Virus record (IMG/VR): IMGVR_UViG_3300020200_000015
Location: 18,961-82,960 of that record
DNA length: 64,000 nucleotides
From: a virus
Direction: 5' to 3' (one strand)
Shown here: one piece after another, positions 1 to 64,000 of the stretch
Layout: every line of letters starts with the position of its first letter
Position numbering within the stretch: the first letter of the stretch is position 1
Position numbers and translations under genes: made by a program
The notes under the pieces: model-generated
Databases searched by the model: none
Seen by the model: the letters and a program-made list of their open reading frames with translations, nothing else
Told to the model about the DNA's origin: nothing

Positions 1-157
1 CCTCAACCTCTCGCAACCAGTTCATTATGCGGTAGATGCCAGTACCCCTAACTTTGATTGAGTCGCACTCAATTAGATTCAGCCTACCTGAATCATCAGT
101 GTCGAAGACAGAGTATGCTGTAGCTGTGACGCTCTGATCAAGTGCCAAAACTTTCAC
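1..157 (-). CDS. RuvC-like Holliday junction resolvase (N-terminal part, runs off the window)
   Basis: Only the first 52 codons are inside the window. The N-terminus has the RuvC/RNase H-fold signature: a short beta strand ending in LALDQS, whose Asp7 matches the first catalytic Asp of RuvC, followed by a second strand (TAYSVFD). I chose the GTG at 155-157 because GGGAGG lies about 10 bases upstream and no ATG is in frame; this start overlaps the end of the upstream nuclease gene by 20 bases. Predicted role: cleaving branched DNA during recombination or before packaging. It sits downstream of the SbcD and RecA genes, which fits a recombination operon. The family call rests on a short stretch, so another RNase H-fold protein is possible. 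Confidence 0.6.
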   Translation of the reverse strand, partial: MKVLALDQSVTATAYSVFDTDDSGRLNLIECDSIKVRGTGIYRIMNWLREVE

Positions 158-1226
158 TGATGATCATCCTCCCAATTCTACGCAGCCTGTTGGTGTCGTC
201 GCCGTAATTCCTGAGCGCCAGGTACTTCTCAAAATTACTCTCGATACCTGAATCAAGTTTGATATCAGGACTACGCTTGATCTCTTCCCTTACGATATCG
301 ACATTGATGGATGCAATCGAATGAGCGCCTGCATCCATAATAGTTTTGCGAATCGACTCTTCGTCAAACTTGCTTGACTGCGCTTCGCTCATCTTGATAT
401 TGACTTTAACGATAGCATCAACGATATCCACGACATTGTGAATATCAGTGCCTTTGCCAGTCGTCCAATCGATGTCAATCTGATGCATGTTGCGCGAGTT
501 GATTGCAGCGCACTTCATCGTCCTGTCGTGCGTGTCAACTAGAACAACACCCTTCACGTCGTTGCGCTCATTGAAATCTACAGGACTGATACTGCCAGGG
601 TAGAACGCAAGCGGGCTTTTGGATAGGATCTGCGGTTTGTGAAAGTGACCAGCGAAAACAAAGTCAACTGGCAAGTCCTTGAACTTGGTTGCCTTGTCAT
701 CTTTGATCTCAAATGGCTCGCAGCCGACAACGGCACCTTCAAGATGCGAGTGGCAGACTAGCGCAACGCGCATAGTGTCTGTCCTCAAGTCTTGAATCTG
801 AGGCTCTTCTGCATGGTAGGGGAAGAAGCAGACCTTGAGATTGTCAAAGTCTTCCCACACCGTTTGGTCATAGATCTTCACGTACAACCAATCTTGAACA
901 ACATCCATGAAGATTTTGAGCGCATGACTGGCTCCAATCTTCAATGTGTAGTCGTGGTTGCCGATGATAAACCTTGACTTGATCTTGCTATCTTCCAGCC
1001 TACGCAGGACGCGGTAGAAGATCCGCTGATCCTCAATCGTCGGCTTGCAAGTGTGGAAGATGTCGCCAGCGCAGATGTAGAGGTCAACCGACTCTTCGAT
1101 TGCTACATCGATTGAGCGCTGCAATGCGCGCTCGAAGTCCACTAGCCTGCTATTGCGATTGTCGGCATCAATCACTCCAAAGCTTGTGACGCCAATGTGC
1201 CAATCGCCAGTGACTAACACCTTCAT
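138..1226 (-). CDS. SbcD/Mre11-type recombination nuclease subunit (T4 gp47-like)
   Basis: 362 aa calcineurin-like metallophosphatase. The five phosphoesterase motifs are visible: GDWH (Asp8, His10), AGDIFH (Asp55), GNHD (Asn90, His91), CHSH (His159) and GHFH (His194, His196). Spacing and length fit the SbcD/gp47 family, which works with an SbcC/gp46 ATPase to resect DNA ends. No gp46 gene is visible in this window. The start overlaps the stop of recA by 4 bases, so the two are translationally coupled. The C-terminal 120 residues are less conserved and probably form the capping and partner-binding region. Confidence 0.85.
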   Translation of the reverse strand: MKVLVTGDWHIGVTSFGVIDADNRNSRLVDFERALQRSIDVAIEESVDLYICAGDIFHTCKPTIEDQRIFYRVLRRLEDSKIKSRFIIGNHDYTLKIGASHALKIFMDVVQDWLYVKIYDQTVWEDFDNLKVCFFPYHAEEPQIQDLRTDTMRVALVCHSHLEGAVVGCEPFEIKDDKATKFKDLPVDFVFAGHFHKPQILSKSPLAFYPGSISPVDFNERNDVKGVVLVDTHDRTMKCAAINSRNMHQIDIDWTTGKGTDIHNVVDIVDAIVKVNIKMSEAQSSKFDEESIRKTIMDAGAHSIASINVDIVREEIKRSPDIKLDSGIESNFEKYLALRNYGDDTNRLRRIGRMIISESFGT

Positions 1227-2347
1227 CTAGAGTCAAGCTGCTTGTTGATTACAATTGGGCCAGTGACAACCTTAGTAGCAACAGGCTCCGGCGCAGCCTT
1301 CAACTCTACCTGCTTGGCAGGAAGCGGCTTGCCTGCAACTGCATCAGTGAGCCTCTTGAGTAGAGCGCCATCAGCCTTGATGGAGTCTTCCAGGTCAGTT
1401 CGGCCCTTGTAGCTGTTGCCTTCAAACTTGACCCATGCACCGCTCTTAATGACAACACCATTCTCGATTGCTGAATCGATCAGAGCGGCAATGACGTTAA
1501 TGCCATTGGGGCCGATAATGAATTCAGCCCTACGCGCAAAAATTGGGAACAGCTTGCTCTTGACTGGAACAACTTGCGTTCTAATGCCAGCCTTCTCACC
1601 ATTCTCTTCGTAGTAGCCGATACGGTTAACCTTCAAGCGAAGCGAACAGAAAAACTTGAGAGCGCGACCGCCGGGCGTCGTAGTAGTCGGCCCATACATC
1701 ACTCCGATGTTGTCGCGCTCTTGATTGATAAACACGACGGTTGCACCACTCTTAGCAAGCTTGCTGAGCAAAGGAGGCAACGCTTGTGACAGCATTCGTG
1801 CCGTCATGCCCATTGCAGTAGATGACTCGAGGCCGTCCTTTTTGTCATCTTCGTAGACTTCGTAAGCCTGCTTCGGCACGAGGGCTGGCACGCTGTCGAT
1901 AACGATCAGCGTCTTGATCTTCTTGCCAAACTTAGCGCTAGCTTCGATAGTCGAATCGCAAATAGCACGCGCCGTCTCAAGAGCTTGTTCGCCGTAGTCA
2001 GGCTGGCTAAACAAAAGACTCTTGATATCAACTCCGATACGGCTGGCGTAATCGACATCGAGCGCGTGCTCGGCATCGATGAAGTACGTCATGTACCCAA
2101 GCTGCTGAGCATTCTTAATGAACGTCAGGGTCAGCGTAGTCTTGCCGCTGGCCTCAGGCCCAAAAATTTCAATGATGCGGCCCTCAGGCAACCCGCCGCA
2201 CAACACATCGTCGATGTTCGAGACACCGCTAGGGATGGCATCGAACTTCTGGACGCGGTTGTGCAGCGTGTAGATTACCTCAGGTCGCTTGAGCCTCGAG
2301 GAGAGATCACCGAAAATAAAATCGTAGATTTCTTGGTCGAGGCCCAT
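1223..2347 (-). CDS. recA: RecA-family recombinase
   Basis: 374 aa from the chosen start. Walker A GPEASGKTT is at residues 63-71, followed by the RecA hallmark IDAEHALD, a Walker B strand (LIVIDSVPAL) and a loop with INQ and GGRALKF, all typical of bacterial RecA rather than T4 UvsX. The frame extends 17 codons upstream to an ATG at 2398, but that would overlap the SSB gene by 46 bases; the ATG at 2347 leaves a 5-base gap and starts with MGLDQEI. The protein forms filaments on single-stranded DNA and drives strand exchange. It lies between the SSB-like gene and the SbcD nuclease gene, a coherent recombination block. Confidence 0.93.
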   Translation of the reverse strand: MGLDQEIYDFIFGDLSSRLKRPEVIYTLHNRVQKFDAIPSGVSNIDDVLCGGLPEGRIIEIFGPEASGKTTLTLTFIKNAQQLGYMTYFIDAEHALDVDYASRIGVDIKSLLFSQPDYGEQALETARAICDSTIEASAKFGKKIKTLIVIDSVPALVPKQAYEVYEDDKKDGLESSTAMGMTARMLSQALPPLLSKLAKSGATVVFINQERDNIGVMYGPTTTTPGGRALKFFCSLRLKVNRIGYYEENGEKAGIRTQVVPVKSKLFPIFARRAEFIIGPNGINVIAALIDSAIENGVVIKSGAWVKFEGNSYKGRTDLEDSIKADGALLKRLTDAVAGKPLPAKQVELKAAPEPVATKVVTGPIVINKQLDSR

Positions 2348-2352
2348 AGCAA

Positions 2353-3378
2353 TCAGCTCTTGGCCGGGTGGACGAACACCTTGCCGCAACTGTGACACTG
2401 AATGTCACGCCCGTCCTCCATGCTGATGATCATGTCAGCACCACAGCTATCGCAGGGCACTGAGATGTCAACAGCCGGGTCCGTAGCACGCGGCGCAGTA
2501 GACTGGTACGTCGCTTGGGCAGGCTTGATCTGCAACTTAGCGACCGCTGGCGCGGGTGCCGGTGCCTGTGCAGGCTGCATACGCTGCTGCGGCTGCATAC
2601 GGGGCGGCTGGGCTGGCGGCGGCGCAACAGCCGGCGCACGCTGCTGCATCTGCACGGGGCCAGCGGCACGCGGGGCGTTGATGTTAGCGGCAGGCTTCGT
2701 CTCCTGCTTGACGCTAGCACCGCCCAAGATGAAATCGGCTGCAACCTGCCGCTCCGACATCGGGCTAATGCGCGCAATGTCCTCAAGAGGCCACTGCTTG
2801 TACGCAAGCTCTTCAGGCGTCAGCGCATCGGTGATGCCGGTGAACTGCGCGCCGTACTGCGTCTGCATACCCGTGCCAACCTTGGTCAGCATGATGTCAA
2901 ACGTATTCGGGTCATGCGATTGGCCGGTCGCCTTACGCATACGAACCACGTTGCCGATGTTCTTGAAGAGCTGCGAACCAATGCTAAAGCCCTTCGGCGT
3001 TTGCGTCAAGATGCTGCAAACACGCGACTGCGAGTGCTGCGACTTACCAATCGGACTACGGTCCAGAACATTGAAGAAGAACTTTTCCTTCGCACGGATA
3101 TCCTTGGCAAGCTGCTGCTGAACCGGGTCGTCGCCCACAGCAAGCTGCTGAGCGGCGCGGCAGATGGGGCAATCACTCTCTGGCCCCTCGCATATGTACG
3201 GTCTTGCACCGCTCGGCATGTTCACGAAGTGCTCCCACGCCGATGTGAAATTGCCGATGAGGCGAACAACAACACCCTGCGTGACTACGAGCTTCGGAAT
3301 ATCGCCGAACTCAAGCCCGCTATTGGCAGCAATGGCTTCTTGCCGCTGCTCGAAACGATCCATATCCATCTGGCCCAT
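2353..3378 (-). CDS. Probable single-stranded DNA-binding protein (gp32-like) with C-terminal zinc ribbon
   Basis: 341 aa. The N-terminal half has a beta-rich core with an embedded Cys cluster (Cys63, Cys70, Cys73), as in T4 gp32-type SSBs where Zn stabilises the OB fold. Residues about 225-300 are a low-complexity Pro/Gln/Ala linker. The last 35 residues form a zinc ribbon (CDSCGAD then CHSCGK). Position directly upstream of recA supports an SSB role. The proline-rich linker plus second zinc site is not usual for gp32, which ends in an acidic tail, so partner binding may differ. The call is by motif and neighbourhood only. Confidence 0.55.
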   Translation of the reverse strand: MGQMDMDRFEQRQEAIAANSGLEFGDIPKLVVTQGVVVRLIGNFTSAWEHFVNMPSGARPYICEGPESDCPICRAAQQLAVGDDPVQQQLAKDIRAKEKFFFNVLDRSPIGKSQHSQSRVCSILTQTPKGFSIGSQLFKNIGNVVRMRKATGQSHDPNTFDIMLTKVGTGMQTQYGAQFTGITDALTPEELAYKQWPLEDIARISPMSERQVAADFILGGASVKQETKPAANINAPRAAGPVQMQQRAPAVAPPPAQPPRMQPQQRMQPAQAPAPAPAVAKLQIKPAQATYQSTAPRATDPAVDISVPCDSCGADMIISMEDGRDIQCHSCGKVFVHPAKS

Positions 3379-3398
3379 GTCTGGTAGTACCTTCGACT

Positions 3399-4019
3399 CT
3401 AAGAGTCTAACGCTTGGTGACTTTGGCCGTCGCCTTGGCCCCGCATCGCTTGATGCAGAATAGCCTTGGCGGCTTGTGTCTTACCATGAGGACTCATCCG
3501 ATCCTGCAATGGCACTCCTGCTGCAAAGAACAATTCGCTCCGCATGTTACCGCAGAGCGTTTGAAGCATGTTGGCTTGCTTCTCTAGTACCTTTACGAAT
3601 CCCTTAAGCGTATCAACACGGCTTTTTTGAGTCTCAATTCCGAAAAGACGGGTTTGCTTCTCTTCGCCGTGCAGCTGAGCCAGCCGTGCCTCAACCGTAG
3701 CTTGTGCTGGCGCTCTACCGGCACCGGCAGCTTCTTCGCGCAGCACTCTGAAAACCTTGTTGAAGTTCTCATTGTGCCACTGCTCATAGTCGTGAGTCAT
3801 CACGTTGAGCTTATTCGTCTCGATCTCTTGAATCGTGATCGCCCAAGCGAAGTGCTGGGAAAATTGCGTCAGTGATACATTGATCATCTCTGGATCAAGC
3901 TCACCTTGATCATTTGTGATCTGAAGGATCTTGATGATCTCGTTGTACTTGTTACGTGCCCATTGCTCAAAGCTGAGGTTTGGGTCATCATCCTTTGCAA
4001 CTAGCTTAATATGGTTCAT
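3399..4019 (-). CDS. Unknown helical protein; possible recombination mediator (UvsY-like)
   Basis: 206 aa, mostly helical and charged. It has an N-terminal helix pair (residues 10-70), a central EIETNKL-type helix and a C-terminal helix with KQANMLQTLCGNMRSEL. The layout, with a short helix near the C-terminus after a long charged region, recalls T4 UvsY (which loads UvsX on gp32-coated DNA), and the genes on the recombination side are SSB and RecA. It overlaps the polymerase gene by 4 bases (ATGA). I see no catalytic motif. The UvsY idea is inference from context and general shape. Confidence 0.45.
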   Translation of the reverse strand: MNHIKLVAKDDDPNLSFEQWARNKYNEIIKILQITNDQGELDPEMINVSLTQFSQHFAWAITIQEIETNKLNVMTHDYEQWHNENFNKVFRVLREEAAGAGRAPAQATVEARLAQLHGEEKQTRLFGIETQKSRVDTLKGFVKVLEKQANMLQTLCGNMRSELFFAAGVPLQDRMSPHGKTQAAKAILHQAMRGQGDGQSHQALDS

Positions 4020-6178
4020 CTGTTTTCCCTCAGAACAACAACATCTGTCATGGCATAGCTACCCTTTTCAGTCCTGCGACCGAAGGCTTGGATAACGCTA
4101 CCGACCTTGACGCGATGCTTAGACTTAGGCCAATCGCTCGGCCAAACAATCACATCCATCTCACCATCAGCAGTTAGCAGCGAGACGAATGCCATCATAC
4201 CGCTCTTAGCCTGGTGCTCCTTGACCCTAGATACCATGCCGCCAACCATGGCACATGTAGGTTGTTTCGCCGACTCTGGCGTAATGCATTTCGCAAGCTG
4301 CTCTTTGAAATGAGCAAGCGGATTATGCACCAGGTAGAAACCAAGCACATCTTTCTCTTTAGTGGCAAGCTCTCCGAGAGTTACCTCATCGTGCACGCTC
4401 GACTTGCACAGGTGCTTGGCAATGCTAGCTCTATCGCCGAAGCAATCGAGCGCGCCGCCAAACACGAGGCCGCTGATCTGGTTGGCGTTTAGCTTCACTC
4501 GACCAATGAATTCGTACTCATCAGAATACGGACGACGCTCAATAATCTGCTTGGACTTGCTGCCAACATGCTTGATGCACTCAAGCCCCATACGGATAGC
4601 GCCATCTTCGATCGAATAGCTCTCGGCGCTCTTGTTGACATCTGGCTGAAGAATCTTAATGCCAAGCCGATCACACTCTTTGATGTAGATCTCTTTGCTC
4701 TTGGTTTGCAATGCGCTGCACATGAATTGCAGCGGGTAATGCTGCTTCATGAACATGTCAGCGTATGCAATGTAGCCATAGCATACAGCGTGACTCTTGT
4801 TGAAGATGTACTTCTGGCAGGCAAGGATCTTATCCCACAGAGCCTCGACTGCCATCTCCTCAAAGCCCTTGGCAATGCAGCCAGCCTTGAAGTCATCGTA
4901 CACTTCTGACAGACCCTTATTGCTGCTGTTCGCAGTCTTGGCGATGATCTTTCTCACCTTGTCAGACTTGGCCATGCTAAAGCCTGCAATGTCAACGCAA
5001 ATTCGCATGACCTGCTCTTGGTAGAGAATGACGCCGTGCGTGTCCGATAGGATAGGCTCAAGCTCCGGCACAATGTAGCGCGCACTACCCTCATTGCGGG
5101 CAGTGATAAACTGGCTCACATCAAGTCCAGGGCGAATTAGAGCGTTGACAGCAGCAACATCACGAAATTGAATATCACTCAGACTCTGCAGAATGCTAAC
5201 CGACTTAAGCTCTTCAAACTGAAAGACTGCAACGGTTTCGCCTCGTTCGAATCCCTTGAGCGTATCCTTGTCGTCAAGTGGCAAGTTGTAGAAATCAATC
5301 TCGCTGCCAACCATCTTGATTGCGCGGCTGATGATTGAAAGATTATCGACAGTCAAGATGTCAAGCTTGACATAGCCAAGGCTATCAAGCTCTTCACCAT
5401 CCCATCCGGTAGCTAGCTGTCCGGTTACGGCAGCTTCGCCGGGTGGTCGCTGCATAGGTATCTCAGCGCCCATAGGGCCACGAGACAAAATCACAGCGCT
5501 TGGGTGGGTCGTTAGCTGGCGAACAAAACCTTGCAGAGACCTGGCGTAGAGGAAGAGTTCTGGGTACTTGTCCTCGTAATCCTTCAACGATGGCGACTCT
5601 TCAAACGCCTCATCGAATGTCTTAGCGTCTCCGATCAGCTTGGTGATTACCTTCACCTCGTTGAACTCGAGCTGATACACCTGCGACAGCTCATCAATCG
5701 CACTCCTCGGCTTGTAGATCGATGGCACGCCAACCTTGGCAATGCGATTGAGACCGTACTTGCCACGCAAGTAATCAATCACCGCATCACGGTCGCTAAA
5801 GTCAGTGTCAATATCTGGCAAGCTGATGCGCTCTGGATTCAAGAAGCGCTCGAAGATCAACCCAAACTTCAACGGATCGATCGTCGTAATGCCTGACAAG
5901 AAGACAACTAGGCTACCGGCAGCCGAGCCTCTACCTGGGCCAACTACGATCGCATTCAGCTTCGCCCAACGAATGTAGTCGGCGATGATCAGAATTACGC
6001 TCGAGTACCCACTGTTATTAAATACCTTGATTTCGTGCTCAAGACGCCGATAGTATTCAATCGGCGGAGCGAAGTACTTGCCCGACTTGATATAGCTCTG
6101 CAGATTCTCTCTGCAGAGATTGTAGAGACGCTGATTATCAGTTACGGCAACGGTGCCTGCTTCGTTGTCCCTAGACAT
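4016..6178 (-). CDS. dnaE: DNA polymerase III alpha, polymerase half (split DnaE, lacks PHP domain)
   Basis: 720 aa corresponding to the palm, thumb, fingers and OB parts of bacterial DnaE. GPGRGSAAGS is at 80-89, the catalytic pair lies in PDIDTDF (Asp124, Asp126), the third Asp is in KLDIL (Asp273), and HPSAV and RPG motifs follow. A helix-hairpin-helix region is near residue 540 and an OB domain near 630-690; a tau-binding C-terminal domain seems absent. The N-terminal PHP domain is missing here and is encoded separately at 9155-10024. The protein begins just before the segment equivalent to E. coli Y-FLIV-MEF, i.e. at a natural domain edge. No intein sequence is seen at this N-terminus. 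The start overlaps the preceding gene by 37 bases. Confidence 0.93.
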   Translation of the reverse strand: MSRDNEAGTVAVTDNQRLYNLCRENLQSYIKSGKYFAPPIEYYRRLEHEIKVFNNSGYSSVILIIADYIRWAKLNAIVVGPGRGSAAGSLVVFLSGITTIDPLKFGLIFERFLNPERISLPDIDTDFSDRDAVIDYLRGKYGLNRIAKVGVPSIYKPRSAIDELSQVYQLEFNEVKVITKLIGDAKTFDEAFEESPSLKDYEDKYPELFLYARSLQGFVRQLTTHPSAVILSRGPMGAEIPMQRPPGEAAVTGQLATGWDGEELDSLGYVKLDILTVDNLSIISRAIKMVGSEIDFYNLPLDDKDTLKGFERGETVAVFQFEELKSVSILQSLSDIQFRDVAAVNALIRPGLDVSQFITARNEGSARYIVPELEPILSDTHGVILYQEQVMRICVDIAGFSMAKSDKVRKIIAKTANSSNKGLSEVYDDFKAGCIAKGFEEMAVEALWDKILACQKYIFNKSHAVCYGYIAYADMFMKQHYPLQFMCSALQTKSKEIYIKECDRLGIKILQPDVNKSAESYSIEDGAIRMGLECIKHVGSKSKQIIERRPYSDEYEFIGRVKLNANQISGLVFGGALDCFGDRASIAKHLCKSSVHDEVTLGELATKEKDVLGFYLVHNPLAHFKEQLAKCITPESAKQPTCAMVGGMVSRVKEHQAKSGMMAFVSLLTADGEMDVIVWPSDWPKSKHRVKVGSVIQAFGRRTEKGSYAMTDVVVLRENR

Positions 6179-6726
6179 GCAGAGTACTTACCCGATTCGC
6201 CGTCGTAGATGAACAAACCTGCGGCAACACATTGCGTGAGCACCTCATAGATTACAAGCAGATCATTCGGCTTGAGGGATGAAATGGTATTGAGTTCTTG
6301 GACGAGTCCAGCGATAGTCATGTCATCTTTGCTAGCAACTGCATCATAGATGACATAGCTCATCGAGCCACTTCTGTACGGGTTGCCTGTGCGCTTGAAC
6401 TCGTGTGCCCAACGCCAAGGCAGCGAGCTTTTGATGTAGTCGGGAAGCTCGACATCATCAATCTCTTTCTTCTCGATCGCTACGTTCTTAGGAATCGACC
6501 TAACGGCGTCAAAATGCTCTCGCTCTTTCGCAGATACGAAAGAGGAGATGTCAAGCTTACCGACAGGCTCTGGCTCAGGCTGCTTGACATCACGCTCAAA
6601 GTCAACCGAGTAAACGATGTGGCACTTCTTGCAGACAGCCTCATCTTTGCCTTGGTAGAAAACGCTAGCAGTCGAATCGCAAGCTGAGCAGTCGCCTACA
6701 ACGTCACCAATCTTAAGGTGTTCCAT
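6142..6726 (-). CDS. Unknown zinc-ribbon protein in the replication operon
   Basis: 194 aa. The N-terminus holds a zinc ribbon (CSACDS at about 14-19 and CKKCH at about 32-36). A charged linker follows, and the C-terminal 80 residues look like a winged-helix fold (IAGLVQELN, NDLLVIYEVLTQ, GLFIYDG). It lies between the clamp operon and the polymerase gene with overlaps at both ends, so a role in replication or as an accessory DNA binder is likely. I do not recognise a named family. Confidence 0.7.
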   Translation of the reverse strand: MEHLKIGDVVGDCSACDSTASVFYQGKDEAVCKKCHIVYSVDFERDVKQPEPEPVGKLDISSFVSAKEREHFDAVRSIPKNVAIEKKEIDDVELPDYIKSSLPWRWAHEFKRTGNPYRSGSMSYVIYDAVASKDDMTIAGLVQELNTISSLKPNDLLVIYEVLTQCVAAGLFIYDGESGKYSACLGTTKQAPLP

Positions 6727-6976
6727 CGTTCAGATAGTCGATAAGCGGGCTGATCTTCCCTTCTTCATTCTTGGCAGCAGTCTTCTTGCTACGCTCAAGA
6801 GCTACCAAGTCAATGCTTCCAAACGACACGCCGCCTTTTGAGCTGGCAGCTACCGCAAGGTTTGACTTGCCCTCAGCAATGCTGAGGAGCTTGTCGCCAA
6901 CATTCGTAGTCTGCTTACGTGAGACGACCTTGATTGGGTCGCGCACGTTTTTGTCGTCTTCGAATAGCCCGGTCAC
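6713..6976 (-). CDS. Small unknown protein between clamp and polymerase genes
   Basis: 87 aa. The open frame extends into the clamp gene, but the GTG at 6974-6976 forms a 4-base GTGA overlap with the clamp stop, the typical coupling in this operon, so I use it as start. The protein is hydrophilic with Lys/Asp-rich ends and no motif I recognise. Cotranscription with the clamp and polymerase suggests a small replisome accessory protein; this is inference only. Confidence 0.55.
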   Translation of the reverse strand: MTGLFEDDKNVRDPIKVVSRKQTTNVGDKLLSIAEGKSNLAVAASSKGGVSFGSIDLVALERSKKTAAKNEEGKISPLIDYLNDGTP

Positions 6977-8094
6977 TGCTGGATGCAGGTGATCAAGTAG
7001 GTAAAGCCTTCCTCTTCGATCCAAAGCTTGCCGTCGCTTTGCACATTGCATACGACAGAATCGGGGCTTTGAGTAACAATCGCGCCGTCAAGGAAGTTGT
7101 TTACCTGATACGAATACTTGGCGATAACGCCGTCGCCCATGTCTTCGAGATCACCTGGCATCTTGAAGGAGCTAGCAGTGATGGTCTCACTGCCCTCAGC
7201 ACGATTGCTGATCGACAAGTGCAGCTCAACCTTGTCGTCCTTCTTAGTAATCTCGATGTTGAGCGACTTGTAGACTTGATCGGTCAAGATCATCAATCGA
7301 TTGATGACGCCGATGAATTCTTGCTTAGGAATCGTGATGAGAACTCCCTGCTGCTTGGTTGACAAGAAGTTCTTGTATGGGACAAACTTGGCATCAATCA
7401 GTCGCACACTAGCGATGAGGTTGATATCCTCACAAATGATGACAACCTGCTTGGCGTTCGTACTGAGGCCAAGAGTTACGTCGCCATGACAATACTCAAG
7501 AATGCCGCCGAACAACGGCATCAGCAAGATAGAGTCGCCCGTGTAGGCAATCGGCGTATTGGCAACACTCAGACGCCGATTGTCAGTAGCGGCAAAGTTG
7601 CCATCGAAGTTCACACCCTGGTAGCTGATCTTCGTCACATCCTTGCTGACGGCAACAACAGCCTTTGCCCAGGGATGTTGAAGTGCAGAGGCGTCACAGC
7701 GACCAATCACATTATGCGCATAATCGTTGACCGGGAACTCCGAGGGGTCAGCGTAGCGCGGAAGCTCGTACTTGCCGTTTGTGACGACGACAATCGGGCC
7801 GTTGATCTTATCTTGGCGAATGTCAACGTCTGCTGTTGTGCTAGCCTTCAAGATAGCAGACAGCAGACGGTACTCAACGAGGAAGTGCTCTGGGAAATCG
7901 TCAACGTTAGCGAGTGCAAGGTCGCCATAATCGACAGTCAAGAAAGCGTTGAAGTCAGTTGTACTAACAAGCAAACGCCTCGTCTCACGATTCAGACGAA
8001 ACTGCACATAATCGGCAACCTTCATGATTTTGTTGCCAACCGCAGTCCCCAAGATATTGAGAATGCCAACCAGACGATCTCTATTCAGAATCAC
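6973..8094 (-). CDS. dnaN: DNA polymerase III beta sliding clamp
   Basis: 373 aa, near the usual 366 aa of DnaN. The segment GKYELPR-(5)-FP matches the conserved beta-clamp sequence at the end of domain I, and three successive DnaN-like beta/alpha domains can be followed. The C-terminus ends in YLITCIQQ, resembling the conserved clamp C-terminal strand (PVR). It would form a dimeric ring tethering the split polymerase to DNA. I saw no clamp-loader genes (gp44/gp62 or tau/delta) in the window, so loading may depend on the host or on genes elsewhere. Confidence 0.88.
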   Translation of the reverse strand: MILNRDRLVGILNILGTAVGNKIMKVADYVQFRLNRETRRLLVSTTDFNAFLTVDYGDLALANVDDFPEHFLVEYRLLSAILKASTTADVDIRQDKINGPIVVVTNGKYELPRYADPSEFPVNDYAHNVIGRCDASALQHPWAKAVVAVSKDVTKISYQGVNFDGNFAATDNRRLSVANTPIAYTGDSILLMPLFGGILEYCHGDVTLGLSTNAKQVVIICEDINLIASVRLIDAKFVPYKNFLSTKQQGVLITIPKQEFIGVINRLMILTDQVYKSLNIEITKKDDKVELHLSISNRAEGSETITASSFKMPGDLEDMGDGVIAKYSYQVNNFLDGAIVTQSPDSVVCNVQSDGKLWIEEEGFTYLITCIQQ

Positions 8095-8375
8095 GACGCA
8101 GGTTCCTTCTTATCGGTTTGTGAATCAGATGACGCCTTCCTAGCCGCATTGGGATCGTAACCAATTTCCTTCAGCACCATCTCAGACCCAATGAGCAGAA
8201 TAGTCTCATTTGCGTCCTTCATAGCGGCGGCACCGAACACCTTTGCCCAAGGAATTGTCACAGACTTGTGACGCCTCTTCACCTTGAAGGTGATACCACC
8301 CGGAGTCACTGTCACGGTGACGCCCGGATAGCCAGTCAACTCTCTCACAAGCGGCTTGCTCAGGACCGTACCCAT
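8091..8375 (-). CDS. Small unknown protein upstream of the clamp gene
   Basis: 94 aa, beta-rich (PGVTVTVTPGGITFKVKRRH) with a Lys/Ser/Asp C-terminal tail. The stop overlaps the clamp start by 4 bases. The ATG at 8375 lies inside the 3-prime part of the preceding frame, giving a 170-base overlap, the longest in the operon. No known motif. Confidence 0.6.
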   Translation of the reverse strand: MGTVLSKPLVRELTGYPGVTVTVTPGGITFKVKRRHKSVTIPWAKVFGAAAMKDANETILLIGSEMVLKEIGYDPNAARKASSDSQTDKKEPAS

Positions 8376-8802
8376 ACTTTTCCTTCAGTAAATCGATGTA
8401 GCTTGCAGGAATCTTCTCACCGCCTGGAAGCAAACGCTGCTTCCACTGCTGTATGAGCCATGCCAAATCTTCGGCAATCTCATCATCAGTTGGCGGTAGC
8501 CATTCAGCAAGAGGTCTACTCTTGACCTGAACTAGCCTATCAGCCAGCTTACCGGGTTTGTATCCTCGTCTAAGTAATTCCGAGGTGGCTTTTGCATGGG
8601 ACCACTTGAGAAACGACGGATGATACATGTAGACTGGAACGAGCGGGTCATCCCAGTCTGGATTCGGGATGTCATTATGTACGTCGTGAATGATGCCAAG
8701 CAGCCGAATAGTCATCAACCTGAACGAGAGCAGTTGCCTCGTTGCCAGATAGACATACGGCACGCGCACGAAGCGCACTGCTGGCCAATCACCCCAAGCC
8801 AT
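8206..8802 (-). CDS. Possible pyrimidine-dimer DNA glycosylase-like (T4 DenV-type) protein
   Basis: 198 aa open frame. Residues about 10-95 resemble the DenV fold by order of features: an RVPYVYL strand start, a QLLSFRL helix, then Y-(6)-FLKWSHAKATSELLRRGY, which matches the W/K..L..E...RGY helix of the family. The Glu that should be catalytic (Glu23 in T4) is not at the aligned place (Thr instead), so it may be inactive or a different member. The last 55 residues overlap the next gene in another frame and look unstructured, so the true protein may end in overlap or involve a frameshift. The first Met is at the end of the previous gene (1-base overlap); an internal Met30 is an alternative start. 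Confidence 0.45.
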   Translation of the reverse strand: MAWGDWPAVRFVRVPYVYLATRQLLSFRLMTIRLLGIIHDVHNDIPNPDWDDPLVPVYMYHPSFLKWSHAKATSELLRRGYKPGKLADRLVQVKSRPLAEWLPPTDDEIAEDLAWLIQQWKQRLLPGGEKIPASYIDLLKEKYGYGPEQAACERVDWLSGRHRDSDSGWYHLQGEEASQVCDNSLGKGVRCRRYEGRK

Positions 8803-9155
8803 TACGTAACTTTCCAGATGCCGTCGGGACGCATCCTACATATTGCAAGTACTTGATATAGGGCAGTCTTCACGTTGCCATCGGTTGAATCCCAATAGCT
8901 GATGCCCATCTCATTCCCAAGCTGGGCGATAGCTTTCTCTAGAATCGGGATAGCGTTGGCGGCAAGGGAACCATCAAGCGCTTTGATACCACCATTGATG
9001 ACTTTGTACAAACGATCAGCGTAGTTGTACGTCATTGCGAGGCCGAGCTGCGTCGTGCCGCCGACAGCATAAATTGATCCTCGCATGAAGTGCTTTTCTT
9101 CAGAATGCAAGACTCTACCAGTCACAGGGTGACACAGGTCGAGGTCGTAGCTCAT
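8802..9155 (-). CDS. Conserved phage-type hypothetical protein
   Basis: 117 aa beginning MSYDLDL and containing HFMRGSIYAVGGT, MTYNYADRLYKV, IPILEKAI and WDSTDGN-KTAL motifs. This motif order belongs to a small family I recognise from phage and bacterial genomes that has no assigned function. Single-base overlaps on both sides tie it to the polymerase PHP gene. The fold appears alpha/beta, without membrane segments. Confidence 0.7.
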   Translation of the reverse strand: MSYDLDLCHPVTGRVLHSEEKHFMRGSIYAVGGTTQLGLAMTYNYADRLYKVINGGIKALDGSLAANAIPILEKAIAQLGNEMGISYWDSTDGNVKTALYQVLAICRMRPDGIWKVT

Positions 9156-10024
9156 TATTCTTTGAATGATGGCACCTTAGTGCCTTGACGAAGATCAAAA
9201 GATTCAACAACATTGGCAACTTCGCCAGTTCGCCAGACAGCCTCTTGCAGTTCGACGCTGTTGACGAAATAGCCGTCACCATGAAGAAGGTCAAACGCAG
9301 CGCACACCTCATCTTCAGACATGATGTGGCGGTCGCCACGAAACGGGAACTCCCAATACGGGTTGCGTGAATTCTTAGCCGCTAGGTAGCGCTCGAAGAA
9401 GTCACGATCCGATACGGTAGCATAATGTGGATCAACTGTGGCTACCAACTTGATGGCATCGTTAGTCTTTGCCTCAGTTAGCAACGCAGCGTTGTACACG
9501 CGCTGCGACTCAGTTTGGCTTGGTTGAACCTCCCAATAGAGGTTATCACCGTACAACTCGCTCAGTTCAGCGTAGCAAGTAGCTATGCCGTTCATGCCAG
9601 CGGCAAAGAATCTTGCCGCAGCCCATCCCTTGATGTCCGACGTTAGGCAGATGATGCCCTCATTGAACTTGGCAAGTGCAGCCATATCCACGCGAGGATG
9701 GTAATAGAAGTACATTGAGCCAATAGTGGCAAGCTTAGTCAGGTTACTAAGCCCGACACTATTCTTCGCCAAAAGCACCAGCGTACTAGACTGCTGCTGC
9801 TTCAGCGATTTGTCCTGCGCTACATTGACTTCCATGCCGAAGATCGGCTTGACGCCGGTCTTCTTGCACGCATTATAGAGTTGAATAACGCCGCTCAACG
9901 TGCCGTTATCGGTCACGCAAGCGGCGCTACCGCCCAACTCCAGGACGCGCTCAACCAGCCGAGATGGCTTTATGAGAGATCTTCCTACCGACCTGTCAGT
10001 GTGACAATGTAGGTGGACAAACAT
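9155..10024 (-). CDS. DNA polymerase III alpha, PHP-domain half (split DnaE N-terminus)
   Basis: 289 aa matching only the N-terminal PHP domain of DnaE. The metal motif HLHCHTD is at residues 4-10 (His4, His6), then VTDNGTLSG (Asp39), FGMEV (Glu65), LLAKNSVGLSNLTKL and VDPHY near 217. It ends with LRQGTKVPSF, the segment that in complete DnaE precedes the palm, so the break lies exactly between PHP and polymerase domains. The His of the usual TDH motif is Asn40, so phosphoesterase/proofreading activity is uncertain. The rest of the enzyme is at 4016-6178, downstream in the same operon and in collinear order. No intein halves are visible. Confidence 0.88.
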   Translation of the reverse strand: MFVHLHCHTDRSVGRSLIKPSRLVERVLELGGSAACVTDNGTLSGVIQLYNACKKTGVKPIFGMEVNVAQDKSLKQQQSSTLVLLAKNSVGLSNLTKLATIGSMYFYYHPRVDMAALAKFNEGIICLTSDIKGWAAARFFAAGMNGIATCYAELSELYGDNLYWEVQPSQTESQRVYNAALLTEAKTNDAIKLVATVDPHYATVSDRDFFERYLAAKNSRNPYWEFPFRGDRHIMSEDEVCAAFDLLHGDGYFVNSVELQEAVWRTGEVANVVESFDLRQGTKVPSFKE

Positions 10025-10027
10025 CTC

Positions 10028-10300
10028 TCACTGGATTGATTCGTCACCGTCAAACAGCTTCTCGCTGCCATTAGTCTCGGCGTTATCCGTGACTGGGACA
10101 AGAGTGAGGCTATTGTCATCGTTGATGATCATATCAAAAAGACCACCGACGCGGAAGCCAAGCTCATGCAGGTATTGCGCGCTGAACCTGATGGCTGGAA
10201 TCTTCTGTCCGTTAGCGGTTGACACGTTGTACGCCATCTTGAGACGGCGCTTACGCGGGACTTCAACGGCAACCTTGATGTAGAGCTTATCGTTTTGCAT
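10028..10300 (-). CDS. SymE/AbrB-like swapped-hairpin domain protein
   Basis: 90 aa. Residues 20-72 follow the SymE pattern: basic strand (RKRRLKMAY), then IPAIRFSAQYLHELGFRVGG, which parallels the p.i.L.G.WL..aGF..G core, then two strands (FDMIINDD, LTLVPV). SymE is an SOS-controlled toxin related to the AbrB fold; others in the fold are DNA-binding transition regulators. Here it is three bases upstream of the PHP gene, so a replication-linked regulator or host-directed nucleic-acid binder is possible. The acidic tail is extra. Confidence 0.5.
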   Translation of the reverse strand: MQNDKLYIKVAVEVPRKRRLKMAYNVSTANGQKIPAIRFSAQYLHELGFRVGGLFDMIINDDNSLTLVPVTDNAETNGSEKLFDGDESIQ

Positions 10301-10314
10301 GGCTTTGGAATTGG

Positions 10315-10533
10315 TTAGACCTTAACCACTATACGGCTAGTAACTAGCTTTGTAAAGTGCTCCAAGGTAGATATGCAAGTTATTTTTGCCAGCTTCATGA
10401 ATACCGACAAGCGATCGATATTCGCTAGCGGGAACCAGTACTGCGCTTGAGTTGGGCAGCTCTCTCTAGCCTCACAGATTGCCATGAGTTCTTTGCTATG
10501 CTCAAGCTCAAACAGCACAACGTTGTCAGGCAT
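10315..10533 (-). CDS. Small unknown protein
   Basis: 72 aa with two Cys near the middle and hydrophobic C-terminal half (FMKLAKITCISTLEHFTKLV). It overlaps the end of the sigma-like gene by 8 bases. No motif recognised; coupling to the sigma gene is the only hint of role. Confidence 0.5.
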   Translation of the reverse strand: MPDNVVLFELEHSKELMAICEARESCPTQAQYWFPLANIDRLSVFMKLAKITCISTLEHFTKLVTSRIVVKV

Positions 10534-11143
10534 TTTTGATTCTAACTTTCAAAATTGATTCTACCGCCGGCTGGATCCTGCTATACAGTACGTGGCGCAC
10601 GCGACTTGTCAAGATGCCGAGCCTACCAGCAACAGCCTCTGGTGGATTACCTTGACGAAGCAGATCGAAAATCTTGCGGTCATCAGGCTTCAGCAAGTTA
10701 GAGACGGCATCACAGATATCGTTACCGTGAACTACGTCGTTGACATCTGGCTGAATCAATTCAGGCTCGGTGATGTAGTCGAACGACGACATCTCATCTG
10801 AATCTGTCTCGCCCAAGATTGGGATGATGGCACCCTTCGGCTTACGCTTCGCAACATTGGCAGCGTACTTCTCATCAATCATTGCGTTGCGAACGTAGGT
10901 GATGAAGAGCTTCAAGAACCTTCTCTCATTGTGCTCTTCAGAAAATCCGTCCTCGTAGACGAACTTGATGCAAGCCTCATGAAGCTTGACTAGCGCGAGG
11001 TTGTACAGACTGTCAACATCCTCAACTCGCTTCAACATTGCGTCACGCGAATAGGGCATGACAATACTCCGAATCATTTGCGCAAGCTTCTTCTCGATTT
11101 CGTTGAAGCCGACAGGTTTCTTGTTGATGATGATTGCTAGCAT
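10526..11143 (-). CDS. Sigma-70-like RNA polymerase sigma factor
   Basis: 205 aa from the ATG at 11143, chosen because GGGAGG lies four bases before it; the frame is open further upstream without a ribosome site. The N-terminal half has region-2-like helices (DVDSLYNLALVKLHEACI, FLKLFITYVRNAMIDEKY), and the C-terminal 60 residues resemble region 4 (LLKPDDRKIFDLLRQG, PPEAVAGRLGILTSRVRHVLYSRI). The overall size fits a phage-encoded ECF-like sigma factor, presumably for middle or late promoters. Which promoters it reads cannot be told from sequence alone. Confidence 0.7.
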   Translation of the reverse strand: MLAIIINKKPVGFNEIEKKLAQMIRSIVMPYSRDAMLKRVEDVDSLYNLALVKLHEACIKFVYEDGFSEEHNERRFLKLFITYVRNAMIDEKYAANVAKRKPKGAIIPILGETDSDEMSSFDYITEPELIQPDVNDVVHGNDICDAVSNLLKPDDRKIFDLLRQGNPPEAVAGRLGILTSRVRHVLYSRIQPAVESILKVRIKNA

Positions 11144-11228
11144 TTGCCTCCCTAACGCTTGGCAACAGGCTAACCGCAACGCCATTGCAGGCAAGCGCAA
11201 AGCAAACTTTTTTTAGCCGCAAGCCAGT

Positions 11229-12290
11229 TCACTTTTTAACCTGCGTAACTTTGTGGCGTGTAACAGTTAACGGTCCAGCCAACTGATCAGACTCATAATG
11301 GCAGTACCGAGTCCCAAAATCAATTGCATGAAATAACTCTTCTGGCGTGCAGTCTCCAGGATCCTTGCCGATTGGGCACATGTAGATCCATGCAGCTTTT
11401 CCGACAGTTGGGATCATTCTATCGACCAGATCCCAACCACGCAAGCCATCAAGGTCTGGCATGATGCCGTGATTGTCAAAGTCTTTGAGTAGTCGCAACT
11501 GCTGATCACTAATCATGTTAGTGAAGCAAGCCATCGGATGAACACTACCCAACGTCAGCGACTCGATCTTAATAGCATCGAGAATCGACTCGACCATGAT
11601 GTACGAGCGCGCTTCAAGACAACTATCGTAGTTGAACAGAATCTCACCCTGCGGCGAGTTCTTGGGATAGCGCTTCGCGCCACCCTTCTTAGGCTGAGCG
11701 TAGAAGACGCTTCGCAACTGCCCGCGAAACTTGATAGGTATGACGATGGCATAGCCGATAGACTGGCTCATTGTGCAGCCAATCTCGAACTTGTCCATGT
11801 ACTCTGGCGTTATGTGACGCTCGGTAGTCAGCCATTCCCTAGCTGCAATCGACTGATTATCATGGCACTTGGTAATCAGCTTGTAGTCGTCAGGAAGATC
11901 AAAGTACTCAATAGGCTTGTCATCTTCAATCTGCGGCTTGGCTATCTTCAACTTAAGAACAAGCGCATCAGTGCCATCAACATTGGCGCTACCAAAACGC
12001 TCTTGCAGAACATCGATAGCTTGTGGAAAGCTGATGTTCATGCAGTGGCTAATGAGATGGACTAGGTTGCCTTTGAAGTTGCAAGCCCAGCAATTGAAAA
12101 GCCCTTTGAACTTTCCAGACTCAGCAATGCTGATTCTCTTCTTATGCCTGTCCTCGGCATGATTATCAGTTGGACAAGCAAAGTACAGCTCATGCCCATT
12201 CTTATTTGATCGCCTCTCAAAGTCGAGGCCAAGATTAGTCAGAACCAGCGCCACCTCTGAGCGCTGCATTAGCAAGCCAAAGTCAATCAT
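11229..12290 (-). CDS. DNA primase (DnaG/gp4-type, CHC2 zinc and Toprim)
   Basis: 353 aa. The N-terminal zinc site reads Cys39-x4-His44-x22-Cys67-x2-Cys70 with the FNCWACNFKGN primase signature. The Toprim domain has its Glu in MVESILDAI and the Asp pair in MPDLDG. It lacks a C-terminal helicase-interaction domain as large as that of bacterial DnaG (about 580 aa). It makes RNA primers for lagging-strand synthesis and abuts the DnaB gene with a 1-base overlap. Confidence 0.88.
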   Translation of the reverse strand: MIDFGLLMQRSEVALVLTNLGLDFERRSNKNGHELYFACPTDNHAEDRHKKRISIAESGKFKGLFNCWACNFKGNLVHLISHCMNISFPQAIDVLQERFGSANVDGTDALVLKLKIAKPQIEDDKPIEYFDLPDDYKLITKCHDNQSIAAREWLTTERHITPEYMDKFEIGCTMSQSIGYAIVIPIKFRGQLRSVFYAQPKKGGAKRYPKNSPQGEILFNYDSCLEARSYIMVESILDAIKIESLTLGSVHPMACFTNMISDQQLRLLKDFDNHGIMPDLDGLRGWDLVDRMIPTVGKAAWIYMCPIGKDPGDCTPEELFHAIDFGTRYCHYESDQLAGPLTVTRHKVTQVKK

Positions 12291-13636
12291 TAGAGATCGT
12301 GCGGCCTCTTATCAGTGTCCATCAAGGTTGACGTATTTGCGAACATTTCAAAGTAGGCACACGAATTGGCCTCGCCATCACGCTGCTTGGCAACGTGTAT
12401 CTCGAGAATATCATCATCGAGATCCTCAACATAGTACTTGTTGCGGTGTGCGAGGAGGACAAGGTTAGCCTCTTCAGCATAAGCGTTGGCGTTCTTGATA
12501 TCGATTAGCGTCGGTCGCTTGATCTTGCCACCCTTCGTCTTGCCATACCCCTGGCGACCCACCTGAACTACAAGCACAAAGTGAACATCAAGCTCTTTCG
12601 CCAGCACGCGCATTCGCTTACATTCTTTCTGAATCCTAGTAGCTAGATTCTCACCCGTATCAACATCCTCGATCTTACCGAAGAGATCGATAAAAATCAC
12701 CTTCGGGCTATGGCCGCGCCTTGTAGCGCTCTGCAATTGGTACAAAACGTTATCAATCGACAAGCTCGCCTGGTCGTTGATTAGCAAAGGCAGCTTCCTG
12801 ACCTGCTCGATTGCCATCTTGATATTGCGCTTGTCATCTGGCGTTAGCTCGCCAGACTTCTTCTTTAGCTTCACAAGCTCGATTTGAGTCAACGTAGCAA
12901 CGAGCTTGTCCATCATGGACATGTCAGTTGATTCCATGCTGAACAGCGCCGTTCCGATACCAGCGACCGAGATACGGTGCGCCATGTTGATGGCAATCGT
13001 TGACTTCGCCATGCCCGTAAAGCCGCCCAAGATGGATATCTGCTTGGGTGCAAAGCCATCAGACAGCAGGGTATCGAGCGCTGTGAAACCAGTCGTACAG
13101 AATGGCCTCCGTGCACGGTCGTCAATATCGACCAAGTATGCATCAGCAAGCTCTGACGAATCTCTGAACCGATAATTGGTATCGCCAGCCTGCTCACAGT
13201 CAGCTGCAATGTCACGCGACAGCTCACGAATCCGATCAATGGTTGTTGTCGGATCGTTCGAAAGCCTGATTAGCTCCTGTGCGCGCTGAGTGGCAAGCTT
13301 AGACTTGACAACTTGCAGCTTGAACTTGTCAAGAAATACCTTGTAGTTCTCAGTCGGCGCAAGAAACGACTCACGCAGCAATCTGATGTACTGCGCGCCG
13401 CCGTAGTCTTTATCGCCATCACCTGGAAACGATTCAACAACTAGCTGAAAGCTATCTTCATCTGGTTGCCGAATGCCCAGCTTCGCCATCTGCAAAAGGC
13501 AGTAGGCGATGACTCTGTGGTTCTGAGCACTGAAGCTCAGCCAGTTACAGTCAACTATGAAGAGCTGGTAGCATGATGAGTCATTGAGTGCGTGGCCAAG
13601 TACTGTCTGCTCAAGGGCGATACCATCAGCCGCCAT
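12290..13636 (-). CDS. dnaB: Replicative DNA helicase (DnaB family)
   Basis: 448 aa, typical DnaB length. An N-terminal helical domain (residues 1-150) is followed by the RecA-type ATPase: TGFTALDTLLSDGF, Walker A GGFTGMAKST at 204-213 (Lys211), Walker B VIFIDLFG, a QVGRQG motif and the arginine-finger end RHKYYV-like segment. The hexamer unwinds DNA at the fork and recruits primase. The DnaC-like gene immediately upstream overlaps it by 11 bases. Confidence 0.92.
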   Translation of the reverse strand: MAADGIALEQTVLGHALNDSSCYQLFIVDCNWLSFSAQNHRVIAYCLLQMAKLGIRQPDEDSFQLVVESFPGDGDKDYGGAQYIRLLRESFLAPTENYKVFLDKFKLQVVKSKLATQRAQELIRLSNDPTTTIDRIRELSRDIAADCEQAGDTNYRFRDSSELADAYLVDIDDRARRPFCTTGFTALDTLLSDGFAPKQISILGGFTGMAKSTIAINMAHRISVAGIGTALFSMESTDMSMMDKLVATLTQIELVKLKKKSGELTPDDKRNIKMAIEQVRKLPLLINDQASLSIDNVLYQLQSATRRGHSPKVIFIDLFGKIEDVDTGENLATRIQKECKRMRVLAKELDVHFVLVVQVGRQGYGKTKGGKIKRPTLIDIKNANAYAEEANLVLLAHRNKYYVEDLDDDILEIHVAKQRDGEANSCAYFEMFANTSTLMDTDKRPHDL

Positions 13637-14498
13637 TCAGAATACTCCTGCGAATGTCGCTCGACAGAACCTGACGATGGTCCTGACCAACTAGAACGAT
13701 TTCAGCACAGTGCTCCTGAAGCATACTCGCAACGTGGGGGCTAAAGTCCACGTAAGCATCTTTAATCGTTCTGTTCGAGGTGAATATACACGGTTTGTTA
13801 CCCTGTAGCCTTTCGCGCAAGAGGTTATCAAAGAGCGCCCTCTCGATACCAGTCGCAGTTTTGTAAACTTTGTCAAGGTCATCGATAATCAACAAGTCTG
13901 ATTTCTTGATGCCTCTTGCGATGATGGCAGCCTCATCATCGCGCCAGCCACGAATCTCATTCTGAATGATGACTGCCATGGTGTAGTACTTGACGGTCTT
14001 ACCAAGCATGACGGTCTTATTGGCAATGCAGCAAGCGAGGTATGTTTTGCCTACGCCATTGGGGCCGGTCAGGTACAGACCATAGCCCTTGCTAATCATG
14101 TTGCTCAAGCTACCGACATATGACTCCACTACCTTGTAGCTCTCATCATTGATGTTTTTTTCGACATCATTGCGACCAACATTGACCCACTTGCGCATAT
14201 CGACATCATGGTACCTGGGCGGGATGTTCGATTCGCTACGAAGCTTATCAGCCAGCAACTTCCGCTTGCGGATCAACTTGCAAATGCAATCAGCAGTTCT
14301 GACCGAACCATCGACCTTTATCAGCGTTCCAGTCTGGTGGCAATTAGCGCAAGCCCACTCCTTCGTATGAAGGTAATGGTTCGCAAGAACCAGCTTATCT
14401 CTTTCACTTAGATTGGAATACTTGGCCTCAACTATCTTCTCAGCTTCCTGCCTTGTCCTGGGCATACTTGATCCAGTCGATTGGTTCCCTGCCGTCAT
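13626..14498 (-). CDS. DnaC/IstB-like helicase loader ATPase
   Basis: 290 aa. N-terminal zinc finger (Cys50, Cys53, Cys71, Cys73), then SNIPPRY typical of DnaC-type loaders, Walker A GPNGVGKT at 145-152, Walker B LLIIDDLD, and sensor-like TSNRTI. It should load the DnaB hexamer on single-stranded DNA. The first ATG overlaps the upstream gene by 59 bases; an ATG at 14465 (Met12) would shorten the overlap to 26. Confidence 0.85.
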   Translation of the reverse strand: MTAGNQSTGSSMPRTRQEAEKIVEAKYSNLSERDKLVLANHYLHTKEWACANCHQTGTLIKVDGSVRTADCICKLIRKRKLLADKLRSESNIPPRYHDVDMRKWVNVGRNDVEKNINDESYKVVESYVGSLSNMISKGYGLYLTGPNGVGKTYLACCIANKTVMLGKTVKYYTMAVIIQNEIRGWRDDEAAIIARGIKKSDLLIIDDLDKVYKTATGIERALFDNLLRERLQGNKPCIFTSNRTIKDAYVDFSPHVASMLQEHCAEIVLVGQDHRQVLSSDIRRSILNGG

Positions 14499-15150
14499 CC
14501 TTAACGCCCCTCATGGTGTTGCTGTGCCTGACCTCACCTCTAGCCATACGGCTTGCCGCAGTTACGAAAGCCTTGCGCAGCTGAAAGTGAGACTTTTTCT
14601 CAAGTAGCTGAAGCCCTTCCTCTGACTTGAGAACCTTATCTCTAAACCAAATCAAGATAGGCATCCAATTCTCAGGCTTGATTTGAATACCAGCAAGACC
14701 ATCGATTATCTCAAGCTGATAAGCGTCAGTGTGAGCGCCAATTTGCAGCATGATTGATTGGAACAACCCCTTGGCGATTTCCGGCACAGACGCACAGAAG
14801 AGGTCAATGTCCTTCTTATCCAGGTCGTGACGCCTTTTCTGATTGACTGACTTGGTCAATTGACCAAGCTTTGCAGCTTCAGTCTTTGCGATGTCAACTG
14901 AAGCAATCGCTGCTTCAAGAATCTTCATGCCGCTATCAAACTTGATTTCACCGCAGTAGTTGATTGATGATTTGTAGCGAGTGTAAATCCGAGTCGGCTG
15001 ATCGTCAAGCTCAACGATAATCGTTCTGTCACCTTTCTCAATCATCAGTAGCCTTTCAGCCTTCTGATTCTTCAACTTCTCAATCACTCTTTTAGCTTCT
15101 GCTTCATCAGAAGCAACGATGAAGAAACCGTCAACCGTGAATTGTGGCAT
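14440..15150 (-). CDS. Unknown protein upstream of the helicase loader
   Basis: 236 aa, soluble, alpha/beta. N-terminal 70 residues contain strand-rich FTVDGFFIV and TIIVELDDQPTRIY; the rest is helical. Cotranscribed with loader, helicase and primase. No family recognised. The gene starts just below a G-rich leader and repeated AAGTTAACTCG sites (see 15168-15281), so it is probably the first gene of the replication transcript. Confidence 0.7.
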   Translation of the reverse strand: MPQFTVDGFFIVASDEAEAKRVIEKLKNQKAERLLMIEKGDRTIIVELDDQPTRIYTRYKSSINYCGEIKFDSGMKILEAAIASVDIAKTEAAKLGQLTKSVNQKRRHDLDKKDIDLFCASVPEIAKGLFQSIMLQIGAHTDAYQLEIIDGLAGIQIKPENWMPILIWFRDKVLKSEEGLQLLEKKSHFQLRKAFVTAASRMARGEVRHSNTMRGVKDDGREPIDWIKYAQDKAGS

Positions 15151-15167
15151 TGGATTGTTGGCAGTTA

Positions 15168-15281
15168 CGAGTTAACTTTCAAGCTTCAATACCCCTACCC
15201 CCTTGCCCCCCCACACCCCCCCATACCCCCACCCCCAAGGGTCAAAAAAAGAAAAAGTCATTTTGTGTTTCGAGTTAACTT
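15168..15281 (-). promoter_or_regulatory. Leader with G-quadruplex motif flanked by AAGTTAACTCG direct repeats
   Basis: On the minus (transcribed sense) strand 15191-15238 has six consecutive G tracts of 5, 5, 7, 7, 5 and 4 bases with 1-4 base loops, an ideal G-quadruplex pattern. It is flanked by two copies of AAGTTAACTCG (15168-15178 and 15271-15281), each containing the palindrome AGTTAACT. TTGACT at the upstream side could be a -35 element but I see no clear -10. The block is the only long non-coding gap in the replication cluster. Confidence 0.6.
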
Positions 15282-15342
15282 GATAAGTCAACTTGTTGGT
15301 AAGTCAAATCAGGTTCAGCCTATCCTCTCTCGAACTTTCAAA

Positions 15343-16809
15343 TCAAAGTTCGCAGCCGTTTTCAAGCGTGAATCCCCAACGCCGGTAGAGTGACTTTCTG
15401 GCTTTTGACATTCTCATCAACGCTGGCACGCGAAGATCTTGATAGTCAACGACCAAGCTTGTCTTGCCCTCAATGGGTCTTCTGATTCTTCCAATGCGTT
15501 GCTGAGTCTTAGCCTCGTTCGCAGTTGGAGTCATCAAGTGAATACAGCTCAGCTGAGGGATGTCCAAGCCTTCATCGGCAACCTTGGTTGCAACGATGGC
15601 ATCAATCAAACCACACTTGGCGTGATCAACAATCTGCTCGCGGGTATTCTTCGGAACTTCACCAACTAGAACGTGAGCGTTCATTCCTTTTGCGCGAAGC
15701 GCCCTAGCAATCTCATGACAATGACCAACTCTTTCACTGAGCGCCAGCGGAAAATGCCCGGCCATCCAGTCAGCGTGGATGCCGTCAACAATCATTTGGT
15801 TTCGCTCTGAGTCAGTAGTCAATTCAGCGAGGAGTTTAGTCCACTCGTCAGCCGTGTAGCGAGTGAAGAACTTAGTCTGAATTTCACGGACGACGCACGG
15901 CTGTGAGCGACCTTCGGCAGTCAAGTCTGAGTCAGTAACCTCACTGACAATTGGGCCAATCACGTCATGCATCAAGAACTCAAGCCCGTCTTTTCTGCGT
16001 GGCGTAGCCGTCAGTCCGAACCTGTAGCGGGCTGAGCAGAGGTTGATGATTGACATGAAGGTGTCAGCGGGGCAGTGATGGGCTTCATCAAGGATGACGC
16101 AACCGAACTGCGACAGCCACTCCCGCAAACTGCTGGGGTTGGATTTTACAAGGCTTTGAATCGTGCCTACAACGACGGATCCGGGCTTCTTTTCCCCTCC
16201 ACCCCACACTCCTATACCCCCCGACAAGAGGCTCTTCTCGGCCAATTCTCTGCGCCATTGGCCAACCAAGTCATTTGTGTGGACAAGAATCAAAGTCGGC
16301 TGGCGAAGCATCGTGATGATTCCAACTCCCATCACGGTCTTTCCGCCTCCGCATGGCGCTACCAGAACGCCGTGGCCATTCAAGATAAGACGGCCAATAG
16401 CTTTCTTCTGATAGTCTTTGAGAGTGATATGTTCAGCCAGCGACATTCCATTATCGCGTTCATATGAAATGCGCTCGTCGAAAAACACTATCTGTTTGCC
16501 GTGACTTTTAGCGAGTTCGATTAGTTGGTTTGTAATCCCCCTCGGCACAAAGACAGTATCGCCATCTTCTTCAATAGATGAGATAGTGGCAGGTGGCAAT
16601 TTAGCGTACATCATCTTGTAGGGATTGCGATCCCGCATACGCTTCATTTGAAAGTATGCAGGGTTCTCCCTAGTCAAGATTCCGCGTAGCTCTGATAACA
16701 AATCAGGCCCAAGCATATTTCGCTTGAGCCTGATCACGTTATCAACTACTGCTGGTATCTTTTCAAGCGTCGTCATCAATGTCGCCTGGTCCTGGGTCGT
16801 CTTGTTCAT
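15343..16809 (-). CDS. SF2 DNA helicase, UvsW/RAD25-like
   Basis: 488 aa. After an N-terminal domain of about 125 residues come the Q-like motif LKDYQKKAI, Walker A APCGGGKT (151-158), DEAH box VILDEAHHC, motif III TATPRRKDG, motif V-like ATKVADEGLD and motif VI QRIGRIRR. This order matches UvsW-type branch-migrating helicases. A Gly-rich insertion (GGIGVWGGGEKKPGS) after motif Ia is encoded by a G-rich tract. The ATG at 16776 (Met12) has a better upstream AGG and reduces overlap with the preceding gene from 47 to 14 bases, so the true start may be there. Confidence 0.9.
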   Translation of the reverse strand: MNKTTQDQATLMTTLEKIPAVVDNVIRLKRNMLGPDLLSELRGILTRENPAYFQMKRMRDRNPYKMMYAKLPPATISSIEEDGDTVFVPRGITNQLIELAKSHGKQIVFFDERISYERDNGMSLAEHITLKDYQKKAIGRLILNGHGVLVAPCGGGKTVMGVGIITMLRQPTLILVHTNDLVGQWRRELAEKSLLSGGIGVWGGGEKKPGSVVVGTIQSLVKSNPSSLREWLSQFGCVILDEAHHCPADTFMSIINLCSARYRFGLTATPRRKDGLEFLMHDVIGPIVSEVTDSDLTAEGRSQPCVVREIQTKFFTRYTADEWTKLLAELTTDSERNQMIVDGIHADWMAGHFPLALSERVGHCHEIARALRAKGMNAHVLVGEVPKNTREQIVDHAKCGLIDAIVATKVADEGLDIPQLSCIHLMTPTANEAKTQQRIGRIRRPIEGKTSLVVDYQDLRVPALMRMSKARKSLYRRWGFTLENGCEL

Positions 16810-17248
16810 TGATCACGATCTGTACTGGTGTACGGCTACGAAGTGCAGGCTGTTCAACCTGCTGGGTGGGTTTCTTGTTTTCGCTCAGCTTCTTAAGCTT
16901 GGTTGGCTCAGGAGCCGCTTTCTGCTCACTATCAACCTGTTGCCTAGCAGGTTGCGGTTCTGGTTGCTGCTCGACAAGCTGTGGTCCGGCTTGCTCTTTG
17001 ATGCTGAAGGCTTCTGATTCGGCCTTCTTGATCAAATCAAGCCATTCAGGATCAGTGTTCAACACCTGCTGCAAGGGCTTACCAGTTTCTTCTTGAAACA
17101 GCTCTGCAAGCAACTCCATCGCTCCAATGCATTGGACGCGGTTAGAATCAAGCTGCTTGAACTTGTTCTGAAGATCTTGATTCTCTTTAGCAAGCCGCAG
17201 TTGCTTGATGATGTTTTGGTAGATTTTGTCTCGGTATGCACTAGTCAT
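16763..17248 (-). CDS. Unknown protein with coiled-coil N-terminus and Gln/Pro-rich tail
   Basis: 161 aa. Residues 1-45 are a charged coiled-coil-like helix, followed by a small helical region and then a low-complexity tail from about 85 rich in Gln, Pro, Glu and Lys. AAAGGAG lies about 12 bases before the chosen ATG. It marks the border between tail and replication genes. No function recognised. Confidence 0.6.
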   Translation of the reverse strand: MTSAYRDKIYQNIIKQLRLAKENQDLQNKFKQLDSNRVQCIGAMELLAELFQEETGKPLQQVLNTDPEWLDLIKKAESEAFSIKEQAGPQLVEQQPEPQPARQQVDSEQKAAPEPTKLKKLSENKKPTQQVEQPALRSRTPVQIVINEQDDPGPGDIDDDA

Positions 17249-17283
17249 GGCAATCCATACTCCTTTAGCAGATCAATCAGCAA

Positions 17284-18191
17284 TCAAGCAGTACGAATCT
17301 TCATCAATGTAAGATGAAAAAGTGTGAGCATCTGCCTAGCGTCATCAGCATCAGATGTGACTTTCAAAGCAACTGTTTTCGAACCAGTCTGATTAGACGA
17401 ATCAATATTGTATGACCAAGCTGGGTCATATGCGGTAGCAGTAGCATTGGCTACAGTAGGTTGAATTCCATCTACCATCAGCGCTCCACCAATTTTGGCG
17501 GCACCTGCGACTGAGACAGATCCTTGCACGCGCGAAATTGCCAGATTGCTAGTATCAGACGTTATCAACGTAGGATGAGTAACGTCGATGGTGAAAGTTC
17601 CAACTTCGAACGTGTAAGTATATGTGCGATCATTTCCTGAATCGTTTGTGATTCCTACAACAGCATCGACGGTGATTCTATCGCCATTAGAAATGTTGAC
17701 AGTAACGCCACCGACTTGCAATGCAGTCGTGCTGAGTTCATCAATCTCTTCTGCTGGATGAGATGAAAGACTGTAGAGTAGTGTGCCAGAGATAGATGTA
17801 TTGAGTTGGTTGAGCGTTACAGCATCGCTCATCGCAGTCGCTTGGGCAAGCGACGTAATTCTAATTGAGTTAGCATTGATTGAACCACTCAATACCGCAT
17901 TAGAGATGAGTGGAGCAACATAGTGACCGCTCACTACTCGTGTACTATGCGACTGCAAGATAAGATTGCCTGAGTTAACGCGGGTATCCGCGTACAGGTC
18001 AATCATCGCATTTGAAATCTTGAATACTTCTGAGCCGCTTGACGTTGTAACTTCGACAATAGGGGATGTTTGCCCGGCGCTGAACCCAATTGCTCTGATT
18101 GACGGCTTATCAGAACTCGGTCTAGCGTGAAGTGTGCCGCTCAAAAGCTCAGACACGCCACCAAGATTGATATCGTCGAAGATGTTAATCA

Positions 18192-18195
<4 letters not shown>
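17284..18195 (-). CDS. Putative virion protein of the tail tip/fibre module
   Basis: 303 aa, Ser/Thr/Asn/Val-rich and low in charged residues, as in fibre-type beta proteins. It has a segment [19 protein letters not shown] like the coiled connector segments in tail fibres. The start overlaps the stop of the 2175-aa hub/fibre gene by 4 bases. Probably the distal fibre or a tip-attached protein. No enzyme motif. Confidence 0.5.
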
Positions 18196-24718
<6,523 letters not shown>

Positions 24719-24719
<1 letters not shown>

Positions 24720-26965
24720 TAGCTGCCCAACTTCTCAGTTGCTTCGTATTCGACGCTATGACGGTTGACGAGGTTGCGCTGCTCTCTCGAATCCCTCACA
24801 ACAATGCTCTTATTGATCCCCGCCCATCCAGTCGGATCGACGTCATCAGCGCCAAAGTCGCTCGGTTGGTAAGTGCTAGCGTCCTTGAACTTCTTCTCAT
24901 AGCTGACAGAAGCTTTTCCAGGGTTGGTGCCGATACGCTTAAATACAGTACCGAAACCCACAACTTGAAGCTGAGTAAATTTAGGAGATTCCTCAATGAT
25001 TTCGATCGATTTTGTCTCGATCGCATCAGGCTCTGTGCCGCTACCGCCACCCGACAAGTCGAACACAGCCGTAGCACCCAGTGAAACAACCTGCTTCCAG
25101 TAGCGCGAGCCTTTGACACCGTTCCCATTGGCCAAGTCCTCAGGGGCAATAGCCGGTTGCCATTCACCAACGCCAATGTTGCTGAGGAAGTACCTCACCT
25201 CAGAGTTCGTAGGCAGAATCTCGCCTTGTACGATCGTGTTCGGTACAGGGTTTGTGAGCGATTGCGTGCTCAGATCGGCAGAAAGAAGGGCATCAATCTT
25301 ATCAATCAGATTGATGATTTTGTTTGGTAGCATCGGCTTACCGGCCTGGTCAGGCGCAAACACTTCGCCAGAAATTGAGAGCGAAATGCTTGTGACTGTA
25401 AATTTCATCTGCTGATAGTTAAACTTGTTAGAAATTGACTTCGAGTAGTTGGTGATATTCTCAAGCTGCAAGCCTTCAGCCGCGTAGACTGTATTTTCAG
25501 CGCCAGCCTTATCCATCTTGAAGAGGGAGGCGATGAAATAGTTGGCTTGCGATGAGCTTTCGAGCTGCGTCGCACTCACGCTCACGCTGTACATCGTAGA
25601 TGTAACGCCAGCGACGTTCACCTTATCAACGCTCGAGACGTTGACTGAGTTAACGTACAAGTTCTCATAAGGCGCTTCGTAGTTGATCGAAGTGCCAACC
25701 AAGCCTTTCAGCGTGTTGAGGGCCGATGTGCCTCTAATAGAACCACTGATATTGATCGATCTTGAGACAATGCTTCCAAAGTTATTGATCTGTGCATTAA
25801 ACGTGATGGTAGGAATGCGGTACCACGCCACGCCAAACCGCGTCACTAGAGCCTCATAGCTCTGGTCTTCAATGGTTTTCTTCCAGTTGAACTGGAGATT
25901 GATTGTTGCGCTGTACCGCTTGGTCGTATTAGCGAAATTGCCATCACGAGTAAACTTGCTGATGCTGATATCGGTCAAATCAAGGCTATTGCCGCTGGTG
26001 CTGGTGTAGATGTATGTTGAGGTCGGGAAGGGGTTGAACGTCGCACGGAATGCCTCATAGTCCACATAGTTTGCGAAGAACTTCTTGCCGCTGACTTGCA
26101 GCGACTCGCTCAGATTGGTGGGGTTGTTAGCAGCCAACTTGTCATACTCGACGCTGCTATCGACATTCTCAACCAGATCGAGCGCGATGTTACCAAATGT
26201 CGCTGGCGTTTCGCCGAGCGTGTACGGCTCCTTGGTGTAGTCGTCGTAGGTCTGGAACTCGATCGAATACTTTCTTGCCGCGCTCTGCCCGCGCAATGTA
26301 GGTGCAGAGAAATCAATGCTACGCGGACGAACAATGATAGTTGACGAGTAGTCGCCGCTATCTGATGAAAGTGTCAGGATAAGCGACTGCTTATCGCCAA
26401 CCTCATCAAGCAACTGCTTTTGAAGTTTGTTGATTTCATCACGCGACGAGTGAACGATAGTGCCTTCGATCTTGATCGTCTGCGCACGGATAGTGTTGAT
26501 GCTTTCATCATCACCCTGCGACTTGATCGACTGCGTTACGGTCGGATGTTCGAATCCAGATGTTGACGCGAGGATTAGATCACCGATTTTGACCGGGTAG
26601 TGCGCGTGGATATTCAGTTCTTGCGTCGTGAACTTGATTGTGAACAGGCAAATCGGGTTGCCATTGAATTCAGCAAACGTAATGCTCTTGAATCTGACGT
26701 CAACAAAGTCGTCAGCACCAGTGTACTTCAGCTTACCGCTACCAACGGTGAGCAGGTTCGTTTCAAGTTGCTGCTGAGCTTCAACGTTCTTGTCGATGAA
26801 GCCCTTATGCACAAACCCCTTGATAGTGATTGTGCGCTGCCGCTGCCCAACGCGACTCATCTTGTTGACGATGATATCATCTGAGGACTCTGAGTCCCAC
26901 TCAACCGACTTAACATACTTCAGGTCGAGCGAGTCATCGTCATTGTAGAAAGTTACATTCATCAT
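24719..26965 (-). CDS. Tail protein, distal-tail (Dit)-like, duplicated domain
   Basis: 748 aa between tape measure and hub, the usual place of the Dit protein. The N-terminal 100 residues ([29 protein letters not shown]) are echoed at about 120-240 ([27 protein letters not shown]), suggesting a repeated Dit-like beta-sandwich fold. The long C-terminal region has further beta domains and may be an evolved extension. It would form the ring linking tail tube to hub. Confidence 0.6.
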
Positions 26966-29900
26966 CGACGTCTGAGCCTCACTTCCAACTCCCTGATCGT
27001 CGCGTTCACTCTGTCGTTCAGAGCCGTTGTCGCAGCCTGAACAATCTTACGGATATCAAACTCTTGGAGTGAAGAAGCAGCGCCAGTGCCGGTACCACTC
27101 TGCTGAATTTGAATGTTGATGTTTTGCGGCTGCGCGTTGATATTGACATCGATATTCTTCTCAATGACTTGCTGCTGACCATCTCCAACATTAGTTTTAG
27201 CTTGCTTGATGTTATCAATCAAGTCTTTTATGCCAGAGCTGATTGTAGCATTGAACTCCTTCGCAGTCGGCACGAGGCTGCGAACTACCGCTGCAAGATT
27301 CGTAGCGGCTGTACTGAGGCTATTTTGCAAAGCCTGCCCGGCGTCTACTATCTGCGTAGCTATAGCGGCACCTGTGGCGCTAAGAGCCTGGCTGACACCG
27401 GTAGTCGCCTGCGTTATGTTCGTGGCTACAGAAGCAGATGATGCGGCCAGGTTAGCACCTGTCTGCGTACCTGCATTTGTGAGCTGAGTCGCCGCAGTAG
27501 TGTTCATCTCTCTGATCGCTGTCATAACAACGTTGAGCATCTCTCTGAGAGCGCTAACTTCGTTGTCATCGACAATGCTAGCACTTGTAGCTACTTTCAG
27601 CTGTCCACTGAGTGCTTGAGCCAAACTCGACCAGTTATCAGCTACTGACCCTGTCCCGCCATTTCTTATGGCGGCTAACATATTGTTGGTGCTCTCACTA
27701 AGCCGTGAGCTGCCGATGTCGAATACCTCAGCCCACCTATCGGCTACGCTCGTCAGTGCTATTTCAGCCTGCTGCGCGGCAGTAAGGAATTTATCGGCTG
27801 GCGTTTCGGTATTTTGCTCACGCGCCTGGCTCATTAACATCTGCAATACATTTTCAATCGGGCCGATAGCAGCGCTAGCACCCTCACCATGAGCGCTGAT
27901 AAGAAGCCTGCGAAGCTGCTCGATTTGATCTTGCAACTGTGCACTATTAACAATCGGCTGCGAAATTATCTTCTGCATCTCAATCAAAGCCGCAGATGAT
28001 TCGGCAGTTGCCGTTATTATTTTGACGCTAGCTTCATCATAGATATCAAACAAGCTCTTCCGAAGTTCATCAGTGCCACTTCTTAATGATCCGCCAAGCA
28101 GATTTGAGATCGTTGGTGATGCTGTTCTCATTATTTTTTCAAGAGAAGAAATAAGGCTGCCGTCATCGAGCATTAGGCTCAGTCTGAAATCTCTCCCAAC
28201 ACCCATTAGAAACTCTTCCATCTTAAATTGAAGAGCTGCTAACTCTTCAGTAAATTGTGCAGATATTGCCTTTGAAAGAGATCCAGATAATCCTTCTACA
28301 AGTTGCTTCCTTATTCCATCTGCTACGCCCTTAACTGTTGTGCCGGGCTTAAATCCAACCGTGAAGGCATCTGATACAGAAGATTTGAGAGCTTCAGATA
28401 GATTCTTAAATACTTCATTTTCTACAGCGCTAAACTGCTTGATAATTTGATTAAATCTATTTGAAGCGACAATAACTGAAGATTCATTAAGCTCAACCTT
28501 CATGCCAACAACTTTTTCACCACTTTGTTCGAGCCAAATCTCGAGATCCTTAATCGCATCAGCAGCCTGGCCTTTATCGAATCCAGGTACTTGCTTGAAT
28601 TTTTCAAGGGCTTTTTTACTCGATTCAATCTGCCCTTCAAGATCTTGCAGAGTCTTAATTTGTTCCTGCAACTTCGCTTCAGCTTTAGGTAAAGCTTCAG
28701 CGTAGTTAAACGCACCGACTTCAGCACCTTTGAATAAAGTTTTAATAGCATTACCAGCAGTTCTGAATCTGCTGAAGCTAATCTCTATACCCCTATTTCT
28801 TGCAATCAACTCATCCGCCTTCGTGACGACTTCCTGGAAAGCCGGCTGAAGATCTTGCAGCGCACGCTGCCCAACGTCGCGATTACGAAAGAATAAAGGG
28901 CCGCGTTCGACGTGATACTGAAGGTCAGCATCAGGCCGACCAATGAATTCCTTGAATTCTAGGGATTCAGCGCTTAAATCACTAACCTGTTTACGTAGGT
29001 CGGTAAACCTTTCGCCTAATTCACGAACACTCGTATTCTGGGATTCAGTGAAGTTACTTGCTTGTTTATCAAGAGCCTCAAATACAGCAGTTAACTCTTT
29101 CTCATTTAATTCTCTCTTCATAAGTTTAGTCTGGGCATTCATTAGAATATGCAATGCTTCAGCAGCTTCATTACTGCCATTAGCCATGCTAACCAGAGCT
29201 AATTGGTTAGCATCAGCGGCAATTCTAGCCATGTACGCAGCTTTGCCAAAATCATTCAGAGCAGCGTATACTGGATTGATCGATGTGTAAAGTTTATCAA
29301 AGCCGTTATAAAGATCAACTATTCCGCCACGACCGCTGAATTCTTCTACTTGTCTTAGAAGTGCTATAACGGGATTATTTTCAGCTTGCTGTGCACTAGC
29401 TTGCCTATTCAAGGCATCAAATGCTTTTATATTCCTGTCGCCAAGCATTAGATTCGAAGCCGCCCTCGACACAGGCAAATCGCCTAGCGGCGCTGTATCG
29501 ACGGTTACTTTTACATTCAGTTTATTCTGAGTTATTTTCGCAAGTCTACCAAGCTCATTAGCATACTTAGCAGTTAGCGCAATGGCGTCAGAAGTTTCAC
29601 GCTGGTTTTCAACAAACCTATTATTGAGAACCTTGCCGCCTTCTTGAACCTCTTTGCTTGAAGAGAACAATGCATCATACGCTGCTATGAGACCCCAGAT
29701 AACTAATATAAGACCAGCAGCGCCGATAAGGATCGCTACCCATATAGGGAACGTAACTGCCTGAAATCCCAGAGCCGCTGCCGTTGCGGCAATAAAAGCA
29801 TTTCCGACTGCTGCCAATACACCGACTAAACCAGATAGCATAAGCTTCCAACCGGCTACTACATAGGATAATTGAGTGCCGAGCCAGGCTCTTTGGGCAA

Positions 29901-31998
29901 CTGTCAAGGCGTAAAAAGCCTGTTTTAATCCCGCGACAGCAAACGCAACGGTAATGACGCTCATCGTGAACGCGGCAAGTACCATGCCCATTCTTTCGCC
30001 TAATGAAAGCGAATCATCAGTAACCTTACCCCATATATCAACTGCCCTACTCGCCGTATAGAATGCAGCAGTCAATAACCCCAAACCAACTATCATTGGA
30101 CCCCAATTAACCAGCAACATATTTGCACGAAGCATAATGAAGAATCTTTTAGCATTGCTAGTTATGTTCGCCCACCATGTGGCAACAGCAAGATTCTTAT
30201 GTGCTAAGACAAGTTGATTGAACGCAGCAGCGACTAGCGCTATTGCTAACGTAGCTTTTGCGGCTGCAATGGCTAGATTCCAGAACATATCACCAGCAGT
30301 TGCGCCTTCTGCAAACGCAGTGTTGAGCGATTCACCGGCGCTCGCAGCTAAGTAGATCGCTGATGCAGCGTAGGATATTGCAAAGAGCGATCTCGCTAAT
30401 AGGACAGCTGATGTATTAGTTGTCCAGAGAACTGATGTCAGTGCATTGAATACGGTTACCAGCGAGTTAATATAGCCAGAAACCATTCTAAATCCTACGA
30501 ATGCCAACAAGGCACCAGTAGCGACAGAAGTGATACCTAGAACTATTGCTATAAGCCGTTGACCGAGCGTAGCATTTTCATCGAAAACAGAAGCTAACGA
30601 TTTGAGTCCTGATACGACTAAAGCTAGTGCGGCAGCTATCGCTAGCAGCGATACTCCAATCGAAGCAAATACCATGACGCCTCGCAGCACCATGATAGCA
30701 TATCTAGCAGCAACACTTGTTGCTGCTAATTGCGCAAGCGCATTGCTAGTTTGAGTGACAACAAGCCCATATGTTATGACTACAGCGCTTACTGCGAGCG
30801 TAGCTCCCACTAACCCAATGATCGCTGCAATTGATTTCGAGTTAGCAGCAGCAAACTCGTACATGCTAATAGCAGCCGACTTCAATGTCGGCATCACTGA
30901 TTTGATTGCATCATTCACATTTTGACCTATAACCGCTGAAGTATTGGCCAGTACGTTGCCAAGCTGCTTGAATTGTGAGCTTGTCGTGCTCTCGATTATC
31001 TTAGCTAACTTATCAGTCGTCCCAATAGCTGCATCGGACTCAGCTACGAACTCACGCACGCCAGCTTTCATCTGAATAAGTGTATTGATTGCGCGACCAG
31101 CTCGAATATCGAAAACTTCAATAAACTTACTCTGCCTTTCAATTGAAGTCATGCCGGCAGTTGCACGTTCAACTTCATCTAAGAAAGTAGCAAAGTCAGT
31201 TAGATTTCCTGAAACATCTGTGAATGCGGTGGGATCGAGACCTAACTTATCGATTGCATTTTCAATCTTATTGAATGCGTTCGAGATAGCCGTACCGGCC
31301 AGAGTGCCACGGAAGCCAGCCGTATTCAATGCACCAGCGAAACCGAATACTTCAGCTATCGGCAGACCGAGCGTTGTTGCTGGGCCAACTAAGAACTTCA
31401 GTGAATCGTTAAGGTTATTTAGATCGAGCTGATACTTCTGAACTGCTGCGGATGCAATATCGGTGATTTTTGCAACCTTCTCTGTCGGCGAGAGGAAGTT
31501 TAATTCTTGCGTTTTACCGAATGTATTTAAGAAGCTTCCAAGAAGCTCGGCGGCAACGGTAAACTCGCCCATTGTCGCAATGGCAAGTTTGTATGAACCT
31601 TGAACTGCATCAATTTGTTCTTTGACTGGGACGCCAGCCGTCGCAAGTCTGAACTGTGCCCTAATTATTGTTTCAACATCAGCGCTATAGTCTTGAGAAA
31701 ATTTTATAGCAGCAGCTTTAGCATTTCCTAAAGCAGTCTCAATGCTGCTAGTTATAGTCTCTGTTGCAGTCGCAAGTCGCGCTATAGAATCTTCGACTCG
31801 AGATGCCGACACTGCCATGGCTCCGAGCGCTGCATTTGCAGCAACTCCGATAGCTAGGAGGGATGCGTTAGCAGCCCTAGCTTCTAAGCTTAGGGTAGAC
31901 GCACTACCAGCTAGTCTAACCGTAGCATCAGATATCCTACGCAGGGGAGTTGCAGCATACTCAGCAACTCTGAACGCAACGAGGAAGTTAACTGCCAT
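26962..31998 (-). CDS. Tail tape measure protein
   Basis: 1678 aa. The N-terminal third is helical and Ala-rich with the TP901-type tape-measure pattern (GVPVKEQIDAVQGSYKLAIATM, EVFGFAGALNTAGFRGTLAGTAISNAF). Hydrophobic membrane-like segments lie at about residues 370-790, followed by coiled-coil helices to the end. Position after the chaperone genes and length support the role. At about 1.5 A per residue the tail would be about 250 nm. No peptidase domain was recognised. Confidence 0.9.
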   Translation of the reverse strand: MAVNFLVAFRVAEYAATPLRRISDATVRLAGSASTLSLEARAANASLLAIGVAANAALGAMAVSASRVEDSIARLATATETITSSIETALGNAKAAAIKFSQDYSADVETIIRAQFRLATAGVPVKEQIDAVQGSYKLAIATMGEFTVAAELLGSFLNTFGKTQELNFLSPTEKVAKITDIASAAVQKYQLDLNNLNDSLKFLVGPATTLGLPIAEVFGFAGALNTAGFRGTLAGTAISNAFNKIENAIDKLGLDPTAFTDVSGNLTDFATFLDEVERATAGMTSIERQSKFIEVFDIRAGRAINTLIQMKAGVREFVAESDAAIGTTDKLAKIIESTTSSQFKQLGNVLANTSAVIGQNVNDAIKSVMPTLKSAAISMYEFAAANSKSIAAIIGLVGATLAVSAVVITYGLVVTQTSNALAQLAATSVAARYAIMVLRGVMVFASIGVSLLAIAAALALVVSGLKSLASVFDENATLGQRLIAIVLGITSVATGALLAFVGFRMVSGYINSLVTVFNALTSVLWTTNTSAVLLARSLFAISYAASAIYLAASAGESLNTAFAEGATAGDMFWNLAIAAAKATLAIALVAAAFNQLVLAHKNLAVATWWANITSNAKRFFIMLRANMLLVNWGPMIVGLGLLTAAFYTASRAVDIWGKVTDDSLSLGERMGMVLAAFTMSVITVAFAVAGLKQAFYALTVAQRAWLGTQLSYVVAGWKLMLSGLVGVLAAVGNAFIAATAAALGFQAVTFPIWVAILIGAAGLILVIWGLIAAYDALFSSSKEVQEGGKVLNNRFVENQRETSDAIALTAKYANELGRLAKITQNKLNVKVTVDTAPLGDLPVSRAASNLMLGDRNIKAFDALNRQASAQQAENNPVIALLRQVEEFSGRGGIVDLYNGFDKLYTSINPVYAALNDFGKAAYMARIAADANQLALVSMANGSNEAAEALHILMNAQTKLMKRELNEKELTAVFEALDKQASNFTESQNTSVRELGERFTDLRKQVSDLSAESLEFKEFIGRPDADLQYHVERGPLFFRNRDVGQRALQDLQPAFQEVVTKADELIARNRGIEISFSRFRTAGNAIKTLFKGAEVGAFNYAEALPKAEAKLQEQIKTLQDLEGQIESSKKALEKFKQVPGFDKGQAADAIKDLEIWLEQSGEKVVGMKVELNESSVIVASNRFNQIIKQFSAVENEVFKNLSEALKSSVSDAFTVGFKPGTTVKGVADGIRKQLVEGLSGSLSKAISAQFTEELAALQFKMEEFLMGVGRDFRLSLMLDDGSLISSLEKIMRTASPTISNLLGGSLRSGTDELRKSLFDIYDEASVKIITATAESSAALIEMQKIISQPIVNSAQLQDQIEQLRRLLISAHGEGASAAIGPIENVLQMLMSQAREQNTETPADKFLTAAQQAEIALTSVADRWAEVFDIGSSRLSESTNNMLAAIRNGGTGSVADNWSSLAQALSGQLKVATSASIVDDNEVSALREMLNVVMTAIREMNTTAATQLTNAGTQTGANLAASSASVATNITQATTGVSQALSATGAAIATQIVDAGQALQNSLSTAATNLAAVVRSLVPTAKEFNATISSGIKDLIDNIKQAKTNVGDGQQQVIEKNIDVNINAQPQNINIQIQQSGTGTGAASSLQEFDIRKIVQAATTALNDRVNATIRELEVRLRRR

Positions 31999-32036
31999 GG
32001 GCGGTCTACCCTAGATACAGGGCAGACCGCTTCAAG

Positions 32037-32282
32037 TTACTTATTCTTCCCCTCTTCCAGCTTGCGTTTCTCTTCTTCTAGCTGGTAGAAGGCGATCCAG
32101 AGGTGCAGTTCCTCTGATGGTATATCATCAAGATCAGACAGCCAGCAGTGTTTGTCTGATGCAAGTTGCATCATGACATACAACTCTGGCTCATTCTTCA
32201 GTCTTTTTCTCGCCTCGAAATTGCGAGTTACCGGCCAGTCCGCTATCGCGGAGAATTGCCTGCGCGACCGTGCTAACGGCAC
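32037..32282 (-). CDS. Tail assembly chaperone, frameshift extension (gpT-like)
   Basis: 81-codon open frame shifted relative to the upstream chaperone frame. The useful part is RKRLKNEPELYVMMQL...EELHLWIAFYQLEEEKRK, which looks like the T part of a G/GT chaperone pair. It is most likely made only as a fusion by ribosomal frameshift near 32204-32212. Independent start at the nominal ATG is less likely because the beginning is a shadow of the G frame. The GT fusion chaperones the tape measure encoded next. Confidence 0.75.
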   Translation of the reverse strand: MPLARSRRQFSAIADWPVTRNFEARKRLKNEPELYVMMQLASDKHCWLSDLDDIPSEELHLWIAFYQLEEEKRKLEEGKNK

Positions 32283-32592
32283 CAGCAGTCAACTCTTCTT
32301 CGAGGATGCTGACATCGTCAGGGCCAAACATCAGGCGGCGCTTGTCCTTGTCAGTGGGGTCGATCACGCAGTAAATGACCGCAAGAACTTCCATCTTCTC
32401 GGCATCGAGGTCAATCTGCGTTTCGCCGCCAGCGCCAGTTGTGATATTGGAGCACTTCTTACGAATCTCACGACGCTCAACCATCGACATTGGACGATAG
32501 AGAACGTCGCCGCCCCATTCAGAAACGAAGACAGTACGTGGATCGAGACCCTTCTTACTAAAGATCTCGGACTTTGAGATGAGCTTGCCCAT
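32191..32592 (-). CDS. Tail assembly chaperone (gpG-like)
   Basis: 133 aa in the canonical slot between the major tail protein and the tape measure. It begins MGKLISKSEIF, has the compact helical profile of such chaperones (SMVERREIRKKC, MEVLAVIYCVID) and ends in a Lys/Glu-rich tail at TGA 32191-32193. Its 3-prime end contains AAAAAG, at which ribosomes may shift into the GT frame. Confidence 0.8.
   Translation of the reverse strand: MGKLISKSEIFSKKGLDPRTVFVSEWGGDVLYRPMSMVERREIRKKCSNITTGAGGETQIDLDAEKMEVLAVIYCVIDPTDKDKRRLMFGPDDVSILEEELTAGAVSTVAQAILRDSGLAGNSQFRGEKKTEE
32200..32216 (-). other. Candidate +1 (or -2) ribosomal frameshift site
   Basis: On the minus strand the G frame reads GGC GAG AAA AAG ACT GAA; the GT frame reads GCG AGA AAA AGA CTG AAG. 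Moving from the first to the second needs +1 or -2, not the -1 used by lambda. The five-A run lets a Lys tRNA on AAA slip forward by one base and stay fully paired. Confidence 0.6.
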
Positions 32593-32626
32593 TTCGATTT
32601 GAATACTGACTATTTAAAACTTGAAA

Positions 32627-32662
32627 ACAAAAAATCCCTAGCGTGGCCAAACGCTAGGGATT
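32627..32662 (-). terminator. Rho-independent terminator after the major tail protein gene
   Basis: Stem AATCCCTAGCG / CGCTAGGGATT (32633-32643 with 32652-32662), 8-base loop, then a T run on the minus strand. It lies ten bases after the major tail protein stop and would limit read-through from this highly expressed gene. Confidence 0.85.
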
Positions 32663-32671
32663 CTTCACTTC

Positions 32672-33388
32672 TCAGCTCGTGGCATGGATCTTAAAGAACG
32701 GCACGTTGTTCTCGATCAAGTCCAGCGGGCCACGACCCTGGAAGTCAACCGAGCGCTCAATCAGCGCATCGTAGCCGCCCGTGATTTCGAAGGACGGGAA
32801 CACCACCGTACCCTGGTAGTACGTGTTGACATGCTTCGGGTCAACCTGGAAGCGCAGGACGATGCGCGGCGCGAGGCCGGACAGCGTCTGAACTGCCTGC
32901 TTATACCAGAAATTATCCAGCACCAAGCCTTCCAACGAACCCTCGAAGCCCAGCAAGCCATCCTCGAAGCTTTTCCACGCTTCGCCCATGACTGTTGAGT
33001 CAACGGTGTCGGAGCTGATCGTGGCCGTGAAGTTGCGGTTGTCACCGACGAGATTGGCAATAGTCGTCAACGTCATCGACGTTGCCATAGCGTAGACACC
33101 CGAAAGCACTGACGGGTATTGGCCAAGGTGGATAGCGCCGCCAGCGTAGTTGACGAGGCGCGTCTGCGTGTTGATGTCAACACCGTTAGAGTCGTTCGCA
33201 AGCGCTGGAGTACCCTGGTTCAGACCAGTCGTGAACTGGATGAGCGTGTTCTCGCGATCGTATCGCCAGTTACGCGAACCATCAGCAACTTGGAAGACTC
33301 TGCCGCTAGGAACCATTTCGACGCCAGAGATCAAAGTCTCGGTCGTCGAGACTCTGATCGAGGCGTTTTTGCCGTGAATGCCTGCCAT
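32672..33388 (-). CDS. Major tail (tube) protein
   Basis: 238 aa, directly upstream of the chaperone pair and followed by its own strong terminator. Beta-rich, starts MAGIHGKNASIRVSTTET, has a central helix (GEAWKSFEDGLLGFEG) and strands such as IVLRFQVDP and GTVVFPSFEITGGYD, the tube-protein pattern. GGAG lies 8 bases before the ATG. It polymerises to form the tail tube. Confidence 0.85.
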   Translation of the reverse strand: MAGIHGKNASIRVSTTETLISGVEMVPSGRVFQVADGSRNWRYDRENTLIQFTTGLNQGTPALANDSNGVDINTQTRLVNYAGGAIHLGQYPSVLSGVYAMATSMTLTTIANLVGDNRNFTATISSDTVDSTVMGEAWKSFEDGLLGFEGSLEGLVLDNFWYKQAVQTLSGLAPRIVLRFQVDPKHVNTYYQGTVVFPSFEITGGYDALIERSVDFQGRGPLDLIENNVPFFKIHATS

Positions 33389-33404
33389 CTTAGTTCTCCT
33401 GACT

Positions 33405-33429
33405 GATTGCAGCTTTCATGGCTGCAATC
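33405..33429 (-). other. Hairpin in the leader of the major tail protein mRNA
   Basis: Perfect 9-bp stem (GATTGCAGC / GCTGCAATC, 33405-33413 with 33421-33429) and 7-base loop, ending just before the ribosome site of the major tail protein. No T run follows, so an mRNA-stabilising leader hairpin is likelier than a terminator. Confidence 0.6.
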
Positions 33430-33465
33430 GTGATCGTTTTGTGGTTACAGTGAGATATACAACTT

Positions 33466-34002
33466 TCAGTCCGCGTAGGCGTCAGAGATCATACGACGGA
33501 TCGCAGGCTGTGTGCCTGAGATGAGATCCATCGATTCACTCTCAGTGAGCAGCACCGAGCCACTCGTGGCTGGGAGGCCAACGTTATACTCTTCGAGAAA
33601 GAAGGTATGGAAATGGCCGCTGAGCAGTACGAAAATGCCTGAAGGTCCAGCGCCAGTCGTAGCGCCGCGCATGACAGTGACCAGATCGGCAAGAACGCCT
33701 GATGCAGTTGTGGATGCCGAAGAAATGTCAGGACCAGTAACCGTCGTCAGGTAGTTACTGGTAGCTGAAAGAAGGTTAGTGATCGCAGTGTCGAGGTTAT
33801 TCGACGCCGACGTCATGTTATTGATGAACGTCGAAAGCGACTTAACGGTGTCGAAGTCGTAGTCTTGCTGCTCAACAGCTGACACGAGCTTCGTGCGAAC
33901 TCCGCCTTGGCCTGTCAACAGCTCATCGTAGATGGCAATGAAAGAGCCGAGGTCTTTGAAGGTAGTGATGAAACCTTCAGGTCCGTTGGGGTTGCGTGGC
34001 AT
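33466..34002 (-). CDS. Putative virion protein of the neck/tail module
   Basis: 178 aa, Ser/Thr-rich, with a central helical heptad region (VKSLSTFINNMTSASNNLDTAITNLLSATSNYL) and a beta-rich C-terminal part. It lies between the tail terminator-like gene and the major tail protein. I do not recognise a family; structural role inferred from position. Confidence 0.5.
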   Translation of the reverse strand: MPRNPNGPEGFITTFKDLGSFIAIYDELLTGQGGVRTKLVSAVEQQDYDFDTVKSLSTFINNMTSASNNLDTAITNLLSATSNYLTTVTGPDISSASTTASGVLADLVTVMRGATTGAGPSGIFVLLSGHFHTFFLEEYNVGLPATSGSVLLTESESMDLISGTQPAIRRMISDAYAD

Positions 34003-34042
34003 TTAATCCTCAGTTTCTACTACACAGCTTTATACACCGCAT

Positions 34043-34612
34043 CTAGGAATCAGTTAGATTGACTCGTCCCATATTTTCGAGCAATGTGGCAGTGACATCT
34101 TTGAAAGCGGTCATTTCAATAGGTGTGATAGAAAGATACTTGCGATTTCCTTGATCTTTCGTATTCTCAGAACCAAAGAACTCAGAATTGCCGATGTCAA
34201 TTTGCATCGTACCAACGTTGGCGTAGTACGCACCGCTCACTGCCGCGTAGTCGTAGAGTGGCACTCCGATGCCTGAGGTGGCTGTGTTAACAGCCGAACG
34301 CAACGACTGCCGCATACTGGCAGTCATGTTCACCAGATCGGTGTACGATCGGCAACACAACTCGACATGAATAAGAATCTCTCGATCGTAGAGAATATTG
34401 CCTTGGCTAAACGGCTTGTCGCCATCACGAACCAAGACAACGCCAGCAAACGGCAGCGGTCTAGTGATTTGCTGATTGCCGAGTGTTCCAGGCGCAGGGG
34501 CTTTATCCCAGTCGAAGTCAGTGCTGACTACCTTAGAATCATTGAGGCCCGATACCGCCACTCCAAGGTAGCGGGTCATGCTCTTGCAAGCGTAGTCAGT
34601 GACTCTATCCAT
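34043..34612 (-). CDS. Putative tail terminator/completion protein
   Basis: 189 aa. Layout resembles minor tail proteins that cap the tube: N-terminal helix, then VVLVRDGDKPFSQGNILYDREILIHVELCCRS, a helix with MTASMRQSLRSA and C-terminal strands. Position one gene before the tail tube gene and directly after the gp10-like gene fits. Start overlaps the previous stop by 1 base. Confidence 0.5.
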   Translation of the reverse strand: MDRVTDYACKSMTRYLGVAVSGLNDSKVVSTDFDWDKAPAPGTLGNQQITRPLPFAGVVLVRDGDKPFSQGNILYDREILIHVELCCRSYTDLVNMTASMRQSLRSAVNTATSGIGVPLYDYAAVSGAYYANVGTMQIDIGNSEFFGSENTKDQGNRKYLSITPIEMTAFKDVTATLLENMGRVNLTDS

Positions 34613-35076
34613 TAGAACCTCTGCCCGCCAACTACACCGCCACCGCTAGCTTGCTTTCTGCGACCGAAGATGATGTCTTCCATCACATTCTTGTCGCGCA
34701 AGTGACGAACAAACAGTCTCTGAGCACGTTCAATCGCCCTAGCCAAGTAACGACCCCTGGTTTTGTGTTCAAACTCTTGCCGGCGACCGTATGGCACGCT
34801 AACTGTGAGTGCACCTGAAAGGATACGTTGTCGGCCTGACCCCGACGCTTCGATCCAATCGATCGAATTGATCAATTTGCCTGTGAGTCTTGGCGACCAG
34901 TTAGGAGTCTTTGTCAGCTTCTTAGCGTTTCGACCAGCATCATTTATTTTTTCCACGATGTACTCGCGGAGATTTTTGAGAGTGCTGTGCGCAGGCCAGC
35001 CATTCGGAGTTTCAAGCACCTTGATATCAAAGGCTCTGCCGTTGATGTTGCTAAAGCCGAATGTAGTTTTAGCCAT
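34612..35076 (-). CDS. HK97 gp10-like head-tail joining protein
   Basis: 154 aa, basic. It has the typical features of the gp10 family: helix with REYIVEKINDAGRNAKKL, the SPRLTGKLINSI segment, VPYGRRQEFE and a final helix of the type RYLARAIERAQ. Members form a neck or completion component. The last residues are Gly/Arg-rich. Overlaps the preceding gene by 8 bases. Confidence 0.65.
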   Translation of the reverse strand: MAKTTFGFSNINGRAFDIKVLETPNGWPAHSTLKNLREYIVEKINDAGRNAKKLTKTPNWSPRLTGKLINSIDWIEASGSGRQRILSGALTVSVPYGRRQEFEHKTRGRYLARAIERAQRLFVRHLRDKNVMEDIIFGRRKQASGGGVVGGQRF

Positions 35077-35515
35077 TGCGATCTAGCGTTAGGGCGAACT
35101 TGATGAGTATGGCGTTGCCTGCGATCTCAGTGACATCGCTACCGGCGACATAGTAAAGCCCGCTGGCCAACGGTGTACCCAGAGCAATCTCGCGGATCAG
35201 ATTGTTAGCGTACAAACCGCTGATGAGATCAAAGGGGTACAAAACCGAGGAGTCACCCACCTTCACTCGACCCCCTTGACCAAGTAAGGAATCGCCCAAC
35301 CTTATAGTTCCTACAACCCCGGAAACAGCCATCCACGAATCGGACTGAAAGTAGGTGACTTCCTCAGTAAATGTGTCAAGAATGCCGCTGGTTGCGTAAA
35401 CGCGAATGCGCGTAGGCGACCAGGCACCGTGAAAAACGTCACGCTCAAGCTCGGATCGAAGCAAATCGATCGAGTCTGAGATGTAGATATTCTGGTAGGT
35501 GCGATACCTAGCCAT
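35069..35515 (-). CDS. Putative head closure/neck protein
   Basis: 148 aa, beta-rich, with one N-terminal helix (ISDSIDLLRSELERDV). It sits in the slot between the adaptor and gp10-like genes normally used by head-closure proteins. Assignment by position; no decisive motif. Confidence 0.5.
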   Translation of the reverse strand: MARYRTYQNIYISDSIDLLRSELERDVFHGAWSPTRIRVYATSGILDTFTEEVTYFQSDSWMAVSGVVGTIRLGDSLLGQGGRVKVGDSSVLYPFDLISGLYANNLIREIALGTPLASGLYYVAGSDVTEIAGNAILIKFALTLDRNG

Positions 35516-36024
35516 CAGTACCTATGGTCAGGGCTGGTATTTCGGCGCACGGTCGAGTTGTCAAAGTTGCGCTGGTAGTGCGGCTGGACGGTGCTGTTGA
35601 AGTTAAGCATACCGCCCGTGCTACGCTCGCTGATGCCCTCAATCTTGGCAGTAAGCTGGCGCTGCCTAGCTTCACTATAGCGCTGCTGCAAGGCTTTGAC
35701 AACCTCAACCAAGTTCTGCGCTACGTTCGACGGATCGACAATCTCTTGATTAGCTTGCCACTTAATTCTACGCGCCTCGTCCTGCGCTATCTGTAAAATA
35801 GCATCAGCGCGAGCGATGAGCATACACCACGACTCTTGTAATGCATTCATCGACTCTGCATTAGCGGTGCCGTCAGTAGCCTCTGCTGCTGCATCGTCGA
35901 TGATGTCGAACAATTCCTCATCAGCAAAAGCATACTCACTCGGGCCAAGCGGCTGCCCGGTACGCTTGCTGTAGAAGTCTTGGATCTTACGACGAAGCTT
36001 CTGAACTTGAACTGTTGTAGCCAT
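35515..36024 (-). CDS. Putative head-tail adaptor protein
   Basis: 169 aa, mainly helical in the first 130 residues (KLRRKIQDFYSKR, DEELFDIIDDAAAEA, SWCMLIARADAILQIAQDEARRI), followed by an extended polar tail. A helical bundle with long tail fits the connector Ad1-type protein. The start overlaps the stop of a small upstream frame as TGATG. Confidence 0.5.
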   Translation of the reverse strand: MATTVQVQKLRRKIQDFYSKRTGQPLGPSEYAFADEELFDIIDDAAAEATDGTANAESMNALQESWCMLIARADAILQIAQDEARRIKWQANQEIVDPSNVAQNLVEVVKALQQRYSEARQRQLTAKIEGISERSTGGMLNFNSTVQPHYQRNFDNSTVRRNTSPDHRY

Positions 36025-36179
36025 CAGAGTGTCGGCACGGCGTCAGCAATCAATTCAAGATACTTCTGGTAGATTGCAAGCCCCATGTACATTTCTGATT
36101 CACTAGAATAATGAATGGCGTCTGGCCTCAAGATTGCCAACGACGAGAAATGTTGGGATGGTGGCCATATCTCAATTAT
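36024..36179 (-). CDS. Possible small ORF upstream of the adaptor gene
   Basis: A 51-codon open stretch ends at TGA 36024-36026, overlapping the next ATG. Its translation looks protein-like (ILRPDAIHYSSESEMYMGLAIYQKYLELIADAVPTL region), but there is no in-frame ATG near its beginning and no clear ribosome site; TTG codons or an internal ATG (about 36092) are possible starts. It could also be the remnant of a longer gene. Confidence 0.3.
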   Translation of the reverse strand: MIEIWPPSQHFSSLAILRPDAIHYSSESEMYMGLAIYQKYLELIADAVPTL

Positions 36180-36188
36180 CTATACATA

Positions 36189-36264
36189 GATGAAGCCGAG
36201 TGACCGGCAACGCCGAATCACCCAGCTTCATCTGCTGCCTAAAGCAGTTTCTCGCTGTTTTAGT
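36189..36264. other. Pair of hairpins between structural and lysis-type genes
   Basis: 36189-36203 pairs with 36218-36232 over 15 bp (two G-U pairs) with an inner CGGC/GCCG stem. A second hairpin pairs CTAAAGCAG with CTGTTTTAG (36240-36264). A third partial one (CAGCCG/CGGCTG) follows near 36268-36292. None has a clear T run. They fill most of the 286-base gap and could end or process transcripts. Confidence 0.55.
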
Positions 36265-36310
36265 GCTACCAGCCGTTAGCCAAAAGAGCGGCTGATACGG
36301 CTGATGAGCA

Positions 36311-36565
36311 TTAAACAGGCTTAGGGGGCTCTTGAGGCTTCACAGCCGGCGGTGCCCAAATATCGGTGAGCGATTGGCTGATGATCCAAACTGCACCGAG
36401 AAAGACAGCAGCAGCGAGACGGCACTCGGCGCGCACGCCTTCAAAGCCGACAGAATCGGCGTTGGCGATAGCAACAAGGCCGAGCAAAAAAATCATCGCT
36501 CGCTTGCTGTCAGCAAGCTCACGAAGCGTGTCCCAAAAGGGCGCGAAGATTCCAAGTGTTTTCAT
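36311..36565 (-). CDS. Small membrane protein, holin candidate
   Basis: 84 aa with two hydrophobic segments (AMIFLLGLVAIANA at about 24-37 and LAAAVFLGAVWIISQSL at about 50-66) and a Pro/Lys-rich tail. Two-segment topology and the adjacent membrane and lipoprotein genes suggest a lysis cassette. No specific holin family recognised. Confidence 0.5.
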   Translation of the reverse strand: MKTLGIFAPFWDTLRELADSKRAMIFLLGLVAIANADSVGFEGVRAECRLAAAVFLGAVWIISQSLTDIWAPPAVKPQEPPKPV

Positions 36566-36804
36566 GCGATGATCTTCCCAACTGCGACGATGGTTTGCAC
36601 GATTGCAATCACGTTCGCCAGTTTAACAGCGTTTGCCTGATTGGTTGCAATGGCATCCTTCAGCTCGACAATCAGTTTGTCGATCCGATCTTTGTCGATC
36701 TTGCTCTCGAAGATCTTTGCAGCCTGCTCAGGCGTGAGTTGTGAAAGGTCGTAGCTGCTATCCTGCCTAGCAGCGTTGATGGCATCATCCCAGGAAGGGG
36801 GCAT
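36562..36804 (-). CDS. Small protein with C-terminal membrane segment
   Basis: 80 aa. A charged helical N-terminus and long amphipathic helix are followed by a hydrophobic C-terminus (LANVIAIVQTIVAVGKIIA). It overlaps the next gene by 4 bases. It could be a tail-anchored holin-like or lysis-regulating protein. Confidence 0.5.
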   Translation of the reverse strand: MPPSWDDAINAARQDSSYDLSQLTPEQAAKIFESKIDKDRIDKLIVELKDAIATNQANAVKLANVIAIVQTIVAVGKIIA

Positions 36805-36812
36805 CGTTTACC

Positions 36813-37136
36813 TCACTTTGTAAAATCTTTGATCTCACGCGCCAGTTCTAACACCTGCTGCTGGAACTTGACAGGATCGATCACACCAGCAGTATTCAGA
36901 TACTGCACGAAGACAGTCATCAGATCGTTGAAGCGACGGCGATCTTCTTCAGCAGCGGCCATCACAATGGCAATCGTCTCAGGGCTGGGCTTGCCAGCCA
37001 TGAAGATCATCTGCCACTTGCCAGAGTGCTGGGTGAAGATCGTGTTGAGCTGGGCAGCAGCCTCTGTCGTCTTGGCGGCATCGACAGTGCTGCAACTAGC
37101 AAATGCGAGAATGAAGAGTGGAACAAACTTGCGCAT
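36813..37136 (-). CDS. Putative lipoprotein of the lysis-type cluster
   Basis: 107 aa with an N-terminal signal (MRKFVPLFILAFASC) whose lipobox ends at Cys15. The mature part is helical. A lipoprotein beside small membrane proteins suggests an outer-membrane spanin-like role in a Gram-negative host, but sequence alone does not show it is a spanin. Confidence 0.55.
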   Translation of the reverse strand: MRKFVPLFILAFASCSTVDAAKTTEAAAQLNTIFTQHSGKWQMIFMAGKPSPETIAIVMAAAEEDRRRFNDLMTVFVQYLNTAGVIDPVKFQQQVLELAREIKDFTK

Positions 37137-37137
37137 A

Positions 37138-38520
37138 TCAGCCTCTCTTGTTGAGTGCTTCGAGAATCAGGTCTTTAAACTGGATGGCGACTACATCCCA
37201 AGTCGGGGCGTAATCGTTCGCCGCTGCATCTTTCCTCATCTGTGCCGCATACTCTTTGTCAACAAACACCTTGTTGATCTTATCAGCAGCATCACCAATA
37301 TCAGCGTTCGCCCACTCGTTCTCCCAAGTGACGAACATGTCGTAGTCGCGGACGGCAACCGTGGAGCCGCCACCCTTAGAAACAAGTTCAGGCATCGAGC
37401 TGTAGTCGGTGACGAGAGTCGGCACGCCGCACGACAGCGTTTCTACAATCGGCAGTCCAAAGCCTTCGCTGTGCGACAAGAAGCAGTGGACATCGAAGCA
37501 GTTCATGATCTGAGCGAGCGCTGCGCGAGGCAAACCGTGCAGAGCCTTGTAACCAGGCGTGATGGCAACGCGACCGTTCAGATCGAGACGATAGAAGATC
37601 TCATCGATTCTCCAGCCAATGCCGGGTCTATCGTGCACATCGGCACCATCGCCGCGTGTCGTGTGCAGATAGATGATTGACTTCTCAGTCTCTTCGCGCT
37701 GCTGGAACGCCGGGCACACATCGCAGCGGAAGCACTGCTTATCGCGGCAGAACTCATTTGCCGTCATCGTTTGCGCGATTTCACCCGTCTTGGGGTCGCT
37801 AATGTTGACCTCTTGGCGTTCGACCCAAGTCTTGCAGTTGAACGCCTTGAAAGCCTTTGCAACACGGGGAATGCCCTTACGGACCTGATTTCGACCAACG
37901 AAGCCGACGATGAACTTATCGGCAAACTCCTTGCCGAGAGTCATGCCTTTACGCTTAGTCATCAGCTCATCGTGATCAGTATTCTCATTTGTGCCTTCCG
38001 GATACCATGGGCGGAAGGTCACCTTGTCAACACCATGCAAAATCAGTCGCGGCGCACGGAACGGCACTTGCTGTTCGACAATTTCTTGACCGAACTTGCT
38101 GAAGGTCACAAGGCAGTCCGGCTTGCGCAATGATGATTGCCACGGGATTGAGATAACGTCACGGTCAATCGGCACGTAAGCAAGCCACATGAAGCTATCA
38201 CGCGCCCTGCAAACAGCCACATGGTCAGTCATCCACGGGTCGCCAAGCGTCAGAACCACCTTTGGCTTGACATTGTCAATGATAGCATTGAAGCTATTCT
38301 TGCCGAACTGGTCCTCGCCAGTCCAAAACTGCGTTGTGTGCAGATGAATGCCCATCGAGCGGGCTTGCTCAAGGTGATTTGGGTTGGCGTGCCACCCAAG
38401 ATAGTGCACCTCGAAAGTGTCCATCGAAGCGAGCCTAGCGCAAAGCTCACGACCGACAGTACCAAAGCCGGTGTCACCCCAATCGGACATGAACAGAATC
38501 TTGATTTTGTTATGAGTCAT
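37138..38520 (-). CDS. Glycosyltransferase family 4-like protein with Cys-rich insertion
   Basis: 460 aa GT-B fold. N-terminal ILFMSDWGDTGFGTVGREL, central VGFVGRNQVRKGIPRVAKAF, and the C-terminal donor-binding signature CFLSHSEGFGLPIVETLSCGVPTL with SxxEGFGLPxxE typical of GT4. An insertion at about 255-275 has four Cys (258, 263, 266, 269), a likely metal site not usual in the family. It probably transfers sugar to a virion protein, phage DNA or a host glycan. It follows the major capsid terminator and precedes the small lysis-type genes. Confidence 0.8.
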   Translation of the reverse strand: MTHNKIKILFMSDWGDTGFGTVGRELCARLASMDTFEVHYLGWHANPNHLEQARSMGIHLHTTQFWTGEDQFGKNSFNAIIDNVKPKVVLTLGDPWMTDHVAVCRARDSFMWLAYVPIDRDVISIPWQSSLRKPDCLVTFSKFGQEIVEQQVPFRAPRLILHGVDKVTFRPWYPEGTNENTDHDELMTKRKGMTLGKEFADKFIVGFVGRNQVRKGIPRVAKAFKAFNCKTWVERQEVNISDPKTGEIAQTMTANEFCRDKQCFRCDVCPAFQQREETEKSIIYLHTTRGDGADVHDRPGIGWRIDEIFYRLDLNGRVAITPGYKALHGLPRAALAQIMNCFDVHCFLSHSEGFGLPIVETLSCGVPTLVTDYSSMPELVSKGGGSTVAVRDYDMFVTWENEWANADIGDAADKINKVFVDKEYAAQMRKDAAANDYAPTWDVVAIQFKDLILEALNKRG

Positions 38521-38531
38521 TTTCGTTCTAG

Positions 38532-38558
38532 CTTTTACTGATAGTGACTACCATTCAA
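38532..38558 (-). promoter_or_regulatory. Weak promoter candidate for the glycosyltransferase/lysis operon
   Basis: On the minus strand TTGAAT, 15 bp, TAAAAG, located after the capsid terminator and before the glycosyltransferase gene. The spacing is short, so confidence is low. Confidence 0.3.
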
Positions 38559-38592
38559 GCATAGCTATTAGAAGCACTTCATAATGAAGCTA

Positions 38593-38639
38593 CGAAAACA
38601 AACCAGCCCCGCCGTGTGTGGTTTGACGGCAGGGCTGGC
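38593..38639 (-). terminator. Rho-independent terminator after the major capsid gene
   Basis: Stem CCAGCCCTGCCGT pairing with ACGGCGGGGCTGG (one G-U pair) around 38603-38638, followed by TTTGTTTT on the minus strand. It ends transcription just after the capsid gene. Confidence 0.85.
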
Positions 38640-38655
38640 TCTTCTAACTACGGTA

Positions 38656-39657
38656 TCAGAAATCGCTCACCGACACAACGGTCGTCGGGATGCTCGACAA
38701 GCCCCTGATCACAGCAGCCTCACCGACGAGGACGCCACGACGGAACTTGCCAACCATCACCTCCGCATCATGCAGCAGATCCTGGAAGTTACCCAGGCTC
38801 AGCGGCAAGCGGTTCGTGCTGATGAGGCGCTTCTTGGACTCGATCATGTAGGCCGTGCCAGACGGGATGTACTCCGTCACGATCAGCCTCATGCGGCCAG
38901 TCACCTCGTTGCGCGCAGCGCTACCGACACCAAAGTCGCCCGGCGTGGTCATGGCCAGCTTGGCGAGAGGCTCACACTCCGGCGGGACCAGCAGGACGTC
39001 AGGACGGTGACGGTTGCGGCGCATGGTCGTTGAAGCTTCATTCAACGTGTTGATCATCTTCGCCACGTTTGACGTACCCGTGCCGCTGAAGCTAGTCGTG
39101 CCACTGAGGCCAGAGCTGACCGACGCCAAGATAGCGCCATAGTGAATGGCGGCCATCTTGTCATTCGCAGCCGAACGGAAGTCCTCCGTCACCATCTCGA
39201 TCAGGCCCATCTGGCCATCGGTGAACCACTCGTTCGAGTAGCCGATAGCAGCGCCGTACTTGACGTGACGAACGTACTTCTCAGCCGACGTGACTCGGTT
39301 GAACTTGATCTCGCCGTTCTCACCAACCTCGGTGAACATGATGCCGTAAGCACCAGCCGAGGCCGCATCCTCAGCGGCGTTGAACGTAGCCGGCTCGTTA
39401 GCGCCTGAAAGCTGCGTCACCACCTGTGAGGGGCGGAAGGGGAACAGTTCACCATGACCACGGCCAGGGATCACGCGGAAGATGTCCTGCCAACCGATGT
39501 CGGCAGAGTTATCGTTCTGCATGAAGAACTCATTGACCGCAGTCGTGAAGAACTGCTTGGTGTCGGAAGTCGCGATGATTTCCTGCACCTGACCATCTTC
39601 CTCAATGACCATCTGGCCATTGCGGAAGTTGACATTATCCTTGAAAAGCTTGCCCAT
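38656..39657 (-). CDS. Major capsid protein (HK97 fold)
   Basis: 333 aa. Features of the HK97 fold seen in order: N-terminal arm, E-loop region (VIPGRGHGELFPF), long spine helix area with TSAEKYVRHVKYGAAIGYSNEW, P-domain helix (MVTEDFRSAANDKMAAIHYGAILA), and C-terminal RRGVLVGEAAVIRG. Decoration and protease/scaffold genes lie upstream, a strong terminator downstream. Builds the icosahedral shell. Confidence 0.9.
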   Translation of the reverse strand: MGKLFKDNVNFRNGQMVIEEDGQVQEIIATSDTKQFFTTAVNEFFMQNDNSADIGWQDIFRVIPGRGHGELFPFRPSQVVTQLSGANEPATFNAAEDAASAGAYGIMFTEVGENGEIKFNRVTSAEKYVRHVKYGAAIGYSNEWFTDGQMGLIEMVTEDFRSAANDKMAAIHYGAILASVSSGLSGTTSFSGTGTSNVAKMINTLNEASTTMRRNRHRPDVLLVPPECEPLAKLAMTTPGDFGVGSAARNEVTGRMRLIVTEYIPSGTAYMIESKKRLISTNRLPLSLGNFQDLLHDAEVMVGKFRRGVLVGEAAVIRGLSSIPTTVVSVSDF

Positions 39658-39680
39658 CTGAGTTGTCCTCTTTTGTTAGA

Positions 39681-40214
39681 TCACGCCAGCGTCGCGGGGG
39701 CGATCGCAGCCAGACCGTGCAGCGGCAAGCCGGTGAGCTTGACGTCAACCACGTTCATTCCAGTGAAGGGGACCGTGGTGGCCGTGTAGTTACCGCCAAC
39801 CGCGAACCCGACAAGAGCGCCACTGATGGCACCCATCCAAACATCGCCGATGACGTTATCGGTGACGCCCGAGGCCACGTTGCTCGTGAACTGCGCCCAA
39901 AGCGGGTCGCCATCAACGACAAGCGTACCGGAAGCAGGCAGGCGGAAGGTAAACACGCCCGCGATGGTCATGTCACCCTTGCCGGTGCCCGTCTGTGACT
40001 CAGCTGCAACGCCGTCGCCGATCTGAATCGGACGACCGTCCAGCGTAGTCAGTTGGACCGTTGAACCAGTGATGTCATCCTCGACAACACCGATCCAGGC
40101 TCTGCCGGTCGCCGCGCTACCCGTGCGACGGTAGAGGCTACCGCCCACGATTGTACCACTCGTCACGCCACTGATCGTGATCGAGTTACCCTGCTGACGA
40201 AAGTTCTTAGCCAT
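39681..40214 (-). CDS. Capsid decoration/cement protein (DUF2190-like)
   Basis: 177 aa, Gly/Thr/Val-rich beta protein with repeated patterns such as GVTSGTIVGGSLYRRTGSA, VAAESQTGTGKGDMTIAGVFTFRLPA and GDPLWA, matching small capsid-cement proteins that sit next to major capsid genes. It would stabilise the expanded head. Confidence 0.7.
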   Translation of the reverse strand: MAKNFRQQGNSITISGVTSGTIVGGSLYRRTGSAATGRAWIGVVEDDITGSTVQLTTLDGRPIQIGDGVAAESQTGTGKGDMTIAGVFTFRLPASGTLVVDGDPLWAQFTSNVASGVTDNVIGDVWMGAISGALVGFAVGGNYTATTVPFTGMNVVDVKLTGLPLHGLAAIAPATLA

Positions 40215-40235
40215 TTGATGTTTCTCCTACTGTGA

Positions 40236-41474
40236 TCAGTTGCCAGCACGCTTGGCGCGTGCATCAACGATGCTTGAAGCCAAAATGGTATCAAGCTTCG
40301 CGCCACCCTTACGAGCGGGCGGGTTATCGGTGTGTGTGCGACGAGCGGCAGTGGCGCGCTCGCCACCGACCATCTCAGCCAGTTCGGCGATCTCGGCGTA
40401 AGCGGCACCCATGCCGTCACTCAAAGCCGCCTTGCTCTTCTCCAGGTCGCCCTCGACAACCTTAATAGTGACGCGCTTCATAGCGACATCAACCAGTTTG
40501 GCGTCATTGCCGGGCTTGGCCTTCATCTCAACAACCTGCTCGGCCATGTAAACCTTCAGGTCGCCTTCGATTCGAGCGTTACGCTCGTCTTCGAAACGCC
40601 TCTGCCATGAAGTTGACTCGTCCTTAGCGGACTGAACAGCAGCCTGCATCTCAGCGACCTCAGCAGCCATCGCCGCCTTCTCATCCTTGAACTTTTCGCG
40701 CTCCCGCACCAGTTCACGAGTCGAATTCGCGATCTCCTGAATCTCAGTCGCCGACTGCTCACCAACAAGAGCCATAATTTCGGTCTTGTATTCGGCGAGC
40801 AGCTCTTCCTTGGTGAGCTTCTTAGTCATCGTGTCCTCAGTTATGGTTTCAGTTCCAATTGTGGTAACTACCATCTCAGATACAATAGCTGTCACTCCAG
40901 CGTGAACTAGACCGCCTGCACCCGGATTGCAGAAATCCACACTCTTCAAAGGCTTCACAAGATGGGTAACGTTTCGGGTAGTCTCAGTACCCGTTCTAGT
41001 CATCCTGGCAGTGCCAAGGATTGAAACGCTACCAGCCATCTTCTTCTTGATGTCATTACGCAGCTTGCCATCTGCATTAGAGATGTAAGCCTTTCCAATG
41101 GCGGCGAGTACTTTCTTGCCTTCGACGTCAATTACCTGCTCTCTAGCAGCGATGATTCTACCGACAGGTTCGCGGTACTTCCAGCTCTGCGTACCAGGCT
41201 CTTCATGGCCCTTGTACATGTTCACGCCTACCATGGCGTCAACGCACGACTTGACAGCCGGTGCGGTGTAGATTCTATCGTTGTTGCTCAAGCCTTCATA
41301 GAGGCCGACAAACTCAACAAAGAATGGATTCTCGTCGTCCTTAGTCATCTCTTGGACAACGTCATCGTTGAGCGCAATAACACCATCAGACGTCTTCCAC
41401 ACATCTTTGTCAGTGATCTCACTGACATTGTGCGAAAGAAGCTCGAAACCGATATTCTGCTCTGTTGAACTCAT
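40236..41474 (-). CDS. Prohead protease fused to scaffold domain
   Basis: 412 aa. The first 215 residues resemble a prohead protease: FVGLYEGLSNNDRIYT, MYKGHEE (candidate catalytic His) and MAGSVSILGTARM (candidate catalytic Ser in GSVS). The C-terminal half, from about 230, is a long charged coiled coil (KLTKEELLAEYKTE ... AEVAEMQAAVQSA), typical of internal scaffolds. Both functions in one chain are known in other phages; the scaffold is usually cleaved during maturation. An internal in-frame ATG (near 40829, MTKKLTKEELL) might express the scaffold alone. Confidence 0.7.
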   Translation of the reverse strand: MSSTEQNIGFELLSHNVSEITDKDVWKTSDGVIALNDDVVQEMTKDDENPFFVEFVGLYEGLSNNDRIYTAPAVKSCVDAMVGVNMYKGHEEPGTQSWKYREPVGRIIAAREQVIDVEGKKVLAAIGKAYISNADGKLRNDIKKKMAGSVSILGTARMTRTGTETTRNVTHLVKPLKSVDFCNPGAGGLVHAGVTAIVSEMVVTTIGTETITEDTMTKKLTKEELLAEYKTEIMALVGEQSATEIQEIANSTRELVREREKFKDEKAAMAAEVAEMQAAVQSAKDESTSWQRRFEDERNARIEGDLKVYMAEQVVEMKAKPGNDAKLVDVAMKRVTIKVVEGDLEKSKAALSDGMGAAYAEIAELAEMVGGERATAARRTHTDNPPARKGGAKLDTILASSIVDARAKRAGN

Positions 41475-41941
41475 ATCTCGTTCGCGTTCTTTAGGTGTTC
41501 GCGCTCATCGCGGTAAATCCTATTATCAAAAACAATCGGATAGAATCTTCCTGGACTCCTAAGCATGATGGCCACTTTCGCCATCTTCACAGGATCCCTC
41601 GTTCCCAGATACTGATTGCACATTTCTTGAAGATTGGAATTAGGAGTCATAAAGCCATTGCAGATTTTCACAGTCTTCGAAATGACGCTATTCAGCTCAA
41701 TATGCTTCTGACGCCAACTCAGCAAGAAATCTTCTGTTCCGCACAGATCGCCAGCTTTTTCGCACTCTTTATTGAAGTGCTTCTCGAAATACTTATAATC
41801 GAAGATGTATCTCGACCTAGCATCCTTGTGATAGGCCGAGTACATTCCGATCAACTGCCAAGCTGAGTAGATATTCTCCCGATGGAAGTGAAAGCACATG
41901 TAGTGCTCGCGGTATAGCTTACCGCCAATTCTAAACATCAA
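41471..41941 (-). CDS. Unknown protein between portal and protease
   Basis: 156 aa, rich in Tyr, His, Cys and basic residues (MCFHFHRENIYSAWQLIG). Overlaps both neighbours by 4 bases. Location inside the head module suggests a head assembly or internal protein. No motif identified. Confidence 0.6.
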   Translation of the reverse strand: MMFRIGGKLYREHYMCFHFHRENIYSAWQLIGMYSAYHKDARSRYIFDYKYFEKHFNKECEKAGDLCGTEDFLLSWRQKHIELNSVISKTVKICNGFMTPNSNLQEMCNQYLGTRDPVKMAKVAIMLRSPGRFYPIVFDNRIYRDEREHLKNANEI

Positions 41942-43506
41942 CTGGAACGACTCCCGCCTGTTTCACGGCTTCTATCGCGCCGAGGGCGTATTTCAACGTC
42001 GCCAGCTCTTGATTCACGCTCGCTCGCCGCTGTAGCAGCGTTTGCAAGCGCAGTTTCAGACTTCGATGCCTCATCTGGCGTAGGTTCGGTGGGATCGAGC
42101 ACCATACCGACATCGACCTTCTTTTGCATGATCTCTGACTGCTTCTGAATGTCACGATCCATCTCATCGAGCTGACGATCGTAGTTCAAGTTCAATCTAG
42201 CAGCAGCAGTGCGCGGCGACAAGTAGCCGCCTTCGAGTCCGAGCTTGTTGGTTTGCGCAACCTCAAGATCCTTGTCCTGCGAGATGGTGGGGAACTCAAC
42301 TCTGCCAGTGAAGGGCTTTGCATCCCCTTCGTCGTCGGTTTCAATGGTCAAACCAGAGTTGATGCCATACTTTGACTTGACGGTCAGTACAAACTGGAAG
42401 ACCATCATCATATAGTGCGCCCACAGGTCTTGCCGGTCTTCAAACTTCTTGATGACAGGCAATTGCTGCGTCTTCGATGTCGCAAGGTTGCTATTGCTGC
42501 CGTCAGCAAGCATGAACTCTGCGAAATTGACGCCAGCGGCAATAATCAGCAAGATGGCACGACGAGCCTCTTCGTTATGCGACGCCGGCCCCTTGAACTC
42601 AAGAATCTTCCACTCCTCGCGGTCATTGTGGACAGGATTCGAGCCAATCGACCACCCACGGTAGCGCGAAATGGCTGCCGACACTTCATCTGGCGTACCG
42701 TCCTTGATACTGATGTCAAAGCACGGTGAACGATACAGCTTGTTGATGACAACGCCGTCGCGCAGGAACTCTTGGTAGTTGTCCAACCACTCTTTGATGG
42801 GAATCAAGTCAGATTGGCCGAAAACGTCCATATTGCCCGAATTCAGCTTAATTTGAACGACGCAGCCGGTTTCATCGGCATCGCTTTCGTAGTCATACTT
42901 CGAGATATCCGGGATTGTGCGGGTGCGCTGTTTATAGTCACCCTCGGAGTACTCAAAAATGTAGTTGTAGATGTCACCAACGTCCTCTTCAGCAGTCTCA
43001 ATGTTACTGATGTTCTGTGGCGGGATGAAAGTGACTTGAGTGTCACCCGGTCGCCAGATAACACGGTTTCCGATCTTGGTCTCAGCCTTCTTCGGCCTCA
43101 GCCACATGTAGACTTCGCCGAATGCACTCAATTCATCTGATGCAGAACGCAGCCTCACTTCAAGCTTGTTCTTTTTGAAGAACTTAACTGCGTAGTACTG
43201 AGCCACTTTATCATCGAACTCAAAGATGAGTCCGCGACCAAGGGTAAAGTACGAACTTGTGTGGATGATGTTGCCGCCAAGCGGGTCGAACTTCCAAAGA
43301 CGGTATGCCTCATCTAGAAGCTGCTGACGGTTGGCTTCAGGCAGCTTGAACGGCTGCAAACCGACGTTGATCATCAGTGGGGTCGTGTTGAACGATCCCC
43401 CAGAATTGACCCACACCTCTTGCACAGGAGCGTCTTTATCAACGATCAAAGGATTACCCTTGGGATCTTCGACAAGCACCTTATTTGTTTTCGTGAGCTT
43501 GGTCAT
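41938..43506 (-). CDS. Portal protein
   Basis: 522 aa, the usual size. It includes KFDPLGGNIIHTSSYFTLGRGL, a typical portal clip/stem region, YMWLRPKKAETKIGNRVIWRPGDTQVTFIPPQNI, and a C-terminal helical region with GGYLSPRTAAARLNLNYDRQLDEMDRDIQ. Position between terminase and protease agrees. Forms the dodecameric DNA channel. Confidence 0.85.
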   Translation of the reverse strand: MTKLTKTNKVLVEDPKGNPLIVDKDAPVQEVWVNSGGSFNTTPLMINVGLQPFKLPEANRQQLLDEAYRLWKFDPLGGNIIHTSSYFTLGRGLIFEFDDKVAQYYAVKFFKKNKLEVRLRSASDELSAFGEVYMWLRPKKAETKIGNRVIWRPGDTQVTFIPPQNISNIETAEEDVGDIYNYIFEYSEGDYKQRTRTIPDISKYDYESDADETGCVVQIKLNSGNMDVFGQSDLIPIKEWLDNYQEFLRDGVVINKLYRSPCFDISIKDGTPDEVSAAISRYRGWSIGSNPVHNDREEWKILEFKGPASHNEEARRAILLIIAAGVNFAEFMLADGSNSNLATSKTQQLPVIKKFEDRQDLWAHYMMMVFQFVLTVKSKYGINSGLTIETDDEGDAKPFTGRVEFPTISQDKDLEVAQTNKLGLEGGYLSPRTAAARLNLNYDRQLDEMDRDIQKQSEIMQKKVDVGMVLDPTEPTPDEASKSETALANAATAASERESRAGDVEIRPRRDRSRETGGSRSS

Positions 43507-43507
43507 T

Positions 43508-45163
43508 TTAGTCTTTCAGCAAGTCGTAGATTCCCTTCAGCGAATCTGGTTTGTTGTACTTTCTAGAGTCGTACAAGAACTTGGGACCAAGCTTCTCGAA
43601 CGACTTGCGGTCGGCGATACCCATTTGAGGCACCCAACCGCCCGCCGGTAGTATGATACCTTGAATCTCTTCTTGAGCCCAGACTGATGCAATACAACTA
43701 TCGACAACGTCATCGCCCAACTTGTTGTTGAGCATCGAATACTTGTTGTAGCCGCCAGGAATTCGTTCAGCTTTGATATTGCCGAACTGGCTTAACATCT
43801 TCTGCACAATCGTGTAGCGGCTGTCATCATCGACAATCGCCGGGTAGCGAAACATGCACCCATACACGTACTTCTGCATTCTCTCATGCATCAAGTGCTT
43901 TTGCGGGCCTGTGAAGCGCAGCGGCTTTATGTACCAATCATCCCAGCCGTCTTTGCCTTGCTTATTCTCATACCTACGTACATCGATCCTAGTCAGACCG
44001 TTATCGTGCAGCGCTCGATTGAGATCATACAAAAATGCGGTGTCGAAGGCGTCGCCAAACCCGCCAACTGGTCTGAAAAATGCAATCAACCTCACCAAAT
44101 CGGTGATAATGGTCTCAGGACGCGAATTAGCACCCCACTCTTGTGAGTGGAGCCAAAACACCTGATTGTTAATTTTCTCTGTGAACGTAACAGACCATGA
44201 CGACGCATCCTCTCCGGAACCTGCGCCAGCGCAGTCGATGCCAATGGTCACATCACCTCTTGCCTGGTATGTGATCTTCGGATCGAGAACTATATCGATC
44301 GGAGTGTACTCGTTGTCGGCGCAGTTACGCAGCCATCTATCGGGGTAAAACGAGCTTGATTCAACGTACAGCACCAAGTAGGTTCTTGCGAACTGGTGCG
44401 GCGTTGACATTGCCTGGAACAACTTGATGTCGTTCTCAGGAATGATGCCCATTGCAACGCCATGCCAAGCGTTGAACTTGGGCAGCACATTGAACCTCAG
44501 CTTGACGCTACCGTTGATTTCCTCTGGGTGCTCAATCTTGTAGATGTTGCCGATGCCTTTGATTGTGCCCGTGATAACGCGCAGGCAGGCACTATGGCAT
44601 CCATAATCATGCTGATCTTTGATTTGCGAGCCAGTCGGGTAGATGCGGGTTAGGAACGACTCCCAATCTATATCATCGAACTCTTCAAGCCATTGGTGCG
44701 TTGCGCCCAGACCGTCAACTGATGACGCCTGACCTTTGGCTTGAATCAGGCTTCGATTCATGAATTCGATGTGCTCCTTGCCGATACCGTCGCCGAGGCG
44801 TTCATCAAGGTATGCGAGGGCAATCTCTGAATTCATCACCATATCGTTCATGTAGCGCAGGTTGCGCTTGCTCTGCTCAATGGCAGGGCTATGAACGTTG
44901 ACTTCGCTGTATGGCAGGCACATTGCCTCCTCAAGAAAGTAAGCCGAAACTGTGAACGACTTACGAATACGGCGGCTTCCAATCAGCATGTGGCTATCAC
45001 CCTTCTCGTCCATCTCATTCATCCAATGGACTTGGTGCGGGTTCAAGTTGATGCCGGTGATATGCTTGTGCCAGAGGTAGTGATCGCCTCTGAACTTCAT
45101 GATTTCACGTTCAACCGTCTTGCGGAAGTTGCCCGTGACATTCTTTCCAAGCCGTACTCTCAT
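43508..45163 (-). CDS. Large terminase subunit
   Basis: 551 aa ATPase plus nuclease. The ATPase has a variant Walker A, IGSRRIRKS, where the usual Gly before Lys is Arg, and Walker B QWLEEFDDID. The nuclease part starts IGIDCAGAGSGEDAS (catalytic Asp) and has a second acidic site in FGDAFDTAF and a late GDDVVDS. Packages DNA into the prohead through the portal encoded next. Confidence 0.9.
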   Translation of the reverse strand: MRVRLGKNVTGNFRKTVEREIMKFRGDHYLWHKHITGINLNPHQVHWMNEMDEKGDSHMLIGSRRIRKSFTVSAYFLEEAMCLPYSEVNVHSPAIEQSKRNLRYMNDMVMNSEIALAYLDERLGDGIGKEHIEFMNRSLIQAKGQASSVDGLGATHQWLEEFDDIDWESFLTRIYPTGSQIKDQHDYGCHSACLRVITGTIKGIGNIYKIEHPEEINGSVKLRFNVLPKFNAWHGVAMGIIPENDIKLFQAMSTPHQFARTYLVLYVESSSFYPDRWLRNCADNEYTPIDIVLDPKITYQARGDVTIGIDCAGAGSGEDASSWSVTFTEKINNQVFWLHSQEWGANSRPETIITDLVRLIAFFRPVGGFGDAFDTAFLYDLNRALHDNGLTRIDVRRYENKQGKDGWDDWYIKPLRFTGPQKHLMHERMQKYVYGCMFRYPAIVDDDSRYTIVQKMLSQFGNIKAERIPGGYNKYSMLNNKLGDDVVDSCIASVWAQEEIQGIILPAGGWVPQMGIADRKSFEKLGPKFLYDSRKYNKPDSLKGIYDLLKD

Positions 45164-45549
45164 ACCTTCTTAGGCTGTGTCGGGATGTGGCTGATGCGCT
45201 TTGGCTGCGCTGGTTGCTTTGGCGGCTCAGGCTTTGGCTGTTCGACAGGCTTTGCAGCAGCGTCCGCTTGCCGTGCAGCCTTCTGCTCCCACGTTTGGTT
45301 GCTATCTAGCTGACCTGGGCGTGCCGATGGTGTTATCTGGGCCATCGGCGGCGGTGCGCCTGGTCTAGCGCCCTGCATCTTTTTAGTCTTCGGCGCAAAG
45401 AATGCATTGTACTGCTCAAGGTTAACCATAGCAGCTCGGCGGTGCTCAGAGCAGAGCCAAGCCTGCTGTTTTTCATCTGAGCTAAAGAGCTGAATAGTTG
45501 CCCGCTTAGAGCAGTTCTCCCAATGACAGTTGATGTGTGGCTCAGTCAT
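45160..45549 (-). CDS. Unknown zinc-finger protein with proline-rich tail
   Basis: 129 aa from ATG 45549, chosen because it overlaps the upstream stop by only 8 bases; an upstream ATG at 45606 would overlap more. N-terminal metal site: CHWENC then WLCSEH. Residues 75-129 are Pro/Gln/Ala-rich and probably disordered. Sits between the HU-like gene and the terminase and could bind either. Confidence 0.6.
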   Translation of the reverse strand: MTEPHINCHWENCSKRATIQLFSSDEKQQAWLCSEHRRAAMVNLEQYNAFFAPKTKKMQGARPGAPPPMAQITPSARPGQLDSNQTWEQKAARQADAAAKPVEQPKPEPPKQPAQPKRISHIPTQPKKV

Positions 45550-46093
45550 CGCGTAGAATCTTGCCAATTCTGATAGCAATCTCTTCGATTGATGGCGACT
45601 TGCCAAGTTCTCCAGCTACCGACTTCTCAGCATCGGGAAGCTCATCGAAGAGCAGCTCAGACCTAAAGCCCAGAGAACGCTGGTCGTCCAACGTCCGCTT
45701 CTTGATAAGCTTGCTCAGCTCATCAGGTCGGATCTTCAGCTTCAACAGGGTTCTTGAGTGGTTGTTCTCAATGCCCATGTTGTGCACCCAGCCGTTGAAC
45801 TCGCCCTTCATCTCATCCAGCGGTGCGAATGTGACTTCGCGATGCACGCGCTCAGCCTGGATGCTTTTGTCGCTGCTACTCTTATCAGAGATATACGGTC
45901 TACGTGTATACCGAAAATAGATCTTGCCGATGCCTCTAAGAACGAACGGCAGCTCATTGCGCAGCGCGTTCTTGATCATCCTAGCATAGCAGTTGAGGAT
46001 CTCCTCAACTACTTCTTTCGTGATACCAGTTTCACGCGCAATGTGCGTGATGCTAGCAAACGTGCTAGTCGGGATATCGTTTGACGTCATCAC
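45542..46093 (-). CDS. HU/IHF-like DNA-bending domain protein
   Basis: 183 aa. Residues 10-70 follow the HU pattern: ITHIARETGITKEVVEEILNCYARMIKNALRNE, then FVLRGIGKIYFRYTRRPY, parallel to the GFGTF strand and arm of HU/IHF. The C-terminal 110 residues are extra and helical. Near the terminase genes, it may act in DNA packaging site recognition or nucleoid-like compaction. Confidence 0.65.
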   Translation of the reverse strand: MMTSNDIPTSTFASITHIARETGITKEVVEEILNCYARMIKNALRNELPFVLRGIGKIYFRYTRRPYISDKSSSDKSIQAERVHREVTFAPLDEMKGEFNGWVHNMGIENNHSRTLLKLKIRPDELSKLIKKRTLDDQRSLGFRSELLFDELPDAEKSVAGELGKSPSIEEIAIRIGKILRDD

Positions 46094-46128
46094 CCATTAG
46101 TATGAGTATGACATCAAATGAATAGATG

Positions 46129-46800
46129 CTAGTTGACTATCTCGCCGCTCTTCAACAGCTCTTGGTACACAGGATCGTTAAGAGTCATCTGCGTACCGGC
46201 GTTAACAGCATCGAGGAACTTGTCCTCGATCTTCTTTCTATCGGCCATAACCTGCTCAATGGTAGCAGGGTTCTCGACAATGATGTGACCACTTACGCTG
46301 CGCTTCTCATCAGCACTCTTGGGAGTGAGCTTAAAGTCGCCGAGATTGATTCCAACTGACCGCGCAAGCTGGATGCAGCGCTGAATCAGAGGATGGTCGC
46401 TCTTACGCATGGCGACCACCATATCACGCCTCGTACCGTGCTCAGGACGCCAGTTGGGATCAGGAATCCAAATGGGCTGGCCTTTGGCGTCGAGCATCGG
46501 CTCTTCGATCGTCACACCCTCGATGTTGACCTGCTCAAGCATACGCCTGATTTGCATGATCAACATCGCGGTGACTTCAGAGGCGTCCTTCTTGACAAAG
46601 TCAAGGTCGCCGGTCGCAAAAGCGTCGGCGTAGTTCTTCAGGTGCATCATGTCGTGCAGACACGATTCACCAAACACCACCTTCTGCTGTTCGTAGTACG
46701 TGCAGCCAGTACCGCCATTCTTGAAGAAGTAGCAGTCTTTGTTGCACTTGCGAACGGCATTAAGGCCGAGCGCGTCCTTCTCTTTACGGTTCAGCCTCAC
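46129..46800 (-). CDS. Unknown Cys-rich protein; possible small terminase subunit
   Basis: 223 aa. Four Cys near the N-terminus (CNKDCYFF, CTYYEQ, SCLHD) look like a metal site; a long helical middle follows (ASEVTAMLIMQIRRMLEQV). Position two genes before the large terminase is typical for small terminase subunits, and a zinc N-terminus fits DNA recognition, but no direct similarity is seen. Confidence 0.45.
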   Translation of the reverse strand: MRLNRKEKDALGLNAVRKCNKDCYFFKNGGTGCTYYEQQKVVFGESCLHDMMHLKNYADAFATGDLDFVKKDASEVTAMLIMQIRRMLEQVNIEGVTIEEPMLDAKGQPIWIPDPNWRPEHGTRRDMVVAMRKSDHPLIQRCIQLARSVGINLGDFKLTPKSADEKRSVSGHIIVENPATIEQVMADRKKIEDKFLDAVNAGTQMTLNDPVYQELLKSGEIVN

Positions 46801-47051
46801 TTCATTTGCCCCTTGAGTTGGTCTGCCTGCTCTTGGCTGATACGGAGCCTCTCATAGATGGCAAGAGCGAAGACGGCTGACGAAACAGGGTTGTCGAAGA
46901 CATCCGAGTTCGCCAGTGCAGTTGCGATCAGAGCGACAACGTTCGGCTCTGCCCTAGCAAAGTCAGAAACGATCTGCAAGACGTGAGGGTTTTCCTTCGC
47001 CTGCGCAGATATCTGACTGATGAAGGCCGTCGTTGTTTCGATCGAAATCAT
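46797..47051 (-). CDS. Small unknown helical protein
   Basis: 84 aa, all-helical, Ala-rich and acidic/neutral. Overlaps neighbours by 4 bases on each side. No motif recognised. Confidence 0.55.
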   Translation of the reverse strand: MISIETTTAFISQISAQAKENPHVLQIVSDFARAEPNVVALIATALANSDVFDNPVSSAVFALAIYERLRISQEQADQLKGQMK

Positions 47052-47500
47052 TTCCTCAGCGGCAGGTTAATGATTTTACCATCCATCGTCTTGCTGCCAA
47101 CAGCAGCAGGACGAATGTTAGTCATGAATGGCTCTTCGGCCCTCTTGGCTTGCGGGGGCGCTGACGCCTGGATTGGAGCGGGCGTTTGATTGCCGCTAAC
47201 AATGCCCATGTTAGAAGCATGGGCATACATCTGCTTGAAGTTGACAACCGTTTGAAGCTCACGCATCTTGCGATGCATCGTAGCCGCCTCGCGGAGCGCT
47301 TCGTAATGTGCCCTACCAATTTGCTCAATCATTGTAACCTCATCGTTATTGATTCTCACAATCGACTCCGGGATATCGGAATCGAACGATTCGAGGTTGC
47401 CACTAACGAAGGAATCACCATTCTTGATAACAACAACGCTATTGCCATTCTTGAAGTGGATGATATAGAAGCCGTCAACGCCAAGTGGAGGGTTGGTCAT
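47048..47500 (-). CDS. Unknown protein with beta N-terminus and Pro/Ala linker
   Basis: 150 aa. N-terminal 50 residues predict strands (GFYIIHFKNGNSVVVIKNGDS), then a helix, then a flexible Pro/Gln/Ala segment. TTGAAT, 15 bp, TATAGG just upstream on the minus strand could be a promoter. Function unknown. Confidence 0.6.
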   Translation of the reverse strand: MTNPPLGVDGFYIIHFKNGNSVVVIKNGDSFVSGNLESFDSDIPESIVRINNDEVTMIEQIGRAHYEALREAATMHRKMRELQTVVNFKQMYAHASNMGIVSGNQTPAPIQASAPPQAKRAEEPFMTNIRPAAVGSKTMDGKIINLPLRK

Positions 47501-47529
47501 GCATGACCTATACTGCTAGATGGTCTTAT

Positions 47530-48267
47530 TCAAACTTTCCTGTAGCGCTCTTCAGGAGGCCAATTCCAACCGTGCACTTCGCCTCTTGAAGCCTGCCAGT
47601 GCCAAACAATAGCGTTCTCATCAGATGGCGCTACCAGCACAGGGTTCTTCTTATCGCCAACAAGAGCGGGCGGCAAGGAAGCCCATTTGACTCCAAGGTC
47701 GATGATTGGCGGAGCTTGCAGCTTCGCAATCATGTTCTGCATCACAGTCTGGTCGTTATTGTGCCAGTTGGTTTGGACAGGCTTCATCTTCTTGATGCAA
47801 GCCGTACCCCAGTCTTTGAACCACTCGTAGTTCTCAGGCGTGCGACGGGCAGCAATGGTGCCAGCCATCCAGTGATTGACGTTGTACACCAAGCCTAGGT
47901 CGCAGTCGTCAAGATCGTGTACTACGAGGTTCAGATCGCCACGGGTTCTTGAGTCAACGTCAGTCCAAAGCACTGTGTCGGTGCAGTAGTCGGAATCAAG
48001 CACTGCGCTGATCCAACACGGCTTTAGGAAGCCGATGTTGTTCCAGTTAGTCAGCAGCTTGCCGTTAACCGGAGGACGAAACTCATAGATGTGAGCAACC
48101 TTGTCCGAGTCGCTTCGCTGGACGTAAACGTCGATGACTGACTCGCCCGGCTTTGCAAGACCGACGATCATCATCACAGGCTTGGAATGCTGCTTGATGG
48201 ACTTTACCCAACCGGGAAGCTCTTTGATGTACCTGTTCCCAATCGCAAACGTCGTGACGGTAATCAT
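47530..48267 (-). CDS. Putative nucleotide-sugar glycosyltransferase (GT-A type)
   Basis: 245 aa. A DxD motif is present in VLWTDVDSRTRGD (Asp103, Asp105), preceded by a Rossmann-like N-terminus (ITVTTFAIGNRY) and followed by WHNNDQTVMQNMIAKL, resembling the acceptor-side motif of GT8/GT-A type enzymes. It is the second glycosyltransferase of the window, suggesting sugar modification of a virion component, DNA or host glycan. Confidence 0.65.
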   Translation of the reverse strand: MITVTTFAIGNRYIKELPGWVKSIKQHSKPVMMIVGLAKPGESVIDVYVQRSDSDKVAHIYEFRPPVNGKLLTNWNNIGFLKPCWISAVLDSDYCTDTVLWTDVDSRTRGDLNLVVHDLDDCDLGLVYNVNHWMAGTIAARRTPENYEWFKDWGTACIKKMKPVQTNWHNNDQTVMQNMIAKLQAPPIIDLGVKWASLPPALVGDKKNPVLVAPSDENAIVWHWQASRGEVHGWNWPPEERYRKV

Positions 48268-48337
48268 GTGCTACTGGCCCCAAGTTGCGGTTGTGAGATT
48301 CGGCCTATCTCGTAGTCTTTGCACACAGGTAGGCTAA

Positions 48338-48931
48338 TCATACTATACCTGAGTTAGCCCTATCTTGGCTAAGATCGAGGTTTGCGTCCTCGATGCGGTG
48401 ACAGGCGCGCACGAGCCTCTTAAACTGCTCAATAACGTGTTTAATCACGTCACCGCCTATCCAGCCAATGTCCCGTATTTCGGTGCACGCCTTCAGCCCA
48501 GCCCGCGCCTGCTTCAGATTGAGTACAAGCTCCTCTGACCCAGGCAGCACCTCGATGTAAGACTCTCTGATCTTAAACATCCTGCTGCTCTTCACAAGCT
48601 GACGAGTACGGTTGAGCAAAGTGCGTACTGCATCAATCACTTCAGTGTGCTTGTAGTAGTCGGAGCACTCTCTCGTGAAAAGATGCAGCGCGTATTCAAG
48701 CTGCAAGAAGCCGTTGCCTGTTAGCCTCAGGTCAACGCCCTTGAGATATTGATTCAGCCTCTTCGGAATGAAAGCACGCAGACGTAATACCTGACTCGCA
48801 ATCCTAGCCGCCGGATCGGACTCTTTCTGCAAGACCTTTGAAACTCTGTACTGAGCCCAATGCTTGCGCGAGGCTTTCTCTAAGGGCTTTGATGCTCTGT
48901 CCATTGTCGATGTCGATCTTCTTGATGCCAC
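48338..48931 (-). CDS. Unknown basic helical protein
   Basis: The open frame is 197 aa, but its first 42 codons overlap the dNMP kinase gene in another frame, so the real start is probably internal (a TTG near 48833 follows AAAGG). The sequence is helical with many Arg/Leu (KRLNQYLKGVDLRL, DAVRTLLNRTRQLVKSSRMF). No function recognised. Confidence 0.5.
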   Translation of the reverse strand: MASRRSTSTMDRASKPLEKASRKHWAQYRVSKVLQKESDPAARIASQVLRLRAFIPKRLNQYLKGVDLRLTGNGFLQLEYALHLFTRECSDYYKHTEVIDAVRTLLNRTRQLVKSSRMFKIRESYIEVLPGSEELVLNLKQARAGLKACTEIRDIGWIGGDVIKHVIEQFKRLVRACHRIEDANLDLSQDRANSGIV

Positions 48932-49424
48932 TGCATCTTACGTAGCGGCGGCTGTCACCAGTGAACGAGCAGCCTGCCTTAAAGATATGACACAGTAGCA
49001 TATTCTCATTACCAAACTCGTCAGCTAATTCTTTGACCTCATGCTTGAACCCACCATCAGTCACTACAGCGTACTGCATCGGCGTGCCGATTGAATGACA
49101 GCGCAGCAAGCATTGTTTGATCTCATCAGCGAGACGCTTACCAAAATACCCTTGCCCGAACAACGGCTTGGCGAAACCCTCAGACATAGCAATGTACGCT
49201 TCACGAGGGGTGACGCTATGAAAAGCCGGCAGCACGCTATCTTTGGATTCTTCGAAGAAGTCCGGATAGTAACCATCCAAACCAAGCGCTCTGTGAGTCA
49301 TTATTTTGAGCGCATTGGCAAACTTGAACAGATACACACCATCACTGCACCGGGCAAGCATGGTGCCGATAGTGTCTTTACCGCTATGGGGTGGCCCATT
49401 GAGTACGATAATCTTCATTTGCAA
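48804..49424 (-). CDS. Deoxynucleoside monophosphate kinase (T4 gp1-like)
   Basis: 206 aa. P-loop GPPHSGKDT at residues 10-18, typical of phage dNMP kinases that read GxxxSGKDT, followed by FKFANALK and SVTPREAYIAMSE. Supplies dNTP precursors. It precedes the unknown helical gene and follows a small Tyr-rich protein. AAGG lies 9 bases before the ATG. Confidence 0.8.
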   Translation of the reverse strand: MQMKIIVLNGPPHSGKDTIGTMLARCSDGVYLFKFANALKIMTHRALGLDGYYPDFFEESKDSVLPAFHSVTPREAYIAMSEGFAKPLFGQGYFGKRLADEIKQCLLRCHSIGTPMQYAVVTDGGFKHEVKELADEFGNENMLLCHIFKAGCSFTGDSRRYVRCSGIKKIDIDNGQSIKALRESLAQALGSVQSFKGLAERVRSGG

Positions 49425-49450
49425 TACCTTACTGATTGATGATTATCTGA

Positions 49451-49645
49451 CTACAGATAATCCTCTAGGTAGTGCAATCCACAATACCTTCCATAGTACG
49501 CGCCATCATGTACATATACCTTGTACTTGTGATACTTACCACAACTTGAAGGAACCGAGATTTCCGTGAGTTCGTCCTCCAAGATGAATGACCCACCGTC
49601 CTGGGGGCCACCGTACAGATAGTAGACTACGCCACTAGGATGCAT
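49451..49645 (-). CDS. Small Gly/Tyr-rich phage protein
   Basis: 64 aa beginning with VVYYLYGGPQDGGSF, a motif seen in short conserved phage proteins of unknown role, and ending in DGAYYGRYCGLHYLEDYL. It is the first gene of the leftward main cluster after the repeat region. Confidence 0.7.
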   Translation of the reverse strand: MHPSGVVYYLYGGPQDGGSFILEDELTEISVPSSCGKYHKYKVYVHDGAYYGRYCGLHYLEDYL

Positions 49646-50013
49646 ACCTAGTACTACAAGATTCTAGGCAAGTGATGGCCATGACTCATAGCGTGAAAGC
49701 GGGGTGACAGGTAAAGAGCGATAACCCATAGCGTGAAAGCGGGGTCGGGCTGAGTCGGGCTGAGTCTATCAGTACCGTGGAACCCAGATCAGTGAGGCTA
49801 GTAAGGATGAGAAGCTGAGGAGCTGAGGGGCTGAGGGGCTGAGAGGCTGACTAGTTGGCTGGCTGACTGGATGTGATCTTTACTATGGTCAAAGGTAGAT
49901 CAACTTTTGAAAGCATATTCTGGATGAGGTAGGTGGCGCGGTTGGGCGTCCGGTCGTGTCGTACTATTTGCCAGGTGGGGGGCGGGGGACCGCCCCCGCC
50001 CCCACCCTAAGGG
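49646..50013. other. Non-coding start of the repeat region
   Basis: No credible gene. It holds two direct repeats at 49687-49745, a short GGCTGAGG tandem near 49810-49850, and a GC-rich hairpin near 49974-50006. Minus-strand promoters for the 49.6 kb cluster may lie here but no clear -10/-35 pair was seen. Confidence 0.6.
49687..49745. repeat. Two 19-bp direct repeats 40 bp apart
   Basis: CATAGCGTGAAAGCGGGGT occurs at 49687-49705 and 49727-49745. They lie upstream of the leftward gene cluster, spaced nearly four helical turns, so both could face the same side of DNA as operator or promoter sites. Confidence 0.75.
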
Positions 50014-50026
50014 CTACGCCTTAGGG
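49974..50026 (-). terminator. GC hairpins after the 50014-50478 gene
   Basis: 49974-50006 forms a stem of G/C tracts (GGTGGGGG-CGGGGG pairing with CCCCCG-CCCCCACC), and CCCTAAGG/CCTTAGGG (50005-50012 with 50019-50026) forms a second hairpin across the stop codon. No T run follows, so termination is only probable. The G tracts could also form a quadruplex. Confidence 0.5.
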
Positions 50027-50478
50027 GCGGTAGGGTGCAACGACCAACGTTGTGCGCCCGTATACGGGCGCGCAATATAGTGCCCCGCACGTGCGCCGGG
50101 TGTGCTACAACCCGGTTTGGCGGGGACGTTATGCACGACGATAGTAGCGTCGCTGGCGGCGGCGGTTGCCGTCGCCAGTTGCACGGCGGCGCAGGCGTGG
50201 ACGCTACTACCGGCAGGCACGGTCGGCCAGCCAACGTTGGCGCCACGCGGCGCCCGGTAGTTGCCTGCGACCGGCACCACAAAGGCGACGCCGTGCACGA
50301 CGGCAACGACGCCAGCAGCAAGGGCGACGCCAACGTCGCCGGCGGGTACCGTAACGGCGGCGGCGGCAGTCGCCACGGCAGGGGGCACGGCAGGGACCGT
50401 GGCAGGGGCCGCCTTGGCGGCGGCAGGGGGCACGGCAGGGACCGTGGCAGGGGACGGGTTGTTACGTTGCGTTGCCAT
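50014..50478 (-). CDS. Ala/Pro/Val-rich unknown protein of cassette A
   Basis: 154 aa from ATG 50478. Composition differs sharply from the rest of the phage (very GC-rich, Ala/Val/Pro). It contains two DNA-identical repeats (ATVPAVPPA), a hydrophobic stretch (GVALAAGVVAVVHGVAFVVPVAG) and a Pro-rich C-terminus. A cassette-like hairpin precedes it, which supports expression. Codon use unlike its neighbours suggests recent acquisition. Could be a surface or membrane protein; uncertain whether translated. Confidence 0.45.
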   Translation of the reverse strand: MATQRNNPSPATVPAVPPAAAKAAPATVPAVPPAVATAAAAVTVPAGDVGVALAAGVVAVVHGVAFVVPVAGNYRAPRGANVGWPTVPAGSSVHACAAVQLATATAAASDATIVVHNVPAKPGCSTPGARAGHYIARPYTGAQRWSLHPTAPKA

Positions 50479-50496
50479 ACTGTGCTTGCCGGACGA

Positions 50497-50515
50497 CCCG
50501 CGCACCATGCGCGGG
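50497..50515 (-). promoter_or_regulatory. Cassette A hairpin (CGCA-TGG-TGCG core)
   Basis: Perfect 8-bp stem CCCGCGCA / TGCGCGGG with TGG loop on the minus strand, 19 bases before the ATG at 50478. It shares the core and loop with cassettes B and H although its outer stem differs. A matching promoter was not evident. Confidence 0.6.
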
Positions 50516-50560
50516 TAGCCCGTGCACGTGGCAGGGGCTGTTGTCCGACGACCCCACCTT

Positions 50561-50922
50561 AGCAAATACCATGCCACGCACGGCATGACGGCCTGCTTTT
50601 TTTTTGCGATTGTCGCAAGCCCTTATATCGCAACGGGTTACGGCCAATAAATATTTTCGCTGCACTATAGTGCATCGCATGGCTGGTCGGCCTTACTGTT
50701 ACGACATGGTAACGTTTTGGGCCATGCGCGCAAGTCTTTGCACGACAAGCACTTGCGGATGGCTGTTTGTTACGCTAGCCACACTGCCAATGTGCCATGC
50801 GCTAGCAAATACCATGCCACGCACGGCATGACGGCCGACTTTTTTTTGCGATTGTTGCAAGTCCTTATATTACAGGTATTTGCGACCACATAGCAAATAC
50901 CATGCCACGCACGGCATGACGG
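50561..50922. repeat. Three copies of a palindromic intergenic element
   Basis: Copies at 50561-50630, 50804-50869 and a shortened one at 50892-50922 share AGCAAATACCATGCC and the palindrome CATGCC-ACGCAC-GGCATG. The first two continue into a T8-9 run, TTGCGATTG(T)TCGCAA-like hairpin and CTTATAT. They look like mobile intergenic units or terminators on the plus strand. Confidence 0.7.
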
Positions 50923-51032
50923 CATGACAGGCTAGCATGACAGGCTGGCATGACAGGCTGGCATGACAGGCTGGCATGACAGGCTGGCAGGGGAGGGGAG
51001 GCTGCCAGGATGGCAGGGCTGCCAGGATGGCA
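50922..51032. repeat. Tandem 13-bp and 17-bp repeats
   Basis: GCATGACAGGCTG repeats five times at exact 13-bp intervals (50922, 50935, 50948, 50961, 50974), followed by two copies of a CTGCCAGGATGGCAGGG unit that is itself an inverted repeat. Confidence 0.85.
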
Positions 51033-51109
51033 GCCCGGCGTTCATTCAACCCTTTTATGAATAACAGAACTGAAAAACAGAACTGAATAACTGAATGAAT
51101 GAAATTCAT

Positions 51110-51340
51110 CCCTCAAATTCAAGTCAGCATAACTGAATGCTCAGTCTCAACAGCAATTCACTCTATCAATGCAGAACTGAATGATGCAGTCTACTGAAGC
51201 TCAGTAGATTATATCTGCTTGAATTCAGTCAGTCACTATGACTATGAGGTGCTGACTTCTTTCATTCATTCTTTCTTTCAGTCACTCTATCATTCATTCT
51301 TTCATTCACTCATGACTGAATGAAACATTGCTGCACATGG
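51110..51340. repeat. ATTC/ACTC low-complexity tract
   Basis: Degenerate repeats of TTCATTC, CACTC, CAGTC and TGAATGA. Similar tracts recur at about 51770-52080, 52555-52625, 53080-53140, 53560-53640, 54000-54060, 54530-54605 and 56070-56230, always between cassette genes. Confidence 0.75.
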
Positions 51341-51352
51341 CGGCATGGCCGC

Positions 51353-51673
51353 CTAGTCGAACCACAACTTTAGCATAGGCTCGCCGCCTTGCGGGAATAT
51401 GTTGACGGACAAGTAACCGTCAGGCAACTCGTCCGGCAACTGCCGCAAAGCAGCGACGAAGGCAGCGTAGCTGTCGGCAGTATGCCAGCCGTGCGTCAAG
51501 TACACGCTAACGCCGTCTGCCGTGCCATCGCCGTCGGCAGTCTCGTCGGCATGCATCGACAGCACATAGTTAAATACGTCAACATGTGCATGGCAGCACT
51601 CGATGACGGCACGAAAGAAGTTAGCGTACTCCTTGCTAGCGTTGTACGTAAAGGTGGGGATCGGCTTCTGCAT
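51353..51673 (-). CDS. Unknown protein, tandem paralogue family copy 1 (cassette B)
   Basis: 106 aa. Shares with the genes at 52109 and 52670 the pattern CC-x-H (ECCHAHVD here), GDGTADGVSVYL-x-x-GW, SYAAFVAALRQLPDELPDG and the C-terminal LKLWFD (FKLW in the others). It is the most diverged of the three. Cassette B precedes it. No known family. Confidence 0.7.
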   Translation of the reverse strand: MQKPIPTFTYNASKEYANFFRAVIECCHAHVDVFNYVLSMHADETADGDGTADGVSVYLTHGWHTADSYAAFVAALRQLPDELPDGYLSVNIFPQGGEPMLKLWFD

Positions 51674-51689
51674 TGTTTCGTTGTCCTTT

Positions 51690-51742
51690 GCGCCGCACCA
51701 TGCGGCGCAGGTGTAGCATACTATACGGTGCAAGGGTTGCAA
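51690..51742 (-). promoter_or_regulatory. Cassette B: promoter plus 5-prime hairpin
   Basis: Minus strand: TTGCAA (51737-51742), 16 bp, TATGCT (51715-51720), then the hairpin GCGCCGCA-TGG-TGCGGCGC (51690-51708), AAAGGA-type ribosome site and ATG 51673. Confidence 0.8.
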
Positions 51743-51900
51743 ACACTAGCCAACACATTCATTACCACCACCACTTCATTCATTCAATCACTCAGTCACT
51801 CTTTCAATCATTCATTCACTCACTCTTGATGTCATGACTTCATTCCAGAGTGACACGGTGAGGTTCATATGACTTAGTCACACTGAGTTCACTCATTCAG

Positions 51901-51942
51901 TTAGAACATATCTGCCTGAGTTCATTCAAATAGATATGTTCT
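51901..51942. repeat. Iteron-like site with inverted partner
   Basis: TTAGAACATATCT at 51901-51913 and its inverse AGATATGTTCT at 51932-51942. The first equals the core of the 25-bp iterons at 53631-53906. Confidence 0.75.
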
Positions 51943-51983
51943 ACCTGAGTTCATTCACCGTTGAGTTCAGTCAGTCACTCAGT

Positions 51984-52072
51984 CAGCGTGTAACTGAACT
52001 GAATTCATTCTAGCATTCATGTGCGCATAACTGAACTGAATTCATTCTAGCATTCATGTGCGCATAACTGAA
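51984..52072. repeat. 37-bp tandem repeat with GCGCATAACTGAA core
   Basis: Two and a half units; cores at 52023 and 52060, exactly 37 bp apart, with a variant near 51986. Each unit carries ACTGAACTGAATTCATTC and TAGCATTCAT. Confidence 0.8.
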
Positions 52073-52108
52073 CTCATGAGCCAGTGCACCTAACGGCACA
52101 AGCCGTGG

Positions 52109-52462
52109 CTAGTAGTACCACAGCTTGAAAACCGGGTGCCCTTTAGGGGCAAACAAGTTGATTACAAGGTCGCCGTCGGGCAGCGCGTGGCTAGCCATGC
52201 ACGGGCAGCGACCAACGTCGGGCAGCGCACGCAGGGCGGCGATGAAGTCGGCATAGACGCTTGCTTGCCAGCCGTCGTTGAGCCACACGGTTACACCGTT
52301 GGCTCGCAGTTCCCCGGCTTCGTCGCCAGTATACCTGATGTACCACGTGAAACTGTCGCTGTGCTTTTGGCAGCAAGCGACAATGTGCTGAAGCAAGTTG
52401 TCGTAGCCGTCGCAGTTGGCGACAAAGGGTGGCACCGTTGCCATTGGTTGAGGGTCGTGCAT
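52109..52462 (-). CDS. Unknown protein, paralogue copy 2 (cassette C)
   Basis: 117 aa, about 75 percent or more alike by eye to the 52670 gene: same start MHDPQPMATVPPF, HIVACCQKHSD, NGVTVWLNDGWQAS, LPDGDLVINLFAPKGHPVFKLW. It has an extra segment (VGRCPCMASHA) before LPDGD that the other copies lack. Acidic, soluble, no membrane segment. The Cys-Cys-x-x-His piece may bind metal. Confidence 0.75.
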   Translation of the reverse strand: MHDPQPMATVPPFVANCDGYDNLLQHIVACCQKHSDSFTWYIRYTGDEAGELRANGVTVWLNDGWQASVYADFIAALRALPDVGRCPCMASHALPDGDLVINLFAPKGHPVFKLWYY

Positions 52463-52475
52463 GTTGTTGTCCTTT

Positions 52476-52528
52476 GCACCGCACTATGCGGCGCAGGTGT
52501 AGCATACTATACGGTGCAAGGGTTGCAA
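52476..52528 (-). promoter_or_regulatory. Cassette C: promoter plus 5-prime hairpin
   Basis: TTGCAA at 52523-52528, 16 bp, TATGCT, then a GCGCCGCA-TAG-TGCGGTGC hairpin (52476-52494) containing one G-U pair, AAAGGA, ATG 52462. Confidence 0.8.
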
Positions 52529-52637
52529 GCACTAGCCCACACATTCATTACCACCACCACTTCATTCATTCAATCACTCAGTCACTCTTGACTTCAATCA
52601 CCCTTGAGTTCATTCATTCAGTAGATTGTCAGGCACT

Positions 52638-52665
52638 GAAAAAGCCACCCCGCTAGGGGTGGCTT
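52638..52665 (-). terminator. Rho-independent terminator after paralogue copy 3
   Basis: Perfect 10-bp stem AAGCCACCCC / GGGGTGGCTT (52642-52651 with 52656-52665), 4-base loop and TTTTTC on the minus strand. A second exact copy is at 54619-54646. Confidence 0.9.
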
Positions 52666-52669
52666 GAGG

Positions 52670-52978
52670 TTAGTCGTGCCACAGCTTGAAAACCGGGTGC
52701 CCCTTGGGGGCAAACAAGTTGACTACAAGGTCGCCGTCGGGCAGCGCGTTGGGCAGCCACCGCAGGGCGTCGATGAAGTCGGCGTATGTGCTTGCTTGCC
52801 AGCCGTCGTTGAGCCACACGGTTACGCCACAAGCTTGGTCGCCAGTATACCTGACAAGAAACGTAAGGGCGTCGCTGTGCTTTTGGCAGCAAGCGACAAT
52901 GTGCTGAAACAAGTTGTCGTAGTCGTCGCTGTTGGCGATAAAGGGTGGCACCGTTGCCATTGGTTGAGGGTCGTGCAT
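52670..52978 (-). CDS. Unknown protein, paralogue copy 3 (cassette D)
   Basis: 102 aa, near-duplicate of the 52109 gene without its 11-residue insertion. The high DNA identity, including the 5-prime ends, indicates recent duplication. It ends in VFKLWHD directly above a strong terminator. Confidence 0.75.
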   Translation of the reverse strand: MHDPQPMATVPPFIANSDDYDNLFQHIVACCQKHSDALTFLVRYTGDQACGVTVWLNDGWQASTYADFIDALRWLPNALPDGDLVVNLFAPKGHPVFKLWHD

Positions 52979-52991
52979 GTTGTTGTCCTTT

Positions 52992-53044
52992 GCGCCGCAC
53001 TATGCGGCGCAGGTGTAGCATACCATACGGTGCAAGGGTTGCAA
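52992..53044 (-). promoter_or_regulatory. Cassette D: promoter plus 5-prime hairpin
   Basis: TTGCAA at 53039-53044, 16 bp, TATGCT preceded by TGG (extended -10), then perfect hairpin GCGCCGCA-TAG-TGCGGCGC (52992-53010), AAAGGA, ATG 52978. Confidence 0.85.
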
Positions 53045-53164
53045 GCACTAGCCCACACATTCATTACCACCACCACTTCATTCATTCATTCACTCTTGAG
53101 TTCAGTCACTCTTGACTGACTTCATTCATTCACTCACCCTAGGCAGGCAAAGCAAACCTGGGCG

Positions 53165-53452
53165 TTAGCCCAGGTCGGCCTCAACCAGCACGGCGGTTAC
53201 ACCCTCACCGTCGGCACTGTTGCCGGCGGTGTCGAACAGGTACGCCGCCTTGTCGTGAGACATGCCCTGCGCCGTCTCCTCGTCCAACATGCCATCGGCA
53301 ACCAGCTTGCCGACCGTCGTGGTCTCAAGCTGCGCGTCGTACTGCGACGGCCCAAGGCCGTTGAGAATGCGACCGCACCACAGCAGGGTTTGAGCGTCGG
53401 GGTTGGTCCCCAGCGCATTGAAAAACACACACACAAGTCGTTTGTTAGCCAT
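53165..53452 (-). CDS. Unknown protein (cassette E), distant paralogue of 54714 gene
   Basis: 95 aa from ATG 53452, chosen because AAGGA precedes it; the frame is open further through the cassette. Contains GPSQYDAQLETTTVGKL and the C-terminal GVTAVLVEADLG. It shares layout with the gene at 54714 (GPYTKEIKLDFNTTLG, NAVVVEVAL). Small acidic alpha/beta protein without known motif. Confidence 0.7.
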   Translation of the reverse strand: MANKRLVCVFFNALGTNPDAQTLLWCGRILNGLGPSQYDAQLETTTVGKLVADGMLDEETAQGMSHDKAAYLFDTAGNSADGEGVTAVLVEADLG

Positions 53453-53478
53453 GAGAACTGTCCTTGTCGTTTGGTTGT

Positions 53479-53531
53479 GCGACGCACTATGCGGCGCAGG
53501 TGTAGCATACCATACGGTGCAAGGGTTGCAA
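53479..53531 (-). promoter_or_regulatory. Cassette E: promoter plus imperfect hairpin
   Basis: TTGCAA at 53526-53531, 16 bp, TATGCT with TGG before it, then GCGCCGCA-TAG-TGCGTCGC (53479-53497) with one mismatch, followed by AAGGACAG and ATG 53452. Confidence 0.8.
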
Positions 53532-53630
53532 GCACTAGCCCACACATTCATTACCACCACCACTTCATTCATTCATTCATTCATTCACTCACCGCTGAAT
53601 GATTGACTGATTTCATTCAGTCCTGAGTTC

Positions 53631-53906
53631 AGTTAGAACATATCTACCTGAGTTCAGTTAGAACATATCTACCTGAGTTCAGTTAGAACATATCTACATT
53701 CACTCAGTTAGAACATATCTACCTGAGTTCAGTTAGAACATATCTACCTGAGTTCAGTTAGAACATATCTACATTCACTCAGTTAGAACATATCTACATT
53801 CACTCAGTTAGAACATATCTACATTCACTCAGTTAGAACATATCTACATTCACTCAGTTAGAACATATCTACCTGAGTTCAGTTAGAACATATCTACATT
53901 CATTCA
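53631..53906. repeat. Iteron array, 11 copies at exactly 25 bp
   Basis: AGTTAGAACATATCTAC begins at 53631, 53656, 53681, 53706, 53731, 53756, 53781, 53806, 53831, 53856 and 53881. The 17-bp core does not vary; the 8-bp linker is either CTGAGTTC or ATTCACTC (ATTCATTC at the end). Core TAGA-N5-TCTA is a partial palindrome. Candidate replication origin, partition or repressor-binding site. Confidence 0.95.
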
Positions 53907-53938
53907 TCGCGGCACTTGAAGTCATTCTATACATATGC

Positions 53939-53986
53939 GCGCATAACTGAATGATCTCTCATCAACCATATGCGCGCATAACTGAA
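53939..53986. repeat. Two GCGCATAACTGAA repeats 35 bp apart
   Basis: Cores at 53939 and 53974, each preceded by ATATGC and followed by TGATCT. Same core as the repeats at 51984-52072 and 56246-56497. Confidence 0.8.
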
Positions 53987-54065
53987 TGATCTAATTCATT
54001 CCAGAGTCTTGGAATGCAATCAGTCACTCAGTCTTGAGTGATGTGCAAGTAGCGGCGGGCGCAAA

Positions 54066-54422
54066 CTACTGTTTGCGCCATGGGTCACTTAGCCATTTGC
54101 TGTTGCTACCTTGACTGTACAGCTTGCTGCCGTCAGCCAGCGTCGCCCAGGCAACCCAAAAGCCACGCGATGAGCTAACCACGGTCGCCAAGCAACGGCC
54201 TTGGTGCCAAATAGCGTCGCTACCCTCAAGGTTAGTAACCACCACCCAACCGTCACCAACTGGTTGGGCGTCGGCGTCGTCGTTGCACTGCTGGCTGATG
54301 TTGTTGTCGCCGCTACCCAGCAGCACGCACAGCTCAACAATTGCCTTTAACAAACCGCCCTGCCCAGCGGGCAAGCGTTTGCCTTCGTCCAAGTACAAGC
54401 CCAATGCCTTTTGTTCGTCCAT
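54066..54422 (-). CDS. Unknown protein (cassette F)
   Basis: 118 aa from ATG 54422. Contains MDEQKALGLYLDEGKRLP, GDGWVVVTNLEG, HQGRCLATVV and GFWVAWATLADGSKLYS, a compact alpha/beta profile. No relatives in the window. Cassette F supplies promoter and ribosome site. Confidence 0.65.
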   Translation of the reverse strand: MDEQKALGLYLDEGKRLPAGQGGLLKAIVELCVLLGSGDNNISQQCNDDADAQPVGDGWVVVTNLEGSDAIWHQGRCLATVVSSSRGFWVAWATLADGSKLYSQGSNSKWLSDPWRKQ

Positions 54423-54437
54423 GTGTTGTTGTCCTTT

Positions 54438-54490
54438 GCGCCGCACTATGCGGCGCAGGTGTAGCATACCATACGGTGCAAGGGTTGCAA
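54438..54490 (-). promoter_or_regulatory. Cassette F: promoter plus 5-prime hairpin
   Basis: TTGCAA at 54485-54490, 16 bp, TATGCT with TGG before it, perfect hairpin GCGCCGCA-TAG-TGCGGCGC (54438-54456), AAAGGA, ATG 54422. Confidence 0.85.
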
Positions 54491-54599
54491 GCACTAGCCC
54501 ACACATTCATTACCGCAGTCACTCACTCTTGACTTCACTCACTCTTGAGTTCATTCCAGAGTCTTGGAATGCAATCAGTCACTCTTGAGTTCATTCATT

Positions 54600-54700
54600 C
54601 AGTAGATTATCAGGCACTGAAAAAGCCACCCCGCTAGGGGTGGCTTGAGGTTAGTCGTGCCACAGCTTGAAAACCAGCCTACGGTGCAAGGGCTACAAGC
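54600..54700 (-). pseudogene. Deletion scar: terminator and tail of a lost paralogue joined to promoter debris
   Basis: 54600-54677 repeats 52620-52697 almost exactly, including the terminator and the last codons of the FKLWHD paralogue. Directly after them (54679-54705) comes CTACGGTGCAAGGGCTACAAGCA, cut here to a short piece, which matches a degraded cassette promoter. The body of the gene is gone, so a copy was deleted by recombination. Confidence 0.75.
54619..54646 (-). terminator. Second copy of the AAGCCACCCC terminator
   Basis: Same 10-bp stem, loop and T run as at 52638-52665. It now serves the 54714 gene. Confidence 0.88.
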
Positions 54701-54713
54701 AACTGCCTTGTTC

Positions 54714-55007
54714 TCACAGCGCCACCTCAACCACCACCGCATTGGCGGTTTCATCCTCGAACTCGCTGGCTGCTTCCCACACAGCGCATGCGGTGTCAGG
54801 CGGCAAGCCAGCACCAACGCTGTCATCACCCCACAGGTCACGCACAGCGCCAAGGGTGGTGTTGAAATCCAGCTTAATTTCCTTGGTGTAAGGCCCATGC
54901 CCTTCATGCAGCTTACCTTCGGTAAAGAAAAGCTGGGTGAACTGGTGCTTGCCGAAGTTGCAGTGCGCTATCAGCTGCACCTTGTTTGCTTTTGGTTGTG
55001 TTGCCAT
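54714..55007 (-). CDS. Unknown protein (cassette G), distant paralogue of 53165 gene
   Basis: 97 aa. MATQPKANKVQLIAHCNFGKHQF, GPYTKEIKLDFNTTLGAVRDLWGDD and an acidic C-terminus ending NAVVVEVAL. Layout parallels the 53165 product. No known family. Confidence 0.7.
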   Translation of the reverse strand: MATQPKANKVQLIAHCNFGKHQFTQLFFTEGKLHEGHGPYTKEIKLDFNTTLGAVRDLWGDDSVGAGLPPDTACAVWEAASEFEDETANAVVVEVAL

Positions 55008-55020
55008 GTCGTTGTCCTTT

Positions 55021-55073
55021 GCGCCGCACTATGCGGCGCAGGTGTAGCATACTATACGGTGCAAGGGTTGCAA
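55021..55073 (-). promoter_or_regulatory. Cassette G: promoter plus 5-prime hairpin
   Basis: TTGCAA at 55068-55073, 16 bp, TATGCT at 55046-55051, perfect hairpin GCGCCGCA-TAG-TGCGGCGC (55021-55039), AAAGGACAACGAC, ATG 55007. Confidence 0.85.
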
Positions 55074-55192
55074 GCACTAGCCCACACATTCATTACCCCC
55101 GCTGCACTCATTCAACTGCGCCTGCTTTACCCTGCGCTGAATGAATGAATTCACACACAAGGCAAGCCACCTTGTTGAAGGGTGGCCGCCCA

Positions 55193-55459
55193 CTACACCA
55201 CAAACATCAGGTCAGGGTGTGCGGGCTTGTACTGCTGAGTGCCAGCGGCCTTGTTGAGCGCGTCGCGCACAACAGGGTTTTGGTGGCCATCAGCAAACTT
55301 AATGAGGTTGTTAACCATGGCATCAAGCTGGGCGCGCATAACGCGCACACTTTCAACCAACGCGGCGTCGCCCATGCTTTCAGCATTTGCGGCGATGTAA
55401 TCATAGCGCAGCTTAAAGCGCTGCACTTGGTTGCCAATGGCAAGTAGGTAGTCGTCCAT
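55193..55459 (-). CDS. Unknown helical protein (cassette H)
   Basis: 88 aa, all helical for the first 60 residues (LLAIGNQVQRFKLRYDYIAANAES, VMRAQLDAMVNNLIKFADG). The AAGGA site lies 13 bases before ATG 55459, longer than in the other cassettes. Function unknown. Confidence 0.65.
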   Translation of the reverse strand: MDDYLLAIGNQVQRFKLRYDYIAANAESMGDAALVESVRVMRAQLDAMVNNLIKFADGHQNPVVRDALNKAAGTQQYKPAHPDLMFVV

Positions 55460-55486
55460 TTGAGTGTCGCTGTCCTTGTTGTTGGT

Positions 55487-55539
55487 GCGGCGCACCATGC
55501 GCCGCAGGTGTAGCATACCATACGGTGCAAGGGTTGCAA
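55487..55539 (-). promoter_or_regulatory. Cassette H: promoter plus covarying hairpin
   Basis: TTGCAA at 55534-55539, 16 bp, TATGCT with TGG, then GCGGCGCA-TGG-TGCGCCGC (55487-55505). Compared with cassette G two pairs are swapped on both strands, so pairing is kept. Confidence 0.85.
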
Positions 55540-55559
55540 GCACTAGCCCACACATTCAT

Positions 55560-55979
55560 TTACAGCAGCGCCTTCACCTTGGCCCAGTACTTCACCGTGG
55601 CGTCCTTGCGGTGTCCTTTCGGCCCACCATTGTGAATACGGGCCAGCTTCTCACGGTCACCGTCGGCCACAGCTTGCTTGGCGTACCTGAGCCAGTAGGC
55701 AACCACGCACCTCTCAGCATAAGTGCGGCCTTTCACGTCGTCGTATGTACCACCCAGCTCAGTGCAATGGTCGGTAGCGTCCTTCCAGTACACGCGCCAC
55801 AGCTGAAAGCTGCCAAGAGCCTTGCCCTTGTCGCCAACAGCCTCATTGTCGTTGCCACTTTCCACGGTGGCAATGGCATCAAGTAGCGGGCGCAGCTTTG
55901 TGCGCGCCTCATCGAGTTCGGCTACCGTTGACCCCTTGGGCGCAACGGCAAGCATGAGCATAAACGCTAGTGTCCTCAT
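55560..55979 (-). CDS. Lysozyme-like transglycosylase (endolysin candidate)
   Basis: 139 aa from ATG 55979. A hydrophobic N-terminus (MRTLAFMLMLAVAPKG) looks like a signal or signal-anchor. The SLT/lysozyme core follows: catalytic Glu40 in TVESGND, GKALGSFQL at 53-61, CVVAYWLRYA and ARIHNGGP at about 113-120. It would cleave peptidoglycan during lysis or act in DNA entry. It is far from the holin-like genes at 36 kb and has its own cassette. Confidence 0.8.
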   Translation of the reverse strand: MRTLAFMLMLAVAPKGSTVAELDEARTKLRPLLDAIATVESGNDNEAVGDKGKALGSFQLWRVYWKDATDHCTELGGTYDDVKGRTYAERCVVAYWLRYAKQAVADGDREKLARIHNGGPKGHRKDATVKYWAKVKALL

Positions 55980-55999
55980 CGTCGCTGTCCTTTGTTGGT

Positions 56000-56048
56000 G
56001 CGCCGCACCATATGCGGCACTAGGTATATTAGCAGTTTGCGCCTTCAA
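56000..56048 (-). promoter_or_regulatory. Cassette I: diverged promoter and hairpin for the lysozyme
   Basis: Hairpin GTGCCGCA-TATGG-TGCGGCGC (56000-56020) with a longer loop; upstream on the minus strand TAATATACC and TTGAAG give a possible but imperfect promoter. AAAGGACAG precedes ATG 55979. Confidence 0.6.
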
Positions 56049-56245
56049 CTTAAGGGCAAAATAACATTCATCCCCGCCGCTGAATGAATGACTTCAGCCC
56101 CTGAGCGCTGAATGAATGAATTCAGTCAGTCATCACCTGAGCGCTGAATGAATGAATTCAGTCAATCAGTCACTCGCTCATTCAACCATCTGGTCTGGCT
56201 GAACGAATGAACGAATGAATTCCAGAACTCAGCTGCTACGCGCAC

Positions 56246-56497
56246 GCGCATAACTGAACTACTGAAACATCAATGCGCGCATAACTGAACTGAACCAGAT
56301 AGCCACTCAATCAGATTCAACCTGTCACGCGCATAACTGAACTGAGCCAGATAGCCAATCAATCAGATTCAACCTGTCACGCGCATAACTGAACTGAGCC
56401 AGATAGCCAATCAATCAGATTCAACCTGTCACGCGCATAACTGAACTGAGCCAGATAGCCAATCATTTCCTCTGACCACGGTGCGCGCATAACCGAA
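56246..56497. repeat. 52-bp tandem repeat with GCGCATAACTGAA core
   Basis: Cores at 56246, 56277, 56329, 56381, 56433 and a variant at 56485. The 52-bp unit also carries GAGCCAGATAGCCAATCAATC and ends in AACCTGTCAC; three units are exactly spaced. Confidence 0.9.
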
Positions 56498-56517
56498 TCC
56501 ACCGGAGAGAGATAAAT

Positions 56518-56830
56518 ACTTTGATGATTAAGAGCGAGAACTAAGTGATCCTCAGGTTTATATCGATCCCCCACCGGATCGATAAGCCCATAGCTCCTAT
56601 CTTGATGATTAAGAGCCAATCCAGGCCCAGATCCCCAAGATGATTGAGTTCATGAGCTTTTATATGTTTTGCCACCGGATCGATAAAAGCCTGCTCTTAT
56701 CTTGACGGATTGACTATTACCCACACACAACAAAGAGCGGGTTCTCAGTCACAACCCGTGAATGAATGACTTCATGATATCCGTCAGGGTATTTATGAGT
56801 TTCGCCACCGGATCGATAAAGCCTACCCAT
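56518..56830. repeat. Dispersed CCACCGGATCGATAAAGCC repeat
   Basis: Copies near 56568, 56673 and 56808, a partial one near 56518, and one near 57585 that forms the end of the 57572 gene. On the minus strand each is followed by an AT-rich piece such as CATAAATA or ATATAAA, which resembles T4-type late promoters, though no gene starts there. Confidence 0.75.
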
Positions 56831-56939
56831 TTTCAAGGCTAAATGATGAAAGTTAGACCATTCTCATCATAAATAGCCTCTCAGTCCACATTTTCTGGCT
56901 AAATGATGAGCCATGGAGTAGTCTGACTGTCAGATTGTG

Positions 56940-57136
56940 GGTGTACGAGCACCCCCTCAGACAATCCTCAGAGTACTCTCAACCCCCTCATCGCCCCCAT
57001 CCATCACCCTCCCCGCATCTCACCCCATTCCCGCACTTCTCTCACACTACCATCATGGGCTTCTCTCCCCCTTCGTCTCATCTACACTACCATTCCTATC
57101 ACCCTACTACTCATATCCTAGTAGTTCAGCTACTAG
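56940..57136. other. Strand-asymmetric pyrimidine tract and inverted repeat
   Basis: The plus strand is strongly C/T-rich from about 56950 to 57150 with many CCCC runs. CTAGTAG-TTCAG-CTACTAG (57118-57136) is a perfect 7-bp inverted repeat. Possible triplex-forming or packaging-related DNA; no gene. Confidence 0.5.
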
Positions 57137-57404
57137 CGTGACTCTCTCCTGCTATCAGTTGTTCATCGACCAGCTTCATCTACAACTGACTGATCACTAC
57201 TAGCGGTCATCCGTACTCATTTACAAATGCCACTGATCAGCGTAAAGGCTTCTTGATGATGTGTCAGTCATCATCACTGAGATTTCCCAAACGGGAAGTT
57301 CAGAGGATTTCTCAGGCTTCAAACTTGAGTCACATTTACTATCCTTCATCTTTCAAAAGCCATTCACGGCTGTATTTTTGCCTTGTGGGTTTACTACCAC
57401 CCTT

Positions 57405-57572
57405 TTATTTCTTTGCAATCTCAACGCCTTCACCGTTGTAATCAGTACGCTTGAGTATGCACCGGTAAATACTAGCTAGGGTACGCAAGCTCATGATCCA
57501 GTCCTTTGTCTCACAGTGATCATGAATCTTTGATATCCTCCCGAAGAACTGGACTGCGTGGTAATCACTCAT
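57405..57572 (-). CDS. Small unknown protein
   Basis: 55 aa from ATG 57572, overlapping the upstream stop as TGATG; a longer frame would start inside that gene. Contains FFGRISKIHDHCETKDWIMSLRTL and a basic C-terminus. No motif. Confidence 0.5.
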   Translation of the reverse strand: MSDYHAVQFFGRISKIHDHCETKDWIMSLRTLASIYRCILKRTDYNGEGVEIAKK

Positions 57573-57871
57573 CAGCGACCAACTCCCGGATCGATAAAGC
57601 CTACCCATTCCAAGGTAAGCCTGAGATACTGGTCATCACCGACGACCAAATAGAGCTTGTACGCGGAGTGGACGAGCGAGAAGCTCATCACAGCCAACCC
57701 GCCCATGTGTACGAAGAGCTTGCCGCTGTCCGTGATAAGAAGCGATGCGTGATCGCACAACAGATTGAGCGGGTCATGCGGCGTACCAGCACCGCTACGC
57801 TTGATGTTGCTAACCTGGCTGTCGTCGAAACCAGCCGCGACAAGCCTCTGACGAATTGTGTATTCAGCCAT
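57572..57871 (-). CDS. Unknown protein whose end is built from a dispersed repeat
   Basis: 99 aa. Central HVHASLLIT-like beta region and LVHSAYKLYLVVGDDQYLRLTLEW. The last residues, WVGFIDPG, are encoded by the CCACCGGATCGATAAAGCC repeat that recurs in the non-coding DNA at 56.5-56.8 kb, so its C-terminus may have been altered by repeat insertion or the repeats derive from it. Confidence 0.55.
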   Translation of the reverse strand: MAEYTIRQRLVAAGFDDSQVSNIKRSGAGTPHDPLNLLCDHASLLITDSGKLFVHMGGLAVMSFSLVHSAYKLYLVVGDDQYLRLTLEWVGFIDPGVGR

Positions 57872-57885
57872 AGCTTTACCTCCGA

Positions 57886-58233
57886 TTAGATGAGTGTGCT
57901 GATGTTGTCAAGGATGCCCATGCCCTTGGCGAACAGCTTGTCCTTCTGAGCGTAGCGCACAATCTCAGAGCGCATACCCTTCTTGGGCAGTTGGTCGAAC
58001 GGCAGAAGCACATCCACGTGCTCGCCGTTGATGGTGCCGTGGCAATAGCTCACATCCCACAGCGGGAAGCCTGGGTCGCTGAGCAAGCGCAGGCGGGTGA
58101 TGCGGAGGCCAGGCTCCGTCCAGTCAACCGTGCGCGCACCAGCGCGCTCCTCATGGTACTTGCTGCCATTGCTGAGACCGTTGGTCTCTTTGGCACCGTA
58201 GTAGTCGAACGTGCCGTGCTTGATCTCGGACAT
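57886..58233 (-). CDS. Unknown soluble protein
   Basis: 115 aa, starts MSEIKHGTFDYYGAKET, has LLSDPGFPLWDVSYCHGTINGEHVDVLLPFDQLPKKGM, a beta pattern found in small phage proteins, and a helical end. Directly downstream of the Api92-like gene. No function assigned. Confidence 0.6.
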   Translation of the reverse strand: MSEIKHGTFDYYGAKETNGLSNGSKYHEERAGARTVDWTEPGLRITRLRLLSDPGFPLWDVSYCHGTINGEHVDVLLPFDQLPKKGMRSEIVRYAQKDKLFAKGMGILDNISTLI

Positions 58234-58240
58234 GATTGCC

Positions 58241-58789
58241 TTACCGGTCGTTCTCAGAGTCGATCTTCATCTCGACGATTGGGAATGCATCAAGCAACTC
58301 GGCAGGCAGTTGGGCCTTGCAATCTTCTGAGCTTGCAGGAATCTCAATATCAAAGGCGTGCCCGCCACAGCCATCATTGACATAGCCGCCAGCCAAGTCC
58401 ATCCCCGGTTCGTACCAGTAGGCACTGACATCGAATCCAAGACGAATCAGGGCATGGTAGATCATGATTGGCGGCGACCATGCGGTGAGGAACCTGCCGT
58501 CGATGCTGCTCTCAGTACCAGCTTCGTTGAGCAAAAAAGTGCCATCAGTGGGACCAACGTCCCACTTGGTACCCCAGTGCTCGAGTCGCCAGTCATACCA
58601 GCTCTCATAGCCGGTGTCCTTCTTGCGCTGCTCGTTGCGAGGATCACCAAAAGGGTAGTTATCAAGCAACTCGGCAGGCGTCGGCTTGATGTTGTGAAAC
58701 AGCTTGCCGGCACTGAACCAGTCAGCAAGCTGCCGCAACTCGGTCAGGGGACCACGGATCGTGACTTTGTTGTCGCACCAGTTAGGCAT
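58241..58789 (-). CDS. Api92/DUF1281-like ferredoxin-fold protein
   Basis: 182 aa from ATG 58789; it begins MPNWCDNKVTIRGPLTELRQLADWF, the hallmark of the Api92-like/DUF1281 family, and continues with WYDWRLEHWGTKWDV and YEPGMDLAGGYVND. Frames upstream of this ATG lack a ribosome site. The family occurs on plasmids and phages, function unknown. Confidence 0.75.
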   Translation of the reverse strand: MPNWCDNKVTIRGPLTELRQLADWFSAGKLFHNIKPTPAELLDNYPFGDPRNEQRKKDTGYESWYDWRLEHWGTKWDVGPTDGTFLLNEAGTESSIDGRFLTAWSPPIMIYHALIRLGFDVSAYWYEPGMDLAGGYVNDGCGGHAFDIEIPASSEDCKAQLPAELLDAFPIVEMKIDSENDR

Positions 58790-58810
58790 GATTATTGTCC
58801 TACTTGAGTT

Positions 58811-58837
58811 ATCATACGGGTAAAGGTCGCGTTGCAA
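58811..58837 (-). promoter_or_regulatory. Promoter candidate for the Api92-like gene
   Basis: TTGCAA (58832-58837), 15 bp, TATGAT (58811-58816) on the minus strand, the same -35 hexamer as the cassettes but without the hairpin. Confidence 0.5.
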
Positions 58838-59047
58838 TCAGGGTATAATCTGGCACTCCTTGTGGCCCATCTCCTCGCACCACATGTTGAAACACATCTT
58901 GCAGTACCCGGCGTATGTCTGGGACCAGGAACTGAGACCGCACTCCTTGCACTTCAACGGACCATCGACCTTCTCGTCGCGGATGAAAGGGAAGATGATC
59001 GACATGGCCGATTGTGGCGGCACTTTGAGTTTGTGATGCATTCTCAT
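58838..59047 (-). CDS. Small zinc-finger protein
   Basis: 69 aa from ATG 59047, which overlaps the upstream stop as TGATG. Contains CKECGLSSW and YCKMCFNMWCEEMGHKEC, at least six Cys suitable for two metal sites. Unknown family. Confidence 0.65.
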   Translation of the reverse strand: MRMHHKLKVPPQSAMSIIFPFIRDEKVDGPLKCKECGLSSWSQTYAGYCKMCFNMWCEEMGHKECQIIP

Positions 59048-59172
59048 CAGTAGGGCGTGGTGAAGTAACCCAGGAGGATGCGGTAGAAGAGCCAACCGGC
59101 GATGAGGCTGGTGGCGATGAAGGTAACGGCCCAAAGGGCCGTGTTGAAACGATTAGCTTGCTCGGGGTTCAT
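59047..59172 (-). CDS. Small membrane protein of 41 residues
   Basis: ATG 59172 overlaps the previous stop as ATGA and the stop overlaps the next ATG. The translation has one membrane segment (ALWAVTFIATSLIAGWLFY) after a polar MNPEQANRFN. The tight double coupling makes it convincing despite its size. Role unknown; could be a lysis inhibitor or superinfection-exclusion type peptide. Confidence 0.65.
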   Translation of the reverse strand: MNPEQANRFNTALWAVTFIATSLIAGWLFYRILLGYFTTPY

Positions 59173-59420
59173 TGCGCCTGCCCCCAGTAGGTGTTGAGCC
59201 GCTGCGCGACCAGCCGCTGCTCCCACTCATCGTCGGTCGCCGCGTTGGCGTTGACATACGCCAGCGCAGCGGCGGCGTTGAGGAGCGGCACCTGCTGCGC
59301 GTTGCGAATCGCCCAAACCAACTCGGCGTCGGTGAGGGGCAGCGGCTTTGAAGCCGGCAACGTGGCGCGCACGCGACTGGCGTAAAGAAGTTCTCCGGGC
59401 TTGCTGTCGTTGAGGAACAT
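59169..59420 (-). CDS. Unknown protein, first gene of the cassette J operon
   Basis: 83 aa, Ala-rich helical (LTDAELVWAIRNAQQVPLLNAAAALAYVNAN). AAGG precedes ATG 59420. Followed by the membrane peptide and zinc-finger genes. No function assigned. Confidence 0.65.
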   Translation of the reverse strand: MFLNDSKPGELLYASRVRATLPASKPLPLTDAELVWAIRNAQQVPLLNAAAALAYVNANAATDDEWEQRLVAQRLNTYWGQAQ

Positions 59421-59442
59421 TGGCTACCTTGTTGTTGATTTT

Positions 59443-59495
59443 GTGCCGCACCTTGCGGCACACCACCATTTTACCGTGAGGCATGGCAGCGTCAA
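59443..59495 (-). promoter_or_regulatory. Cassette J: promoter plus 5-prime hairpin
   Basis: TTGACG (59490-59495), 16 bp, TAAAAT (59468-59473), then hairpin GTGCCGCA-AGG-TGCGGCAC (59443-59461). The promoter and hairpin are nearly identical to cassette K. Confidence 0.85.
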
Positions 59496-59537
59496 CTACC
59501 ATGCCCACGAAATAGCAATATTCATAACTCATATCAG

Positions 59538-59843
59538 CTAGTCGCTCGAGTCAATAACGCGCACAGTTGAACAAACTGTGCACATCATCTCTTCGATGCA
59601 TCTACCGAGCTTTCGGAGATGAATGAATTTGTGATCCTCACAAGCATCCTTGTGACGGAAGCCATGGCCGTCGCACGACGGGCACAGCGCCCTGAAGTGA
59701 AGTCCAGGGCCGTACTGATCGAGCTTCAGGTTGTAGCTGCCGTGACCTTCACATCTCCCGCAAATCACGAAGTCCGGCGGCTTGTCGTACTGCTTAGTAA
59801 TGCCCTCGAATCTCCGAGGATGGTTTGCGGTGATTTCAGGCAT
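59538..59843 (-). CDS. DnaJ-type zinc-finger protein
   Basis: 101 aa. Two CxxCxGxG motifs (CGRCEGHGSY and CPSCDGHGFRH) typical of the DnaJ cysteine-rich domain, then two more Cys pairs. No J domain. Probably a small metal-binding adaptor. Confidence 0.7.
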   Translation of the reverse strand: MPEITANHPRRFEGITKQYDKPPDFVICGRCEGHGSYNLKLDQYGPGLHFRALCPSCDGHGFRHKDACEDHKFIHLRKLGRCIEEMMCTVCSTVRVIDSSD

Positions 59844-59844
59844 C

Positions 59845-60117
59845 TTAAGACTCAGGGGTTTGAACGATCACTTTGATGCGACCGCGCTTCGTGCGCTTCT
59901 TGACCTTCACGACCCTTCCACCCTTTGCAGGCTTCACGGGATCGTAGCGCCTCGATAGTCCCATTGCGCGGCGCACGGCTGAGAGTGAGTAGCCTGTGAT
60001 TCGAACAGTATCACGCAAGCCGAGGATGCTGTAGCACAGGCGAATGACTTGACGCAGCGCAGGCGTGACATTCATGCCGCGCTGTTGTTCAACTCGAGAA
60101 CGTTTCTTACGAGCCAT
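59845..60117 (-). CDS. Small basic helix-turn-helix-like protein
   Basis: 90 aa from ATG 60117. Very basic, with LRQVIRLCYSILGLRDTVRITGYSLSAVRRAMGLSRRY, resembling a homeodomain-like HTH, and a Lys/Arg C-terminus. AGAGG precedes the ATG. Probable DNA-binding regulator. Confidence 0.6.
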   Translation of the reverse strand: MARKKRSRVEQQRGMNVTPALRQVIRLCYSILGLRDTVRITGYSLSAVRRAMGLSRRYDPVKPAKGGRVVKVKKRTKRGRIKVIVQTPES

Positions 60118-60247
60118 AACTGACCTCTTTGTTGAAGAACACACCAACTTTGGCGCACTCGTTTTCAAAACACTGATCACAGATGCGGACGAAAGTTGTC
60201 TTGATCGCCCGCCCACAGATCTGACAGACAATTACTTCACCTGCCAT
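60107..60247 (-). CDS. 46-residue zinc-finger protein
   Basis: ATG 60247, TAA 60107-60109, overlapping the HTH gene by 11 bases. Translation has VCQICGRAIKT and ICDQCFENECAK, a four-to-five Cys zinc site, and ends SYGS. GGA lies 5 bases upstream of the ATG. Such small zinc proteins are common in phage early regions. Confidence 0.6.
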   Translation of the reverse strand: MAGEVIVCQICGRAIKTTFVRICDQCFENECAKVGVFFNKEVSYGS

Positions 60248-60328
60248 ACTTTTTCCGAGAAAAGGGTATTGGTTTGATTGTTGATTGGCCAGCCCGTATG
60301 ATTACATACGCGGCGGGCGGGTTCTGAG

Positions 60329-60730
60329 CTACACGACCACACACTTGAGAGCGCCGGCAAGCTGACGACCCCACCAACTCGCAGCATTGCTGCCGTTGAT
60401 GCGGCGGCCCTTGTCAAACAGGTACTGATCTGCCGCGTCGATTTGCACCGTAAACGGCACCTCGACCAACCCGTGCAAGCAATGGTTGCGCTTCATACGC
60501 TGGTCGCAGGGCTGGCCCTCAGCGATGCAGCGCACCTCGAGCTTGGTGGTTACGAGCGGCAGGCTGGCAACCTGATGAAACAGGTGCCAAGCCTCGTCGC
60601 TTGCCTGCTGAACCAGCAGGTTCTGAAAGAGCGTGCTAACCGCCGTGAGATGTGGCAGCGCACTCCGGTGCTGGTTTGCCAGCATGATGGTACGCATCGT
60701 GTTGATGCTACGTTGCTTTAGTGAGACCAT
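60329..60730 (-). CDS. Unknown protein (cassette K)
   Basis: 133 aa from ATG 60730, with AAAGG upstream. Polar alpha/beta sequence with VRCIAEGQPCDQRM, HGLVEVPFTVQIDAADQYLFDKG and GSNAASWWGRQLAGAL near the end. No family recognised. Confidence 0.65.
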   Translation of the reverse strand: MVSLKQRSINTMRTIMLANQHRSALPHLTAVSTLFQNLLVQQASDEAWHLFHQVASLPLVTTKLEVRCIAEGQPCDQRMKRNHCLHGLVEVPFTVQIDAADQYLFDKGRRINGSNAASWWGRQLAGALKCVVV

Positions 60731-61035
60731 TTGTTGCCTTTGAGATATGCCGCACCTTGCGGCACACCACCATTTTACCGTGAGGCATGGCGATGTCCAA
60801 CACCATGCCGACAAAACGGCAACATTCATTTCTCAGAGAAAACTGTGCCAAGCCAATTCATGAATTCACCTGGCCAAATCATGCGCTGAATGGCTGTTTC
60901 AGGCGCTGAATTGCTCATCGCCTATTTGCGGTGCTATTGTGCTGCCCTACCTACTACACTAGCAAACCATTTCATGCGCTTTGAGGGCCATTCACCGCGA
61001 CGGGTTTTAGCTCAAAGTGCCTACGGCAGCGGCAA
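60731..61035. other. Non-coding interval above cassette K
   Basis: Besides cassette K, nothing gene-like. Two copies of AGCGCATGA-type sequence occur. It separates the 61036 gene from cassette K. Confidence 0.6.
60747..60800 (-). promoter_or_regulatory. Cassette K: promoter plus 5-prime hairpin
   Basis: TTGGAC (60795-60800), 17 bp, TAAAAT (60772-60777), then hairpin GTGCCGCA-AGG-TGCGGCAT (60747-60765, one G-U pair). Confidence 0.85.
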
Positions 61036-61296
61036 CTAGGTGTCTAGAATTTCTTCAATGTGACTACGCTTGGCTTGATACATCACGGCAGGAGTTCCCT
61101 TTCCACACCACGCACCAACCACATTGAACTCAATCCACTCAGCCGCTCCCTCTTCACTCATTCCTTCATTCATGAAATGCTTTAGTAGCATCTCATAATC
61201 ATAAATCACAACTGGCGGCTCACCACAACGCTGGTGAAATCCAACAATGGCTTGGTCAGCGCCGTCAATGAATAGCGTCTGCTCAGTCATGGCCAT
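61036..61296 (-). CDS. Small conserved-looking phage protein
   Basis: 86 aa with LLKHFMNEGMSEEGAAEWIEFNVVGAWCGKGTPAV, a sequence style I recognise from small phage proteins of unknown function. Overlaps the previous gene by 10 bases. Confidence 0.65.
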   Translation of the reverse strand: MAMTEQTLFIDGADQAIVGFHQRCGEPPVVIYDYEMLLKHFMNEGMSEEGAAEWIEFNVVGAWCGKGTPAVMYQAKRSHIEEILDT

Positions 61297-61544
61297 TCAG
61301 GGTAGATCAGAACGCCACTACCATCGCCGCTGAGCACTTCGACGGCATTGACTCGAGGTTGCTTGGCGATGACCTCAGCAATCACGTGAATTGGCAGGTG
61401 CATATTCACGCTGCAAATAGCCTCTAAATCAGAGTTGTCGTATGTGTCACGTAAAACCGATTCAGCGCGCCAAACGCGAATAGTCTTTTCAAGGACAGAG
61501 AGCTTAGTCATGCTCTCGATAACTCTAATCTTCTTAGTAGGCAT
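61287..61544 (-). CDS. Small unknown protein coupled to the 61036 gene
   Basis: 85 aa; the C-terminal NAVEVLSGDGSGVLIYPEW motif is common in small phage proteins. ATG 61544 lacks a clear ribosome site, and the ATG at 61511 (Met12) preceded by GAG is an alternative. The leader is a large hairpin (61554-61628). Confidence 0.6.
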   Translation of the reverse strand: MPTKKIRVIESMTKLSVLEKTIRVWRAESVLRDTYDNSDLEAICSVNMHLPIHVIAEVIAKQPRVNAVEVLSGDGSGVLIYPEWP

Positions 61545-61553
61545 AGGAAAGAA

Positions 61554-61628
61554 GGGCCAGCCGTCGAGGGTTGCTGGGAAGGGGCGTGGGTCAAACGATG
61601 GTCATATCGTTCACACGACGGCTGGCCC
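61554..61628 (-). ncRNA. Structured leader: 13-bp helix enclosing an inner hairpin
   Basis: GGGCCAGCCGTCG (61554-61566) pairs with CGACGGCTGGCCC (61616-61628); inside, AACGAT (61594-61599) pairs with ATCGTT (61606-61611). It ends about 10 bases before the 61544 ATG. Candidate structured RNA or regulatory leader. Confidence 0.55.
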
Positions 61629-61710
61629 GGTGTGCCTAACTACGAATACTGTGTCCAGTGACACGAGTAAGTTGCGCCACTCACTACTAGCTGGCGCAGG
61701 ATATGAAAAT

Positions 61711-61771
61711 GCCAGCCGACGGCTATGAACATGATGCACAAGAAACCCCTCTGGTGCAACCGTCGGCTGGC
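61711..61771 (-). other. Second GCCAGCCG hairpin
   Basis: GCCAGCCGACGG (61711-61722) pairs perfectly with 61760-61771 over 12 bp, with a 37-base loop, seven bases after the stop of the 61778 gene. ATTTTC follows on the minus strand, so weak termination is possible. The arm is related to that of the 61554 structure. Confidence 0.55.
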
Positions 61772-61777
61772 AAAGTG

Positions 61778-61993
61778 TTACTTTGTGAGAGCGAGCAGTT
61801 GATTGCGGAACCGCTCTGCCCCCGCCATAGCCCCTTGTACAAGACTCACCTCGACTGAACCAGTCTCCCTGGCCATGCCGAGGAGAAAGTCGATGTAGTT
61901 AGCTTGAACGTCGGCCTTGCCGTCGTTCAACTGTCGCAACTGGTCCCTGACTTCTTGAGCGTCGGCAACCAGCTTGGCCGTATTGAACTTCAT
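61778..61993 (-). CDS. Small helical protein
   Basis: 71 aa, helical: KLVADAQEVRDQLRQLNDGKADVQ and LVQGAMAGAERFRNQLLAL. Overlaps the preceding gene by 4 bases. No motif. Confidence 0.6.
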   Translation of the reverse strand: MKFNTAKLVADAQEVRDQLRQLNDGKADVQANYIDFLLGMARETGSVEVSLVQGAMAGAERFRNQLLALTK

Positions 61994-62199
61994 AGCTCTT
62001 CTTTCCTATTGGTGTGGTGAGAACGATCGATCTTTCGAACCTCTCTGAACCGGAACTCAAGGCAGTTGTCGCCCTCGTAGTTGTCAAGAGTCACATCGCG
62101 CAGCACAATGGTGCTCTCGTGAACAGCTACTACATAGCCTGCGATGTCTTGACCAATCACTTTGGCGTAATCACCAACTCTCCAGTTGACGTTGCTCAT
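61990..62199 (-). CDS. Small beta-barrel-like protein
   Basis: 69 aa from ATG 62199, preceded by GAGG. WRVGDYAKVIGQDIAGYVVAVHESTIVLRDV suggests a KOW/SH3-like barrel. C-terminus basic. No family named. Confidence 0.6.
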   Translation of the reverse strand: MSNVNWRVGDYAKVIGQDIAGYVVAVHESTIVLRDVTLDNYEGDNCLEFRFREVRKIDRSHHTNRKEEL

Positions 62200-62228
62200 A
62201 CTGCCTCGCGGTTCAGGTAGCTTCGAAT

Positions 62229-62246
62229 GCCGGGCTTTCGCCCGGC
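62229..62246 (-). other. GC hairpin with GAAA tetraloop
   Basis: GCCGGGC-GAAA-GCCCGGC on the minus strand, just after the 62252 gene stop. Very stable GNRA loop; no T run, so an mRNA 3-prime stabiliser or weak terminator. Confidence 0.6.
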
Positions 62247-62251
62247 TGCTG

Positions 62252-62725
62252 TCACTTGGCGACCGTGATCTTGCCTGCGCTGAAGGTGTTGGCCTTCCAG
62301 GTGCCATCGGTCTGCGGCATCAAGATTACCGCACCCGCGTCGCACAGGCAGATGTGAGCGCGCAGCGGCGACCCCTCGCGGCCGAGCCAACCAACGTCGT
62401 GACTCGCCGTCGTGACGGTGGCATTGATCGGCAGCGTGAAGGTGTAGCGCACGCCATCGACCGTGAGATCGGTGGGCACATTGGCGACAGCGATGACGCG
62501 CTGACGCTTCTTCTCCGGCTTCGCCAGCGACAGCTTCAGCGGCTGCGCAGTCGAACCGGCGACAGGCGCGTCAGCGGGCGCGGCAGGCGCGGCCTTGACG
62601 ACCTCAGCCTTGACCGCCTCAGCCTTGGGCTGCTCGGTCTTGGGCATATCGATCTTAGGCAGAACGCCGTCGGTCATCTTCTTCGGATTGGGATTGTTCT
62701 TCGTCTGGGACATTTTCTTCTCCAT
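62252..62725 (-). CDS. Unknown protein with Lys/Ala/Pro-rich N-terminus (cassette L)
   Basis: 157 aa. The first 75 residues are low-complexity Lys/Pro/Ala (disordered linker), followed by a beta domain (KKRQRVIAVANVP, VRYTFTLPINATVT, HICLCDAGAVILMP). A second Met (residue 5) is possible. Unknown function. Confidence 0.65.
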   Translation of the reverse strand: MEKKMSQTKNNPNPKKMTDGVLPKIDMPKTEQPKAEAVKAEVVKAAPAAPADAPVAGSTAQPLKLSLAKPEKKRQRVIAVANVPTDLTVDGVRYTFTLPINATVTTASHDVGWLGREGSPLRAHICLCDAGAVILMPQTDGTWKANTFSAGKITVAK

Positions 62726-62739
62726 TGCTACGGATTATA

Positions 62740-62792
62740 CACCGCAACGTGCGGTGCGCGGATACATTATACACTGAGAACTACAAATGCAA
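62740..62792 (-). promoter_or_regulatory. Cassette L: promoter plus 5-prime hairpin
   Basis: TTGCAT (62787-62792), 15 bp, consensus TATAAT (62766-62771), then hairpin with CACCGCA-CGT-TGCGGTG (62740-62756). A second TATAAT occurs at 62734-62739. Confidence 0.7.
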
Positions 62793-62812
62793 GCAGTTCA
62801 TCCAACTTTTTG

Positions 62813-63049
62813 CTAACTCCGTGCGGGCAAGGCTCGAATCTGAGACAGAACCTTCGCCACGCCATTGAAGTCGAGTCCTCCGATCACATCGCTGGTGATG
62901 GGAGTGTCGTATGAGATTCGACCATCGACGAGGACAGCCACTTCAAAGAGGCCGCCACTCGCGTCGAGTATCATGTCATTGCTGATGATGCTCGCACCGT
63001 ACCCGTTCGGATAATCGATGATGCGGTGATACTTGTTTTCAGTTTCCAT
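62813..63049 (-). CDS. Small unknown protein
   Basis: 78 aa from ATG 63049. IIDYPNGYGASIISNDMILDASGGLFEVAVLVDGRI is a beta-rich pattern seen in small phage proteins. It follows the promoter-terminator unit at 63101-63233, so its expression may depend on read-through. Confidence 0.6.
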   Translation of the reverse strand: METENKYHRIIDYPNGYGASIISNDMILDASGGLFEVAVLVDGRISYDTPITSDVIGGLDFNGVAKVLSQIRALPARS

Positions 63050-63100
63050 TGCAGTTGCTCTCAAGTCAGAGACTACCACGCCCGCAAAACAGAGCGTGAT

Positions 63101-63134
63101 AAAAAACCCCGGCCACCCGTGAGGGTGACCGGGG
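63101..63134 (-). terminator. Strong rho-independent terminator
   Basis: CCCCGGTCACCC / GGGTGGCCGGGG (63107-63118 with 63123-63134, one G-U pair), 4-base loop, TTTTTT on the minus strand. Confidence 0.9.
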
Positions 63135-63199
63135 CCATGGCAACAACAACAACGAAGCTACGCCTGACACTCCAAGTACCAGGCGCGGCCACTTATGCT
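63101..63199 (-). ncRNA. Candidate small RNA or attenuated leader
   Basis: A strong promoter (63206-63233) is followed by only about 100 bases and then a strong terminator (63101-63134). No ribosome site or good gene lies between, only short frames. It could make a free RNA of about 95-100 nt or control read-through into the 63049 gene. Confidence 0.5.
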
Positions 63200-63205
63200 T
63201 TGCCC

Positions 63206-63233
63206 ATTATAGCGTGAGCGCCGCTTTTTGCAA
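63206..63233 (-). promoter_or_regulatory. Strong sigma70-type promoter
   Basis: TTGCAA (63228-63233), 16 bp, consensus TATAAT (63206-63211) on the minus strand. It shares the -35 with the cassettes and lies just after the small membrane gene. Confidence 0.75.
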
Positions 63234-63234
63234 G

Positions 63235-63342
63235 CTACATAGCAACAAACTTTGCCATGAGATAGCCTGCAATCATTCCAACCAGCAACGATAAAGCTGA
63301 CATTGATGCGACGGCGGCAGCCGCCATCCCATCCTCCCTCAT
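63235..63342 (-). CDS. Small membrane protein of 30-35 residues
   Basis: ATG 63342 overlaps the kinase stop as ATGA (35 aa); an in-frame ATG at 63327 has GGGAGG five bases upstream (30 aa) and is more likely. The product is one hydrophobic segment (MSALSLLVGMIAGYLMAKFVAM at its end, Ala-rich start). Possible holin-like or stress peptide. Confidence 0.6.
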   Translation of the reverse strand: MREDGMAAAAVASMSALSLLVGMIAGYLMAKFVAM

Positions 63343-63815
63343 TTCTGGAACGCACTCGCCATCCTCTGAATGGTTGCAAGTGTGACACCGTGAATGTTTC
63401 TGCTGTGACATCTGTTGACACTCTCGTAGTCAAACGACCCTACGACTTCTTCACGAACATCGTACCCACTCTGCTCGGCAAACTTCACGTAATCCGCGAA
63501 GTGCTGTCGCATGATGTTCGTGTTATCGAGTACGATAACGTGGATACCATCACGCATCGCATCGAACGTGCGACGCTTATTCCACTCGTGCGCGTGCTGA
63601 AGCATCGCGCCATCAAACACGTACTTACCATTCTGGTAGAAGTACTCATCGGTCGAGAAGACTTCGCAGCTCAAGCCGAGCTGCTCAGTCTCGCGCCGGA
63701 TCAAATCAGCCAGCGTAGACTTGCCCGAACCGGGCAAGCCACGCATGACGATGAACAGATTGTTCTTCTTGTCAAGCAGTTGCCACCGTCCACTTCGAAG
63801 GCGCTTCGCATTCAT
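63339..63815 (-). CDS. P-loop kinase (polynucleotide kinase/AAA_33 type)
   Basis: 158 aa. P-loop GLPGSGKST at 26-34, then FSTDEYF (substrate region), RRTFDAMRDGIHVIVLDNTNI and a lid-like Arg region. Resembles 5-prime polynucleotide kinase N-terminal domains and N4BP2-type ATPases; no phosphatase domain. The first 14 codons overlap the upstream gene, so the start may be internal (for example the Met just before the P-loop). Confidence 0.75.
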   Translation of the reverse strand: MNAKRLRSGRWQLLDKKNNLFIVMRGLPGSGKSTLADLIRRETEQLGLSCEVFSTDEYFYQNGKYVFDGAMLQHAHEWNKRRTFDAMRDGIHVIVLDNTNIMRQHFADYVKFAEQSGYDVREEVVGSFDYESVNRCHSRNIHGVTLATIQRMASAFQK

Positions 63816-64000
63816 AGTGCGAACCGCTCAAACGAGTAACCTCCCAATCGGAAGTAGTGACATTGACTGCAAACACTCCAGCGTCACCTGGGCAATACCG
63901 CGTCAAGTCGCTGAGTTCGATGATTTTGCTGCCGTCAACATTGCCAATGCCCAGGGAGAGGTTGCCTTCGGTGTCAGCATGGCAAATGCCGACGAACCGC
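63772..64000 (-). CDS. C-terminal part of an unknown protein (runs off the window)
   Basis: 75 codons ending at TGA 63772-63774. The readable part is beta-rich (GICHADTEGNLSLGIGNVDGSK, AGVFAVNVTTSDWEVTRLSG). It overlaps the kinase start by 44 bases. Its N-terminus lies outside the window. Confidence 0.55.
   Translation of the reverse strand, partial: RFVGICHADTEGNLSLGIGNVDGSKIIELSDLTRYCPGDAGVFAVNVTTSDWEVTRLSGSHYECEAPSKWTVATA

Follow-up and report, generated by a model that had tools for sequence, protein, structure and literature searches.

Can the PHP domain of a C-family (DnaE-type) replicase be supplied by a separate protein, and what would such a protein contribute to the polymerase? The question was raised by a 64,000-nucleotide stretch of viral DNA (hereafter the window), which comprised bases 18961-82960 of the IMG/VR virus record IMGVR_UViG_3300020200_000015, 82,960 bases in length. 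According to Barros et al., C-family polymerases invariably contain a PHP domain, also where that domain is unable to bind metal; from point mutants, they argue that the domain has a structural role (PMC3666897). With a probability of roughly 0.8, we consider that the replicase encoded in the window consists of two chains, of which the PHP chain is a non-covalent and most likely structural subunit that stabilises the polymerase.

A sequence-only reading of this DNA had assigned the PHP domain alone to one gene and everything from the palm onward, with three catalytic Asp residues, to another (Table 1). Both assignments were borne out by the profile searches. PHP was the sole Pfam match of the first gene, and the second matched DNA_pol3_alpha, DNA_pol3_finger and HHH_6 above the cut-off, with an OB-fold family falling slightly under it (26.8 vs 27 bits). 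The three catalytic Asp residues of the polymerase chain (D122, D124, D273) were invariant across 55 aligned sequences; we take them to be the counterparts of the catalytic E. coli residues D401, D403 and D555 (D401 by alignment, the other two by motif). The locus had the features of a DnaE-type alpha subunit, namely the Asp triad in the palm, the fingers, HhH and OB regions after the palm, and a PHP domain of the DnaE kind, the last in a separate gene. Because PHP and polymerase were found in two ORFs, with 2,976 bases between them (6179-9154) and the PHP gene first on the coding strand, the locus represents a split form rather than an ordinary one-chain DnaE.

Table 1. Features of the split dnaE locus in the window; "no family" refers to Pfam and PHROG profile searches.
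Feature	Position	Strand	Evidence
Polymerase half of DnaE	4016-6178	minus	720 aa: palm, thumb, fingers, HhH, OB; phrog_405 335-1054
Gene, no family	6142-6726	minus	directly before polymerase half, 37-base overlap with its start; L004 homologue, 31% identity
Small gene, no family	6713-7051	minus	adjoins clamp; conserved in L004, 33% identity
Sliding clamp (processivity factor)	6973-8094	minus	phrog_947 1.8e-20; syntenic L004 homologue, 38% identity
Small gene, no family	8091-8375	minus	conserved in L004, 40% identity
Gene, no family	8206-8802	minus	conserved in L004, 31% identity
Small gene, no family	8802-9155	minus	directly after PHP; ATG overlaps PHP stop (TAATG); no tblastn match in L004
PHP half of DnaE, stand-alone gene	9155-10024	minus	289 aa; Pfam PHP 7e-35; phrog_405 43-330

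The coverage of the phage DnaE family phrog_405 by the two halves (Table 1) indicated that they are collinear, as had been proposed, with no gap between them. On an HMM made from 91 dereplicated ORFs of fused phage DnaE, with ORFs of at least 1800 aa left out, the PHP half occupied positions 14-310 and the polymerase half 316-1100, which placed the break between P282 and S287 of E. coli alpha, in the PHP-palm linker. Since the break lies in this linker, both genes specify whole folding units. Both halves started and stopped at the DnaE alignment limits, with no more than about 15 extra residues, and neither ORF carried a remnant of the opposite half as judged by the HMM. The claim that intein halves are absent also agreed with our searches, in which no intein family was found in either half at E values up to 0.01.

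The interval of about 3 kb was correctly read as holding the clamp, which we identified by phrog_947. The TAATG stop/start overlap and the 37-base overlap at the polymerase start are arranged as in a tight operon. The halves belonged to a minus-strand replication module that comprised an SbcD-like phosphoesterase, RecA, a gp32-like protein, the polymerase half, the clamp, the PHP half, a primase-like protein, a DnaB helicase, a DnaC/IstB-like ATPase and a helicase. A DnaQ-type exonuclease (PF00929) was not found in the 83-kb record. By eye, we recognised no internal clamp-binding motif between HhH and OB of the polymerase half. The sequence GLFED was seen by eye near the start of the small clamp-adjacent gene and its homologues (window 6713-7051, minus; L004:9287-9544; L010:9245-9550), and it might be a candidate clamp-binding peptide. 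Elsewhere in the window, the product of 18192-24719 (minus) was very long, carried collagen-like GPT repeats and is probably a tail protein.

Two other viral contigs, L004 and L010, formed a clade with the window and had dnaE split in the same way, again with this clamp between the halves. In L004, PHP lay at 6739-7608, the clamp at about 8253-9329 and the polymerase at 9989-12121. Nearly all window neighbours had a homologue there, in conserved order; the window gene 8802-9155 was unmatched. The layout of L010, with the gene order read by eye, was that of the window. Over aligned columns, polymerase identity to the window was 61% for L004 and 66% for the shorter stretch of L010, and PHP identity was 40%. 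The PHP ORF was intact, about 289 aa long and had the same ends in all three diverged genomes.

Both halves were then considered as predicted structures. Each was predicted by AlphaFold2 to fold confidently alone, with a mean pLDDT of 93.2 for the PHP half and 92.0 for the polymerase half. The PHP model matched residues 6-297/298 of T. aquaticus alpha (2hpi, 3e0d, 4iqj) with a VIA Z of 36, and the polymerase model matched residues 299-1125/1126 with a VIA Z of 40-42, where the ranges are the first and last aligned residues. As aligned with these models, the two segments of T. aquaticus alpha abut and nothing is missing. The PHP model scored a Z of 29-36 against DnaE/PolC PHP domains and at most 16.9 against non-polymerase PHP enzymes; on these values, we rejected the idea that the PHP half is a separate non-polymerase PHP enzyme.

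The metal site of the detached domain was changed further than the replacement of TDH by TDN in the sequence-only reading. The active PHP metal motif is given as HHDHEH[C/H]DH (PMC12926913). Against this motif, the window read HHRNETDDH (5/9 ligands kept), L004 read CLTYLNGMH (1/9) and L010 read TQWSISGTL (0/9), and the full metal site of an active PHP proofreading nuclease was lacking in all three. The scaffold was conserved: 173 representative intact PHPs gave 28 positions outside the ligands with conservation of 80% or more, and of these 21 were kept in the window, 21 in L004 and 20 in L010. The contrast between ligands and scaffold gave Fisher p values of 0.4 (not significant) for the window, 0.0012 for L004 and 0.0002 for L010, which are related genomes and not three independent lineages. 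Nine of the 11 other split groups scored were intact; L013 had an alignment gap, and L261 differed at one place. The site was intact in 162, variant in 11 and gapped in 8 of the other phage groups, and intact in 69, variant in 8 and gapped in 1 of the bacterial groups. We also observed that the PHP domain of the junction-split DnaE at L261:3178-5307 contained an intein, matched by Hint and LAGLIDADG, and we noted a mid-PHP region unrecognised by the HMM in the one-ORF DnaEs of L006 (Pbunavirus PB1) and L170 (Wifcevirus).

Within the window clade, the PHP halves shared 39-44% identity (39.4-43.5%) against 67-68% for the polymerase halves. Among fused pairs with a polymerase identity of 62-72%, PHP identity averaged 62.4%, with a minimum of 46.3%, when both PHPs were intact (655 pairs), and averaged 46.5%, with a minimum of 39.8%, when both were variant (12 pairs). 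Faster PHP divergence as a mark of the split itself was dropped, because the fused variant-PHP pairs were nearly as low as the window clade.

Because much or all of the metal site has been lost in the window clade, the PHP chain is most likely a structural subunit and not a proofreading nuclease. E. coli alpha likewise has an incomplete PHP metal site. According to PMC3666897, this PHP domain nevertheless contributes to the stability of Pol III and modulates how active it is, and mutations in the domain lower both. By analogy, the free PHP chain of the window would be a non-covalent structural subunit. Both genes would be expressed, and the PHP chain would associate with the polymerase chain by docking non-covalently at the site of the fused PHP domain. 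The docked chain would stabilise the polymerase chain and aid it in reaching full activity, a role that may be purely structural. As a counterpoint, a separate PHP could have acquired another role.

In E. coli, the PHP domain is the docking site of the epsilon subunit, and the detached PHP of the window might, tentatively, be a putative adaptor for host epsilon (DnaQ), either recruiting a proofreader in trans or tying up host epsilon. We hold this to be possible rather than probable. The decayed PHP site and the lack of a PF00929 exonuclease in the 83-kb record are consistent with it, as are the alpha-epsilon chimera structures 4gx8 and 4gx9 among the structure matches and the statement, in part of PMC3666897, that ligand loss in bacterial PHP domains accompanies a separate proofreading exonuclease. 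However, the record may be incomplete, and an adaptor would be compatible with the structural reading, not opposed to it. That the polymerase works without PHP, the detached half being a relic in decay, is quite improbable: the lost ligands and the faster divergence of PHP would fit decay, but the ORF kept intact between matching ends across the three diverged genomes, the kept scaffold (20-21/28) and the confident fold argue against it. An assembly or sequencing error that hides one continuous dnaE, which the sequence-only reading had named as what would overturn it, has a very remote likelihood; a single contig would have been insufficient to exclude it, but L004 and L010, although diverged, share both genes, their order and their ends with the window, the intervening 3 kb or so consists of genes that are mostly conserved, and neither ORF holds a remnant of the other, so we rejected this explanation unless all three genomes are wrong alike. 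Joining of the halves after translation, as by the split inteins of cyanobacterial DnaE, is scarcely conceivable and was rejected, since neither half matched an intein family, the ends are the DnaE limits and the split-intein-like breaks that do exist in other phage contigs (L079) sit elsewhere, between HMM positions 388 and 389.

In all, 411 loci were classified (320 viral, 11 phage-record and 80 bacterial-genome) and were grouped by shared identical 200-mers into 280 groups (190 viral, 79 bacterial and 11 phage-record). The search of phage genomes for the same split that had been proposed recovered it: in 15/190 viral groups, the PHP and polymerase ORFs were separated at the PHP-palm linker. 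The other viral groups included 144 with one ORF, 13 with one ORF and extra pieces, 8 that were partial and 9 broken inside the palm, several merely through a contig end. The remaining group (L037/L263) had a junction-start polymerase without a PHP gene, with just 1.6 kb of upstream sequence. Because the viral loci were fetched using the split halves as queries, these counts come from a biased sample and are not prevalences. Bacterial DnaEs (E. coli, T. aquaticus and M. tuberculosis Pol III alpha) have the same domains, order and Asp triad as the window, but carry PHP and polymerase in one chain; 78 of the 79 bacterial groups had one ORF and one was cut by a contig end, so that the junction split occurred in 0/79, as in 0/11 phage-record groups. 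A first scan of bacterial genomes found no close relatives, and a second, with clade-2 queries, gave 80 loci, 79 of them with one ORF and the other truncated at a contig end. Matches to named phages were all below 60% identity for both window halves (807 records for PHP, 1333 for the polymerase). Pseudomonas was the commonest genus among the polymerase-half matches (301 records) and lay outside the top ten for PHP. The 782-position profile phrog_11165 starts near the junction and has no PHP, and it may contain further junction-split cases. Our literature search, with a 2011 survey of viral replicases outside it, turned up neither this split nor a PHP gene standing apart from its polymerase.

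In split groups, the distance between the halves ranged from overlapping ORFs (L041, L178, L180, L181) up to about 3 kb. A second clade (L013, L031, L054, L061, L086, L178, L180, L181, L183, L261) resembled the window in its break point and in the PHP gene preceding the polymerase gene. It differed in its mostly intact PHP metal site (9/9) and longer polymerase C-terminus, and no clamp was identified in those inter-half ORFs that were inspected. In one member, a DnaQ-like exonuclease (L054:7547-8167; PF00929, 7e-10) lay between the PHP and polymerase genes. A tree of 53 polymerase domains, with 15 labelled split rows and with L037, which is probably split, entered unlabelled, recovered the window clade (100/100) and the second clade, in which L037 joined 11 split rows (100/100); L041 stood alone. 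The split rows fell in three places and were united in 0% of 200 bootstrap trees. A single split clade was not rejected by AU tests, in which p was 0.066 for the full set of 16 rows and 0.213 without L041. We regard as doubtful the combined proposal of an obligate, catalytically dead PHP subunit, more than one phage origin at the same linker, and docking of the host proofreading subunit on the window-clade PHP.

DnaE in pieces is already known from named phages, and the break at the PHP-palm linker is what differs here. In Bacillus phage G, DnaE is spread over gp329, gp331 and gp339 with genes between, but the breaks lie at HMM positions 425/426 and 577/578 and not at the linker. In the phage G locus (L172, 234000-258000), the DnaE genes span about 10.8 kb, gp331 has no DnaE annotation and the intervening gp330 is annotated as a homing endonuclease. 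Phages phi19:2, Jayan, phiT1 and MrMiyagi have a two-gene DnaE like the window; in contrast, their breaks lie at HMM 422-426 or about 600, and the pieces touch or are less than 300 bases apart. Cyanobacterial DnaE is described, in part of PMC3919608, as two pieces split by an intein; those pieces are joined by the intein, whereas none was found in the window halves. Other break types were observed alongside. L079:7614-12193 (also L083 and L084), L135 and L144 broke at HMM 388/389 or nearby (E. coli G363/S364); by eye, these breaks had split-intein-like extra residues on both halves, and the L079 ORF between the halves resembled a GIY-YIG-type endonuclease. The DnaE of L144 was in four pieces. 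A recurrent break near HMM 600/606, which corresponds to about 574-585 in E. coli and often left the pieces about 0.7-1.4 kb apart, was seen in L200, L201, L202, L206, L210, L213, L230, L233, L236, L241-L243 and L245, and in L009 and L173.

For C-family polymerases, the PHP-palm linker may be a pointer to a tolerated cut point for engineered split enzymes. The unusual value of this locus would lie in the detached domain being, as judged from its residues, also catalytically degraded in the window clade. A PHP protein that is decayed yet retained would allow us to ask what purpose the domain serves once cutting is lost. Because the PHP is separated, its metal site degraded and its gene kept, its role could be tested by omitting and re-adding one protein.

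Follow-up and report, generated by a model that had tools for sequence, protein, structure and literature searches.

A shuffled promoter and stem-loop cassette before small accessory genes of a siphovirus-like phage, with the stem at the predicted 5′ end of the mRNA

Phages gain and lose small accessory genes quickly, and how such newcomers come to be expressed is an open question. The window analysed here (64,000 nt, part of an 82,960-base virus record, IMGVR_UViG_3300020200_000015) bears on it, because an earlier note had described a repeated unit of promoter, hairpin and RBS in front of a series of small genes. Is this unit real, has it moved between genes, and what could its hairpin do? 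To judge from the tape measure protein, PolIII-alpha-like polymerase, TerL, portal and capsid, the phage is tailed and siphovirus-like. Its genes with assigned function lie on the minus strand, and the two largest ORFs matched tail fibre and tape measure families. No DNA match for the phage was found among 50,697 phage records, in which the nearest TerL, that of a Microcystis phage, showed only 28% identity. One near-identical contig was found; its differences are confined to a tandem repeat, an 8-bp indel and its first bases. The phage encodes a sigma-70 region 2 protein, so either a host or a phage sigma could read the promoters described below. SbcC/SbcD-like and RecA/UvsX-like genes are also present.

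The positions of the cassette copies and related features are collected in Table 1. The hairpin was present at all ten sites named as regular copies, from 51690 to 62740 on the minus strand. Of the two forms named as diverged, 50497 and 56000, both have the hairpin, but no promoter is recognisable at the former and the −35 of the latter is weak. The count of at least twelve cassettes thus becomes eleven with a promoter and a twelfth that is a hairpin without one. The elements follow in the order promoter, 7–10 bp stem, Shine-Dalgarno (SD) site and start codon. The seven copies from 51690 to 55487 have one common block (TTGCAA, 16 nt, TATGCT, 5 nt, stem), whereas 59443 and 60747 have a second promoter ending in TAAAAT, and 62740 has TATAAT. 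Where the earlier note gave a promoter spacing of 15–17 bp, the spacer measured 16 in most copies and 15 at 62740.

Table 1. Coordinates of cassette copies and related features in the window. Numbers between promoter boxes are spacer lengths in nucleotides.
Feature	Position (strand)	Elements	Gene
Cassette 51690	51674..51742 (-)	TTGCAA-16-TATGCT, 5 nt, hairpin TGCGCCGCA-TGG-TGCGGCGCA (51709-51689), SD AAAGGA	51353-51673
Cassette 52476	52463..52528 (-)	Promoter as 51690; hairpin 52495-52475, one G-U pair	52109-52462
Cassette 52992	52979..53044 (-)	Promoter block as 51690; perfect 9-bp stem, loop TAG (53011-52991)	52670-52978
Cassette 53479	53453..53531 (-)	Promoter as 51690; hairpin with one C-U mismatch; different 3′ leader, CACAACCAAACGACAAGGACAG	53165-53452
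Cassette 54438	54423..54490 (-)	Perfect stem 54457-54437	54066-54422
Cassette 55021	55008..55073 (-)	Perfect stem 55040-55020	54714-55007
Cassette 55487	55460..55539 (-)	A-type promoter, 56000-type leader; stem TGCGGCGCA/TGCGCCGCA, one pair flipped on both sides	55193-55459
Diverged cassette 56000	55980..56031 (-)	-10 TAATAT, hairpin GTGCCGCA-TATGG-TGCGGCGC (56020-56000), SD AAAGGA	55560-55979
Cassette 59443	59421..59495 (-)	TTGACG-16-TAAAAT, hairpin TGTGCCGCA-AGG-TGCGGCACA (59462-59442), SD AAGG; -35 within dyad GGCATGG...CCATGCC	59169-59420
Cassette 60747	60731..60799 (-)	TGGACA-16-TAAAAT, hairpin as 59443 with G-U pairs in outer stem, SD AAAGG	60329-60730
Cassette 62740	62714..62792 (-)	TTGCAT-15-TATAAT, hairpin GCACCGCA-CGT-TGCGGTGT, SD GGAG ahead of second in-frame ATG (62713)	62252-62725
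Leader hairpin 50497	50479..50516 (-)	ACCCGCGCA-TGG-TGCGCGGGT; no recognisable -10 nearby	50014-50478
Remnant	54612..54705 (-)	Degenerate cassette promoter (GCTTGTAGCCCTTGCACCGTAGG) joined to last codons and terminator of a 52992-type gene	
Terminator-like hairpin	52642..52665 (-)	AAGCCACCCCTAGCGGGGTGGCTTTTT; second copy 54623-54646	3′ of 52670-52978

A sigma70-like −10 box was recognised at 11 of the 12 sites, and the first base of the 8–9 bp stem lies 6–9 nt 3′ of it, which is the start position predicted for sigma70. The predicted +1 accordingly falls at the stem base or about 3 nt from it. The earlier note had expected a start 5–10 nt before the hairpin; read from the sequence, the predicted start instead coincides with the stem base. 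The same hairpin stands at a similar distance from the −10 box behind at least three unrelated promoters (TTGCAA/TATGCT, TTGACG/TAAAAT and TTGCAT/TATAAT). In the measured copies 12–26 nt separate the hairpin end from the start codon, with the SD site between them, so that the leader is mostly open in the predicted RNA folds; these consist of the stem and this leader, with an MFE of about −15 to −18 kcal/mol in 11/12.

The arrangement exceeds chance by several measures. The window contains 14 occurrences of the core CGCANNNTGCG, where 2.7 would be expected, and none of 100 shuffles reached this number; 11 of the 14 are at the sites of Table 1, and the remaining three are at 44856, 46037 and 47262. 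A scan for −35/−10 boxes followed by a perfect stem 2–10 nt after the −10 returned seven of these sites and one other (contig position 49665, plus strand), compared with 0–1 hits per shuffled contig. Its stricter version, with a stem of at least 8 bp, gave five hits in the window, compared with none in 0.9 Mb of DNA from control phages. A perfect hairpin 0–50 nt before the start codon was found for 9/12 cassette genes versus 1/56 other genes. Perfect inverted repeats show an approximately fivefold excess over shuffles in the genome as a whole, and for this reason the position of the hairpin counts for more than its presence. The promoter-hairpin feature is real and well formed, and the earlier description of it largely right.

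The claim of a transplantable expression module is well supported. In the seven near-identical (A-type) copies, about 60–85 bp of upstream sequence, the hairpin and usually the RBS are mostly 95–100% identical; the identity runs from about −60 (−80 in four copies) to the hairpin or start codon, and past this point it drops to 10–45% in most pairs, near chance. Paralogy is confined to the genes at 51690, 52476 and 52992 (39–72% amino-acid identity); the others are without mutual similarity. Since a near-identical cassette precedes mostly unrelated genes, it has evidently been copied between them. The copy at 55487 is a chimera of an A promoter and the 3′ leader of the 56000 copy, the remnant at 54705-54612 is a trace of past module recombination, and two modules have in common a 252-bp intergenic block with 88% identity. 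Together, these three features indicate that the unit has been shuffled. None of the ten cassette genes tested had a PHROG match, and their sole Pfam match was a destabilase (i-type lysozyme) domain, encoded by the 56000 gene; no family match was obtained for the genes at 60747 and 62740 either. Terminator-like hairpins lie 3′ of several cassette genes.

The hairpin was proposed to have a core of CGCA-N3-TGCG and outer pairs that differ between copies but stay paired. The core was recovered at most sites; at 56000 the loop has 5 nt (CGCA-UAUGG-UGCG), and this hairpin also contains a G-U pair. The four apical pairs, CGCA/UGCG, are invariant across copies. The loops are UAG, UGG, AGG, UAUGG and, once, CGU (at 62740), and their orientation is fixed relative to the promoter. 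Covariation was assessed on nine distinct copies of a nine-pair stem. Each of the five outer pairs is altered in both partners in at least one copy, and 97.5% of cells are paired (0/500 shuffles, which do not keep the relatedness of the copies); the hairpin at 53479 has a broken C-U pair. Among the one-sided changes, three stay paired as G-U and two break pairing; G-U pairs occur in the hairpins of 52476, 60747 and 62740. A covariance model recovered the 12 sites (56000 only with a weak match) and gave no other confident match in the contig; in relatives its matches were weak or in coding regions. The earlier suggestion that the fold is selected gains from the covariation and from the same layout with different stems in a relative, but template switching at quasi-palindromes could also produce paired changes. 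Because of this, and because the shuffles ignore relatedness, the paired outer-stem changes are taken as support for fold selection and not as proof.

Related phages were found at 66–76% TerL identity. The one that contains part of the accessory region is G003 (76%). Its leaders comprise GCGCCCCGCACGTTGCAGGGCGC, TTGCAC-16-TAGTAT-6 nt-GTCGGAGGCATGTGCCTCCGAC before the second gene and CCCCTGGCACGGTGCCAGGGG before the third, and its first small gene is preceded by a hairpin with a CGCACGTTGC apex and by AGGAG. Perfect hairpins of at least 8 bp number 11 in the first 2.1 kb of G003 versus 2 in the other 34 kb, and a GCA-N2/3-TGC apex occurs there as well. No homology was found between the 62740 gene and the G003 gene. 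G003 offers the best independent support that the layout, and not the sequence, is kept. In the more distant L112 (52% TerL identity), the stretch examined had no such leader. The A-type promoter pattern was found elsewhere only in the near-identical contig, the second promoter pattern nowhere else, and the cassette in none of the GTDB genomes, phages or plasmids searched. A search of viral contigs for TATGCT plus hairpin returned 13 stretches, all of which seem to be chance matches except that of the near-identical contig. The hairpin, SD and ATG pattern was present in 33 stretches, mostly as single copies in unrelated phages. A convincing leader, TTGACA-17-TACATT-7-TGCCGCA/TGCGGCA, was seen in L119, with a second copy before the next gene. 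Pairing of a candidate sRNA with the leaders was rejected: it exceeded that with other gene starts (with a seed chosen post hoc), but the leaders were not the best sites genome-wide.

The explanation that we favour, and to which we give an even chance, is a shuffled cassette resembling the PeSLs discussed below, which yields monocistronic mRNAs with a 5′-terminal stem-loop. This stem-loop would likely block 5′-end-dependent decay and isolate the RBS, perhaps with an apex read by a protein. Recombination has copied a sigma70-type promoter, a stem-loop near the predicted +1 and an A/C-rich leader with a Shine-Dalgarno site, and has joined this unit to mostly unrelated small ORFan genes. Each gene would then have its own transcript, with the base of a 7–10 bp stem as its 5′ end. 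With such a stem, RppH-like pyrophosphohydrolases and RNase E would find no single-stranded 5′ end, which would lengthen mRNA life, and the RBS that directly follows the stem would stay accessible in the short unstructured leader. The invariant apex, mostly with an NRG loop, may add protein recognition. Structure at the very 5′ end of an mRNA is known to hinder RppH and RNase E, and in E. coli bla mRNA is stabilised by a 5′ hairpin (PMC3997798); the decay enzymes of the host may be others. This hindrance, together with the mostly open leader, is why mRNA protection with RBS insulation is favoured. The sequence itself shows that the cassette was copied, where the stem lies, that the outer stem changes in pairs and that a relative repeats the layout, whereas the transcription start, the RNA fold in vivo and any effect on decay or translation are inferred; the word "regulated" in the earlier note, and its choice between decay, translation and protein binding, are likewise to be read as suggestions. 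Several observations speak against the decay model. Most copies derive from one cassette and so contain few independent changes; perfect inverted repeats are in excess genome-wide, and paired changes can arise by DNA template switching in the absence of selection; one pair is broken at 53479, and 50497 has no promoter. In addition, a purely mechanical 5′ block does not need an invariant apex.

It is this apex that places an RNA-binding protein second, as a rather unlikely alternative. A phage or host protein would bind CGCA-NRG-UGCG in the mRNA leader and jointly control translation or elongation of all cassette genes, with the lower stem serving only to hold the apex. The invariance of the four apical pairs beside five varying but paired outer ones, the fixed loop orientation and the similar apex in G003 agree with this reading, as does the pattern of the T4/RB69 gene 43 operator, in which the hairpin top is conserved (PMC3014915). 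On the other hand, no candidate binding protein was identified, and so short an apex may persist only through recent copying of one cassette. An extension to a phage-wide post-transcriptional regulon is improbable; in it, the apex would be an RNA tag read by a phage protein, an ORFan gene acquiring the cassette by recombination would join in one step, and related phages would keep the logic with diverged tags. We also consider it unlikely that a dimeric regulator of these promoters binds the palindrome (about +1 to +20) as DNA. A palindrome of 19–21 bp centred near +10 is in a classical operator position and its CGCA/TGCG half-sites are conserved, but the outer positions vary in both arms without loss of complementarity, three times through G-U on the transcribed strand, none of which a protein-DNA contact needs; moreover, the single 5-nt loop shifts the half-site phasing, and the loop sequence is not symmetric.

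The hairpin could also be without expression function, as a by-product of duplication, gene conversion and template switching, in which the SbcCD-like and RecA-like proteins of the phage may assist. The chimera, the remnant, the 88% block common to two intergenic regions, the presence of these recombination genes and the genome-wide excess of inverted repeats are all in line with this. We nevertheless judge it quite improbable, since it does not account for the hairpin that several different promoters have at their predicted +1, for its presence before 9/12 versus 1/56 genes or for the retained G-U pairs. Hairpin promoters of the N4 type, read by a virion RNA polymerase, are very improbable. 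The three-base loop, conserved apex and freely variable paired lower stem resemble N4 early promoters, whose rules require a purine at the template loop centre and a +1 C 11 nt from it (PMC4496689). Here, the template loops (CTA, CCA, CCT and ACG) have T or C at the centre, no +1 C lies eleven bases from it, and sigma70-like boxes are present at the right spacing. The two largest ORFs have the tail fibre and tape measure matches given above. A virion RNA polymerase family search gave no match, the search control being likewise silent. By the sequence rules the N4-type reading is already largely refuted.

If the favoured explanation of a protective 5′ stem holds, the cassette would be a compact natural design for stable monocistronic transcripts. 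About 100 bp supply promoter, 5′ stem and RBS, and the visible copying, chimeras and remnants make the expression of newcomer genes testable.

Among known systems, the PeSLs of T4-like phages are described as a repeated promoter and stem-loop motif between small accessory genes, linked to module shuffling (Arbiol 2010; Comeau 2014; described in PMC4503421). A repeated unit of this kind between accessory genes was found here too, in a phage that is not T4-like, as shown by its tape measure protein, its PolIII-alpha-like polymerase, a TerL of another lineage and the lack of a DNA match among the 50,697 phage records. By the title of the 2014 report, the PeSL stem-loop is said to be a terminator, whereas the present hairpin lies downstream of the promoter at the predicted +1, is followed by an A/C-rich leader and lacks a U tract. 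No cassette hairpin was in the terminator scan list, and separate terminator-like hairpins exist. The SAS/ESAS elements of cluster K mycobacteriophages (13-bp SAS motif GGGATAGGAGCCC near start codons; ESAS arms of 17 nt with spacers of mostly 4–13 nt; PMC3203893) are also repeated, with inverted repeats just upstream of the start codons of non-structural phage genes. In contrast, our leaders, read base by base, contain AAAGGACAAC-type sites and 7–10 bp stems without the 13-bp SAS motif, and the hairpins sit at the promoter start. The gene 43 operator (PMC3014915) is similar as a leader hairpin with a conserved top and a less conserved lower part, but serves one gene and an autoregulatory polymerase, whereas here many unrelated genes are involved and no ligand is known. 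N4 promoters have in common with the cassette a three-base-loop hairpin with conserved and freely variable paired bases; theirs forms in DNA upstream of +1 and is read by a phage polymerase. Rfam gave no match at gathering scores in the window and no weak match on any cassette; terminator, N4-type promoter and Rfam membership each fail on the features tested. A likeness in position is to ompA and papA mRNAs of E. coli, whose stabilising stem-loops are 5′-terminal (Emory, Bouvet and Belasco 1992, as cited in PMC3997798). Their stem-loop lies at the mRNA 5′ end or a few nucleotides from it, with an open RBS behind it, and the same place is predicted here from the −10 box in 11 copies; those are single host genes, whereas here a dozen copies of one phage element have an invariant apex. 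The cassette follows the known idea of a shuffled promoter and stem-loop unit, and what is new is that the stem has moved to the predicted 5′ end of the mRNA.

By its domain content, one protein of the contig is a candidate phage sigma factor. A dyad, GGCATGG...CCATGCC, encloses the -35 boxes of cassettes 59443 and 60747 (window 59510-59460 and 60810-60762, respectively) and is a possible operator. The candidate small RNA carries an open GUUGUUGUUGUUGCC stretch, which is complementary to CAAC-rich leaders; when its pairing with leaders was tested genome-wide, no selectivity was observed.

The ORF-poor stretches at window 53630-53880 and 56050-57400 contain tandemly repeated 25-bp units (AGATATGTTCTAACTGA...), repeats of 52 bp, and repeated copies of GATCCGGTGG. 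The 25-bp array is not alike between the studied contig and the near-identical viral contig 3300020214_001594. The destabilase-domain protein is possibly an endolysin. Outside the cassette finding, the contig also carries QueC, QueD, QueE, and QueF-like genes of the 7-deazaguanine pathway, as well as SbcC/SbcD-like and RecA/UvsX-like genes.

Locations of the features in the phage and in two other phages
Feature	Location	Strand	Remarks
Sigma-70 region 2 protein	contig 10684-11316 (L005)		
Candidate small RNA	window 63233-63103	-	TTGCAA-16-TATAAT promoter, ~100 nt gene-free, then strong terminator
Destabilase (i-type lysozyme) domain protein	window 55560-55979	-	behind diverged cassette 56000
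Four CTACGCACTAGTGCGTA palindromes, two GTGCGTATGCCATCCTGGCATACGCAC hairpins	L108 870-1020		relative
Two CCGCACGGTGCGG hairpins	L119 1477-1768		unrelated phage; ahead of consecutive genes

Palindromes and hairpins were also found in other phages. The relative (L108) shares GCCATCCTGGC with window 51016-51036, and in the unrelated phage (L119) the first hairpin lies downstream of TTGACA-17-TACATT.

Follow-up and report, generated by a model that had tools for sequence, protein, structure and literature searches.

A 25-bp tandem repeat array with an internal dyad in a small-gene block of a lake phage: a candidate operator-like cluster

Short repeated sequences resembling those described here have been reported from several phage groups. 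In Cluster O mycobacteriophages, 17-bp dyads ascribed to a dimeric protein and of no known function are dispersed over more than 30 sites (PMC4351075), while phages of the TLS/T1 group possess a 21-nt direct repeat in front of genes that the authors liken to stoperators or enhancers (PMC11447400). The O protein of phage lambda binds iterons as dimers, and these iterons are located inside the O gene itself, beside an AT-rich tract (PMC7466680); iterons are typically tightly linked to repA (PMC7157519). The SAS/ESAS repeats of Cluster K mycobacteriophages are tied to start codons (PMC3203893). For iteron-like intergenic arrays in phages, the literature yielded these comparators only.

Here we describe a tandem array in a lake virus of bacteria, found within a window of 64,000 nucleotides that covers positions 18961-82960 of a virus record of 82,960 bp; coordinates refer to this window unless another contig is named. 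The called genes lie on the minus strand and include those for terminase, portal, PolIII alpha, RecA, a gp32-like SSB, a metallophosphoesterase and an SbcC-like protein, together with DnaB, a DnaC-like loader, primase, a UvsW-like helicase, a sigma factor and queuosine-pathway genes. The catalytic part of PolIII alpha and its PHP domain are separate genes (4016-6178 and 9155-10024). A set of 7-deazaguanine pathway genes (L034 232-7075: QueC, GTP cyclohydrolase I, QueD-like PTPS, radical SAM and QueF-like) suggests that the phage DNA may be modified. No DNA match was found in phage records, the nearest terminase among cultured phages (Microcystis phage yong1) reaches 28%, and neither a terminase scan of genome contigs nor Rfam returned a match. 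Related-phage contigs were recovered by terminase scan at 52-76% identity, with G001 at 76%.

The array consists of eleven direct 25-bp units at 53629..53903 (+), each composed of TCAGTTAGAACATATCTAC and a 6-bp linker. As the initial annotation had reported, the 17-bp core CAGTTAGAACATATCTA is exact in all eleven copies and starts at 53630, 53655 ... 53880, a 25-bp pitch with zero exceptions. This agrees with TRF and with dinucleotide shuffles, in which core matches at no more than three mismatches averaged 0.08 and never reached the 13 found in the window. The invariant part is larger than the core first proposed, with 20 of the 25 unit columns constant across all copies (TCAGTTAGAACATATCTAC plus one linker T). 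Both linker versions that had been distinguished are present in the other five columns, namely A (CTGAGT) and B (ATTCAC), and the final copy (B') terminates in ATTCAT; past a leading A, the series runs A A B A A B B B B A B'. The proposal of 75-bp block duplications fares less well: it goes back to a single AAB-AAB pair, and linkers agree no better at a lag of 75 bp (5/9) than at 25 bp (6/11) or 50 bp (5/10). Two small genes of the 51-56 kb block flank the array, and the 496-bp gap that it occupies ranks second in size under the ORF criterion applied. Stops occur in all six frames, so that the array is non-coding and a coding-repeat reading was rejected, as was a CRISPR reading, given that there are just two spacer versions.

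Regular spacing and constant cores had been taken as typical of protein-bound iterons. Both are real, but they speak less for function than was assumed, because recent duplication alone gives the same pattern. A serious rival to any functional account is thus neutral tandem growth, in which slippage and unequal recombination in a tolerant, low-constraint intergenic block would have produced a functionless array. The existence of merely two exact linker versions is what recent duplication would leave behind, and the phage encodes a RecA/gp32/46-47-like kit. On balance we consider this explanation unlikely.

Single-strand folding revealed a feature absent from the initial annotation: the array unit, rather than being a simple asymmetric iteron, is a 23-bp interrupted dyad, TCAGTTAGA-ACATA-TCTACCTGA (motif M1), which fills 23 of the 25 bp and whose arms are complementary at 8/9 positions in A-linked units. 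Because the dyad spans both parts of the unit, the "linker" is partly site and the "core" partly spacer. The full dyad TCAGTTAGA-N5-TCTACCTGA is present in array copies 1, 2, 4, 5 and 10, each with an A linker next to it; in the other six, linker B keeps the inner TAGA-N5-TCTA and drops the outer right arm. A scan of the whole 82,960-bp record with the dyad recovered the array as five perfect sites and six that are three positions off, two solo sites one position off (51897 and 51926) and a doubtful one two positions off; the remaining matches were at the level of shuffled sequence. The doubtful site, at position 69 (2/16 off) and probably within a coding frame, was treated as chance.

The two solo dyads, TCAGTTAGAACATATCTGCCTGA at 51897..51919 (+) and TCAAATAGATATGTTCTACCTGA in inverse orientation at 51926..51948 (-), each depart from the dyad at 1/16 positions, have arms complementary at 7/9 positions and together form a 13-bp hairpin-capable inverted pair. 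They bear out an extra core with an inverted partner that had been noticed in this region (51898-51914, +, and 51931-51947, -, with one mismatch each), and the consensus of the full M1 site is TCAGKTAGA-N5-TCTAMCTGA. A degenerate core, CAGATATAATCTA at 51205..51217 (-), is off at 3/13 positions and could be due to chance. Solo dyads in both orientations are not what random slippage would be expected to produce.

A second motif, M2 (GCGCATAACTGAA; minus strand TTCAGTTATGCGC), has nine exact copies in three clusters, all within the 5-kb small-gene block. Two copies 37 bp apart adjoin the solo M1 dyads (52023..52072, +), and two more, 35 bp apart and each with the perfect palindrome TATGCGCGCATA, are found just past the array (53934..53986, +). 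The third cluster (56246..56497, +) holds five exact copies and one with a single mismatch, mostly at a 52-bp pitch; a 52-bp tandem array with M2 (3.7 copies, 56274-56497) lies upstream of a gene with a Destabilase domain (i-type lysozyme-like, 55560-56048). M1 and M2 have TTCAGTTA in common, and a half-site word shared by two motif families would again be unexpected from random slippage. Of the word TAACTGAA, 19 copies fall within 50.9-56.6 kb and the remainder of the 83 kb has one, and M1 and M2 are restricted to 51-56.5 kb rather than dispersed over the genome. The same block is crowded with tandem arrays (13-bp x5.3, 37-bp x2.3, 52-bp x3.7 and TTCA runs), several of them unrelated to one another, and the record's first 19 kb contain none, a distribution that favours neutral growth. 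The intergenic DNA of 51250-56800 is also composed of degenerate 4-nt TTCA/TGAN words, with runs upstream of the repeated promoters, and CCACCGGATCGATAA appears three times at 56560-56830, within and at the border of the largest gap between genes that is non-coding (56650-57407).

The array is located 99 bp from a promoter-like block, TTGCAACCCTTGCACCGTATRGTATGCTACACCTGCGC at 53494..53531 (-), whose putative promoter function is read from sequence. It is one of seven near-identical copies of a promoter/leader block spread over 51705..55539 (-; at 51705, 52491, 53007, 53494, 54453, 55036 and 55502), six or seven of which precede single small genes; the solo M1 sites lie ~155 bp from another copy. 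The block matches the sigma-70 consensus at only 8/12 positions and was not picked up by a promoter scan, and the promoter word CTTGCACCGT has nine copies in the record, eight of them in the small-gene block. Five of the seven promoter-like blocks are without M1 sites; the array is therefore not required for this type of promoter. The block at 53494..53531 lies upstream of the first gene downstream of the array (53165..53452, -), which encodes a 95-aa protein of pI 4.2 with no family match that is not likely to bind DNA. The gene flanking the array at its other end, 54066..54422 (-), encodes 118 aa, with a pI of 4.7 and likewise no family match. We call the 51-56 kb block "early" in a provisional sense, judging from its layout and by comparison with takeover blocks in other phages. 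Three small acidic proteins encoded here (51353-51655, 52109-52462 and 52670-52978) are paralogues, 82% and 44% identical, and each gene stands behind its own copy of the common promoter/leader; these are promoter and gene modules that were duplicated recently.

Searches for the array in IMG/VR found it, besides the window, only in one near-identical contig; the exact core gave 21 single matches in other contigs, which were taken as chance 17-mers. Over about 15.4-15.6 kb, this contig (L032, IMGVR_UViG_3300020214_001594) corresponds to the window and, outside the array, differs by one 8-bp indel (48960-48967). The indel falls inside the gene 48804-49424 and would shift its frame. Within the array, L032 has three successive linkers A where the window has B, and if this difference is real, array rearrangement outpaces point mutation. 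Such a change between contigs that are near-identical over 15.4 kb is readily accommodated by neutral growth. It could also reflect mis-assembly, since L032 ends within the array and array copy number is here derived from short-read assembly. Reads that do not span 275 bp could have produced a wrong count or linker order, and the break in L032 and its disagreement at three successive linkers fit such an artefact. Both contigs independently contain at least nine exact copies at a 25-bp pitch, which confines the doubt to count and order, and we regard an artefact as highly improbable.

The initial annotation had proposed a comparison of copy number between relatives. G001 has arrays of an equivalent kind, with a unit, period and copy number that all differ from those in the window. 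The block is reached by a single relative contig, L043, which is G001 and whose upstream end (G001:1-2793) is L047. In the stretches available, L041, L042, L043, L044 and L046 have no array like that of the window, and M1 is absent from every relative examined. The equivalent region of G001 is arranged as a gene, a strong terminator-like hairpin, a non-coding repeat stretch, CTTGCACCGT and a small gene, and it lies upstream of conserved genes shared with the window phage. The repeat stretch (L047 617-1018) comprises a 12-bp array in two alternating versions, an array of TTCAGTTGTGC and palindromes; in this non-coding DNA GTTCAGTTGTGCA is repeated 3.4 times with an additional solo copy, and the 16-bp palindrome TACGCACTAGTGCGTA occurs four times. 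Between TTCAGTTGTGC and M2 there is a single base difference, and the two share their orientation with respect to the terminase, as TTCAGTTRTGC does in the two phages. In 36 kb of G001 there is a single copy of the promoter word CTTGCACCGT, ~250 bp after the array.

Shuffles of the 13-bp unit matched the M2 11-mer equally well in 95 of 200,000 cases, for a likeness that was spotted post hoc. Paired TTCAGTTRTGC, a pattern written to cover both phages, was found among 2.9 million viral contigs (IMG/VR) only in the window phage, G001 and a single AT-rich phage family that is unrelated, where it stands in what looks like a coding region. We take the comparison of M2 with G001 as supporting evidence rather than proof; the recurrence of TTCAGTT together with the promoter word would be unexpected from random slippage. 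The arrays of L044 at the equivalent place are very different, with a perfect 15-bp unit repeated seven times (1-105, at the contig end) and a 9-bp unit repeated 4.4 times (481-520), a divergence that sits well with neutral growth. L048, a stretch from the relative phage, contains 201-bp tandem repeats at 10414-12040 that are apparently coding.

Two phage proteins had been suggested as binders of the array. The HU-like identity of the protein at 45542 was confirmed, but it is encoded in L041, L042, L043, L044 and L046 (5/5), which are without a copy of the array, and it was rejected as a specific binder. The supposed HTH protein at 59845 has neither a Pfam nor a PHROG match and no recognisable DNA-binding domain; its structure model (pLDDT 59) is too poor for use, and it too was set aside. 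The protein beside the DnaC-like gene (14440-15150), considered as an initiator, matches no family in Pfam or PHROGs.

An origin of replication had also been suggested, in which a phage initiator dimer on the array would open A+T-rich DNA and load DnaB via the DnaC-like protein. Direct repeats with an internal dyad do resemble dimer-bound sites such as those of lambda O (PMC7466680), and the array occupies a 496-bp gap and, at 69% A+T vs ~49% overall, ranks among the A+T-richest parts of the window. At 65-69% against 59-65% in its flanks, it has no distinct A+T-rich tract. DnaB, the DnaC-like loader and primase are indeed encoded by the phage (11.2-14.5 kb), but some 40 kb from the array. Among the ~70 phage proteins scanned with Pfam no initiator family was found, although an initiator of a novel type is conceivable, and the neighbours of the array encode acidic proteins that match no family, the adjoining gene being unrelated to initiators. 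The strand-skew check that had been proposed gave no turn in GC skew, no DnaA box is located near the array, and site clusters occur in several intergenic regions. The T4-like recombination kit would moreover suggest replication without a fixed iteron origin. An origin is thus the weaker reading, and we consider it improbable.

The same scan of ~70 proteins bears on a centromere-like partition site, which had likewise been raised, and on a role in packaging or as a target of recombination. Partition sites typically have tandem repeats of 20-25 bp, and dyads occur at recombinase sites too. No ParA, ParB, integrase, resolvase or recombinase gene was found among the proteins scanned, the gene content is that of a lytic phage, and the terminase lies 8.5 kb off, without such sites. 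We judge all three roles very unlikely. What remains of the original proposal is its general form, repeats bound by a protein, with which the dyad, the solo sites in both orientations and the recurrence in a relative are consistent.

We tentatively favour, at somewhat less than even confidence, a recombinationally unstable operator-like cluster for a dimeric DNA-binding protein that would regulate early transcription. This reading is based on the dyad-symmetric site, its solo copies in two orientations, its clustering near promoter-like sequences that are themselves putative, and its recurrence in a relative; from these features we infer protein binding, cooperativity and an effect on transcription. 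A dimeric protein of phage or host may dock on the 23-bp dyads upstream of one early-type promoter, with the tandem sites allowing cooperative binding, and the bound array could then switch or silence the adjoining promoter. Alternatively, the array might titrate the dimeric protein during infection. Recombination among direct repeats would let the array grow and rearrange, and would account for the turnover of its number and linkers.

We further speculate, with considerable doubt, that this phage group uses fast-evolving arrays of operator dyads upstream of early promoters as an adjustable dial or sponge, in which the TTCAGTT core word is kept while unit length, partner sequence and copy number vary, even within a population. 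If site and core word do persist in this manner, such operator clusters would offer a natural series, akin to the promoter microsatellites of bacteria, for testing how early host-takeover genes are tuned through the number of sites. If the array reflects merely neutral growth, it cautions against recognising iterons by exact spacing and exact cores alone.

None of the systems outlined at the outset (PMC4351075, PMC11447400, PMC7466680, PMC3203893) has tandem repeats of fixed pitch located beyond a promoter, and each shares part of the features of the window array. As in Cluster O, many copies of a dyad are present in a lytic phage and a dimer is assumed (PMC4351075). The Cluster O sites are genome-wide, with one third within genes and few near promoters, whereas those of the window are tandem at fixed pitch and occur in one block only, upstream of promoter-like sequences; confined to 51-56.5 kb, M1 and M2 lack the dispersion of stoperators and of the Cluster O dyads. 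The array is intergenic and in front of genes like the TLS repeats (PMC11447400), but the latter occur at 21 scattered sites, are oriented with transcription and stand ~76 bases ahead of start codons, and a tandem array is not described for them. With the lambda iterons it shares direct repeats (PMC7466680), which in lambda are bound by a dimer beside A+T-rich DNA; in the window, binding by a dimer is proposed and the array itself is A+T-rich. Lambda has 4-6 iterons within the initiator gene, whereas for the window array no initiator gene was found and the helicase genes are 40 kb away. Like SAS/ESAS, finally, the repeats are tied to gene starts, with inverted repeats in some (PMC3203893), but SAS stand at the start codon and look translational, while the window array is located beyond the promoter, ~180-450 bp from the start codon.
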